DNA from: Labia minor
Lineage: Eukaryota; Arthropoda; Insecta; Dermaptera; Spongiphoridae
Direction of reading: 5' to 3'
DNA: 64,000 bases
NCBI GenBank assembly: GCA_963082975.1
Contig: OY720344.1
Span: 79,224,053-79,288,052, forward strand
Positions 1 through 64,000 of the stretch are shown here, piece after piece (position 1 is the first letter of the stretch; every line of letters begins with the position of its first letter). The notes beneath the pieces are model-generated. The model did not search any database. It was not told where the DNA came from and worked only from the letters and a program-made list of their open reading frames with translations. Both the position numbers and the translations under genes were made by a program.

Positions 1-447
1 CTTAAATAATTAAATTTAAAAATTAAAATTCCTTTTTAGGTTCAGAATCTAAGGTCGAAAAGGTCGAGAATTTAGAAAAAGGTTTTAATTTTTAGATTTT
101 AGATTTTATTCTAAATAATAAAATATATTTAATCATTAATTTATAAATTATACTTACTTAAATATTATGCTTAAATAATTAAATTTAAAAATTAAAATTC
201 CTTTTTAGGTTATATTGGATTCAGAATCTAAGGTCGAAAAGGTCGAGAATTTAGAAAAAGGTTTTAATTTTTAGATTTTAGATTTTATTCTAAATAATAA
301 AATATATTTAATCATTAATTTATAAATTATACTTACTTAAATATTATGCTTAAATAATTAAATTTAAAAATTAAAATTCCTTTTTAGGTTATATTGGATT
401 CAGAATCTAAGGTCGAAAAGGTCGAGAATTTAGAAAAAGGTTTTAAT
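1..447. repeat. 179-bp tandem repeat, three copies
   Basis: Three head-to-tail units start at 1, 170 and 349. Units 2 and 3 are 179 bp apart; unit 1 lacks a 10-bp piece just before TCAGAATCT, giving a 169-bp step. The copies are otherwise nearly identical, so the amplification is recent. Each unit holds a pyrimidine-rich CCTTTTTAG followed by a short open stretch (frame GTT ATA TTG GAT TCA), which could be a repeated splice acceptor and exon. The array may continue to the left of the window. Confidence 0.9.
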
Positions 448-1380
448 TCGGTATAAAACCGTGTATGTGATAGTAATTTCATGTAAGAGAAAGTTTACAG
501 GACACTTTCAACACAAAGATAGTTACATTTCTCAACGGCGCTAATCAAATACGCACAATATAAACCTTATTTTGTAAGAAATTATGGGATTATCCATAAA
601 ATTGAAAAATAAGATATATATGAAAAGATAATTTATCAATATGTATTATTTAAAATGGTAGTTAATTTTCATATTTTATTTATCGTAAATTAAATTTAGA
701 ATTATTTGTTTATATTTTATAGAGAATGGCATTCAGATTTTATATGTTTAGTTTTTTTATTTAACTTGTTTTATTGAAAATAATATTAGAAAATAAATCT
801 TTACAAATAGATCATATTTTAATAATTTAAAAAATAATAATCATGATAAAATTAAGAATTTTCTAATCGTTTTAATATTTGATGATTTCATTATCTACTA
901 AAATACTATATTTAATATATCTTCTTTAAATCAAAAATTAAGCTTATAATTATTCATTTAAATTAGGAAATATATACAATTGAAATTTAAAATTTGCGCT
1001 CTTTTCCCCAAAAATAATTCATTAATTATTTTTATAAATTTCTACTTTCAAAATTTATATATTATTATTTTTCAATTAAATTGATTGATTTTTAATTTAA
1101 ATTATATATAGAAACAGTTTATTTAAATATTTTTTTAATTATTGAAGTTCCTTAAAATTATTTATATACTTAGAGTGAAATGATTTTTATTCAATAAAAA
1201 TATTTTAAATTAATTATTAAGTATGAAAAATTAATAAATTATAAATAAGAAATATTTTTTTATTTGTTTTGCGTAGTAACGTAGATTTTCAACGCCCATA
1301 AGAATGTACTTTGACCGTGAGAGTTTGGACCAGAGAATAAGAATCCTTTCTAATTACATATCAAACAACAACGACTTTCG
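448..1380. other. AT-rich intergenic stretch, no gene seen
   Basis: Only AT-rich sequence with short A and T runs. There is no ORF with coding character and no recognisable repeat terminus. The part after about 1260 leads into the poly(A)-binding protein promoter. Confidence 0.6.
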
Positions 1381-1401
1381 ATATTTTCTCGCTTGAGGGC
1401 G

Positions 1402-1407
1402 TATAAA
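1402..1407 (+). promoter_or_regulatory. Possible TATA box of the PABP gene
   Basis: TATAAA lies in a locally GC-richer stretch about 450 bp upstream of the PABP start codon. A start site near 1430-1440 would fall in the pyrimidine-rich TTTGCCTACTACTAAC region, compatible with the terminal-oligopyrimidine leaders known for PABP mRNAs. This is positional inference; no transcript evidence is available. Confidence 0.3.
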
Positions 1408-1635
1408 GTAGGGTGCTTCTTTGCCTACTACTAACATTTCATACCGCTTTTAGTTCTTAGAGTGTAAATCTCATTTATCCTATCTCTGTGAACTTTAGTC
1501 AGAGATCTTGTATATATAAATGCAGCGACCTAGTTAGAAGACTCTCTCCATTACGGAAAGAGTTTCTTTATGTGTGGTTGTGTCTCCTGATAAATAGGTT
1601 ACACAACCCACTTTATAATTATAATTACTATACAC

Positions 1636-1712
1636 TAAAAAACTTAAAAAACAAAAAAAAATTAATAAAATATAAAAAACTACAAAAAAATAGAAAAAAT
1701 TGTGAAAATAAC
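1636..1712 (+). promoter_or_regulatory. A-rich 5' leader element (PABP autoregulation)
   Basis: A run of oligo(A) blocks (A6 to A9 separated by one to four other bases) lies about 140-215 nt upstream of the PABP start codon. Animal PABPC mRNAs are known to carry an A-rich element in the 5' UTR that PABP itself binds to repress its own translation. Position and composition match that element. AT-rich background makes some A runs expected, but the density here on the sense strand is higher than in the rest of the leader. Confidence 0.6.
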
Positions 1713-1835
1713 AATCTTTTTAAAATTTGTTATCTTCAACGTGGCTCTCCATTGAAGTCGAAGCCTTGAAGAAAGAAGTCTTCAGCTTTATAAGGAAAAG
1801 ATAAGTCCAAGTATCTTTTTTTAAGGCTTAATTGA

Positions 1836-6622
<4,787 letters not shown>

Positions 6623-6800
6623 TTTTCTTAATAACGATTAAGCAGCAAGATATCAACTACTTTCTTTTAGAAAACATAGGTACGGTCCTACAAAATAACA
6701 TCATCAAAGTAGAGAAATCAACAACTACCGGGAATTTAAAATACATTCAAGCCCACTCCCTTAAGATAACACAAAAAATTAAAAAAAAAACAGTAAAATT

Positions 6801-6832
6801 AATAAAATACAGCTTTATATAATTAAATAAAA
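6801..6832 (+). terminator. Candidate polyadenylation signals of PABP
   Basis: AATAAA occurs at 6801-6806 and 6827-6832, about 180-210 nt after the PABP stop codon, a normal 3' UTR length. In such AT-rich DNA AATAAA is common by chance, so the site used is uncertain. Confidence 0.35.
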
Positions 6833-8907
6833 ACAGAAAATAATCATAAAATAAATTAAAATGTTTTGAGGAAGAACAAAAAAATAGAAAAATAATTTAA
6901 AAAAACTAATGGTTTTTATAAAAAAAAAAACGGTACATCTATTATTTCCTTATTAAAATATAATTGTTTAAATTTGATAATAGGATTAATTTGGTTTCGA
7001 ACTTTTTAATTGCACACACAACAAACCATTTATTTTGGGGATTGATTAATATTTTATTCAAATACAGTCCACATACTTAATATCAAATTTCTTTTTAATT
7101 TGAATTTTCCAATCTTCTATTACTGTTGATTTATTTGATTCAATTTCTTATTTTTTTTTTATTTTGTTTCTTATTTTGAACTTAAAACAATTTAAATATT
7201 AAAAAAATAAAAAATGAAAAAAAAATGAAAAACTATAAAAGGAAAAAGAAATTTTATATTTGGAAATTTGGCCAAATTTTTTTTATCTTTTAAAAATAAA
7301 AACACATATACAATTGTTAATTTTGGAAAAAAATGAAAATAAAAAAAAATATATACAAAAATAACAATTTTATTGATAAAAAGAAAAAAATGAAATATAT
7401 TATATATTATATACACCTTGAAAACATATTACAAAAAATAAAAAAATAAAAAAAAATTTCAAAACTAAAATATAATTTATATATATGTATATATATATAT
7501 TTAATTTATATATATATGTATATATATATATATATTATATTATTTATATGAATATTTAATTTCTGATTTAAACAAGTTTAAAAAATAAATAAAAAAACAG
7601 ACTTTTCATAATTATAAGGACGTTTATAATGATTCTACTGAGAAAATGTTGGATATCAAATAAAGTTCATTTTCAAGAAAGTTTTTTATTTCATTGCAAC
7701 CAAAATAAAATTGAAATTACCTTTTTTGAACTACTTATTTTTGTTTCAGTTAATTCTTTAATTTGTAATAATTTGCATTTATTATAACAATAATGTTCTT
7801 TCTATTTGACTTGTAATTAAAATTTTGATTTTTTTATAAGAATTTTGTGCATTTTTTTTATATATTCATGGTTCAATTTAATTCTGACGTTTAAGCATGT
7901 AAAACTAAGTTATGATCCACTTTTCATATGATATCCTTTAATATAATGATTTTTTCATAAATATATATTTCCTAATTAAAATTAATGTTTATTTTATAAT
8001 TATTCAAACTTATCAAATCACGAGCTCTATTAAATTTAAAATTCTAATATTTATAATATTTATAATATTCTGTATCCACTTTAAACTTATTAATCAATTC
8101 ATTAGAGAAGAATTATACTTGTTCTTTTTCAATTTAAAAGAATCATAATTTATTATTTTAAATATTTTTAAATTATTTTTTTTTATTCAGCACATTTTTT
8201 ATGAATCATAAAAAATCAATAAAATAAACTTTAAAATAAAGTTTAAAATAAATAAATAAACCGAATTGGTGAATACAATTTAATGAAGTAAATAATTATC
8301 GAAGTTTATTAAATAGAATTGTTTATCATAAAAATCTTAAAACTAAGAATATAATTTCTTAGTTATTTACAAAACATCACGAGATAAATCTACTTTTGAT
8401 GAGTTTTAAGTTAAAAATTAAAACTTGCATAATTTCATTTGGAAAAATAGTTATAAATCCTAATTTATTAGTTCAACTAAATGTTTCATTAGTATGAAAA
8501 TTTAAATTATTATTAGAACAAATAAATTACCAATTCTGTAGAATTTAAATTGTATTTTTTGATCAGATAATCCATAAAAGTGGGATTTTTAAAAGAAATT
8601 TAAGAATAGTGTGATCTAAACGTATTTGAAGCATTTTGTCTTTAAAAGTATTTTTCAATTACATTACATTTTTATATTTATAAATTTTAATTTTAAGTGA
8701 ATTAAATGAGTCTTCAGCTCGAAACAATTAGATTAATCTACTACTCATCTCCTATGGAAGGACCTAGAGCCAGGTTTCTGAAATAATGATAAATGTATCG
8801 AAAACGATGTGATGTAAGTATGAGAAAAATTATACAAATATAGAATATTACTAAGGAGTTGGTTAAGTCAAGTAAATAAATGAAATATTTTGTTTTTAAT
8901 ACAATTA
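6833..8907. other. AT-rich intergenic stretch between PABP and the Gly-rich gene
   Basis: Long A/T runs and an (AT)n tract at about 7482-7542. A slightly GC-richer patch at 8709-8790 has no coding frame I trust. No gene seen. PABP and its neighbour converge towards this region. Confidence 0.55.
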
Positions 8908-8913
8908 TTTATT
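8908..8913 (-). terminator. Polyadenylation signal of the Gly/Tyr-rich gene
   Basis: AATAAA on the minus strand, 83 nt beyond the predicted stop codon. The distance is normal, but chance occurrence is likely in this composition. Confidence 0.4.
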
Positions 8914-8995
8914 TTATATAAAAAATATAATTTAGGGAAATTAATGAAGTCCAAAGATTGATGAATGAAATCGAAGAAAGGAATGAGGAAATCAA

Positions 8996-11900
8996 TTAAC
9001 GACGACCCCACCTATAATAAAATATAAAAAAAGTTCAATTACTTTTATTTAGATAATTTAAATTTCTTTAGTATTTTTCTTATCTATTAATCAGTAATAA
9101 ACATTCATTTTATATACTTACGCCCCTGATGATGCATGTGCGTAACTTCCGCTGTATCCGCCATAACCCCCACCCCATGATCCCGACGAGGCATAACTTC
9201 GAGATCCACTCCAACCTCCGCCATAACCTCCATAATTTGGTTTGTAATAACCTCCATGGCCTCCATAGCCTCCGTAACCACCATATCCGCCATACCCTCC
9301 ATGTCCACCATATCCACCATATCCTCCATATCCACCTCGGCCCCAACCACTAAAAACAAAAATTTTTCAAAATTAATATATAAATAAAAATATAAATAAA
9401 TGTTGGTTATATATGTGCCATTCAGAAGCCAAAGCGATTAACTCCACATATAAACAAACTAAGAAAATGAAGCCTAAAGTTCACAGTTTGTATTAAATTC
9501 AGGGTTATTGATTACAGAAAAATGTATATTGCATTATCAAGTTCATTATTCCATTCATATGTTGCAGATTACCTTATATTACATTTCATTACATTACTAG
9601 CAAAATTTTAAAAATTGGAGTTAATCGGTTTGGCTTCTGAATGGAACATTATATACAATAGAATTTATTCTTGTCATGTTAATGAAGACCCCTGATTTAT
9701 AGGCAACCTCACTTTCTTAAATGATTCTCTACATTCTTCCAACTAAACTGAATACAATATAAAAAAAAAACGTTAGAATACACTTGCAATAAAATTATAT
9801 TCCTAAAACTCTTTTGAAACAAAACAATTATTAGGTGACAGTACAGACAAATATTTTAAATAAATAGGAATTTTAAAAATTTTTGCATCATTAAATTTAT
9901 CCATAAAATAAAAAAAAATAATATAAATTGTGTTAGAAAAAAGACTTTACAAATGTTAACATTTGGTATATACATATACTTACTTAATTAGTACTTAATA
10001 TACATATATAGTATGTATATATATATAGAGAGATATATTATAATACTATATATGTATACATATGTTTTAGATGCTTGAGTGGCAGTAATTGATATTAAAA
10101 TAGATTAAATATTTATGATTATTATCTAATCAATATTTTTAATTATTAATAAGCATCTAATAATAGAAATTATTTAATCTTCGAATCTTATCTATCAGCT
10201 TCAATAGAGGAGAATGTCAAAAAAGTATTCCATTAAAAATCTGTAAAGCTTATTGACTTATTTGAATTCGTTTTCCTTATCAATTCGAGATTCATTGTTA
10301 ATTAAAATGTTTGCCAAGTGGCTGAATAAATAAATCAATATTTGACAAGTAGTTGGGGCCTATCAGGGCGAGCCCTTTCTATTTAAACTTACTAGCCAAG
10401 GGCCTTTCCTAGGGCGAAGCCTTTTGCGAAACCAATTCCTTTAGCCAAGAGTAGTGTGCGTTTTGGTCGTTGTAGATTGTCTCCTTCTTCGGATACTTCG
10501 ACGAGTTGCACCGGCGTTTCATTTTCTACACCATCTGTACAAATAATAAAATTTTTATTAAAATTTATCATTAATCATCACAGTTATTTTTTAATACATT
10601 TATATACAATATAATTTTAAACATTAATTGATTAAATTCAAAACAATAAATAATAATAACATTATTAATAAATAAAAATATATAATAATAATTAAAATAA
10701 TATATATTCTATTATTAATAATAATTTTTAAGCACATCCTTTTACATACATTCAAACAACTTGATTCCTTTTTTCTAGATATCTAAATATTTGTTATAAT
10801 ATCCATTTGGAATTAATAAGAATATCAAATGATATATGAAAATATTAAGTTATTTTCTAACTATTATTAATATTATATTTAATATTAAATTAAGTATATT
10901 ATTCACACATGTGTAACTTTTAGAATGACAAAATTATATATATATATATATATATAAATTTAATTGAAAGATCATATTTTTTATATTTAGTAACACTGAA
11001 ATAATAATACTTTTTCAAAGTCCAAATTATATAGTTTTTTATATTATTTAATTATATTTTTTAAGTTTAATTAATGATAAGAGAATAAGAAATAACAATA
11101 AGATTGAAAACTATGTAAATATATAATTAAAATAAAATGTGATCTTGATTAAATTAAATGTTTCGTAAGCTTACACTTCTTAACCATCATATAAAAGACT
11201 TTTTATAATATAATAATTCTTTTTCACACAAGATACTATCTTTGATTTATTTATTATAAATGTATATTTTCTTTATAAGGAAAAATTGAAATGAACAAAT
11301 AATTCATCCACTCTTTGGAAAACTTGTTTTTTAAAGCTTGTATTTTTTTAAAAGCTTTATATGAATTTCATATAACATTAGAAATATTTTCAAATGATAC
11401 TCATATAATGGAATAAAAAGAAATATAAAAATCTATTTTTGTATTCATATTATTTTAAACGCACAATTTATTTGATTTTTAAATTAAAATTATTTTTTTA
11501 AAAAGTGATATTTTTTAAATCCGAATTAAATTAAAAGAATAGAATTATAAAAAAGACTCATACAGCGTTTTGTGCTTTTAAACTTTTAACTTCATTAGTC
11601 TCTCTCTCCCTAATTTTCTATTAATATCTTAATATGTATCCATTACACTAAAAATGCATTATAATTTAATTATTATAGTTCAAATTTTTATAAAACCAAG
11701 ATCTTTGTGAATTTTTTTTCACTAAAGTGAGTTCATTCGATCAAGTGTTTTAAATATAAGTATGATATATGTATAATAAATATTTGATGATATATGTATA
11801 CTATAAATTTATGAATATATTACCTATATAATTGAATGGAATATAATATGATCAAACCAATCAAAATAAAACAAATTCATAAAAATATTTAATCAAAATA

Positions 11901-12326
11901 ATATTTTCCTTTTAAAAGCAAAACATAACATATAAAGGTAATTTTTTTAGGATATAAAATTTTGACTCTACTTCTTAACTAAAAATAAAAAAAAAATTTT
12001 GAATTATTTTTATAGCGTTTTTTCAATTAAACTATTTTAATGTAAAAGTTGTTTAAAATATTTTTTATTTATTTCTTTTTAATATTTTAATTCACATGTA
12101 CATTTATTTTTGTTTTTTGATTTAATTTAATTTTTTTTTTTGAAATTTGTAATAATAATATAATAATAAGAAGAATAAGAAATGAAAACTTGCCGGTTAC
12201 AAGTTGTGGTCCTGGATTTATTTCAACAGTATGATCGGGTTGCGACTGCAAAACTAATTCCTCCTCTCCCGCAACAGCAACTAGCAAAAACACTGCTAGA
12301 ATTATGCACTGAACGAGAGACTTCAT
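8996..12326 (-). CDS. Secreted Gly/Tyr-rich protein precursor, four coding exons
   Basis: Minus-strand exons 12194-12326, 10393-10534, 9122-9349 and 8996-9011 join in phase to 172 aa. Visible in order: a signal peptide (residues 1-20, MKSLVQCIILAVFLLVAVAG), an acidic propeptide-like stretch, RPKR at 67-70 (furin/convertase type), a Lys/Leu/Gly segment TLLLAKGIGFAKGFALG, about 75 residues of GGY/GYGG repeats, and C-terminal AWGRR. Intron 1 needs a GC-AG splice (CCG|GCAAGT); introns 2 and 3 are GT-AG with GTAAGT donors. The exact phase fit (1, 2, 2) across all junctions supports the model. If the last intron is not removed, translation stops at 9118-9120 after SSGA. Family resemblance is to Gly/Tyr-rich secreted proteins (cuticular, shematrin-like, or NLP-type antimicrobial peptides). 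Function is not established. Confidence 0.8.
9122..9349 (-). CDS. GGY-repeat exon of the Gly/Tyr-rich gene
   Basis: Reads GWGRGGYGGYGGYGGHGG and further GYGG/GGH repeats, then a Ser-rich end, in the frame set by exon 2. Two other frames are also open (Met/Asp/Glu-rich and Trp/Arg-rich) because of the GGN-TAT repeat structure. They lack an upstream exon and are shadows. Confidence 0.85.
9418..9644. mobile_element. MITE, family A copy 1 (in intron 2 of the Gly-rich gene)
   Basis: Ends are imperfect inverted repeats of about 28 bp: CCATTCAGAAGCCAAAGCGA on the left against TCGGTTTGGCTTCTGAATGG on the right. Related copies lie at 31476-31628 and, truncated, at 21091-21229. Similarity with the 31-kb copy continues about 150 bp beyond the right end (GATTTATAGGCAACC, ATTCTTCCAACTAAACTG), so the full repeat may be larger than the inverted-repeat unit. 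Confidence 0.75.
10536..12193. other. Intron 1 of the Gly/Tyr-rich gene
   Basis: 1.66 kb of AT-rich sequence with an (AT)n tract at about 10935-10957. No coding block or transposon terminus recognised. Confidence 0.5.
12194..12326 (-). CDS. Signal-peptide exon of the Gly/Tyr-rich gene
   Basis: Encodes 44 residues plus one base. The ATG at 12326 is followed by a hydrophobic core typical of a secretory signal. The frame stays open upstream to 12437, but those residues would bury the signal, so the internal ATG is preferred. A TTTTAAAAA stretch at about 12368-12378 could serve as a TATA element some 45 bp upstream. Confidence 0.8.
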
Positions 12327-12439
12327 CGTGGGGCTGCGAAATGTTCCCGGAGCCCTGCGTCTTGTTCTTTTTAAAAGGTAACGACGTGTGTGGAGGGCGG
12401 GGAAAGAGTCAAGGTCAGTGCAATTCTCACCGAACAACT

Positions 12440-14080
12440 CGAATCGATCCGTTTTATTCCTCTTCAGAAATACTTTTTATTTTCCTGGAAAAATCGAATC
12501 ATCAATGATAAAAATAATTCATATCACCATTCGTTCATTTTTAAATTTATTTTATTTTATTTTTTTAATAATATGTTATTAACAATGAGAAGGAAAGTAG
12601 AAAGATAGAGATGTTGGAGAGAGGGGAGAGAAAGAGAAAGAAAGAGTTAGACGGGGAAAACCCTTATTTCAAGTTCATTGGCAGGTGGATCTCTAGGAAG
12701 GGCATCAGCCAACGAACTTAACGCGTGTATTATCTTGCGCAATCTACCCTATTATCCACTTCAATACAACGCTTGTTTCCTGATGACCTCACAGAATCTT
12801 AATGAAAGCATATTAAAAGAAAGAGACTTTAATGCGTGCACCTGAACCAATTTTAATCATAACCAACGACATCAGCCACGCATAGAAGGAGATGGGATCG
12901 ATTACAACATCGTAACTTAGTAAGGAATTATTCTGAGAAATATTGTGCAAAAACTATAAAAAAATAACATTGCTTTGTAGGGGAATCGTTTTAAGATTTC
13001 ACATTCTTTATTTTTAGAATTTTTTTTTTGTGAAAAAAAGGAAATTAAATCAACAAAAAATATTTTTATATTGCTAATAAATTCCGTCTGAATTAAGAAA
13101 AAATTAAGAAACATACAATATAATTATATATACTATTAATATATTTTCTTATTAAGTTTCTTCCTAAAATTTCTTATTTAAATGACATATTTCTAAATTG
13201 TTAAATAATATCCAGGACAAGGTTTTTATTTTAAATTTTAAAATATTTTAAAATGCTGCTTGGTATTTTAAAAAGTGTATACTATATGAAATGAGTATAT
13301 AGTTTTAAGAATATTGCGTATCTATCAGGAAATATTATTAAATTGACCGATTATCCTCCATATTAGTATTCTTATCTTATAATTATCTCCCTTTATACCT
13401 AACAAATAGATCATTAATCAATTTATTTTTTCCAAATCCCAGAAATGATTTCTTGTTAAGAACCACACTGAATTTATATTCATTGTCCAATGAGTTGACA
13501 ATGCATATAGAAATATTCATATTTATTCTAGCAATTCCCAAAAATTATTAAAATATAATATGCATTTTTATATTAATTTCTTAAGATCAAATAATATTTG
13601 AATTATTTAATTTATTTTAAAGAGGTTCTTATATTTAAAAATTAATTTAATATATATTATTTTAAATTTATTGAAAATTTTAGTTGAAAATAAAATATTC
13701 TTTAATCAACATTTTAAATAAAAATAGATTATTTTATTAAAGAAAAATATTGTGATATAGAATTAATTACTTTAATTAAGAAAAAAAACATTACAATGAT
13801 TTATCCAATAATTATGATCTATTATGTATCGACCTCAAAACTACCTACTTCATAAAAACAATTTTTGTTAGATATTGATAATAATGTAGAATTATCAAAC
13901 TCTTCAATTCATAATAATTAATATCATAGGTATAAAAAGATATATTACATTTTAAACAAATTGGTTAGTTACTTTTTAGTAAATTTTAAAAATTAAAAAA
14001 AATCATTAGAATATATATTTATACTTAACTCATCTTAATGATGTTGATACATTTCTAAATTATAATATGAAATTACTACT
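12440..14080. other. Intergenic, upstream flank of the Gly/Tyr-rich gene
   Basis: 12600-12910 is GC-richer than the surroundings, with a purine-rich GAGA-type tract (12606-12655) that could be promoter sequence for the minus-strand gene. From 12910 on I see only AT-rich DNA. Confidence 0.45.
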
Positions 14081-14084
14081 TTTT

Positions 14085-14620
14085 ACTATCTCGCCAGCCA
14101 CTAAAATTTTCGATTTCGCGATTTTGATGTTTTTATACGTTTTCAAGGTCCCTGAGTCATTTTCACTAACGTTTAGAAAAATGTCTGTCTCTCTCTCTGT
14201 GTGTGTGTGTGTGTATGTAGACAAGATTACGCAAAGACGGTTTGAAATTTGGTACACGTGCATTATTCAAAATTCGTAGTTTTCTATCAACTTTAGAGAA
14301 GTGTAGCTCATCCGGAAGAGGGTCATGTTTGATTTTTTTTTCCTCTAAAGTGGCCATAAAAATAAAGATATATGTTTGATAGTTTTTCACATGATTAAAA
14401 ATTCTATAAAACTCCTATATATAGAATTTCAGCTTGATTGAATCACTGAAAGTACGAGAATTAATTTTTTAACACTGCAAATCACGCGCCAACACGTGAC
14501 GGTCAACGGTGCTGGTTTAATAAATATTATTTATTAATTTTAATTTAGAATTTAATTAATTAAATTTAATTTAAATATAATATATGTGTTAATTAATCCA
14601 ATTCAAATTTGCGAGATAGT
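14085..14620. mobile_element. Non-autonomous element, family B copy 1
   Basis: Begins ACTATCTCGC and closes GCGAGATAGT, a perfect 10-bp inverted pair. Internal (TC)n(GT)n microsatellite at 14187-14214. Related copies at 24778-25371 (same orientation) and 26026-26522 (inverted) share motifs such as GGAAGAGGGTCA, CTATATATAGAATTTCAGCTTG and CGCGCCAACACGTGACG. Similarity continues a few bases past the right GCGAGATAGT (CGAGTGGA), so the exact boundary is uncertain. No coding capacity. Confidence 0.75.
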
Positions 14621-14639
14621 CGAGTGGAGATACTCCAGA

Positions 14640-15965
14640 TTTTTTTTAATAGCGAGAAAACTCAAAATATATAAAATCCTTCCATTCAAATATTTAATTC
14701 TAAATTATTAACACTATATTCAAATAGCATATGGAATACCATATATACATACACGTTATTTATTTTTTAGGTCCATTTTAGTCAACCTTTGCTTTTATTT
14801 TAAATAAATTATTTGATCAAACCTAATTGAATTTGTCGAGGTTCGATCCTTTGACCTTAAATTTGCACCACGACTATATACTTAATAATCTTACACTAAT
14901 AAATGATATAAGTAAAAGTACAATACTCCACTTTTCCTATCTCAATTCTAAATGTGTATTCCAATCATAAAATTAACCAATTTGTTTTTTAAACAAATCG
15001 TAAATTTCATCGGCAAGCGTATCAAATTATCGTTTAATTCCTTTTTATCTTTATCCGTTCCAGGTGTAAACTCTTTTAAACTTACGACAATAATTAATAA
15101 TATAACATATTTTTATATAGTAGTTATATTTAAGATACATTTCTTAACGAGTTGTATTTATATATTATATCATCATATCTCTCTTTATTTTATTTTCTAC
15201 TAAAAAACATTTAAAAAATTCAAAATAAAAGAAAATGAAAAATTTCATCATTAAAATATAATAAATAATTTTTGTGTTGGCTCTAACAATAATTACTAAG
15301 ATCATTATAAGAATTTATTATAGTATTTATATAAATAAATAAATCATATTTACAATTAAGGCTATTTTAAAGGAAATTTAGATAATAATTTATTTTAATG
15401 GGTATAATTTAAATTTTAAATGATAAAAAAACCAAAAATTAAATTTAATAGATATGAAAGATTATAAAATTATTATAAAAATATTATAAAAAGAAGGGAA
15501 ATCAAATGAAATAAAAATATCATTGGATAAGCATATCGAAATGAACATAGAACATGGAACAGAAGATTAAAATATCAATTATTATATATATTTATATTTA
15601 TATACATAAATATATTAAAAATATATAAATAAATATAAAAATAATAGAAAAAACTTAAAATAATTTCTACACAAATCTATAAACCAAATTAGTATTATAT
15701 GTATTTATTTAAGCTTTTGTGGTTATATTGATAATTATTAAGAGAATTATAGTATTATATGTATATATTTACATAATTACATATCAGTAAATTAGGGTAC
15801 GAACTATAATTTCCCTCAATTTAAATAATAATTTAAATAAAAATAATCCCCAAATAAAACAACATTATACTTTTAGTAAATTTTTTCAATTTTAAAAAAA
15901 AAATTTTAATAAGTTGACCTGTGGCCAGGTCCGAACCGACCGACGGTTTGAAGTAAATTAATTTC
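14640..15965. other. AT-rich stretch, no gene seen
   Basis: Only a B-box-like GGTTCGATCC at 14841-14850 stands out, possibly a remnant of a tRNA-derived SINE. No A box or tail is clear. Confidence 0.4.
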
Positions 15966-15969
15966 CAGC

Positions 15970-16850
15970 TACAGAAACAATTTCAAATAATTTTAATATA
16001 TCTATTAATGTAATAAAAAACAGATAGGCATATAACATAAATATTTTTAATTTTATTTTATTTATAATATATAGCTGAAGTAGCCGGCGTTACCCGGCGT
16101 TACCCGAGTCATGAAGGGCTGGGTGACGTCATATAATTTTAAATTAAGAAAAACATAATGAAGATGATTTTTCCCGAGGATAAAACCAATACATTCGTGG
16201 TGATATGTAAAAAAATCTCCTCATGTGAAATTTGGTGTGAAAATAACCCTTCCCTTCCTATCGTCGATCGCTAATACTACCACTTCCGGTTTCCGGATTT
16301 GTACCAAAAGTTGATCAATTCATCCCACTGATGCATTAAGTAAATATACCAAATTTCATCAAAATCGGTTGAGCCGTTCAGGCTGTACACATCTATACGG
16401 ACAGACGGAAGGACGGACGGACGCACGGACAGACATCATGCTAAAAATACTTTTTTCTGTTAAGAAAATGCATGATTCGTGGTGATATATAAAAAAATCT
16501 CCTCATGTGAAATTTGGTGTGAAAATAACTCTTCCCTTCCTATCGTCGATCGCTAATACTACCACTTCCGGTTTCCGGATTTGCACCAAAAGTTGATCAA
16601 TTCATCCCACTGATGCATTAAGTAAATATACCAAATTTCATCAAAATCGGTTGAGCCGTTCAGGCTGTACACATCTATACGGACGGACGGACGGACGGAC
16701 AGACGGACGGACGGACGGACGGACAGACATCATGCTAAAAATACTTTTTTCTGTTAAGAAAATGCATGATTCGTGGAGATATGTAAAAATCTCCACATGT
16801 GAAATTTGGTGTGAAAACATACCTCCCTTACTATCGTCGGTCGGTAAAAA
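15970..16850. mobile_element. (GACG)n-carrying repeat, family C, with internal tandem duplication
   Basis: Two nearly identical units (ATTCGTGG at 16193 and 16475, 282 bp apart) and a third partial unit at 16769. Each unit carries CACTTCCGGTTTCCGG, TCGGTTGAGCCGTTCAGG and a GGAC/GACG microsatellite of different length. The right end is ACTATCGTCGGTCGGTAA. Related copies lie at 52075-52600 and, inverted, 63691-64000; fragments at 33139, 45641 and 48480. The core plus microsatellite layout resembles mini-me/DINE-type elements of other insects. No ORF. Confidence 0.8.
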
Positions 16851-16859
16851 TGATAAATT

Positions 16860-18350
16860 ACCCCAATTTCTCTTTCGAATTTATTTATCCATATCTCTCG
16901 GCCTCAGCAATCACATTCCTCCAAATATTCCCATCTAGAGCCACCTCCATCCAACCTTAATTCTCTCTCAACTCCCTAATGTTCCTCATTATTTTGTCTG
17001 CCCACCAACCGGTTCCTTCGGCCCACAAACATGTTCCTAGTTAGTTTTGTGATTTTATGTTTGGAAATGCATTTTTATGAAAAAAATTATTAAATCTAGT
17101 TAATTTATTATTTGCACAACCTACAACATATTAAAAATGATTAAATATTTTAAAATTTTTTTATCCACTTATAATTTGATAACGAATGAAGGATGGTTAT
17201 TGTATTTTAATGAAAATATTTAACAACATTGTGAAATACTGTAACTAAATAGATTAGAAATAAGACTAAACATTTAGAAAACCTGACACAGCATTATTGA
17301 AGACCAGGACGTTCAGAATAAAGCAATCCGAAAAGTCCCAAGACATTACGTGCTGCTATTTACTACGTCAGAAATGATTCTAAGTTGGTTAAATGATTTA
17401 ATGGATTCCAAGTAGCACCAGGTGAAAAAAAAATATATCATTAAAACCACATTGAGAGAACATTATTTAACTAAAGAAAATTGATTAATAAAAACAAATC
17501 TAAAAATCGAAAAATATTTTTATAGGTGTTTATAATTCATTCTTTCTTTCGTATACTTTTATTTATTTAAATACTTATGCACTTATAAATGATCTAAAGA
17601 TAAAAAAAAAATATTCTTAATAATAAATTATTAAATAATTATAATTTTTATGAATAGTATTAGTAGTATTAGTTATACATACATATAGTAAAACCACACC
17701 CATAGCTTTGTGAGAGGATAAAATGACACTCAAAATCTTTTTTATTATAATAAAATAAAAATGTTTTTTTTTGTGAATAAACGTTTACTAATATGATGAA
17801 CTGAAGAAAAAATATTAATAAAAACTTCGATGTTTATATTTAATATACCGAATATGAAAAATGACAAATAAATTTATATAAAATAAAAAAAATGAAATTA
17901 AAATTTCACTTTGCATGCTTTACACTTTAAAAATTATTTTATTATGATATTGTAAGTTTTATTGTTAGGCGCCTTGATATAATTCGCCGGCTTACCTTCC
18001 ACACTACTTCTCTTAAAAAAACTTGTTTATAATGGAAAAACAACAACCAACTTCGAGGAAACTATCCAGGAGTTAAATTTGTATTTCTTTCATTGTAAAT
18101 GAAAATGGTAAGTACAACTTAAAATTTTAAAACTTTTAAAAAACAGTACTAGGCAACTGAAAATAATAACATAGTCTTTTAGTTTATATATCAAATAGCA
18201 AACTTTTTTAAAGATATATATATTTTTAAGGAACTTTGAATTTATTTGACTTTTTATTAATGTTATTTCCATACAAATCGATTTTTCTCTATTTTAGTAA
18301 ATCAGGAAACTCCTTGTAATTGGTTCACAAAAAAAAGAAAAAATTAAAAT
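16860..18350. other. AT-rich stretch, no gene seen
   Basis: A GC-richer patch at about 16890-17040 directly follows the family C repeat and may be part of an older repeat. Otherwise plain AT-rich sequence. Confidence 0.4.
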
Positions 18351-18352
18351 TG

Positions 18353-18851
18353 GTAATTAATTAGCATTTTCTTGGATTTGGATAAAACTTTACCAGTGGG
18401 TTCCTTTTGCAATTCCAAATAAACTTTTCTTATGAAATTTCTTTGGGCCTCTTCTAGTTTACGAGATAAAAATGATTAAAATAAAGATTTTTTAAGTTTG
18501 ACAGATTAGTTATGAACGTCGAAATGTGCTATTAAGTAATGTTTTATTGACTAATTCACTAATTATTCACTTATTCACTACTTTTCGGTTTTTTTAAGTT
18601 CGGTTTGGATTTATGAAAATTAAAAAATAAATTAAATAATTTTAGTGCGCCCTCTGGTATTCAAACGAATAAAACATGCTTGCTAAATAGAATATCAATG
18701 GTTTTATATGCAAATTTTAATAATTTTTATTTCGTAAACTAGAAGAGGCCCGAAAAAATTTGATTAGTAAAGTTTATTTGGAATTGCAAAAGGAACCCAC
18801 TGGTAAAGTTTTATCCAAATTCACAAAAATGCGTTTACTTGAATAATTACC
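18353..18851. repeat. Long inverted repeat (fold-back element)
   Basis: Arms of about 125-130 bp at 18353-18475 and 18721-18851 are reverse complements with few mismatches. Shared strings include TTTATCCAAAT.., ACCAGTGGGTTCC, GCAATTCCAAATAAACTTT and GGGCCTCTTCTAGTTTACG. About 245 bp separate them. It could fold into a long hairpin or be a MITE with long terminal inverted repeats. No coding capacity. Confidence 0.8.
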
Positions 18852-18985
18852 TTAAAAATTAATGATTATATTATTTATAGAGTTTACAATTATTTATAAT
18901 CAATTTAACATTTCTTTATTTCTAGTCTTATACAATGGGGACCCGGCCCATAAACAGTCCACCATAATAATAATTATAATATAAC

Positions 18986-19148
18986 CAGTGGCGGATTAAA
19001 GGTCCAGAGCGCCCTAGGCAATCACTTAATCGCCGCCCCTGTATCGGCCATAAATGCCCATCAAAATACTATAAATTTTAAAAATTCTGAGCTCGCGCGC
19101 CCCTTGTAACTACACGCCCCTAGGCACGTGCCTAGTTTGCCTTACCTG
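18986..19148. mobile_element. Short hAT-like non-autonomous element with 8-bp target duplication
   Basis: Starts CAGTGGCGGATTAA, a common hAT terminus, and is flanked by a perfect 8-bp duplication AATATAAC (18978-18985 and 19149-19156). The right end (CTTACCTG) matches the left only loosely. 163 bp, GC-rich inside an AT-rich region. Confidence 0.65.
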
Positions 19149-19159
19149 AATATAACCTA

Positions 19160-20525
19160 TTGTCCTTATAAAAATATTATTATAAATTATTTTATATTAA
19201 ATAATAATAAAATATATGTGCTTCTGATATAAATTGCTTTTTTAAAAAAACATTCTCAATAGAAATAATAATAATAATAGGAATAAAATCAAATTTGTTA
19301 TTTCATAATTTTTTACAAATAGAATATTTAGAAAATGAAATATATATACTAATATAAATTACTAATAAAAATACAAATTAAAAAAGTTTTTCAAAACTAC
19401 ATATATATATATATATATAATATAATAATTAAATAGACAAAATTAATATATATTTTTTATTTTACTCTTTATAGGAATAATTCTTCCACCTTGCCACTAT
19501 TCTACATAATTTAATTAAGAAAATGTTGTGAAATTGTAAAGAGCATATATACTTTCCAAATTTTTTAAATAATCGTAGGATCCGGTGATCTCACAATCAA
19601 TATTTATTTTCCCTATGAACATTAATCTGTTTGATAAAGTGCTGTTCAAATCCGTTAGTTGAAATACAAGATAATAATATATATTCTATTTACACCCACA
19701 ACACGAAATCATTTTTTTTTTTGAATTTGATAGCGTTTTCGTGTTTTTACACCTAATTTTCCTCCCCCAATATAAATATCCAAATCCGTTTTGTTCGCAC
19801 GGTTTTCTCAGATAGCTTTTGTTTGAACCGGATCTGATTAAGAATTCGTAGCATCGAAAAAACCTTGAAAAGTATATATATCTAGCTATAAAATATGATT
19901 AGAGAAAATAAAATTAAAGAATTATCGAATTATAAAGAAAAAAAGAAAATTAACAAATCACATTCAATATCTCGAAACAAAGATTTTTGAAAATGATCAA
20001 CCTTTTAAATTATCTTTCAAGGATTTTTGAAACAACCTGTAAAAAAATAGAATAATGAATGTTCTAAACACACCACAGGAATTCCCTTTTTGTAGTAATT
20101 TATCTTTTTGAAAAGGGTAAACTTAATCCTTGAAAAAGATAGAGGAAGAAAAAGGTTTATACACATTTTTTAACTGCTAATTTTCCCATCAAAAAACCAC
20201 ATGAACTGTCTTTTTAATTACCTTGATATTTTTTTAACAATAACTAGACATTTCTGACATTAATTAATGTTGAGTCAGATCATATATGCATTGACTAATT
20301 TTAATTTAAATATATTAAAATAAATGAAAATATATCGTAACTCGAATGGTAAAATCGTGATCTACAAAACTAGAATATGAAAGATCAGACCCCACAAAGT
20401 TACAAAGAAATTAAAAAAAAAAAATTATATAAATATATATATCTATTATTATATTAAAATTAAATAAAAATGTCAATAATATAGTATAAAATTAAATTAA
20501 TTTAATAAATTAATATTAAAGTTTT
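19160..20525. other. AT-rich stretch, no gene seen
   Basis: Short microsatellites such as (TA)n at 19400-19420. No coding frame or transposon end recognised. Confidence 0.45.
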
Positions 20526-20529
20526 AATA

Positions 20530-21055
20530 ATATTCGAGAAGAATTTAAAGCGAGGTTGCTATCGAGAAACGCCTGTTATCATGAAGTAAAGGGGCTTATC
20601 GCGTCAAAATTATTATCAAAGGGGATAAAAATTAAAATATATAAAACAATTAAAAGGCCGGTTGTATTGTATTGGTGTGAGGCATGGTCTATGACCTTAG
20701 GAGACGAGAGTAGATTTAGAGTTTTTGAGAATAAGTAAGAAGAGGTTAACGGGGAATGGGGGAGACTGCATAATGAGAAATTGCATGACCTCTATGCATC
20801 CCCAGATATAGTTAGAATTATCAAATGGAGAAGGTTGCGATGGGGAGGGTACTTGGCTAGAATGGGAAAGGAAAGAAAGGCTAAAAATATATTGTTGGGA
20901 AACGCCCGCTTGGAAGATCAAGGTCGCGGTGGGTGGATGTTGTAGGAAAGGACGTGAGAGTTGTGAGAGGGTAAGGGTTGTTGCTCAGAATAGGGACACT
21001 TGGAGAAATGTGGTTGTTGAGACCAAGAACTTTCGAGTTCCGTAGAGCCACAGAG
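20530..21055 (+). pseudogene. Non-LTR retrotransposon fragment (C-terminal region), degenerate
   Basis: A 60-residue open piece reads KGLIASKLLSKGIK then KRPVVLYWCEAWSM, matching the post-reverse-transcriptase region (IRPVVLYGSEAWT type) of non-LTR retrotransposons. Downstream, other frames continue with homologous pieces (NGEW.., WRRLRWGGYLARMGKERK). The reading is broken by stops and frameshifts. Two related dead copies lie on the minus strand at 23566-24345 and 47343-47755. Confidence 0.75.
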
Positions 21056-21090
21056 ATAGATAAATTATTAAAGTTTTATACTAGGTATTG

Positions 21091-21229
21091 GTTACAGAAA
21101 AATGTATATTGCATTGCAATATTAAGATTATCAAGTTCAATATTCACTTCATATGTTGAAAATTACATTATACATTAAAATACTACAAAATTTTAAATAT
21201 TGGAGTTAACAAGTTTGACTTCTGAGTGG
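21091..21229. mobile_element. MITE family A, truncated copy
   Basis: Shares TTACAGAAAAATGTATATTGCATT and the terminal GGAGTTAAC..TTTGACTTCTGAGTGG with the 9.4-kb copy, but lacks the left inverted repeat. It abuts the dead retrotransposon fragment. Confidence 0.6.
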
Positions 21230-23560
21230 CTCATATATGAAAACATAATAATTATTAAAAAAGAATAATAAATCATGTAAATATAAATAAAAAACATCTT
21301 TTGGGAATCACTTAACCAATATAAATGGAATACAAATAAACAAATATCCAAAAAGTGAAAATACTTTATTGTTCACATCCTTGAAATTTGTATACACTAA
21401 TGTAAATGTGTCAATGGACACTAAATAATCTAACGTTTTGTATGCATGTTACAAAATGCTCAGTCAACTATTTCAAGGGCAGTTGAAATAGAAATTATGA
21501 ATTCATACAGGAAAACCAGCAATAATATTAAATTTAATCAAATTAATCAAATTTAATATCATTGCTGGTTTCATTCATTGAATGGAAAAGAAAGGAAGTT
21601 TGGTTTGTTTTGTGTTTTAACTTAATTTATATATATATTCAATTTTATTTTTTAATAAAATATATATTATTATAAATAATTACATATTATTACCGTATTT
21701 TGAATTATTTATCGGCATAAATAATATAAAAAATTACAATTAATAAACTATTATTCAAATTAATTTATATTAAATTAAATCAATTTAATATAAAATTATA
21801 TTATAAATTATAAATAAATAGATGAAATGATATTTCATTAAGCAAAAACGTCCTCTTTTATTTTACTGTATAAAAAGAAAACTTCAAATGTGCATGAAAA
21901 ATTATGTCATGAATCAACATTTCAATTCATATAAGTATGGTAATAATATTAATTATATATGTCTAATACTAAAAAAAAGAAAATAATTAATTCTCTCGGA
22001 ATTTAACTTTGGAAATTTTTTTCATTTGTATAAAATGTATAAAATAATAAAATGAAATGATGGCATAAACAGACATTAATATATGGATTAAATTATGATC
22101 AATCAGAAAATGATCAAAAAATCATTTTTTATAATTTTCAAATTCTCATGATATTTAAATCACCACTTGAATCTCAAGTATTAGAAAAATTTTAAAGAGG
22201 TAGTTCAATAGTTATAATAAATATTAAGAATTAGCAGTTAAATATTTTGTTTAATTTTCATGGACACTTGTTTATTTAATTTTTTTTCAAAGAAAATGGA
22301 CGTCCACTGTTCAAGATTAAGGTTGAAAAATCATGAAATTGATGATCGGTATCTTAAAATTGGCCACAGGTGCATTTAGGGAAAATTACTTCTATATTAC
22401 TTTTCTATTCTGAGTATAAATAGATACATAATTTTAATGTTTCTAATTTACAATCTTTATTTATAATATTTTGCGAATAGGTACATTTATCTTTCTGTTT
22501 AATTGTTATTAAAATTAACAAAAAAGTTAATTTCCAGTGGGCGCTTGTGGCCAAATAAGTTTGGGAACCACTACTTTAAATAAAATTTAAAATAATAATA
22601 AAATATATATAATATTCTTGTAAAAAACTAATATTATTTTAAAATTATTATTCCTTCTGTTAGATTACTAAAATAACTTTTAAATACAAAAATATTTATA
22701 AATTATTTCCTTAATTGCAAAATTCCATGTTTTAAGTATAACCCATGTTATGGGAAAGTCTTGAAGTTTGATATTGTATTTTCTTTATGTTTCTTCATTA
22801 AAACTGGTTTTCCGCCTATTATTGAAATTTTTTATTTAAATATTAAATAAGTTACAATATTTTTTTTTAAAATTAGTTGAAACACAAAGATGATACTCGA
22901 TCATATGTTAATAAATTCAGAATATTTAACGACTATGCAACATCATCTATAAATGTGGGTGTGAATTAATTCTAAGTGATATAAAATGAATCAGATGCGG
23001 AATTCCCCTAATGAAAATGATCTAAATTCAAGGACGCGGGAATCACTCTTTTATTTTTTGATAAGTAAGATATACTTAGTTAATATTTATTTATTGACCA
23101 ATACAAAGGCTGATGATAATTTATACTGAACACCAAACACAACCGGTTATTATCAAAACTAATATTTTAATAGAAATGCTTGTGCAATAACTTGAAGGAA
23201 GAAGAATTAATAGAGAGATACCCAACCCATAATTTTAATTTTAATGATAAAAATAGACGTATGGGTCACGAAGTCTCACTAAAATCACTCTCCCACGGAG
23301 TATTTGATTAATATTTAAGTCAATTAATCAAAAAATAATGATGATAAAAAAAAATATCTGACTTACTATTGATATGAACACTCTATCACACCAATAGTCT
23401 TCTTATCATTAATTTAAATATTCTATATAAATAAATTGAGTCCTATTTATATATTATTATTAGAAGAAGAATTAATAAATTAACTTGATTAAAATTAATA
23501 CAATTAAAAAATATTAGATATATCTGTGTATCGATGAATTATTTTTTAATAATCAATTTG
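21230..23560. other. AT-rich stretch with decayed repeats
   Basis: No gene. AAATTTAATC.. motifs around 21520-21560 form a short inverted repeat (CCAGCAATAATATTAAATTT against AAATTTAATATCATTGCTGG). GTTTGGGAACCACTAC at 22560-22575 looks like the right end of a hAT-type element, but I could not find a matching left end. Confidence 0.45.
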
Positions 23561-23565
23561 TAGAT

Positions 23566-24345
23566 GCATAGAGGTCATGCAATTCCTCGTTATGCAGCCA
23601 TTCCCCGGCAACCTCCTATTTCTTTGGCCTATAAATGGTGCGAAGAATCCTATTCTCAAATACTCTAAATCTACTCTCGTCTCCTAAGGTCATAGACCAT
23701 GCCTCACACCCATATAAAACAACCGGCAGAATAATAATTTTATATTTTTTAATTTTTATCCCCTTTGATAATAATTTTGACGCGATAAGCCCCTTTACTG
23801 CAATGATAACAGGAGTTACCCGATTACAACCTCGATTTCAATTGTTCTCGAATATTATTATCCTTCGTGATTACAGAACCTAAATATTTAAACTATTCTA
23901 CATTTTGTATGTTAAGTCTTTGTGTGCTAATATTATTCCTCTCTGTTCCAGCCCCACCTCTTTTCCTGCTTCTATTAATTTTTCTACGCTATCTTTAATT
24001 GCAGTTGCCGAATCTCCTATTATATTTAAGTCATCTGCGTAACCTAATACTTGAATTTTTTTGTTTAATTGGATCCCATTTGATTTTTCTCCAATTTGTC
24101 TAATTACATATTCCAGTATTAAATTAAATAAAATTGGTGATAGTGCGTCTACTTATTTTAACCCCCTCCGAATTTCGAAAGTTTCTGTCAAATGATTCCC
24201 GATTCTTACTCTTTCTTTACTACCTTCAAGACAAATTTGAATCATATGTACTAGTTATTTAGGAATTCCTATTAAGATCAAAATTTGAAAAAGTTTTTCC
24301 CGGTCTATTGAGGCATATGTTTTACTAAGGTCAATCTAATCTAAA
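23566..24345 (-). pseudogene. Non-LTR retrotransposon reverse-transcriptase fragment, degenerate
   Basis: On the minus strand a GYADD reverse-transcriptase motif is readable at about 24030-24044, followed towards lower coordinates by the same C-terminal region seen at 20530-20740 (GLIASKLLSKG, VVLYG-type). Several stops and frameshifts interrupt it. It is a dead insertion of the same family. Confidence 0.75.
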
Positions 24346-24777
24346 TCATTAAATCATTTTATTTATTTATTTTAAAAATTTATTTTTTAAGTATTTTTAA
24401 TAATTTTAATTTTAAAAATTTTCCAATAAAAACAATATAATAATACATATGTAATATTTATTTTATTTTTTTAATGTGATTAATAAGAAATTATATATTA
24501 TTTTTGATGGATGTTAGTGAAAAAAATTGAATTTATTCCCACATTAATATTACACTAACAACTTCCTAATTATTATTATTAATTTTATAATTTTTTTGTT
24601 TTGTAAAATTTCTTATGAATTCATGTTTACTCTTAACTTCAAATCAATATTTGATAGCTGAATATACTTTGGATATTCCTGTATTAAAAATAAAATAAAT
24701 ATTGACTTATTTGAATTAATACAAGAATTAACTAATTATAAGTATTAAATAATACTGAAACAGCTTCTTCTGTTTTT

Positions 24778-25371
24778 ACTATCTCGTCAGAGATAGTATT
24801 GCGATCACGAAAATTTTCGATGTTGAGATTTTGATGTTTTTATACGTTTTGAAGGTTCCTGAATCATTTTCACTAAGGTTGAGAAAAATGTCTGTGTGTG
24901 TATGTATGTGTGTGTGTATGTATGTAACCAAGATAACGCAAAAACGGTTTGAGCTAGAATAATGAAATTTGGTACATGGACATTATTCAAAATTCATAGT
25001 TTTCTTTCAACTTTTGAGAAATGTAGCTCAACCGGAAGAGGGTCATTACGTACAACGTTTTGATTTTTTTTCTTCTAAAGTGACCGTAAAAATAAAGATA
25101 TATGTTTGATAATTTTTCACATGATTAATAATTGTATAAAACTGCTATATATAGAATTTCAGCTTGATTGAATTGCTGAAAGTACCAGAATTATAATTTT
25201 TTAACACTGCAAATCTCACGCGCCAACACGTGACGTGGTGCCATCAACAAAGAGCCAAACGTGCTCTGATTTAATAAATATTATTTATTAATTTTAATTT
25301 ATAATTTAATTAATTTAATTAAATTTAAATTAATATATGCTATTTAATTCAATTCAAATTTGCGAGATAGT
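24778..25371. mobile_element. Non-autonomous element, family B copy 2
   Basis: Same orientation as the 14-kb copy. Begins ACTATCTCGT and closes GCGAGATAGT. Contains a (GT)n(ATGT)n microsatellite at 24892-24928. It faces an inverted third copy 655 bp away. Confidence 0.75.
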
Positions 25372-26025
25372 CGAGTAACTTCAGATTTTTTATTGTATCT
25401 TTATAAACACATTATATTTAAATTATTAAATAAATTAAATAATTATAAGTTTCAATTCACGGTAAATTATTAATACACCAAATATATTTAGTCTAAATTA
25501 ACTCCTTATTGTCCGTGTTAATTATTTAATTTAACAACGCTACAAACTTTTTCCTTATTTTTATTATTATTTCTACATAATTTATTGGTTTTGAAGTATA
25601 ATATTAGCATAACAGCCAGTAAATTTAATTATTATAAATTTCACTTATATTTATTAGGAATTTTCTTTCGACCTTCAATAAGGGAGAATTCAACCACATT
25701 TCATTTTTTTCATTTTCAGCTTTAATTTATTCAATTATGGAAATTATTTATTATTATTCACATAATTTTAATGTTTTTTTTAATAGTATAAACTTGTACT
25801 TATTACTTATGATTTCAGATTTGTATTTAAAGATGATTAAATAAAAAATGTTTTTATAAAAAAAATCCAATAAATAATGAAAAGACGATAAAAACAGAAA
25901 TCTGCTAAACAATTCATCTTCATTAAGATACTAATATTTATGATTTTTATAAATATAACTAGCTGCTCAAAGCGCCTTCGGTATAAAAGAAACCTATTAA
26001 TAATAAGCTGGAGTGTTTCCACTCG

Positions 26026-26522
26026 ACTATCTCGCAATTTGAATTGGATTAAATAACATAATATATTATATTTAAATTAAATTTAATTAATTATAAATTA
26101 TAAATAATAAATATTAAACCAGCGCATGTTTGGTTTTTTATTGATGGCACCATGGCACGTGTTGGCGCGTGAGATTTGCAGTGTTAAAAAATTAATTCTG
26201 GTACATTCAATCAAGCTGAAATTCTATATATAGCAGTTTTATACTATTATTAATCATGTGAAAAATTATCAAACATATATCTTTATTATTACGGTCACTT
26301 TAGAGGAAAAAAAATCAAAACGTTGTAGGTAATGACCCTCTTCCGGTTGAGCTACATTTCTCAAAAGTTGATAGAAAACTATGAATTTTGAATAATGCTC
26401 ATGTACCAAATTGCATCATTCTAGCTCAAACCGTTTTTGCGTAATCTTGCCTACATACATACACACACACACACACATACACACACACACACAGACATTT
26501 TTCTCAACCTTAGTGAGATAGT
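26026..26522. mobile_element. Non-autonomous element, family B copy 3 (inverted)
   Basis: Reverse-oriented relative to copies 1 and 2, with a (CA)n tract at 26459-26495. It lacks about 80 bp that the others have next to the microsatellite-side end. Together with copy 2 it makes a large inverted repeat around a 650-bp spacer. Confidence 0.75.
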
Positions 26523-26529
26523 AAAAAGT

Positions 26530-27395
26530 TAGAATAGAATACAATAATTTTGTTTTAAAACAAATTTTAAAAAAATACTTAATATAAAACAGGCAAAAAT
26601 TTAAAACATCTCGTTTATATCATTTTCTAAAAATCATATTTTAATTTTATATAATCAAGAAATCATTTTTGCACTTAAAATATAGTTGTAATTAATAATT
26701 GAAACAAAAATAAAAATAATATAATTTAGTCATTTTAATTGACGTTTTGAAAATATTTTTGTATTCATAAAACATTAAAAATAATATATTCGGTTTTTTA
26801 TATTAAAATAAATACATAATTATTATATTAAAATTTATACCTTTAACTTTCAAATAGAAAAGAAGAAATATTCAAATATATAGAAAGAATAAATAAAAAC
26901 TAAGTTAAATTAATTAAAATGAGAACTTTTACAATAAATTATTTAATTGAAATGATATTTAAATATAAGAATTTAAAATAAAATATTATATTAATTCATT
27001 GTTTGGGAATTGGTAGAATTATTAAATTATATTCATTCTGTAAAGTAAATCGGGATGTTTCAGTGAGTCGCAAGATGCGCAAGAGGCTCTTGAATGAACA
27101 ACACGGAGCATTATATAAATATTAAAAAATTAATTTCTGCGGTTATTGATTAGATATTAATAAAAATTATAGCCTATGTTATTATAGAGGTATATAAGAA
27201 TATTGTGATGTAATTTCATAGAAATCGGTTCAGTCAATTTTGAGTCTATAACATGGTTATTTTCCGGACAGACAGACAGACATGAAAAATTCTAAAGTCA
27301 CTTTTGTATTCTAGAGGTCAAGAAACGCGAAGATATGCAAAAAATTTTAAATTCTGAGCAATGTGCAGACAAAAACCTTTTATATATATATATAT
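26530..27395. other. AT-rich stretch with a repeat remnant
   Basis: No gene. 27215-27290 contains AGAAATCGGTTCAGTCAATTTT and a (GACA)n tract, a remnant of the same general class as family C (host-like TCGGTT..GCC core plus microsatellite). Confidence 0.4.
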
Positions 27396-27789
27396 ATATA
27401 GATCATAGGTTCTTAAACTTATGTACTCCACGGACCCCCACTTGAAAAAATTTTTTTTGACGGACCCCCATCACAACTTTAGGTACTTTACGTCATTTTA
27501 TTAATTAATTTCTGGCTTACGATCTCATAAGGACAAGGATATATGATGAATATTTCTAACAGTGATTGGTGAATAACGATTTTTTTGCATATTGTAGAAC
27601 ACATTTTATTAGAAATTATAATATTGAAGAAAGAAAATACAAACATTGTCATAGCAACAAATCTCACAAATTATAATGGGTACTTACATTAAATTCATAT
27701 AAATATTTTATAATTTTTTTCAGAAAATATTAAATAAGAAATATTTTAAAAAATAACTGCATCTATCTCATTAAATATAACTTACATAT

Positions 27790-29649
27790 TTAATGAGATG
27801 TATGCAGTTGTTTTCTTGAAACAAGAATCTCAATATCTGGCTTAATATTGGAAACTTTTAATCTAAGATCCGGCTCTACATTTAATTTGTTTCTATATTT
27901 AGACTTAATATAAAATAGTACCGAAAAAGCTTGTTCGCATAAATATGTTGTGCAGAATGGAATAAAGTGTTGAAGTGCTTTATTTGCAAGCGCAGGATAA
28001 TCTGACCTGAGAAGTAACCAAAAGTTGCTCAATTCAGTTTTGTTAAATTTTAGTTTATAAGTTGTATCACATGATAATTCCACGAGAATATCTTGTTCAG
28101 GTGCAGATAAATGTTTAGCATTTGTAATTTCCATATTAAATGGATCTCTGATCCAGTTATTGCAAGGATCAGGAGTAGAAAAATACTTCCTGAAGTTGCT
28201 TTTCAAAGTAATTAAATGTTCAACAAATAATTGACGCGTTTGATTAAGCAATTTTTCACTGGAGCTTTCTATGAAATCATTGAGAGTTGGAAAAGACTCA
28301 TATACACCGTTCTGGATGCGTTTCGACCACAAGTCGATTTTTTTAATCATTGCTTCTATTTTATCTTCAACTTTAAATATATTTACAACAGTACCTTGCA
28401 GGCTCAAATTAAGTTCGTTCAATTTTGTAAAAATATCAGTCAAGTAAGCCACCTTAGCTAACCAGATAAAATCATTGAAACATTCGGTCAGTTCAAAATG
28501 CGCATCTATTAAAAACAATCGTATTTCATCTCGAAGCTCAAAAAGGCGAATGAGTACTTTCCCGCGGGACAACCAACGTACATCTGTATGTAATAATAAA
28601 TGTGTATGTTGACTACCCATTTCCTCACACATAATTTTAAAAACTCTGGAATTAAGTGGACGAGCCTTAATGAAATTGACAATTTTAACTACTTCGTCTA
28701 ATGTTCTTTTCAAATCTGGTGACATATTTTTGGCTGCTAATGATTCTCTGTGAATGCAGCAATGATTCCAAACAACCTGAGGCGCAACATTTTTAATAAG
28801 AGCAATCAATCCAGTTCTTGTACCTGACATTGCACGAGCACCATCAGTGCAAATTCCAACACATTTTGGCCACTCTATTTCATTTTCGGTTATAAAATTA
28901 TTCAAACTGTTAAATATGTCATTAGCTGTCGTTCGTGAAGGTAGTGAATCACAAAACAATACATCTTCTTGTATTTGATTTTCAAACTCATATCTAATGA
29001 AAGCTAACAAATTGGCATTATTAGTGACATCAGTACTTTCATCCAATTGTAATGAGTAATAGTGACTTTTGCGCACTCTCGATATTAATTCTTCTTTTAT
29101 ATTACATGACATGTCTTCAATCCTATTCTTAACCGTATCATTTGATAATGAAATCAAATTTATATCGTTTGCTGCTTTAGTTCCTAACATTATATTTGTA
29201 ATTACTTTTGTAGCAGGAAGAATTAATTGCTCTGCTATATTATGCGGCTTTCCTGCTTTAGCAATAAGTAGAGCTACTTCATATGATGCCATTACTGCTT
29301 TCTTACTCATACCACCAGATCCCGTCTTTACCATCAATTTCTGACTTGAATTAAGTTCTTCTTTTTTCATTTTAAAAAATTCGATAGACTTACTAACATG
29401 CTCGCTGTGCTTTGTTTGTAAATGACGTCTGAGATTAGCAGGTTTCATACTTTCATTGGATAAACTTTCCTGACATAGAACGCAGACTGGTCTTTCCACA
29501 TCATTGTTGCAAATATAAGTAAATCCAAATGATAAATAATCATCCGAATATTTTCTAGTTTTGCGTTTCTTGGTAGAGTTTGCTGTTGATGCCTCATCAT
29601 CTGATTCTTTCCGTTTCTGTGTTGAACCAGTTTGTAGCCAACGATCCAT
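27790..29649 (-). CDS. hAT transposase with BED zinc finger (intact, 619 aa)
   Basis: Single-exon ORF. A BED-type zinc finger lies at about residues 35-85 (C56, C59, H76, H81), followed by the hAT catalytic fold: first acidic residue D203 in LQLDEST, D269 in CTDGARAMSG, a C-x2-H at C297/H300 (WNHCCIH), DVRWLSRG at 355-362, and the C-terminal dimerisation and catalytic part with E572 in YLCEQAFSVL plus KSKYRNKL. This order, and the similarity in layout to ZBED/FAM200/SCAND3-type domesticated genes, places it in the Buster branch. It cuts and pastes its own element in the nucleus. No stop or frameshift. Start chosen at MDRWLQ, which precedes a basic nuclear-localisation-like run KKRKTRK. Confidence 0.93.
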   Translation of the reverse strand: MDRWLQTGSTQKRKESDDEASTANSTKKRKTRKYSDDYLSFGFTYICNNDVERPVCVLCQESLSNESMKPANLRRHLQTKHSEHVSKSIEFFKMKKEELNSSQKLMVKTGSGGMSKKAVMASYEVALLIAKAGKPHNIAEQLILPATKVITNIMLGTKAANDINLISLSNDTVKNRIEDMSCNIKEELISRVRKSHYYSLQLDESTDVTNNANLLAFIRYEFENQIQEDVLFCDSLPSRTTANDIFNSLNNFITENEIEWPKCVGICTDGARAMSGTRTGLIALIKNVAPQVVWNHCCIHRESLAAKNMSPDLKRTLDEVVKIVNFIKARPLNSRVFKIMCEEMGSQHTHLLLHTDVRWLSRGKVLIRLFELRDEIRLFLIDAHFELTECFNDFIWLAKVAYLTDIFTKLNELNLSLQGTVVNIFKVEDKIEAMIKKIDLWSKRIQNGVYESFPTLNDFIESSSEKLLNQTRQLFVEHLITLKSNFRKYFSTPDPCNNWIRDPFNMEITNAKHLSAPEQDILVELSCDTTYKLKFNKTELSNFWLLLRSDYPALANKALQHFIPFCTTYLCEQAFSVLFYIKSKYRNKLNVEPDLRLKVSNIKPDIEILVSRKQLHTSH

Positions 29650-29880
29650 TTTATGGAGTAATTTATTAACATTGAACTACAATAATATAAATATAATATA
29701 AATATAATATAAATATAACGAATTATTATTTACTAGCTATGTTTTAATATGATTTTAAATGAATGTTTTAATATCATTTTAAATGAATGTTTTAAATCAT
29801 TTTAATAAATGTTTTAAATCATTTTAAATAAATGATTTAATATCATTTTAAATGAATATTAATTTATATAATAAATATAT

Positions 29881-30262
29881 TTCGTAATTTGATTCTAAAA
29901 TATTATTAATTTCGTAATTTGATTCTAAAATATTATTAATTTCGTAATTTGATTCTAAAATATTATTAAAATAAATATTTTTTATTCATAAAACTAACTT
30001 ATACTTACTCTCAAAAACAGCCTTTCTGGGAAATTGCAAAATGTGTTTAGTGTTTTTATAAAATAATGATCATGCAAATTACACTAAAAATTAAAAAAAA
30101 TTATTAGCTATAATAAACTATTATTAGCTATAATTTAATTATAATTAATTAAATTAATAAAAATAATTTAAAGATACAACTCGTTGAGAAATGAACTTAT
30201 AATTAACATTAATAAAAATAATTTAAAGATACAACTCGTTGAGAAATGAACTTATAATTAAC
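29881..30262. repeat. Tandem repeats in the hAT 5' region
   Basis: Three exact-looking 30-bp units (TTCGTAATTTGATTCTAAAA plus TATTATTAAT) at 29881-29970, and a 55-bp unit duplicated at 30153-30207 and 30208-30262. They lie upstream of the transposase start, between it and the right terminus, and could hold transposase or promoter sites. Confidence 0.85.
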
Positions 30263-31320
30263 ATTTGCTTTAAAACTGTTTAAAACCCCAGAGTGGACGC
30301 TGACAATTTGGGTTTTTCCGGGTAAGACTGTCCCCTCCCCTGGTTTTCCCCAATAACAAAGTGAAAGAAAATTCCCTTATATGCCTCCCCTTCCGAGCCC
30401 CTAAGAGGGGTTATTTTAAAGGAACAATCGAAAAATGATTTTAAATGAATGAATGGATGAAAATTCAAATTTTATATATAGTTTTTTATATATGTTTATT
30501 TATTCACAAAAAATTAATTGACATAATTATCAATTTAATAAAATAAAATAGTATTATTAATAGTATTAAATTATAGCCGTAATTCTCTAGGAGGATATAG
30601 TTACACAATGAACTTTAAATATTTATATATGTATATATTTTTACGATGATTTTTTTCCGAGGACCGCGGACCCCCAGTAAAGGCTTCGCGGACCCCCAGG
30701 GGTCCGCGGACCACAGTTTAAGAACCACTGATATAGATAGATAAATAAATATTATTTAATAAAACTTTTTTCCTCAATCAGAATATATATTATAGGCTAT
30801 TCCGAATATTTTAAATTGTATTTTTTAAAATTTTTTAATATTTAAACTCTAATTTTGAAATAATTAAATAAATTATTATTAAAAAGAAGTATATCAATAA
30901 TACCATTATTAATTCAAATGTATAATATATAAATTACTTATATATTTAATAATTTAACTTTCCTAAATTTAACATAAATTTGATTTTGAAGTTATATGAC
31001 TGAAAAATAAAGTTAGATTGCAAAACAAGAAAAATTTTCTGTTGACTGATTAATATAATTTATTTTTCAGATTCTTTTATAAACTACAAAATGTTACCAT
31101 TATATTAAGTATAATAAATTGTTCTAAAAGAAAAAAAAATTAATATTAAAACTGTAATTTTATTTAAAAATCAATCTAAAAAAAGAGAAAGAGGAAATAA
31201 AAAGAATTGAACCTATTTACAATTAGTTTAAATTATTTAATATATATGCTTAATATTAAATGAAACAAAAATATACCAATATTTGAGAAACAAAATTAGG
31301 AAGCTTTTTGAGAAAAATTA

Positions 31321-31467
31321 ATGCCTCCGATCAACAAAATTAAGATAAAGGTTTGCTGCTCTCGTTCTGCTGATCATAGAACACCTTTGCTTGGGCGGTA
31401 TCCGAAACGATAGGCGCTTTCCCTTCGTAGGATCTACAAGTCATTAAATACTTTGTAATATCATCTT
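31321..31467. other. GC-richer block with short open frames on both strands
   Basis: Minus strand, ending with a stop at 31340, reads KDDITKYLMTCRSYEGK and on to KVFYDQQNESSKPLS. Plus strand from ATG 31321 reads MPPINKIKIKVCCSRS to a stop at 31411-31413 (30 codons). The block is distinctly GC-richer than its surroundings and abuts the family A MITE. It might be a small exon or a remnant of one, but I do not recognise either reading. Confidence 0.3.
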
Positions 31468-31475
31468 TATATATG

Positions 31476-31628
31476 CCACTCAGAAGCCAAAGCGATTAAC
31501 TCCACATTTAAAGAAACTGAGAAAAGATTATCAAGTTCATTATTCACTTCATATGTTGCAGATTACCTTATATTACATTACTAGCAAAATTTTAAAAATT
31601 GGAATTAATCGGTTTGGCTTCTGAGTGG
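31476..31628. mobile_element. MITE family A, copy 2
   Basis: CCACTCAGAAGCCAAAGCGA on the left pairs with TCGGTTTGGCTTCTGAGTGG on the right. It is 153 bp, shorter inside than the 9.4-kb copy. Similarity with that copy continues to about 31790. Confidence 0.75.
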
Positions 31629-31799
31629 AACATATACGATACATCTTGTCATGAAGACCACTGATTTATAGGCAACCACTCGTTCTTAGATGATTGTCTC
31701 TTTATTTCAAGGATGTTTCTCTACATTCTCTAACTTGACTACATTCTTCCAACTAAACTGAATATAAAAAAACGTTAGAATATGCCTTCTAATTACTAC

Positions 31800-33340
31800 A
31801 TCATTTCTTTTTAATTTAAATTTTTAAAAAATGGAATCTAGAATAGTATTCAAATTTTACTTACAACAATCATGAAAAAACATTTCTAAGATTTGTTAAA
31901 TAAATAAAAAATACGCTAAAGTATTTTATATATATTAACTATCTTATTTTTAAATATACCATTTTCATTTTGATAATTTCATTTCATAATTCATAATTTC
32001 AGTTAGTTTTTAATTCAAATAATTCCTAATAATTAGTTTAAGATTTATAGCATTCAAATAATTTTATAAAACGGTGAGGTTTCTTGATATCCTATCAATT
32101 ATTTACTTTATTCAAGGATGAGTATAAGGGTCTTACACATTTTGAAAGGGTATAAAAATGAAAAAAATTAACTACAAAAAAACTGAAAATATTTATACTG
32201 GTATGATCATTTTTGTTTAAATTATATGAATTTAATATAATATATATAATTTATTATTATATAATTAATTATTAAATTTATTAATACAATAAGGGGATAA
32301 AAAAATTAAGAGCAAATTGATAAATAATTATTTTTTTATTTGTAACATTGAATCCTTTGAGGTTTTGCAACTTTTATTAATTAATAAAATTACTAATTAG
32401 ACAATTTGTTTTTTTGGTTCTGCCAGCAATTCATGATGATTTAATAATTTTTTCTTTCCTTATTTTATTAATAAAAATATGACATCATATTAATACTTAC
32501 AACAAAAACAATAAAAAATTGTATTGTGAACTGAAAAGTTTTAGAAAAATATTATAAAAAAAATTATCTTTTCATTAGATTTTTTTAATTTAGTCTTTAA
32601 TTAAAGTGTGATTAAATTTAAGTAAAATTGTTCCAAGTCGTTGATCTTTTTATGAAATAAAGTTAAAGTAATCAGATAAGTTCACTAACAGAATATCATG
32701 TAGGTATTTGTTATTTATAATAAATAAAAAAAAAGGGTAAAATTTTTATAAAATTTATTAACAGAAAAAAATGACATTTTGATTTGGTTTTTTTTTATTT
32801 TGTTAAAGTTATTATTTTATAAATAATATGTATTAATTAATATAATTTAATGTTTAGATAAATGATTGATAATCTTTGAAAAATTAATCTATAAAATAAT
32901 ATAAATATTACCTATGAAATGATATAAATAACAAAGGAATTTGAACTATTTATTTTATTTATTATATAAAATAAAAAAAAGAAAAGCATTGATTTTAAAT
33001 ACAAACATATTTAAAATATAGATTTATTTTAGTTTTTCATTTATTATTTAAGAAAATAGAAAAATAGAATTATGACTTAGATTATTTAATTCAATTCACT
33101 GTTTGTTTTCACTTTATTGTATATATAATTATTACCTATTACCGACCGACGATAGTAAGGGAGGTATTGTTTGTGTTAGATTTATGCTAGGTATAAAATT
33201 ATTTTTATCAAAAATCAATTAAATGACTAAGAAAATATTAATCTTTATAAAAATTTTTGTTTAAAAAATATTTTATACAATAGGAAATAGAGTTATATAA
33301 TATCACTGTTTTCGTTTTGTATATAAAAATAAGTGAATAA
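31800..33340. other. AT-rich stretch, no gene seen
   Basis: Contains only a 34-bp terminal fragment of family C (33139-33172, TTACCGACCGACGATAGTAA). Otherwise plain AT-rich sequence downstream of ASPH. Confidence 0.5.
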
Positions 33341-33341
33341 A

Positions 33342-33347
33342 TTTATT
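33342..33347 (-). terminator. Possible polyadenylation signal of ASPH
   Basis: AATAAA on the minus strand, only 12 nt after the stop codon. Such a short 3' UTR would be unusual. Other AT-rich candidates further downstream may be used instead. Confidence 0.25.
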
Positions 33348-33358
33348 TCCTTTTCCTG

Positions 33359-34400
33359 CTAAATTGCGGGTAACGTAAGTCTTTCATTTTCAGTCAATTC
33401 TGGATGCCAGACATCTACGATGAGAACAATTCGCGGTTCTGTGCCTTCATGCCAAACTTCATGCTCGAAACTATCATCGAAGAGAATAATTTCCCCTTCG
33501 TGCCAAGTTCTATAAATAAATTTTCAATATAGATTATATGTGTTTAAATATATATAGGAATAAATAAATATATGATTTTAAAAATATATTTTTATATACC
33601 TTTTTTCATTAGCCACACGAATGGAGGTGCCAGGTGGAACTTTGAGACCAAGATGCGCACGAAGGCGGCAGTTGGTAGGTCCACAATGGGGCCAGACATG
33701 CGTACCTCCTGTCATTATCGAGAATTTCGACTGACCCCGAGAACATTTTCGAGCTGCCGGGAATTGCTCCAAAAGGGCACAAGTTACAGGGGCTAATTTA
33801 CAAGCAGCATCTCTTCGATATCCTATTAACAAATATATTTTAATAATAAAAATGCATATTAACTATTTATTTAAGAAATTGTACATTTTGTATAATTTTT
33901 CTATTAGCCCTTTTGTGGTATATGGTTTCATAATTTACATTGATCATTAAATTCAAAAAATACAATAACAAACATAAAGAAACAAACCTCTAGCAAAAAG
34001 TTCCATTTGTTTCCAATCTCCTATCTCTTTCAAATTTTCTGTTTCATTTTTATAAGCATTTTCCCGGCCAACTTCAAGAGCATGGAGGGCTTCATCTCTT
34101 ATGGCTTTCCAATTTTTCTTTAAAGCTCTAAAGAAATACAAATTATTACAATATACTAATAATTTAAAAAATATTTATCAAATAAAAGAATATATAATAT
34201 ATATAAAAAATAACTTTTAGATATTAATATTAACCATGACTTACTCAAAATCTTTTAAATACGGTGTGTCTTCTATATTCCACCAAGGTTTGCCTGTTAA
34301 TCGATTTATATTGTAAAGAGATCGTTGAAAAACAGATAAGAAAAGTTTTTCTTGAACTCCAAATTTATAAATGTTATATGCTTCTTCTATTCTTCCTAAT
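33359..34400 (-). CDS. Asph: ASPH C-terminal exons: hydroxylase domain
   Basis: Exons 34245-34400, 33988-34127, 33600-33822 and 33359-33509. They encode SVFQRSLYNINRLTGKPWW, the NWKAIRDEAL helix, GDWKQMELFARG, the double-stranded beta-helix with HVWPHCGPTN (first Fe-binding His), and FDDSFEHEVWHEGTEPR (second Fe-binding His). The family uses a His-His facial pair rather than HxD. The protein ends HPELTENERLTLPAI, matching the vertebrate C-terminus, so the gene is complete at this end. Confidence 0.96.
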
Positions 34401-37400
34401 CTGTATTTAAAAAAAAAATTATGGTTTATTTTAAAGTAATTTATATGAATAAATTATTTAAAACATTTAATATATTTTTTTTATAAAGGATTCATCTAAC
34501 TTTATTAATAAATAAAATAATAAAATAAATTGGATTAATTTCATCTAAAATTTAATTTGAATATAATATAGATGAGATTAAAAAAATAATTGTTGATTGT
34601 GTTAATTTGAAATTATTATTAATTTAATATTATTATCTAATTATAAAATTAACCTTGTAAGAGCATCTCCAAGTTGGAAAAAAAATCGTCCGTCTATTGT
34701 ACCAGGTTCGCGACTTTTAATACCTTTGTCAAGATATACAATCGCTTCCTCTAAATTATTATCATGTGTTTTTAAAATAAATCCATAGTGTACTTGAGCA
34801 AAACCATTATCAGGCCATTTATTTAATGTATTTTCTAAAATTACTTTTGCTTCACGAACTCTGAAATAAAAATATATTATACACACACATACAGAATCGA
34901 ATAAAAAATTTAAAAACATTGTTGAATAGAAATTTTATGAATTTTATATATTATAAAATACCTGTTTAAAATTAATAAAGTAACAGCCATTTGATTTGGA
35001 TAATTGACTTCTTCAGGATATTTTTTAACAAGTTCTTCATGAATCGCTAATGCTTTATTATGCTGCCCTAAAAAATAAAATAAATTTTACAATTTTAAAT
35101 ATCAATTATAAATCATCATCTTAATAATAATAATAAAATAAATAATTAAATATAGATAAGAGTTACACATAAGACGAAAACTTATATAAAAATATATTAA
35201 GTTTTTGCAATATATAAAAAACATGAATAATTATCATAATTATATCTTGAATTTAATTTTTTTTATTCCATATCCACTATACTATACGATAATTATAAAT
35301 TTTTACATTTTATTATGATATAAAAAATATAGAATCTAATATCTAGAATGTAGGATCTTTATAAATAAATATAATAACTTAAATTATTAAATTTAAATTT
35401 CATATTATATTTTATTACAAAATATAATATAAATACATTTAAGCTGGAAATTAATAAAATAATTTTATTACCTCTAAATCTCATTCTATCAATGCAACGT
35501 AGAGCAACTTCAACCCAAAGATTATCAGGGACATTTGGTAACATTAAAAAATTTTGATATGTTTCAATGGCTTGAGTAAGTAGAGTATTGCTATGTTTCA
35601 TTTCGGCTAGACGATCCAGAGATTTAGCTTTGCCAAACCAGGCTCGTGGCGATTTAGTATATTTTTCAAGAAGTACAGAGTAAGCAACCAAGGCAGCCTT
35701 GGGGTTCTGGATATCATTATGAGCAGGAAGGAAAGATTAATAACACAACATTAAGGTTATTTATATATATAATTATATTATTCTAAATATCAACCCAATT
35801 TATACCAAAAATGAACACAAACAAATGAACAAAAAAAAAACTAAATAAATAAATAAAAAAATAGATGGAAGATATTTTTCTATTTTCTTAAAATAAAAAA
35901 CCTTTCAAAATGTTATAATCAAGTGACAAATTAGTTTAAATTTTATGTGTCAATGTGTATCAGAGATGTTAAAACAAAAATTAAGCTGGACTTGTATAAA
36001 AATACTGATGATAAGGATTACAATAATTATTATTAAAAAAATAAAAAAAAAATTGTAAAAAAAAACACTTTAATTAGACGAATTAAAAATAATAAATAAA
36101 AATATAATCATAAGAAAGCAGTAGAAAAGTATATTTCGAGAACGTTTGGCGAACATTGAACCAAAGGCACACTATTTAATTATAATTTAATCAAAGAAAC
36201 AAAAAGAGTTAGATTGAATAAATTTAAAATCTAGTATTCCTTGATTTGATGGAATTTGGGTGCTTTTAAGGAATATAAGATATTTAAATATATTCATCTA
36301 ACTCTTTAATTAATTCATTAAAAATATGATTTTTTTCTAAATTCTATTGGTTAGCACGTATGTCACTCTGAAATTTAGGGATAATAAATAAATCACAAAC
36401 AAAATCACTCATTTAGTTAAATAAAGGAAGAGATCATGGATGGTTGAATTCAGAAGTCGAAATCCTAAGACAAGAAATAAATAGAGAATAATTAGAAATT
36501 AATTTTTTTTAAATTCTTTAATGTTTTTAAATCAAGTAATTCATTAAGATGAATGTTTATTCTAAGTAAATAAAGAAAACGTTTAATATATTGTATATAT
36601 ATTAAAGAATATTTAAACAAAACGATTTTATAAAAATAACAAGGATTCGTTCTTTTAAAAAAATTACTAAAATATATGAATTTTCATGTATAAAATCAAT
36701 TCATAATATAAATAAATTCGAGGATAAAATGATTTTATTAAATGAATTATTATTTAAATTTCGAAAATTTTATTTAAAAAAAATGAATACGATAAATATA
36801 TAAAATATTTTTTTAATTATATCAATCAATATATACTTACTTGGTCAATTTGAGCTTCGGCATCATCAAGAATTCCTTTAATATCCCAATCGTCTCCATA
36901 GAGAGCTTTTTGATCATCCTAAAATAAGAAAATATAGAAAAAAATATTAAAATACTTTTCTTAAAATATTTAGATTAAAAATAAAGTACAAATGTGAACC
37001 TCTTCTGTACTACGGCCTCCGGTTGCTGGTTTTGGTTTTGCTGGAGTTGCTACTTTTGGTGGAGGTGTGCTTGGTTTTTTATCTTCTTCCGATTGTTCTA
37101 TAAAATCATTCATTCAAATCAAATTATAAGTTTAAATATATATTATGGACGCTATTAAGAAAACCAGTTGAATTTTATTAAGAATTAACGTCTCATCAAC
37201 TTTTCTATAGTTATTTTAACTTAAATATTTAATAAATATGATCTAATAATATTATTAAATTAATTAAAATAATTACTTTTAAATTAAAAAAGTTAAATAT
37301 TCGATTATAAGAATAGTAAAATTAATAATATACCCCAACAGATAATTAATCATTTTTTAAAGTACTGAGCTCGTTGAATCAGGTACTATATATGACTTTA

Positions 37401-40400
37401 AAAAACATTAAAATTTGCTTAATAAAATAAAGTAATAAGATAATAGTTATATTAAATAATCATGAATATGTATATCTATTGATAAGAAAAAAATAATTAT
37501 ACTGTCGTTAAATTTAGTTATTAAAAGACAAGCTAAAGTATTTATAAACATATATTTGATAAAACATAATACACTAAATCTTAAGATGTCCTTGCCTTCT
37601 TCCTCTTCCTCTTCCTCTTCCTCCTCTTCTTCCTCCTCTTGTTCTTCTTCTTCTTCCTCTTCCTCTTTTTCAGTTGTTAATTTTTTCAAATTTTTTTGAC
37701 CCTCAGATGCATCTTCATCACTTTCTCCTTCATGAAGCATTTTTCTATATTTGCTTACTAATTCTTCATAAGATTGTACTTTATACTCTTCACTGTCATC
37801 GTCAATGGGAGAGTCCCTTTCAGCTTTATCATCTTCAATATCTTCCTCTATCTCTTCCCCATCCTCCTCGTCTTCCTCCTCCTCCTCCTCTTCTTCTTCC
37901 TCTTCTCCTCCATATTCTTCAACTTCTTCTTCTTCCTCCTCCTCCTCCTCTCCTTCTTCATTATCACCTTCATCTTCAGGAGATTCTTCAAATTAAATAT
38001 TTGAAATTAATACTATTTTTTATAATAAAAAATTGTTCTAATATTTTACATTATTATTATAATATAAATATATATAATATTAAAATAATTAGTGATTTAT
38101 AAAATACTTTTACAAAGATTTATTATCGGACCTGATTGTGAGGTTTCTAAAGGAGCTGTTTTGATAACTTGTGAAATTTTTTCAACTATTGGTATTTCCT
38201 CTTCTGGTTCAGGAATCAAAGTTTGTCGTCGATCAATGGGTGAATAAATTTCAGGTTCAGATGCTGAAAAGTTTGCTTTTATTTAAATTAATTAACATTA
38301 TTATAGAATTCACTTTCCAAACATTTTAGTTGTTAAAATTTGAGCACAATCTAATGACAAAATATTGATTAAAAAAATGTACTATAACATTTCACAAAAA
38401 AAAATAAAATTAAAAAAATATAGTTCTAACTTTTGAAAATAAAAATAAAATGAAAAAAAATACTCTAAATAAGATAACAAAATTTTAATAATAAAAACAA
38501 TTGTGGATTAGATAGAATTTACAAATGTTATTTGTAAAAATAAAGATTATTTATTTAGCAACAAGATCCTCACTCAAAGCTGGGAAATGCAATTAAAATA
38601 ACAAATTAAAGAATAGAACTAGATCGAATTGAAAGAAATGAAAGTTAGTTAAAAAATTCATGCCTTTGAATATTTCCGACCAGTTTAACTGCTCTAGGAT
38701 TTTATTATTAAATTTTCCATTTTATGATATATCTAAATCATTTCATTTACAACTATTTTATGAAAATATTTAATAGATGTCTGAGATTAAAAATCTACCT
38801 TGTAATAAAATATCTCTTTTTTTCTTTTGTTCATTCATAAACAATTTCCAACAAAAGTCCTTCCCGAAATAACTAAAGCACCAACGTCAGAAGATGACGG
38901 GTATAGCTTTGGACTCGAGATAAAATTTCAAACATATTTTCAAATTAAGCCTCACCAAACAAATTTACTTAACGTTCTGTGTGTTTGTGTAATGAAATGA
39001 AATAATGCATGTAATTAAAATAAGTAATAAACAATATTGAATATGGGAAAAATAATACTATAAAAAACTGATATTTTTTTAATTTAAATTAAAATTTTAT
39101 TAAAATGTTTAATATGAATGGTATATAATTAAATAGCAGGGTTTCATCTACCCACTCAATTCCTCAATGATTGTATTTTCAATAATATAAAATTAAATAT
39201 TTAGATAATGTGTGTGAAAAAAATGAAAATAAACTTATAATATATTTACTAAATGGAAATAAACCTTTATTCTCATTTCTTTTTAATTTACCTTAAATAA
39301 ATCTCAGCAATTTAATTAATATTTAGAAGATTTTGGAAAAAAAATTCAATAGTATCCTTTTTGGAAAGTGACGTTCTTATTATCAGCAACATCACACAAA
39401 CACTACAGAATCAAATAAATCTATATTTTCAACAGAAGATTCAATTTAATTTTTAAATCTTATCTTATTATGCTAGCTAAAATTGTATATATGTATTTAT
39501 CTATATATATTGGTTCTCAAAAACCGCTCTAACGATTTTTTTCAAATTCACACTAGATATAGTATTTATAAAGAAAAATTAAGTTTTATTGATGATATCT
39601 CTTGAAACATACAGCTTCATTATTAATTTCTTAATTGAAAATTATATATGGAAAACGTCAAAATTTTTAATACTGCCTGCTAAGACAGTAAAAAAATGAC
39701 AATTTTTTATCTAAATACATATAGTCCAGCGGTTGGACTGATGTTTTAACGAGTGGATTTCGTCGGTTCGAAACTCGCCGGGTGAATCGTTATTTAAAAA
39801 TGAAAATAATGATTTTGTTATTTTTTTTTCTTTTTACCTATTGTTTACTTTTTAATAAATTACTATTCTATATTTATTTATTCATTGTTCTTTTATTAAT
39901 AAAGTTTTAGATAGTTTTATAAGTTTTAATATTTTTTCAATAAAATATTATTCAATATATTTATTAATATTATTTTATTTATTATTATTGAGTACCCGAA
40001 GTTCCATTCATTTTAATCAGATTGATGCAATGATGCAACAGTTAATAATTGTAATATTGTAATAAATTTCTATCTTGAAAATTGTTACATATTATTCAGG
40101 ATATTTTAAAAACTATTTCTTTCTTTAATTAATATTCATTTTTTCTATAAGTCAGATATATTTCCAAATATTAAATAATTTTTGAAGTGAAAACTTCTTT
40201 AGCGGCGTTGAGCACTTTTGCGGGATGGGGAAAAAGTATAGAACTCGCGTGATCGTGACCAACACCATGAAACCATCTGCTTTCAAATTTCTTATAACAG
40301 AGCGCGAAATTTGAATTGTCATTAGAACTGTTTTATAAATTATCTCTAACATATAAATATATATTTATTATGTAAAGTTCATTTCATATATACATATATA

Positions 40401-43400
40401 ATCAAAATTATACGAAATGAACTTCACATAATAAATATATATTTTATGTTAGAGATAAGAATTATAAAACAGTTCGTATTGCAATATTTTAAACAAAGTT
40501 GTGTATTTATATATATATAAATATAAGTTACAAATTTGTTTAAAATATATGTTTAAAATAATATATAAGTTATATATATATACATGCATATGAAATTCAT
40601 CTTTCTCGTGAAATAGCGCGAATTTCGTCTGTTTTAAAATTTCTTACGCAGAAGTTTTCACTTCTGTCGGCCAGTCCCACGACTGCCAATTTTGCTTTTT
40701 TAATTCCGAAAAGCTGCAAAGCACGTTTTTTTGTCTTTAGTTTGTTTTATAACCACTTGGGGCGCTAAACAGTTTTTCAAAAAAACACTATAGAAAAAAA
40801 ATATATGTACCTATATATTATATATTTATGTATTATTGAGGAGCACAAGTTCATTAATTTTAATCAGATTGATGCAAATGTGTAACATTTAATAATTGTA
40901 ATAAATAATTAAAGAATTGTGTATCAATATTTTTTAAAGGGTAGAGCGAGAGCTCGGTGTCCCAGGTATTAATATTACCAGCCAAATCCAATAATAATGA
41001 ATCATTTTTTTTAACTTAAGTACCGAGCCGAGGCTCGGGGTCCCGGTACTTAATATAATAATTCTACTAGTTTCTGAAAATTTATTTAAAACAAATTTAA
41101 ATTTAAATCAATAAAAATTAATTTTATATTTTACACTATAATAATAATATACTATATAATAATACAAGCTAATTGTTAGAATTTTTAAAATCTACATAAG
41201 TTAGAGTTGAAGATGAAATCTCAATATAAATAATAATATTGTTTTTATAAAAAATATTCACATTTATTTATATATATAATATTTAATATTGTAAGTGCGA
41301 CGTCAAAAAATAAGAACGAAATAGCAAGATGTTACATTTCAAAATATTTACAGCTGGTCAGTATTGATAATTGATAGTTTTAGTTTAGTAGTTTACATTA
41401 AAAAAAAGAGATATATATATATAGAAAGAGAGATATAGATATAAGCAAAAGCACTGAATAGAATTGTTATCTGAAATATTATTAATATATCTAAAAAAAA
41501 AGGCTAGCCTAGAGCAGCATCGACCGACCGATCAAATACAGACCAGCCTTCGCGGAGGCCGCGGCCGCGGCTTCAGCAGCAGCTGCTGAGGCCTTCCATC
41601 GCCTAACAAGAACCAAATGGGCCACAACTACTAGAGCGAAGCCCACTCCGAGTTTTACGGCAACTGGAATAACGAATACAGAATACTAACCAAAAAATCT
41701 TCTAAAACATTAAAAAAATACATAAACAGATAAAAGGAGGGTTGCATTTCCCGGGTAGTTAAATGAGGATTCACACAATTGATAGAACTCAAATTCTTAA
41801 TAAAGTTCAATTTTTATATTTGAAAAAAAAAACGAAAACAAATGGGTATTATCATATAATAAAATTATTTTAACAAATTTAAACATCTAAATCTAAATTT
41901 AACGACAGAGAATCTAGAGTAGGTTGTGATTACAGTAGTGATTGATGTTTTCAAGTTTGTTATGACATTGAAATGTAGAATTAAATTTACTTACTTCCTG
42001 ATGACAAAAGACTTTCATTATCTGGAACAATATCTTCTTCTTCTTCTTCTTCCTCTACATCATCAATAAGTTGATCTTGAGCAATTTCATTATCTGAGTC
42101 TTGAGGTTCATCAACTTCTTCAACATCTTCGATATCATTTATCTATTTACAAAAAAATATTGTATTTCATTAATGGTATTAAACCTATTCAAATAATTAT
42201 TAAATAATAAATTTAAAAAAAATGCATTTGATAATTTAAATAAATAATCTTATATGAACTCAAAAGAAAATTTTAATGGAATTTTATTTTATTTCATTAT
42301 ATACCTTAACTCTTTTTTAAATTCTTTGACTTATATTTTTGTAAGGAAACATTTTACATTGATCTAAATCAATCAAATATATTTTTTTATTTAAAAAGAT
42401 CTTTGATAGAATTATATTTATTATTGTATTGTATTTATTATCTTTAGTATATTTATTTATTATTATTTATCTTACCCTCTTTTTAGATGGAAGATCATTT
42501 TGCATGGGAGGAGGAGGTGGGGGAACCGGTGGTTTTGATGTGGAAGAAGGTTTTTGTGTTGGAAATGAAGATGTAGTTGTTGGAACTTTTGATTGATTAT
42601 TTATTTTGGGTTCAATCGTTTTTTCTTTTTCATTATTTTTTAAATCTTTCAAATTTGCTTCATTTTCTGTTTTTTTCATTATATTAATTTCCTTCTTTGC
42701 AGGAATAACATTTTCTGTTTGTTTTGTTGTGTCGAAGGATGGTAATTTGGAGTCGGTAGGTTTTGGAGTTTCAATTTTTTCTGGTTTTTTAATTGATTGT
42801 TCATCGATAATTTTTGTATTAATATCAGGTTGTTTTGTATTAGTAGGTTTAAAAGTATTTCCATTTTTAATTGATTCATTATTTCCTTCACTTTCAGCAA
42901 GTGTTGCTTTAGTAACTATACGCATTTCTGGTTTCATAGTAGTAGCTTGAAGATTTCGTTTTTGTGGTGTTACAAAGGAAGGTTCAATTGAACCTATTGA
43001 AATTTCCTCTCTCATAGGTTTTGTGGATTCACCTTTAGGTTCATTAGTTTCTTTATTTGGTTTTCTTTGGGATTCAGTTACGATAATTGAATCAGAAATT
43101 TGTGATTTTGAAGATTTTGGAAGACGTGTTGGATAAAGAGTTTCTCTACTATTTTCATTAATCTCAAGTTTTTTAGTTTTTTGTTTATCAGTATCAAGAG
43201 TTGGTGAAGGAATAACTTGAGCAACAGGTCGCCCTCCAGTATGTGGATCCCCTTGGTAAGTACTTCTTTGGGAACCTTGAGCCCGTTTGGGTTTAGCCTA
43301 AAGAATGAATAATCATGCCAAATATAATTAATTTAAGCAGCATGCTTTTGTAGATGATATGATTAAAATAAAATATTTCAGATGTTAAATTTAAAAAAAA

Positions 43401-46400
43401 AATTTAAATCAAATTATGGTTGAAAAAAATGGTTATATAAATAAAAAAAATTAATTAAAATCAAAATTTGACACTCGACAATTCTTAAAATAAATAATAT
43501 TTGTGAAGGAAATAAAATTCAAAATATAATAAAATAAGCATAAATTAATGTGATTGTACGCATTTTAAACAAATAAAATTTATATTCATCTCACCTCTCC
43601 TTCGTCGCCTTCCTCTTCACTTCCAATACCTTCATCTTCATCATCATTATTATCATCAATTTCTTTACTTTCAGTAATTCCAGGAATTTCTTGTTGTTCT
43701 TCACTGCCATCATCAGGTTCCTCTTCATTATCATCTTCTTCTTGACTGGCGTTAGCTTCCTCACTGCCTTCCCGTGGTTCTTCCTCTTCTTCTTGAGATG
43801 CTTCATCATTTGTTTCATCTTCTTCCGCTTCTTCTGATTGCTCTACTTCTTCTGATTGCTCATCAACTTCTTGTTCTTGTTCTTCTTCCTCTTCCTCCTC
43901 CTCAGCTTGTTCCGTACTTTCTTCCTGTTCTGTTTCTTCAGGTTCCTCTTCCTCTTGGCTAGGTTCAATTTCTTCAGTACTTAAATCGGCTTCATCCTCA
44001 TGGTCTTCCTCTTCTTCTTCATGTTCATCATGTTCATCATGATCATCTTCGTCATGTTTATCTTCACCAGAATGTTCTAAAAAATTAAAATTAAGATATT
44101 AGTGAAAAAGCTATGAATATAAAAAAATACTAAATATAAGAAAAAATTATTGTTATAAATAAATTTTAAATCAAATTAAATATAAATTATTTATAATAAA
44201 AGATCCTTCAAATTAAATAAATAACAAATAAATTAAATAAATAACAAGTAAACATAACATCGAAATCAATTTTAACCATTTATAATTTCAAAAACATAAA
44301 GTTTGAGTGTTTGTGCGTTATCAACAGGTGATTATTGGCACTCTTTCAAAAAATCGGACTTTAACCTCATCCCGTAAGTGGTCAAAAATAACTCACTTTC
44401 ATATATACAAATATTTCACTAATGATATATATAAATGATTAATTAATAAATTCAATTAAACAATTATTTTTCTCCAAGTTTATAATTATTAAAATATTTC
44501 AATTTTAAATGAATATAAAATAATTATAAATATATATTTGTAATAATAATTATTATCTAATTAGAAAATATCTACTTTAAGAATTTTTTAAGGGCTCTCC
44601 AAAAAAATTGAATTTTAATCAGAATATTAAAAAAATCCTATTTAAATTTAATATAAAAAAATATAAACCAAAAGGAAACATTAAAATTGACTCTTTTAAA
44701 ATTAAAAAATCTCTTTGTAATAAAAGTGAAAAATAACTAATTAAAACATTTTTATATTTAATTTTTAATTTTAAAATTGATTCCAAAAAATTAATTTTTT
44801 ATTTACTCTTATTATCAAATCTTACCTTGAGCTTCATGGTCATCACCATGGTCTTCGTCTTCTTCGGAAGCTGCAGGTTCATCATGATCATCATGTTTAC
44901 CAAGAGAATCGTCTACCCAACCATCAAGAAAAGCTGCCCATCTTGATTCACTTACAGGTGTGTCCACTTTCATAAGAAAAACAAAGAAATATCATTAAAA
45001 TATTATTAATTAATATTAATATGTAGATTACCACAACTTACCATCTGTAGATCCACGATATTCTGTTATGACAAGTCCAATCATAACAACAAGAGCTGTC
45101 ATTAATACAAAGAAGACAATTTTAGCAAGAAAGTTTCCTCCAGTTCCTCCATCTTTATGAACATGGAAAGTTTCTTCAGCAGAGAATAGACTTGGAATTT
45201 CTTCAGTAACGGATCCACCAACTTCCTCTAGAAATATATTAAATATAAAGAATGAATATTTTCAGAAATTAATTATAAAATTTTTATATAATAACTAAAT
45301 TATTATTATACCATATTTTGATGATAAATTCAGTATTCACAAAATATTATTTGATCTTAAATTATACATTTTTTCCAAATAAATTTAAAAAAATAAATTA
45401 AAATATAAAAAAAAAACATGAAATACAACAAAAATACAACTGTATAATTTAAATTAATTTAATTTTGACCTTAGCAATCAGCAGCAATTTCCAACCTTTA
45501 TGCTTAAAGTAAAATAATTTAAATAATAAAATTTAAATAAAAATACTCTTGAACAGAGGGGGATTAAACGCCGGGCGGACCGGGCGGCCGCCGGGGCTCA
45601 CCAGACCGAGGGGCCCACCGAAACCTAAATAAAATAAAAATTTCCACATGTGAAATTTGATGTGAAAACAATACCTCCCTTACTATCGTCGGTTGGTAAA
45701 TATTTCCTTAAAAAAATTTAAAAAAACTGTTGTTTATGGATAATCGGAGTTTAAATAAAACAAGTTATTCTTGAAACAGATCTATTTAGGTTGTTTTATA
45801 CTTATACTTATACTTATCTTTATTGAACAACAGATATTTATTTGGTCGTGTTTGAACCCCGACTAACTTAAGAAAAAATAATCAATTTTGGGTCTCGGCG
45901 ACCACAGTAAAAATGATGTATTTTTTACATAAGTACTATATATGTAAGTATAAAACAGCCTAAATTATAATATAAACAAAATTTGTCTTTCAATTATAAT
46001 TGTAAATAACAGAGGGCCCATTTCAATTTTACCGCCCGGGGCCCCCAATCAACTTAATCCGCCACTGCCCTTGAAGAACTTACAATTTTTGCTAAGAAAT
46101 TTAAAATTTTATCTAAAAAATGTAATTTTTATTTATTTTTAAATAATAATATATATTATAACTTATTTAAATTATAATAAAATATTCATAAATGTTTGAT
46201 TATCTTATGATTTGTATTATTCAAGTATATAAAAAATTTCTTTTTAAGAATAAGAAAGAGTTAAAGATTTTTGCTTGCTTCTTTAATAGCTTTTACACAG
46301 ATATTTTTTGAAAAAGAAAGCTATTCAAAAAATGATTTAAAAATATGATTTATATATTTATATTATTAGGGCATCCCGTGGCCCCACAGGAAGGGCCACG

Positions 46401-49400
46401 GTTGCATTTACAACCAGGGACACCAGGGACAAGGAAGTGGAGTGAAACACCCTTGTCGCCAACCACCTTTACCTCAACTTCAACTCCCACATAGATAATT
46501 TTGTCAAATTTTTATAAATAAATAAATAAAAAATTATATTCTTCTTTAATGTTAGCAGTGGCGTAACTAGGGGGGAGCAGGGGGGACATATGTCCCCGAG
46601 CGCCAAATTTAGGGGGCGCAAAATTAGGGAAGCCAATTTGGAACAAAAGAAGAATTAATATTTAAAGTTAAACTGTATTTTGTGTAAGTCAATAAATATT
46701 ATTTATACGCTTATTAAAATCTGTTAAACCTGTTTCGTTATTCGTCATTAATATTCTTTAAAAAAAATTAAATTATATATATATACGAAAGGGGGCGCTG
46801 ATTTCTCAGTTGCCCCCAGGCGCAAGAACCTCACGGTACGCCACTGAATGTTAGAAATAATTTTAATTTAAATATGTCCATCTAGTCGAATCTGACGTAT
46901 TTTGACAGAACACGTCAATTAATTAATCTATCTATCTATATACACTATATAAAAATGAAATGTATGTATTTATGTATGTGGCATTGTACACAGCTGTTGA
47001 TTGGTCGAGGGATCCAAGAGGCGGAGGTAAAGTTTCTAAGGAATTGTGAGAGAAGCAGTTTATATTGGTTATTTTATTAGCTTTAATAAATATTAACCAG
47101 CTGGTCAGAGCGCCTTCGGCGCTCTTCACAGCTGGACGGGGGCTCCGCCCCCTGTACCCCCGAGTGGTACATCGTATTTGGTTAAAAGTAGTAAAAGGTT
47201 TTCATCCATTTTGTTTCAATCCGTATATTACATAAAACATTCATTTCTTTTTGTGTTCTTATTTAAAATATATTTTAATTTAATCAGTAAATTAATTATA
47301 TATATTATTATTGTATATGTTATATCTATCTATTTATATAGCTCAAAGATAGTCGAAAGTTCTTGGCCACATTTCTCCAAATGTCCCTATCCTGAGCCCT
47401 TGTCCTATCTCTCTTACGTCCCTTCCTATGCGTCCATGGTCTTGATTCCCTTTGATAATAATTTTGATGAGATAAGCCTCTTTACTGCATTATAACAGGC
47501 GTTTCCCGATTGATACCTCGATTTAAATTGTATATTAAGATTTTGTATGTTAATACTGTTCCTCTTTGTCACTAAATATTTTTTCTTATCACTATTAATT
47601 TCAAACCTCCATTAATTTTTCCTCGCTATCTGTAATTGCAATTGCCGAATCTCTTATAATATTTAAGACGTCTGCTTAGCCTAACTTTTCAATTATTTTG
47701 TTTAATTGCATTTCGAGTGATTTTTTCCCAATTTGTGTAATCACATACTCACAACATGCAACATATAATTGGTCAAAGAATATGTATATAATATTTATAA
47801 TTTTTATGTTTTATTTATATTTATAATTTAATTTTGTTTTTGTTTTCTTTTAATAAATAATTCTAATATTAAAAATGCGTAGAGGACGTCTAAAAAATCA
47901 TATTTTAATTTTTATATAACCAAGAAATCATTTTTCACTCATTTTCAATTGGCGTTTTGATATACAAAATTAAAGATTATATAAATAAGTAATTTTAATT
48001 TTGATCTCATAATTGGATTTCCTTTTTCATGTAAGTATATAATTAAGGGGGCAGCATGGCTGAATGGGTAGAGTACTAGATTTCTACACAGGAAGCCTGA
48101 GTTCGAATCCCAGCATAGAACTCAAGATTATATATTTATTTAATAAATTAATTAATTAATAAATATAAAAATCTAATTCAATTTAACATCGGCTGCCCCA
48201 CCGAAGAAGGCAAGGGGAAACCACTTCGGTCAAATTTTCCCATGAACACCCTATGACTCCTTGGAGTTATTAGGGCCACGACACTTCCGCTAGGAAGTTA
48301 TCGACAACGAAGAATATAATTAAGAGTGGAATTACAATATAATCAATAGCTAATATATAATATTAAAAATATATTTACGGATTCGTTCTATAATAAATTG
48401 ATGATGTCATTTAATTCTCCTACTATGTATCGAATCGAATATAAAGATAAATCTTCTTTTAAACGTTGTGTGAAACAATTTCAAATAATTTAAATGTAAA
48501 ACTATTAATGAAATTAAAAAATCAAATATATGAATATAATATAAATATTTTTAATTTTATTTTAAGAATATATATATCTCACAGGCGGTGGTTGTGACGT
48601 CATCCATATATTATAAATTTAAATTAAGAAGAACTAATAAAGATGTAGTTTTCCAGAGATGTGGTCAATAAAACTCAATTTTTCTTTATAAATACTATCT
48701 CTGTTGTGAATTTCAAAAAAATCGTTAGAGTGGTTTTTGAGAACAATGAAACAGAGAAACAAACAGAGAAACAATTTTTACTCTCATAAGAAGATAAGAT
48801 TAATTAATTTATATATAATATATATTTATTTGTATTTATATTTATTTATATTATTAATTTATCTATTAATATTTCTTTAAAATTATATACCATATATCCT
48901 TAAAAAGAATTTCATATCCAGCAGATCAAATAATTTCAGTTACATTACCATATTATTCTATTTTTCTCATCCTTAAAAATTGACTATTACTAATTAATAA
49001 ATCATAGAAAAATGAAATATTTAATCTCATTTTTTTTCCTCATAAATATTTCATCACTCAAGATCATAATTTTTCTCATAACCTAAGTTCCCTTTTAAAA
49101 TATTTCTACTTAAAACAGTGGTGATTCTCTCCACACCCCCTGAGGACCATAGCCAGCCAGTATAGAAATAATCTATCTACTATATATTACTAATCACTAA
49201 ATCATAGTAAAATGAAATATTTCATCACTCAATATCATAAGAAAACCTATACTACAGCGGTCGGGGAACCGGGGTTAATTACTCTAAATGGGGTAAAAAA
49301 GAAATTTTTGGAGGTAAAAATTAAACTCTTTTGTGAGAAAAAAGTATATATTTTTAATTTGCTATTTTATAAACCTGTTAGTATTTTTAAAAATTAAATT

Positions 49401-52400
49401 TTTAGTTATTATTTTCTTTTCAAAATTATCATGGGGATCTATAATAGGAAAGATGCTAAAAAAAGGAGATTTCGTTTTTTTTGCTCTTCACCATGGGGTA
49501 ATATCAACTTACACAAAAATATTTTGGGGTAATGATTAAAAAAGTTCCCCGGCCGCTGCTATACTATAAACACGTGGAGACAGAGAGGGTGGGGGAAGGA
49601 GAGAGGGAAGACAGTTCGCTCATTTCATGCCACGTTTTTTCAGATAAGGGATATTGTGGGCTATGGGGGTAATTGGAACCAAAGGGCATTTTGAGAGTAA
49701 GGGAGACGGGTTTAAAATTTTTTTCTCATTTACAATTAGACAGAGTTCCTGCTTTCTGCAAGAATCTCTATGGCCTCCTGACCTTTTTGGGACACCCTGT
49801 ATAAACCAGATTATGTCAGTTTGTGTTCCATGTTCGCGAGTAGATACAAAACATTTGTTTATTTACGCTCCAAGTGGAAAAACTGAGAACGTTGTTTATA
49901 AACAAGTTTTGCAATGAAAAAAGTGGGCAGAAAGGAAAAGCATCATCTTTTTGTACACACTCAAAATGTCAATCTCACTGCTTTAAAATAAAGTAAACAA
50001 GGCAAGTAAACGCAATACTTTGTATTCTTTGTTATCTTTATTACATGGGGAAGGTTCTTTAACAGGTTGTGTTATGCTCCAGAGGTTTTATTCCGCTTAA
50101 GCTCCAGAAATATGCGACAGAGAAAGCTTCACTAAACAAAACCTGGTAAGTAAACGCCATACATATTTGTTATTTTATCTTTGTTATATTCACTTAACGC
50201 ATGTCTTTGTTTGCTGTAGTTATGCCTATGAGTAAAACGTGTGGTCTATCACAATTCTTCAAGATTTTCAAGCCCAGAATTCGCTTCTTTAAGATTTTAT
50301 TTCAATTTAAACTCCAAAACAATAGTGATTTGACTTTCCTATTTCAAAATATATTTATATGAACAAGAAATATTAATTTAATGATAAATCATATTTTTCA
50401 ATTTCGGATTTAAAAATATCTATTCACGAAAAAGTGCAATTTTCCATCTTTTAAAATAGAGTTTTCCATTAATCTATAAAAGTATCCTCAAAATCACCTG
50501 AATTATTATTATTATAGTTATTCCCGGGAAAATTCTTTAATTTTTATTTCCTGTTTCCCAAAAATAAAAAATTTTCCATGCTGATTATGATGCCGATACC
50601 GAAATCTTTGTTTGTTAACTGAAATAGTCGTAATAAATATAAAATACAAGTGTACATACATACATTTGTCTTTTGTTATAATTTTTTTTTTAAATTTTTC
50701 TATTTTTTGAGTTTTTTTACACTGAACTCTGGCAGACGGCAGTTGCCATTGCCAAATTATTTTGTATTTAACTTTTTTTGTACATATATAGTTATATATC
50801 TGCACGTGTAATAGAAATGTCAATCAACTTTTAGATTAAAAATTCGATTTCACAAGCTTGCGTCTGTTTTAATTTCCTTGATAAGGGTTCTATATAAAAT
50901 TATTCTTGAACAGGTAACGATAATAAAATACACTATTGTACTTGACTATTTGGAAAGAAAGTAATACTCCTCACACCCTTGAAATTAACCCCTATCACAC
51001 GCAATTTGCCTCTTAAAAATAAGGATTCGTTCGACGGGTCAATGTTCATAAAGAAATCGCAAAGTTCATTTGCCATTCTTAAACCTTCACTAAAATTTTT
51101 CCAATTAAATGTCACGTTTCCAGTGCTTGTTGAAGTTTCTTCTTCAATGGGCTGTGAATTTAACATTTCCTCCAATTCGGTTTCAGTCAAATCTTGCGAT
51201 TCAAGTAATTCCTGAATAACCCTTGACTCTATCTGTTCGGACCCATCTCGTCCTATTCTCGGCTATGTTTGCAATCAAAGTTTGAACTTGCACAGATTTT
51301 TTGTCATTTTCCGCAGTTAAAGCAGGCCAGTTTTTTTCAGCATGAATTCAATGTGTGTTGCTTCAGTTTGTTTACATTCTCAAAAACACCGGCGTCCATT
51401 TGAAGCATTTACAAAGAATATTGGGTTGGATAACTATTGAAATCCTTTTAATATTTAGCTTCATAATTCTATCATTGTAGAACTGGTGTGGTTTATCAGA
51501 GAAAAACTTGACGACATGGTTTTCGGTTGCACTTTTGTTTGCCAATTTTTTCCATCAAGAAAGTATTGCAGAGGCCTAAATAAATGGTAGTCAGACGATG
51601 CAATGATCGCATGTTATTAATCTTTTAGGAAATGGGTTCATTTTGTTTGATTTACTAATGTTTAGCAGATGTCGAGACGGTTGGTCAAATTTCGCAGAGT
51701 CATCAATTCATGTGGCTCACAAACATCGAGTTTTTTTTAGTAGTCAACCCTTTTCAAATGATTCCAAACTGTTTGGTAGTTGATGCCCAAGGCGTCAGCG
51801 ATGTTCTGTATATCTTGATTATGTTCAAAATTTGTTAGCTTTTTTACATCCAAATTTCCATCATGAAAACATTCAAACAAATATCCTTACAGCATCCTCA
51901 CCGTAAATGGCACACACTTCTCTGCATGTTTTTGATGCATTGGAGCCTTTTCTATAGTGAATAAGCGGGAGTGTCCTCCCCTAGACTTTCCCGCATATAA
52001 ATAGGTATAAAGAGTTGCGAATGAATATTTAGAATGTAATAAAGTGCTACTTCCGGTTAACTGATATTTTAAATGTAAAAAAACAGATATGGATATAATA
52101 TAAATATTTTTAATTTTATTTTATTTATAATATATAAGGGCTGGCTGTGACGTCATGAAGTGCTGGGTGACGTCATATAATTTTAAATTAAGAAAAAACT
52201 AATGAAGATGATTTTTCTCAAGGATAAAACCAATACAAAGTGCATAACACGTGGAGATATGCCTTCACGTGAAATTTGATATGAAAATAACGCTTCACTT
52301 CCTCTCTTCGATCGGCAATACTAGCACTTCCGGTTTCCGGATTTGCACCAAAAGTTGATCCATTCATCATACTGATGCATTAAGTAAATATACCAAATTT

Positions 52401-53275
52401 CATCAAAATCCGTTGAGCCGTTCAGGCTGTACACATCTATACGAACGGACGGACAGACGGACGGACGGACAGACATCATGCTAAAAATACTTTTTTCTGT
52501 TAAGAAAATGCATGATTCGTGGAGATATGTACCTAAAAATATCCATAGGTGAAATTTGGTGTGAAAACAATACCTCCCTTACTATCGTCGGTCGGTAAAA
52601 AGGAAACGCTACTTGTATAGGTAAAATGTCACTTCCGGTAGTCAGATCATGATGAAATTTGGTATCTCAATTTTTTTCATATTTTTAAATCTATATACAA
52701 AATATGAAGCAAATATCTCGAAGCAAACTGGTACTTTACTTGAAAGGTAAACGCAACCATTGTAGGTAAAGCACCACTTCCGGTTAACCGATTTTGATGA
52801 AATTTTGATAGAAATCTACAAACTGTGAATAATATCGGTGTACCAAATTTCGAAGTCCTAGCTTGATTAGTTTTTGAGTAAATTTGCTTACAGACATTAC
52901 ATACATACATACATACACACACACAGACATAATTCCAAAAATGGTATTTTCCGACTCAGGGAGGTCTAAAACGTCAAGATCTATCAAAATCTCGAAGTCG
53001 AAATTTTTGACGATTCCAATACTTCCCTTATACGAAGTATGCGGGAAAGTAAAAAGCATCATATGGCGGATTTCTTCGTAAATTTCATTCATTTTCCAAC
53101 ATTTGTAACTTTTAACCAAAACAATGCATAACAAAACTGTTAACACAAGAAATGTAGCATTACATATCAGCTGTCAAACGCTCGTAAAATTGGTACCAAC
53201 TGATTAGTGGTTATGGTAGCAGGATCACTAATATCATCTATTGTCAAAAATCGGAAAATACTTTTTAAATGACCC

Positions 53276-53314
<39 letters not shown>

Positions 53315-56300
53315 TTCTTCAAGTGCCTTGTCCGGTCTCCCTGACGTCGGCGATCACTCTGGCGAAAACGTCTCTATTTTCCGCCGTGCGGAACAGCTCT
53401 CCCACGCTCCTTATGCCGGTCCATTCCCTGATATTCCCTAACCAGGATTGGCGTCTTCTCCCGGGTCCACGTCGACCCTCAATTTTCCCTTTGAGGATTA
53501 ATTGAAGGAGTTGATATTTATTACCTCTCAAGATGTGGCCGAGGTAAGAGATTTTCCGGCATTTGACAGTGTTGAGGAGTTCTCGCTGTGTGTTTGCTCT
53601 CCTCAAGACATCCTTGTTGGTAACTCTCTCGACCCAGGGAATTCGCAGCATTCGCCTGAGGATCCACATCTCAAAAGCCTCCAGGCGATTCATCGTACTG
53701 ACCTTGAGTGTCCATGCTTCCACACCATATAAGAGAATGGACCAAACATAGCATTTGGCCATTCTCTGTCGTAATTTAAGATTTAGGTTGTCATCACAGA
53801 AGAAGGATCTCATTTTATTGAAGGTGGACCGCGCAGCCTCAATTCTGGACTTAATTTCGATATCCGGGTCTAGCTGGTCATTTATGATACAACCAAGATA
53901 TTTAAAAGATCTTACTCGTTCAACTTGTTTGTTATCGAGGTGGAGGGAGGCGTTTCCATGTGGCTGGCGGCTAAAGACCATAAATTTTGTTTTGGCTATA
54001 TTGATGTTTAAGCCCGCTTTAATTCCAATTTGAGAAATTTTATTCAGAAGTAGTTGAAGGTCTTCAATGTTTTCAGACAGGATCACGGTGTCGTCGGCAT
54101 ATTTAATTGTACTAATTGGTACGCCATTTACTTTCACCCCCATATCCAGTTCTTCCAAGGCCTCCTTAAAAATTCTGTCAGCATAGAGATTAAATAAAAG
54201 GGGAGAGAGAATGCATCCTTGACGGACTCCTCTCTGGATCTCAATTCCCGGTGTTGTGGATTTTCCTACTCTGATTACGGCATATTGCCTCCAGTACAGA
54301 TTTTTTATAATCCTGATATCTTTTTCGTCCACTCCAGCATCGCACAGAAGTTCAATCAGCCTAGTGTGTTTTATTCTGTCAAAGGCTTTTTCGTAGTCAA
54401 CAAAACATGCAAATACATTCTTGTGTTGGTCACGACATTTTTGAAGCAAAACATTGAAGCCAAATAATGCTTCTCTTGTACCGAAGGCGTTTCTGAATCC
54501 AAACTGCGAGTCATCTAAGTCTAACTCACATTTTAATCGGATGCGGGCGTGTATTATTCGAAGAAAGGTCTTTAACATGTGGCTCATAAGACTGATGAGG
54601 CGATAGTCACTGCAATTCTTAGGGTATTGTTTCTTTGGGATAGTAACAAATGTTGATTTCAGCCATTCCTCTGGAAGCACACCGCAGTTATAGATATTGT
54701 TAAATATTTTCAATACCAGGTCTATATTGTCTTCATTGATGAATTTGATTAATTCCATTGGGATTCCATCTGGTCCCGGCGCTTTCTTGTTTTTAGCAAT
54801 TGAAATAGCGTGAATTAGCTCTGATTTTATTATTTTTGGTCCTTCAGGATCGCAATCATCAATTTCAACTTCCTCTCTGGAATCTTCAAAAAGTTTTGCT
54901 GCGTACAATTGCCAGGCTTTCATGAGTTCAGCTTCGTCCGTTACTAGTTTTTTGGCTTCATTTAGTATTGACATTGGTGGTCGACTCCTGAATTGTCCAG
55001 TTATTTCCTTTACCTTTACATGTATATTAAACATGTCATGTTTTGAGACTAATTCTTCTATTTCTTCACACCTTTCTGTCATCCAAATTTGTTTTGCTAA
55101 TTTAATCCCTTTCCTTATTTTGAATTGCATCTTTTTATATTCCACGATGTTATTTTTGAGAAGTCTCCTTTCTTCCATCAAATCCAAAATCTCGTCCGTC
55201 ATCCACGACCTCCTCTTCATTGTACGTGTTCTCCTCAAGTGAAGCGAACCAGTCTCCACCAAAGCATTTTTCAGCAGTGCCCACTGAGTATTTATATCGT
55301 CAAGATCGTCAATAGATATCCTCATTAATTTGCCATTGAGATCATCAATAACAGCATTCCTAACATCCTCAAATTGTAATCTTGATGTATCAATAATATT
55401 AACGTTGCAGTTTTTTCTTTTTACAGACTTCAACGCTAGGCCCATGTCCGCAACCAAAGGGTTGTGATCTGAGCCTATGTCTGCACCAGGGTATGTTGTG
55501 ACTCTTTTAACACAATTTCGGAAACGTCTGTTTATCAGAATGTAATCAATTTGGTTCCTACTTGGTTCTTGGTTGTCAATAGAGTCTCTGGGTGATTTCC
55601 ATGTGTAAAGACGTCGCTTTGGAAGTTTAAATAGCGTATTAGTTACTACCATCTCTGTAGTTTGGCAGAAATCATAGAGCCGGTCTCCTCTCTCATTACA
55701 CTCACCTAAGCCGAAATCGCCGACCAAATCCCCCCGTCTGCCCTGACCGATTTTAGCATTAAAGTCTCCAAGTATCAAGTTTATGGTATTCTTCTTGAGA
55801 GAGTTTAGAGTGTTTTCTAAAGTGTTGTAGAATTTTTCCACTTCCTCATCGTATTTACTATCAGATGTAGGTGCGTAGACTTGTAAGATATTTATGTCAA
55901 ATGGCTGTCCATGAATCTGTAGCAGCATCACTCTATCCGATATGGGCACAAAGTTCTTAACGTACCTCGTGAACTCCGAGTCAACTAGAATTCCGACACC
56001 GTTTCGATGAAACCTATCTCCACTCTCACTTCCTGAGTAATAGAGTGTTCCTCCTTCCTGAGAACAAACACCGACACCAGGCCATCTGAGTTCGCTGATT
56101 CCCATGAACTTAACTTTAAGTCTTCTCATTTCTTTGATAGCGTTGTTTAATTTTCCGGCCATGAAGAGACTTCTGACATTCCATGTACACACTCGCAATC
56201 TGGTTTTCACTATTCTGAGCCGGGAGATTCTTCGCACCCCTTGCCCATTTAAGGGCTGCCCGGGACTGGGGGCCATTTGTATTTTGTTTCTCGTCATAGT

Positions 56301-59300
56301 GAATTTCCTGGGGATGGTATACCGAAGTGGTTTCCCGTTGCCTTCTTCGGTTTGATTCTCAGCCGCCCCTAACCTGGAGTACAGACGCTGTTCGTAGCCG
56401 CCCCTAACCTGGAGAACAGACGCTACTGGGTTTCGCCATAACTGGCTTAAGAGAAGAGAAAGTAAATAGTAAGAAATGAAAGACCCCTAGCCCTCGGACA
56501 CCTAATAGCGTCGGGGTCGGAAGAAACAAGAGTTGGCCAAGAGAGGCCAGATAGGAAAGATAAAAGTAAGATATCTAGTACAAGTAAGTGGAAGCAATAC
56601 TAGATATGGCTTGGGACCTCATGGATGCCAATCCATATGCTCATAAGCTATGAGCCCCTCAAGGGAATATGTAAGATCACCCAGCGCGCATACAAACCGC
56701 CCGCCACAAGCCACTGATAGGAAAAAGGAAATTGTTATTTATTTATTTTATAATATTAGTAAATGTTAATCGGGATAAGTTATTAATAGGAATAAATAAA
56801 TAAAGGATTTAAAACAGGAGTGGTAGAGGGGGGAGAAGGAGTGGAGTACTTGCTTGGTAGAACGTTGAACCCTGAATTGAACTCGGAATTAGATGACAAA
56901 AATAAAATTAGAACAATGATCATTATCATTATCACCAATTATACTCATTAATGGGTTCATATACCCATCAGTCTCAGTACCGAGAATTACCAATTAAGGA
57001 TCCACCGCGCCCACCTTGGTAGCAATTGATCCCAGATGTGCCCCATTGTAAAGAGCACTTCAAGATCAGTAAAATGATGTAAAACTTACCACCAGTTTTA
57101 ACAAATACCCCAAGGAAAAACGGATGGGAATCAGGAGCGATGCGACACACGTCCGACCAGCGCCGAGTTCACTCACACAATATATATATATACGTTTTAT
57201 AAATTAGAAATATTCAAAAAGATTTAAATAAATTATGATAATCATCAGATTCATTCAAATTTTATATTAATAATCTTAAAGAAGTTAATTACTATCAGTA
57301 TAGGTTTCTTTAATTTATAAATTTAATTTAATAGACCAATGGTCTTCAAACTTTGAAGTTGATACCAAAGAAATTTCCATCTAAAAGTTCAGGTACCACT
57401 AAAATGATTTCGTTACTAAAGGTTGTTATTGCCGATATACGGCCACAAATGTTATTGAACGTCCAGATTGGACTACATCCAAGCCAGCCGTGGCGGTCAT
57501 ATGCCAGAAATCATATATAAAATGTAATGCCACAAGATTATCTTTCGTATATATAAAATTCATGTCAATCGAATAAGCCATCGTTGATTTATTGCAATTT
57601 AAAGTTCTACACCTCTAAAAGAAACACCCTTTATAAGTAACTGTACCACAGTTTGAAAACCGCTGTAATAGATCATATAAAAATATTTTCCTAATAATTA
57701 AATAAAATTAATTATGTGTTCATATATTTGAATGCAAACTAGAAGAAATGATATTTTTTTAAACACATTAAAATAATGAACACATATTTTCCTAAGAATA
57801 TTAAATTTTCATAGTCATTATTGGGCATTTGTCCAAATAAATGTACGCTTTTATATTTGATACTTTAATAATATAAATATAATTATATTCCATTTGCGTA
57901 TTATTTATATAAAATATGTAAATGAACAAAAATAACATATATATATATTCATATTAAAAATAAGATAATAATCAATTAAATCAATATTTATTATTAAAGA
58001 TGAAAATGATATTTGATTTTTTTTACAAATTTTTATTGAATAATAATAAGCAAAAGTGAGTTAAATGATATATCTATTATTAATCAAATATTTTAAATCT
58101 TCATGAGGACAGCCCCCTCTGATTGAGTATTAAAAACTCTCAAGACTTAAAAATAATTTGAATTAGGTATCTAATAAATCGAAATGATTTTTTCATCTAT
58201 AACTGCTATAATTAAATACACTTGAATAATATTTATAACAGAATGAAAGAAACTATTAGAAGTTACATGATATTGATAAATGAAATCGAATTGAAAAGTA
58301 CAATGCTAACAGAACGGTGTGTAGTTCTATTTGTGGTAAATTTAGCGCAAGCTAACCGTGATGAAAAGTATTTTTAAGCGGATTCTCTAGCGATGTGTTT
58401 GCACGTGTTCCCCTAAAACGAAAGCTAGGCAATCAAGACCTAGTGCCCTTCGGAGCCGGACCTTTTTTTGCTAAGATGGAAAGGGGATCTGGTGAAGTGA
58501 TGTACTCGCTATACATTCTCATCTCAAATCCACATAAACATAAGAGTTATCTGAACTGAATTTAATTTATAATCAATTTATATATTATTTTTCATTCAAT
58601 TATTTTATTATACAAGATAATGGAAGGGATTTATAGAAAAACAATTCATTTAATAATGTAAAAACTACTCTAATGATTAAGATTTTTTAATTTTATTTTA
58701 TGAATAATATATAAATCTATTGTGACATTCAATTAGTTTTATTTTGTCAAAATGGGAAAGATAAAATTTTAAAATTTGGTATAATTTTGTAAATATTTTA
58801 AAAATATATATAAATGACATTAATTTATAATTACTAGGATCTTTAAATAATATTGTTATTATATTATTGTATTATAAAGGAAAGCAAAAGAAAACTATGA
58901 TATTAAGTTTACCCTCTCTAAGAGAAATTATTTTATTTTTTTAATATTAAAAAGCAATTTAAAACTATTCGAATTTAGGTTTATGTGAACGTTCGCAAAT
59001 GAAAATTTAAATTGTTTTTCTCTGAGCCGACGTACTATTCGATATAGTTTTCGTTAATATAAACTTCTTCATAGAATTAATTTTATACTTATTATTGTAA
59101 ATAAATAATGCTTCTAATTTCAATTACTTCCAAATTAAATAAATAATTTAAGCAACCTATAAGCTTTATTATTTTATAAATAAAAATAAATAATTTTAAC
59201 AACGATTAATTAACCTTTACTTAAACTATTAATTAAAGAACAATAAAGAATTTAGAAATAGATATATAAACAGTTTTATTTCCGAAATATATATATTGCT

Positions 59301-61258
59301 GAAATTTGGCTGGCATTTTGCCTGTATTTGCTAAAAGGATCAATACAAAAAAGTTATATATATCATCGTGCGTGTAAAAGAACCATAAAACTCATCATAT
59401 TTTTATGAACATTGAGAATGAGGTAAATTAGAAGAATATTTAATACCTAAAAGAACAATAAAGATAAGAATAATTTGTAGGGTAGAAATTAACGATTTTA
59501 TTTGCCCAATTGTTGCAAAATACTTGAGTTGTGATGTCTTTTGCGTTTATATTGAAAAATTATTATTAATATTTTTGTAGTCTTTACAAGCTCAAAGTTT
59601 TTTGCAAGTGGATATTTTCCTGTTTTTTATTAGAGGAAAAAGAACAATTTGAGATAAAATAATTAATACAAGTCTGAATCAAAAGAGAGAGAGAGGGAGT
59701 ATAAAATTTTACAGAATATCTAGAGTTTACTATTTATTTGTCAACTAAATAGACATAATTGGACAAATATGGAGTTTAAAATGAAAATATTATTAATATT
59801 AAAATATGAAATTGAATTTTCCAAGAATATCAGAATAATTATTTATATATATATATTAAATAAATAAAATTTAGTTGAGTAAAAACCAGTGTAAAATTTC
59901 ACATAAGAACAAAGATTTAAAAAATAATTTTAATTTTTGTTTAAATAGAAAAGAAATAGAAACGGTATAAATTATATATTAAGTTAATAAAGATATATTA
60001 ATGAAAGTTCATTTATGGGAAAATTATTTTAATTGGTTATTTTATTTATATATAATTAATTAAAATAATCAACACGTGCCTGTAAATATAAAAATCAAAG
60101 TATTTTAATGAATCAGGGTGGATTTTGGCAACACATTATCTAAGATACCAAGTACAAAAAAATTAAATTATTCAACTTTACTCAAAAAATTGTTTATCGA
60201 TTTCGATAACTTTCCAATAACACCGTAGAGCATTAAGAGTGATTGAATTGTTTAAATCCGTTAAATTGACAAATTTTATGACACCAAATCGTTCTTTGCC
60301 TTTTAAATATGTAGATGATTATTTTTAATGATAAGATAAATAGTTGAAAAAATTATAACAATTATAAGGATTATATCCTCAAAAAAATTTTTTTCTAATA
60401 ATTATTTTTGAAGGAAAAGATTATACTATATAATACTATACAATACAAATAATTATAATTTTTCATAAAACTAACTAATCAGAGGAATCTTAATAGAGTC
60501 AATGAAGATTTTTTTCTAAATTAAATTGAGTTTTGATTAATTCGAATATTAGTTAATTTGTTGAAATTGAAATGAAATTTCAATTGTCTCCAGGGATTTT
60601 AAAAATTTATTATCAATTTATTATTATTAATATTAATAATAAAAGAAAGTGAATTATTAATTAAAATAAAATAAAAGTTTCTCGTGAGAACAATGATGAT
60701 ATTATTCATTATTATGATTTGAATTTTTCTTCATATTCTCATAACATTACTTAGATAAAAGAAGTATATTGCTTTAATAAAATGTCAATTAATTATGAGA
60801 TAAAATTACCTATCATTAATTAAAATTAAAAAAAAAAGTATTATATATAAATAGGAAATTTTCACAGGTATTCAGGTAACCAGGGCCTTATCAACTAGAC
60901 ACCTTTAAAAATTCTTAAATATTCTTATGATCTAATAAATATTTAAAATATAAAATTTGAATATAGAATATATCACATACAATATTCTATGATTTTTAAA
61001 TGAAAATATATGGTTAAAAATAGACTGCAAATATATCTAAATAAAAAAATAAATAAAAATATTAATAAAGCAAATAAAAAATCTGAAGTATTTTGAAATA
61101 TATAAATTTAAAATATATTTATATTTTTGGATATAAGACATGCATGAGGTTATGTCCCAATTTATATAAAATACTAATGTCAATTAAAAAAGATTTATGC
61201 TTGTACCTTTCTTGCGTTTTTTATCTTTTCGTTTTCTTGGCTGAACGTCTCCGGACAT
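33359..61258 (-). CDS. Asph: Aspartyl/asparaginyl beta-hydroxylase (ASPH), 17 coding exons
   Basis: Coding exons in transcript order: 61207-61258, 45042-45227, 44826-44966, 43595-44076, 42476-43297, 41995-42142, 38132-38263, 37596-37985, 37000-37097, 36841-36918, 35472-35706, 34962-35067, 34654-34860, 34245-34400, 33988-34127, 33600-33822, 33359-33509. All phases agree; total 3747 nt, 1248 aa (human ASPH 758 aa). ASPH is a type II ER membrane, Fe(II)/2-oxoglutarate-dependent enzyme that hydroxylates Asp/Asn in EGF-like domains, for example of Notch and its ligands. Strong matches to the family are HVWPHCGPTNCRLRAHLGL, DDSFEHEVWH and the terminal VDVWHPEL..LPAI. The extra length is an acidic and Lys/Thr/Pro-rich luminal region. 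All introns are GT-AG except that of the 37596 exon, which best fits a GC donor. The first exon is the least certain part. Confidence 0.92.
34654..36918 (-). CDS. Asph: ASPH TPR-like exons
   Basis: Exons 36841-36918, 35472-35706, 34962-35067 and 34654-34860 encode helical repeats: SPRAWFGKAKSLDRLAEMK, AIETYQNFLMLPNVPDNLW, NDFA-like KWPDNGFAQVHYGFIL and EPGTIDGRFFFQLGDALTR. These align in order with the TPR region in front of the vertebrate catalytic domain. Confidence 0.93.
37596..37985 (-). CDS. Asph: ASPH acidic luminal exon (Glu tracts)
   Basis: 390 nt, 129 codons, with two long Glu runs separated by a more complex stretch (DDKAERDSPIDDDSEEYK, QSYEELVSKYRKMLHEGESD). On the plus strand these are TTC/CTC-type repeats. 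The exon starts after TTTGAAG; its downstream splice fits a GC donor (GAAG|GCAAGG) in the required phase 1. A weaker GT donor eight codons later (TTTA|GTGTAT) is also in phase 1. Confidence 0.8.
39723..39785 (+). repeat. tRNA-like sequence, probable SINE head
   Basis: CCAGCGGTTGGA resembles an A box and GGTTCGAAACTC (39765-39776) is a good B box; the stretch ends in a GCCGGG-type 3' half. It lacks a clean acceptor stem and anticodon arm, so it is more likely a tRNA-derived SINE remnant than a tRNA gene. Confidence 0.45.
40183..40665. repeat. Nested fold-back element in ASPH intron 6
   Basis: Inner hairpin: 40325-40385 and 40413-40475 are about 60-bp reverse complements around a 27-bp AT-rich loop. 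Outer pair: GAAGTGAAAACTTCT at 40184 against GAAGTTTTCACTTCTG near 40651. Structure suggests a fold-back MITE. Confidence 0.7.
40942..41055. repeat. Imperfect direct repeat, GC-rich
   Basis: AGAGCTCGGTGTCCCAGGTA (about 40950) recurs as GAGGCTCGGGGTCCCGGTAC (about 41030), each followed by TTAATAT. Two copies 81 bp apart; origin unknown. Confidence 0.55.
41509..41685 (-). CDS. Candidate alternative 3' exon of ASPH or nested small membrane-protein exon
   Basis: A GC-rich island inside ASPH intron 6, open without stops for 58 codons to TAG at 41509-41511. It reads AVKLGVGFALVVVAHLVLV (transmembrane-like), RRW, an Ala-rich tail and ends GLYLIGRSMLL. Two acceptors precede it: TTATTCCAG at 41664 gives phase 1, matching the upstream ASPH exon 41995-42142; TTGGTTAG at 41686 gives phase 0, matching exon 42476-43297. 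Using either would replace the TPR and hydroxylase domains with a second membrane segment. An AATAAA at 41263-41268 could end the transcript. Vertebrate ASPH loci are known to make non-catalytic isoforms (junctin, junctate). I do not recognise this peptide; an independent nested gene is possible. Confidence 0.5.
   Translation of the reverse strand, partial: YSVFVIPVAVKLGVGFALVVVAHLVLVRRWKASAAAAEAAAAASAKAGLYLIGRSMLL
42476..43297 (-). CDS. Asph: ASPH long low-complexity luminal exon
   Basis: 822 nt (274 codons), phase 0 at both ends. Lys/Thr/Ser/Glu/Pro-rich, opening AKPKRAQGSQRSTYQGD and ending KPPVPPPPPPMQNDLPSKKR. Donor AGG|GTAAGA. No domain recognised. It has no counterpart in vertebrate ASPH and accounts for much of the extra length. 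As its length is a multiple of three it could be skipped without frameshift. Confidence 0.85.
43595..44076 (-). CDS. Asph: ASPH acidic luminal exon (Glu/Asp/His-rich)
   Basis: 482 nt. Starts HSGEDKHDEDDHDEHDEHEE, continues with Glu/Gln-rich sequence and ends GSEEEGDEGE. High acidic content suits the calcium-binding luminal segment known in ASPH and junctate. Donor GAG|GTGAGA. Confidence 0.88.
45042..45227 (-). CDS. Asph: ASPH transmembrane exon
   Basis: Encodes EVGGSVTEEIPSLFSAEE, then the signal anchor FLAKIVFFVLMTALVVMIG and LVITEYRGSTD. One hydrophobic segment near the N-terminus after a basic cytosolic tail gives the type II topology of ASPH, with the luminal side following. Phase 1 at both ends. 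Confidence 0.92.
45554..46067. mobile_element. hAT-like MITE with 8-bp target duplication
   Basis: Left end CAGAGGGGGATTAA, right end TTAATCCGCCACTG. Flanks are CTCTTGAA (45546-45553) and CCCTTGAA (46068-46075), an 8-bp duplication with one mismatch. GC-rich subterminal blocks. A terminal fragment of family C (45641-45700) is nested inside. No transposase. Confidence 0.8.
46370..46500. other. GC-richer fragment, unidentified
   Basis: GCATCCCGTGGCCCC pairs with GGGCCACGG as a short hairpin, then ACCAGGGACACCAGGGACAA, a short tandem. No ORF. Probably a piece of an unrecognised repeat. Confidence 0.4.
46556..46846. mobile_element. hAT-like MITE with perfect 8-bp target duplication
   Basis: Ends CAGTGGCGTA and TACGCCACTG are a perfect inverted pair. 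AATGTTAG occurs at 46548-46555 and 46847-46854. 291 bp with a G-rich left half (GGGGGGAGCAGGGGGGA) and no coding capacity. The perfect duplication suggests a young insertion. Confidence 0.9.
46930..47165. mobile_element. Hairpin-bearing repeat fragment
   Basis: Begins with CTATCTATCTATATACAC.. and ends with two perfect GC hairpins, GAGCGCCTTCGGCGCTC (47108-47124) and GGGGGCTCCGCCCCC (47138-47152). A GCGCCTTCGG relative occurs at 25970. Terminal hairpins are typical of Helitron-like or rolling-circle elements, but I see no clear CTRR end, so the class is open. Confidence 0.5.
47343..47755 (-). pseudogene. Non-LTR reverse-transcriptase fragment, third copy
   Basis: Collinear with 23566-24345 (CCCTTTGATAATAATTTTGA, TAATTGCAATTGCCGAATCTC). 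The YADD motif has decayed to stop-Ala-Asp-Val here. Dead remnant in ASPH intron 1. Confidence 0.7.
48047..48310 (+). mobile_element. tRNA-derived SINE with RTE-like body
   Basis: The head has A box TGGCTGAATGGG (48057-48068) and B box GTTCGAATCC (48101-48110), an internal RNA polymerase III promoter. After an AT-rich spacer the body from 48188 contains ACCGAAGAAGGCAAGGGG and AAACCACTTCGGT, which match, with one difference, the leader of the RTE LINE at 56320-56350 (opposite strand). The tail GGGCCACGACACTTCC is reminiscent of other RTE-mobilised SINEs. Confidence 0.75.
48480..48770. repeat. Family C left-end fragment and adjoining repeat
   Basis: 48480-48665 matches the left part of the 15970 copy (AAACAATTTCAAATAATTT, ATATTTTTAATTTTATTTTA, TGTGACGTCAT) but diverges before the microsatellite. 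48680-48760 (ATACTATCTC, AAAATCGTTAGAGTGG) recurs inverted at 39515-39600. Confidence 0.55.
49255..49558. mobile_element. hAT-like MITE with perfect 8-bp target duplication
   Basis: Ends CAGCGGTCGGGGAAC and GTTCCCCGGCCGCTG are a 15-bp inverted pair with one mismatch. CTATACTA flanks both sides (49247-49254, 49559-49566). 304 bp, no transposase. Confidence 0.9.
49567..50925. other. ASPH intron 1 stretch, probable old transposon DNA
   Basis: 49570-50270 is GC-richer than the background and has transposon-like character (AAGTAAACGC repeated at 50004 and 50148) but no usable ORF. It may be the flank of the pogo-like or mariner remnants that follow. Confidence 0.4.
50930..51230 (-). pseudogene. 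Pogo/Tigger-like transposase C-terminal fragment
   Basis: An 85-codon minus frame reads MTETELEEMLNSQPIEE then FNWKNFSEGLRMANELCDFF and NIDPSNE. Acidic ELxEMLxSQ plus a late helical LxxAxxLCxFFxxxDPxxE is the pattern of Tigger-type C-termini. The catalytic part is absent. Assignment is from pattern memory only. Confidence 0.5.
51400..53092 (-). pseudogene. Mariner transposase pseudogene, split by an insertion and internally deleted
   Basis: Minus strand. The N-terminus begins at 53092 (MNEIYEEIRHMMLF), is interrupted by the 51985-53050 element, and resumes at about 51975 (RKGSNASKTCREVCAIYGED). A helix-turn-helix piece follows (QNIADALGINYQTVWNHLKR), then FLKRLITCDH where mariners have FLxRIVTGDE. 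The next readable motif is SDYHLFRPLQYFLDGKNWQ, normally found well after the second catalytic Asp, so the catalytic core is deleted. Stops and frameshifts are scattered throughout. Confidence 0.75.
51985..53050. mobile_element. Inverted-repeat element nested in the mariner copy, containing family C
   Basis: ACTTTCCCGCATA at 51985-51997 pairs with TATGCGGGAAAGT at 53038-53050. It splits the mariner reading between MMLF and HYRK. A family C copy with its (GACG)n tract occupies 52075-52600, and a second non-coding block with a (CATA)n(CA)n tract lies at 52750-52930. The last bases next to the mariner join (AGGGGAGGACACTCCCGCTTA, minus strand) may also belong to it. Confidence 0.7.
53319..56297 (-). 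CDS. RTE LINE polyprotein: endonuclease and reverse transcriptase (992 aa, intact)
   Basis: AP-type endonuclease at about residues 33-290: CTWNVRSL (N40), SELRWPG (E69), ILGDFNAKIG (D178, N180), QIDYILI (D251) and GSDHNP (D277, H278). Reverse transcriptase at about 500-770: KAPGPDGIP, YRLISLMSH (usual YRPISL with Pro replaced by Leu), FGFRNAFGTREALF, FVDYEKAFDRIKH (D634), RGVRQGCILSPLLFN and the catalytic YADD at 733-736. The C-terminal part has YLGHILRG and GRRGPGRRRQSWLGNIREWTG. All catalytic residues I can check are present, with no stop or frameshift, so it may be active. It nicks target DNA and copies its RNA in place. Such proteins are often database-labelled endonuclease-reverse transcriptase or craniofacial development protein 2-like. 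Confidence 0.93.
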   Translation of the reverse strand: MTRNKIQMAPSPGQPLNGQGVRRISRLRIVKTRLRVCTWNVRSLFMAGKLNNAIKEMRRLKVKFMGISELRWPGVGVCSQEGGTLYYSGSESGDRFHRNGVGILVDSEFTRYVKNFVPISDRVMLLQIHGQPFDINILQVYAPTSDSKYDEEVEKFYNTLENTLNSLKKNTINLILGDFNAKIGQGRRGDLVGDFGLGECNERGDRLYDFCQTTEMVVTNTLFKLPKRRLYTWKSPRDSIDNQEPSRNQIDYILINRRFRNCVKRVTTYPGADIGSDHNPLVADMGLALKSVKRKNCNVNIIDTSRLQFEDVRNAVIDDLNGKLMRISIDDLDDINTQWALLKNALVETGSLHLRRTRTMKRRSWMTDEILDLMEERRLLKNNIVEYKKMQFKIRKGIKLAKQIWMTERCEEIEELVSKHDMFNIHVKVKEITGQFRSRPPMSILNEAKKLVTDEAELMKAWQLYAAKLFEDSREEVEIDDCDPEGPKIIKSELIHAISIAKNKKAPGPDGIPMELIKFINEDNIDLVLKIFNNIYNCGVLPEEWLKSTFVTIPKKQYPKNCSDYRLISLMSHMLKTFLRIIHARIRLKCELDLDDSQFGFRNAFGTREALFGFNVLLQKCRDQHKNVFACFVDYEKAFDRIKHTRLIELLCDAGVDEKDIRIIKNLYWRQYAVIRVGKSTTPGIEIQRGVRQGCILSPLLFNLYADRIFKEALEELDMGVKVNGVPISTIKYADDTVILSENIEDLQLLLNKISQIGIKAGLNINIAKTKFMVFSRQPHGNASLHLDNKQVERVRSFKYLGCIINDQLDPDIEIKSRIEAARSTFNKMRSFFCDDNLNLKLRQRMAKCYVWSILLYGVEAWTLKVSTMNRLEAFEMWILRRMLRIPWVERVTNKDVLRRANTQRELLNTVKCRKISYLGHILRGNKYQLLQLILKGKIEGRRGPGRRRQSWLGNIREWTGIRSVGELFRTAENRDVFARVIADVRETGQGT
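56361..56424. repeat. Tandem duplication in the RTE leader
   Basis: AGCCGCCCCTAACCTGGAGT at 56361 recurs at 56396 as AGCCGCCCCTAACCTGGAGA, 35 bp apart, each followed by ACAGACGCT. It lies just upstream of the LINE ORF start. Confidence 0.85.
56740..57190. other. GC-richer unidentified stretch
   Basis: Composition and motifs (CATTATCATTATCACC, CACCGCGCCCACCTTGG) differ from the AT-rich background, and it adjoins the RTE leader. No ORF or inverted terminus. Could be an older repeat or the true 5' extension of the LINE insertion. Confidence 0.35.
57337..57665. mobile_element. hAT-like MITE with 8-bp target duplication
   Basis: Left CAATGGTCTTCAAACT and right AGTTTGAAAACCGCTG are inverted with three mismatches. 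Flanks TAATAGAC (57329-57336) and TAATAGAT (57666-57673) differ at one base. 329 bp, non-coding. Confidence 0.82.
57680..61195. other. ASPH intron 1, AT-rich stretch
   Basis: Mostly plain AT-rich DNA. 58310-58510 is GC-richer (AGCGCAAGCTAACCGTGATG, CCTTCGGAGCCGGACC) with no coherent frame; I do not recognise it. No gene seen. Confidence 0.5.
61207..61258 (-). CDS. Asph: ASPH first coding exon (basic cytosolic tail)
   Basis: ATG at 61258 opens MSGDVQPRKRKDKKRKK and ends in phase 1 before GTACAA, exactly the phase needed by the transmembrane exon. Short basic cytosolic tails are normal for ASPH. The surrounding 180 bp is GC-richer than the flanks. The assignment rests on phase, composition and position across a 16-kb intron, not on spliced evidence. 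Confidence 0.7.
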
Positions 61259-61480
61259 GGTGGCCGATGATGAGGGTCCACCGGTGCTTGGGGCCACTCG
61301 CCTCTGGGCAGCTGACTCTGCTCTCTCTTTCTATGAATGTGTATATGTATCTATCGCTTTGAGTTCACGGTTTCAATTATTAGATACAGAACCTGGGAGA
61401 TGCCGTTTGTATCTGACATTCCGGATTTCAAGAAAATCAAACAGGTGCTGCTAGGAGGCGCTGACTAACTTAATAAAGTT
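61259..61480 (-). promoter_or_regulatory. Probable 5' UTR and promoter of ASPH
   Basis: GC-richer sequence directly upstream of the ASPH start codon, dropping to AT-rich DNA beyond 61480. No TATA box is evident on the minus strand. The call is by position and composition. Confidence 0.4.
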
Positions 61481-61818
61481 ATACTGAAAATGAGGGGTTT
61501 TTGATTTTTAACATGTTTGTTCATTGTTGGATGTAATTTTATTATATATATAATAATTATAATTATAATTTAAAATCATTAAAAAAATTATTCTGACTTC
61601 TTATAGGTTTAGAATGGATGAAACATTGAGCTGAAATGAATAAAATTGGTAATAAAATATAGATATAATAAAGATATTACAAATAAATAATACTTGATAA
61701 ATATCTTTATATGAAATAAATATATATCTACGAACTTATTTTGCTTAATAATTTTACTTAATTAATTGATGTAAGTATGACATTCATTGAAACAGTTAAA
61801 GGGTAAATGTACCAGTAG

Positions 61819-62581
61819 ATAGGCTGACCAGAAATGTAACCGGTCAAAACGGGACAAAACCCGTTTTTTGATATAGAAAACAGGACAAATTTTTTTTTTC
61901 AATATTTGATTTTTGTATAAATTTATTATAAAAATATGCAAAAATATAATTAAATAACAATAGCACTTAACAATAGGAACAAATATATAGGTGTAAATAA
62001 CAATATTTTATAAATAATATTAATAACTATAAAAATATGAACAAATATATGCTTTATTGCAAAATATAAGATTAATAGCAATAATACTAGCAGAATATAG
62101 GATATATATAATAAATAACTTATTTATACATATATCCATATATGTAATATGTATTGTATAATAAATAATTGCAAGTAAAACTATAGAAACAAAAAATACC
62201 ATAACTGTAAATGTAAAATTATCATAGAAAATTATATAAATACTTATATATCATTTTATTTAATTTTTTTAATAATATTTTAAACTAATAGGTGTACTTA
62301 TTTAAATAGGATTATCTCTTATCAGTTGCACTATTGTATTTCTCTGATGACATAATTTTATTTAAAATTTTCTTTTGAAATATTTTGAAAAAATTGTTTG
62401 CATGTCAAGTTACAATTTTTACAAATAATTGTATATTTAAAAAAAATACGAAAAAATAAGGAAAAAATTGAAAATCATTCAAAACGGATCAAATTTGTAT
62501 ATTTCAAGAAAACGACGGTACGGTTAAAACTAACTTGTAAAACGGAACTGTCCCGTTCAAAACAGTACGAATGGTCAGCCT
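61819..62581. mobile_element. Non-autonomous hAT-like element with perfect 8-bp target duplication
   Basis: Left ATAGGCTGACCAGAAATGTA against right (reverse complement) AGGCTGACCATTCGTACTG, then CGGGAC on both sides. ACCAGTAG flanks it (61811-61818, 62582-62589). 763 bp, AT-rich inside, without a transposase ORF. Confidence 0.8.
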
Positions 62582-62594
62582 ACCAGTAGTTGAC

Positions 62595-63685
62595 ACTTGT
62601 ATATTTAATATCGGATAATAAGACTTATATCTGTCTAAACATTTTTAAATGAGTGCTATATGAAAGTAGTTCCTTCTATATTGAAGATGTATAAATATAA
62701 AAGTTTTGAGTCACCGTGTTAGTAGACGGCAGAACAATTACTTTTTATAGAATCGAACAAATGGGTATTTTAATATTTTGTTCTTCTAATGCTTAAGGAG
62801 GTAATCATTAATTTTTTTTAGTATTAACATCAATATTAAATATTATTAAGTGAATGACCATATTAACTAGTTTTAAGGATACCTTTAATAACTACTGGTG
62901 CTTTTAGATGCTAATGTTAAAAAAAAGTATAAAAAATAAAAGAATTAGAAAATTGCATTGATTGTAGATAAATTCTTCATTATTAACCAATGAATCTATC
63001 ACCCAAAACTCAAATTGATATCGAATAAAAAATAGAAAATATCAAATTTTTCTCATAAAGTTGTCCTTATAGTATAACTACTGGTACATTTACCTTATAC
63101 TAGTAATTAATTTTTTTCTAACAGGGGGAACAAATTAATTAAACCTAAAACTTAATCCAAATTTTTAATGAATCTATTGAAATAACTTAAATAAAAACAA
63201 ATTTAAAATCAGATTAAGTATTTTAATTAAATATTTCCTATTTTTAGCAATAATTTATAATTGATTTGATTATTTTTTATAAATTTTTTCGCTAGAGCTG
63301 ATTTGATTAAATAATGAAATTGTTATTATTATAATCAACACAAACAATTAAATACAAAAATGTTTGTTTGAAAAAAATAAAATATACCCATATCTTATAA
63401 TTGTTTTTATTTTTATATTTCTAATTCATCATAAAGTAATTAGTAAATATAATACCAAGTCCTAAAGATGATTTTTTTATTATATTATTTGTATAACAAT
63501 ATATAACATTTATTTATTCATAAGGGAATTTTGTAAATAAAACCACATATTGATATTTGTTATTGTAAATTTATTAAAAAAAAAATACAAAAAATACACG
63601 TTTGTCCGACTTGACGAGTGACTGGACGCTCGGACAGTTCAGTCACTTTATAACGATTGCAGAAGTAGCAATCGAAACGTAGTAT
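62595..63685. other. AT-rich stretch, no gene seen
   Basis: Plain AT-rich sequence upstream of ASPH. No coding frame or repeat end recognised, apart from a short hairpin-like GTGACTGGACGC.. patch at about 63605-63660. Confidence 0.45.
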
Positions 63686-63690
63686 ATTTT

Positions 63691-64000
63691 TTACCGACCG
63701 ACGATAGTAAGGGAGGTATTGTTTTCACACCAAATTTCACATGTGGAGATTTTTACATATCTCCACGAATCATGCATTTTCTAAACAGAAAAAAGTATTT
63801 TTAGCATGATGTCTGTCCGTCCGTCCGTCTTTCCGTCTGTCCGTCCGTCCGTCCGTATAGATGTGTACAGCCTGAACGGCTCAACCGATTTTGATGAAAT
63901 TTGGTATATTTACTTAATGCATCAGTGGGATGAATTGATCAACTTTTGGTGCAATTCCGGAAACCGGAAGTGGTAGTATTAGCGATCGAAGATAGGAAGG
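63691..64000. mobile_element. Family C repeat, inverted, cut by the window end
   Basis: Starts TTACCGACCGACGATAGTAA and runs through the complement of the core, including (CGTC)n at 63811-63858 and AACCGGAAGTGGTAGTATTA. It is the reverse of the 16-kb and 52-kb copies and continues past the window. Confidence 0.85.

Follow-up and report, generated by a model that had tools for sequence, protein, structure and literature searches.

A GC-rich block in an intron of the Labia minor ASPH gene as a candidate alternative terminal exon with a predicted second membrane span

In the window analysed here (the whole stretch of 64,000 nucleotides from Labia minor contig OY720344.1), one intron of the ASPH gene contains a short block that is richer in G and C than its surroundings and open on the strand of the gene. 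This raises the question of whether the block is an alternative end of ASPH, an exon of another gene, a non-coding element, or a sequence without function. The initial annotation of the region proposed an alternative C-terminus carrying a second membrane span, with an independent nested gene as the other option. From features of the sequence we suggest that the block is probably an alternative 3'-terminal exon of ASPH, with a probability of about 0.58.

The ASPH gene and its exons

One ASPH gene lies on the minus strand of the window. Its 3' exons match PF05118 (E 5.9e-17 and 1.1e-28), placing the Asp/Asn beta-hydroxylase domain at the C-terminus as in ASPH, and exons 1-6, joined in phase, encode a single N-terminal membrane segment followed by an acidic stretch, likewise as in ASPH. 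No ASPH paralogue was found, PF05118 not being detected elsewhere in the 604 Mb genome at E <= 0.01. Taken singly, exons 2, 4 and 5 passed the cut-off of no Pfam family; the best was EMC4 (E 0.02), which falls short of its own cut-off. The exons are listed below.

61207..61258, minus strand: probable ASPH exon 1, MSGDVQPRKRKDKKRKK; phase 1 out, joins exon 2 in phase
45042..45227, minus strand: ASPH exon 2; encodes the first membrane segment KIVFFVLMTALVVMIGLVI
44826..44966, minus strand: ASPH exon 3, acidic
43595..44076, minus strand: ASPH exon 4, very acidic
42476..43297, minus strand: ASPH exon 5, large and Lys/Pro-rich; phase 0/0
41995..42142, minus strand: ASPH exon 6, acidic; entered in phase 0 and left in phase 1; donor GGAA/GTAAGT
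38132..38263, minus strand: ASPH exon that follows exon 6 in the full-length form; 3' end approximate
33362..33822, minus strand: exons of the hydroxylase domain (PF05118), at about 33822-33600 and from 33509 to the stop; missing from the proposed short isoform

There may be more exons between exon 1 and exon 2. Exon 5 has phase 0 at both ends and is thus skippable with the frame kept. The GC-rich block sits in the 3731-base intron that separates exon 6 from the next exon, which starts at 38263.

Two long open frames on the minus strand of the window resemble, by eye, proteins of mobile elements or proteins derived from them. The one of 1055 codons (53319-56486), between probable exon 1 and exon 2, is LINE endonuclease/reverse transcriptase-like; the other, of 628 codons (27790-29676), is like a hAT-type or ZBED-like transposase-derived protein.

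The GC-rich block and its candidate splice sites

The features of the block and of its acceptor sites are as follows.

41702..41703, minus strand: AG of a rival acceptor; joined to exon 6 it would give KDFLVSILYSLFQLP, stop at 41655, without a second span
41686..41687, minus strand: second acceptor AG of the initial annotation, phase 0
41664..41665, minus strand: AG of the acceptor used in the favoured model; phase 1
41509..41663, minus strand: GC-rich candidate for an alternative 3'-terminal coding exon, (I)AVKLGVGFALVVVAHLVLVRRWKASAAAAEAAAAASAKAGLYLIGRSMLL; TAG stop at 41509
41596..41661, minus strand: encodes the predicted second membrane segment with its basic flank (AVKLGVGFALVVVAHLVLVRRW); hydropathy reaches 2.38 over 19 residues

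The 58-codon open reading frame first reported at 41685-41509 is present with its quoted peptide. Its description as GC-rich applies to 41663-41509, where 91 of 155 bases are G or C against a window mean of 26.5%. Steps of 40 bases show GC climbing from 0.17 to 0.47 at the acceptor, peaking at 0.70 and dropping to 0.30 over the stop; at this resolution the edges of the block match the acceptor (...ttattccag/TTGCC) and the TAG stop. A short way further 5', at 41760-41721, GC shows a lesser peak of 0.42.

The openness of the frame had been presented as a notable feature, but by itself it is ordinary, because the named frame stays open in 653 of 5000 dinucleotide shuffles of the block. The strand opposite is likewise open for 58 codons (41513-41689). 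A frame both open and of equal or higher hydrophobicity is rare, being obtained in 3 of the 5000 shuffles, or in 7 when any sense frame is counted. Triplet periodicity was equalled by 10 of 2000 shuffles and depends on the Ala tract; with that tract removed, 207 of 2000 shuffles are equal in a test that sets the named frame against the best of three frames in each shuffle. Third-position GC is 0.56 in the block, compared with 0.08-0.36 across 11 ASPH exons, a sample in which certain exon ends are off by a few bases and which leaves out exon 1, the exons near 37.9, 37.1 and 36.9 kb, and rows e357 and e335. For a PABP-like coding stretch of the window, named by eye, the value is 0.32 overall, with 50-codon windows reaching 0.48. 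The high third-position GC of the block could reflect an extra constraint at the nucleotide level, or the block could be something other than an ordinary ASPH exon. Searches of Pfam, PDB, and viral or prokaryotic DNA gave no match to the block or its peptide. An AATAAA lies 241 bases 3' of the block stop and is uninformative at the local density of 3.5 per kb.

In genome searches that scored the best candidates alone, nucleotide and peptide queries each located the block at a single place in the 604 Mb genome, although a lack of further matches is not proof of rarity. A wider query gave five further matches, all short and all at about 41449-41405, a CT/AT-rich run outside the block. The comparison covers two of six chosen stretches, both of them GC-rich, assignable to no gene of the window, and located upstream of ASPH exon 2; those at 18982-19150, 20827-21056, 12252-12468 and 61190-61409 lie outside it. 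Both scored controls are dispersed repeats, 45541-45708 with at least 39 other places in the genome (40 scored of 2432 candidates) and 49544-49697 with 30 other matches. Origin of the block from a dispersed repeat or transposon, which calls for multiple copies, was rejected on the finding of one place.

The reading phases around the block fit as originally claimed. The exon 6 donor (41995) is in phase 1 and suits the acceptor at 41663, and exon 5 (43297-42476) ends in phase 0 and suits that at 41685. These two pairs are the ones that yield the hydrophobic peptide among the six formed by two donors and three acceptors. The junction of exon 6 with 41663 reads ...LLSSG-I-AVKLGVGFALVVVAHLVLVRRWK... 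and runs to the stop at 41509, the first I taking one base from exon 6.

Acceptor strength was scored with an own-gene model, built from 15 known ASPH acceptors that were themselves taken from reading frames and motifs and not from cDNA, and with a generic model whose frequencies are general knowledge; ranks are among 627 AG sites, known acceptors included. The initial annotation spoke of two good acceptors, a description that the scores do not sustain. The acceptor at 41663 is middling in the generic model (7.06, rank 26 of 627, better than 7 of the 15 known acceptors) and weak in the own-gene model (0.65, better than 2 of the 15, with 192 of 627 AG sites at least equal). That at 41685 is weak: it scores 1.53 in the generic model (rank 184 of 627, under all 15) and 1.93 in the own-gene model, ahead of 41663 and with 145 of 627 AG sites equally high. 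Two AGs stand 5' of 41663, and one of them, with its acceptor at 41701, scores above both sites in both models. The acceptor of the next ASPH exon, 38263, is the weakest of the 15 in the generic model and the second weakest in the own-gene model; as noted post hoc, this would leave room for a nearby competitor, as a regulated choice would need.

An exon on the plus strand was also considered and rejected on its acceptor scores; under the own-gene model the acceptor at the block edge (41503) scores 1.69, and the best nearby (41425) scores 4.96.

The intron that houses the block contains a near-perfect inverted repeat at 40355-40444, with 36-base arms that are 94% complementary and an 18-base loop. 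A GC-rich palindromic hairpin at 41018-41051 (AAGTACCGGGACC...GGCTCGGTACTT, minus strand) is followed by AAAATGATT, as is a degraded, similar-looking hairpin at about 37345-37390 in another ASPH intron. These two hairpins are possibly a small palindromic repeat element.

Competing explanations for the block

A terminal ASPH exon might be entered through the acceptor at 41701. Exon 6 would then be followed by KDFLVSILYSLFQLP and the stop at 41655, giving a short form in which the block is mostly 3' untranslated. This acceptor belongs to the first of the three AGs and exceeds 41663 by 5.19 to 0.65 in the own-gene model and by 8.16 (rank 15 of 627) to 7.06 in the generic one, but its use would give no account of the GC-richness, the periodicity or the hydrophobic frame of the block, and we regard such a form as unlikely. 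The block could also be an exon of a separate gene, nested on the same strand and borrowing no ASPH exon, in keeping with a codon composition unlike that of the measured ASPH exons. No in-frame ATG, however, stands 5' of the hydrophobic segment in 41685-41509, making a stand-alone gene unlikely, and a stop just upstream of 41685 closes the frame, so that a nested gene would need an unseen upstream exon. The peptide of the block, furthermore, was found at one place in the genome and is without a Pfam match. The nested gene that had been offered as the other option is therefore disfavoured, and its probability appears low.

Two further readings dispense with translation. A functional non-coding element, either a structured RNA or a regulatory GC island (e.g., a splicing or transcription control element), would be open by chance. 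The CpG observed/expected ratio of about 1.1, the high third-position GC, and the fold of the sense RNA from 41480-41700 (z -2.49, 4 of 200 shuffles equally stable) are consistent with this. Nevertheless, the antisense RNA folds in a similar manner (z -1.72, 12 of 200), no curated RNA family of Rfam matches within the 64-kb window at gathering scores, and a hydrophobic open frame arises in just 3 of 5000 shuffles, all of which make a non-coding role improbable. A functionless block, either a product of chance or a decayed insertion, would agree with the openness of both strands and with the 653 of 5000 shuffles that preserve the frame. Against it are the single place in the genome and the GC edges lying close to the acceptor and the stop; a decayed insertion would also be expected to drift toward the AT-rich composition of its surroundings. 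We consider this very unlikely.

The proposal of an alternative ASPH C-terminus is favoured over a nested gene or a repeat by the phase, by the single place found in the genome, by a hydrophobic segment whose arginines fall on the side expected of them, and by the lack of an ATG of its own. It is weakened by the third-position GC and by the middling acceptors.

The predicted short product and known ASPH isoforms

If the block is a terminal exon of ASPH, we infer that a minority or tissue-specific transcript would splice the exon 6 donor (41995, phase 1) to the acceptor at 41663 and add 51 residues before the stop at 41509, whereby the TPR and hydroxylase exons would be lost. The join of exon 6 to the block is in phase, and the predicted product is, as the initial annotation held, a membrane-anchored acidic protein without the hydroxylase domain. 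Without exon 5 it would have 387 residues and a predicted pI of 4.05; with exon 5, 661 residues and a pI of 4.29. In the 387-residue form, 264 residues separate the two hydrophobic segments, and 133 of these are acidic and 6 basic. The hydrophobic peaks, as 19-residue means, are 2.91 for the first segment and 2.38 for the second.

Positive residues flank membrane segments on the cytosolic side (the positive-inside rule). The basic N-terminus preceding the first segment and the RRWK that follows the second would fit two cytosolic ends. The product would then begin with a basic, cytosolic N-terminus, and the first membrane segment would lead into the lumen of the endoplasmic (ER) or sarcoplasmic (SR) reticulum. 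An acidic luminal stretch of about 264 residues, longer if exon 5 is included, would follow, and the chain would then cross the membrane a second time and end in the cytosol with an Ala-rich, helix-forming tail. AlphaFold2, run on 50 residues of the block peptide as a single sequence, gives one helix with a mean pLDDT of 76.3, which is weak evidence. Such a product might resemble humbug or junctate in function, being a calcium-binding membrane protein with no catalytic role, here anchored at both ends.

Use of the acceptor at 41663, or of that at 41685 from exon 5, would result in a two-span product. The more detailed proposal, that the locus makes a catalytically dead two-span protein in which an acidic loop binds calcium in the lumen of the ER/SR, is clamped at both ends and is followed by a helical Ala-rich cytosolic tail, by way of a nearby terminal exon chosen over a distant weak acceptor, falls just short of an even chance in our estimation.

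Humbug reportedly arises from an alternative 3' terminal exon, and the JBC paper of 2000 that is said to describe this is also said to report a Drosophila counterpart. To our knowledge humbug has no second membrane segment or Ala-rich end. Junctate has one membrane segment, with its acidic domain free in the lumen, and junctin ends in a basic luminal sequence. The candidate form, like humbug, is predicted to share the 5' exons of ASPH and to lack the catalytic domain through an alternative end; unlike humbug, it would have a tail with a further predicted membrane segment and an Ala-rich terminus. It would differ from junctate in having two predicted spans instead of one, and from junctin in ending with a second predicted span instead of a basic luminal sequence.

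Humbug has N-terminal and membrane exons in common with ASPH and derives from the first 13 exons, without the C-terminal catalytic region (PMC1764734). Junctate, a truncated homologue from the same locus, is an integral membrane protein of the sarco(endo)plasmic reticulum that binds calcium (PMC2625362). Junctin is a short product of the ASPH locus sharing the membrane exons (PMC1764734, PMC2625362). The statement that vertebrate ASPH loci make non-catalytic isoforms agrees with these sources, humbug and junctate lacking the catalytic domain and junctin being a further short product (PMC1764734, PMC2625362). A non-catalytic isoform is thus already known, and the second membrane span alone would be the new element of the candidate, if it is used. 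No ASPH isoform with a second span is described among the matches listed in the literature searched, in so far as these sources were accessible, with most subscription papers outside that search.

If the exon is used, the vertebrate scheme, in which one locus provides both an oxygenase and calcium-store proteins, would extend to Labia minor. It would also represent a new topology, with an acidic domain held to the membrane at either end and a tail in the cytosol open to partners, and loss of the single 155-base exon could serve as a simple handle for separating the hydroxylase and non-hydroxylase roles of the locus.

The Lys/Pro-rich, skippable exon 5 of Labia minor ASPH loosely recalls junctin, and is a candidate for a junctin- or triadin-like choice of isoform.
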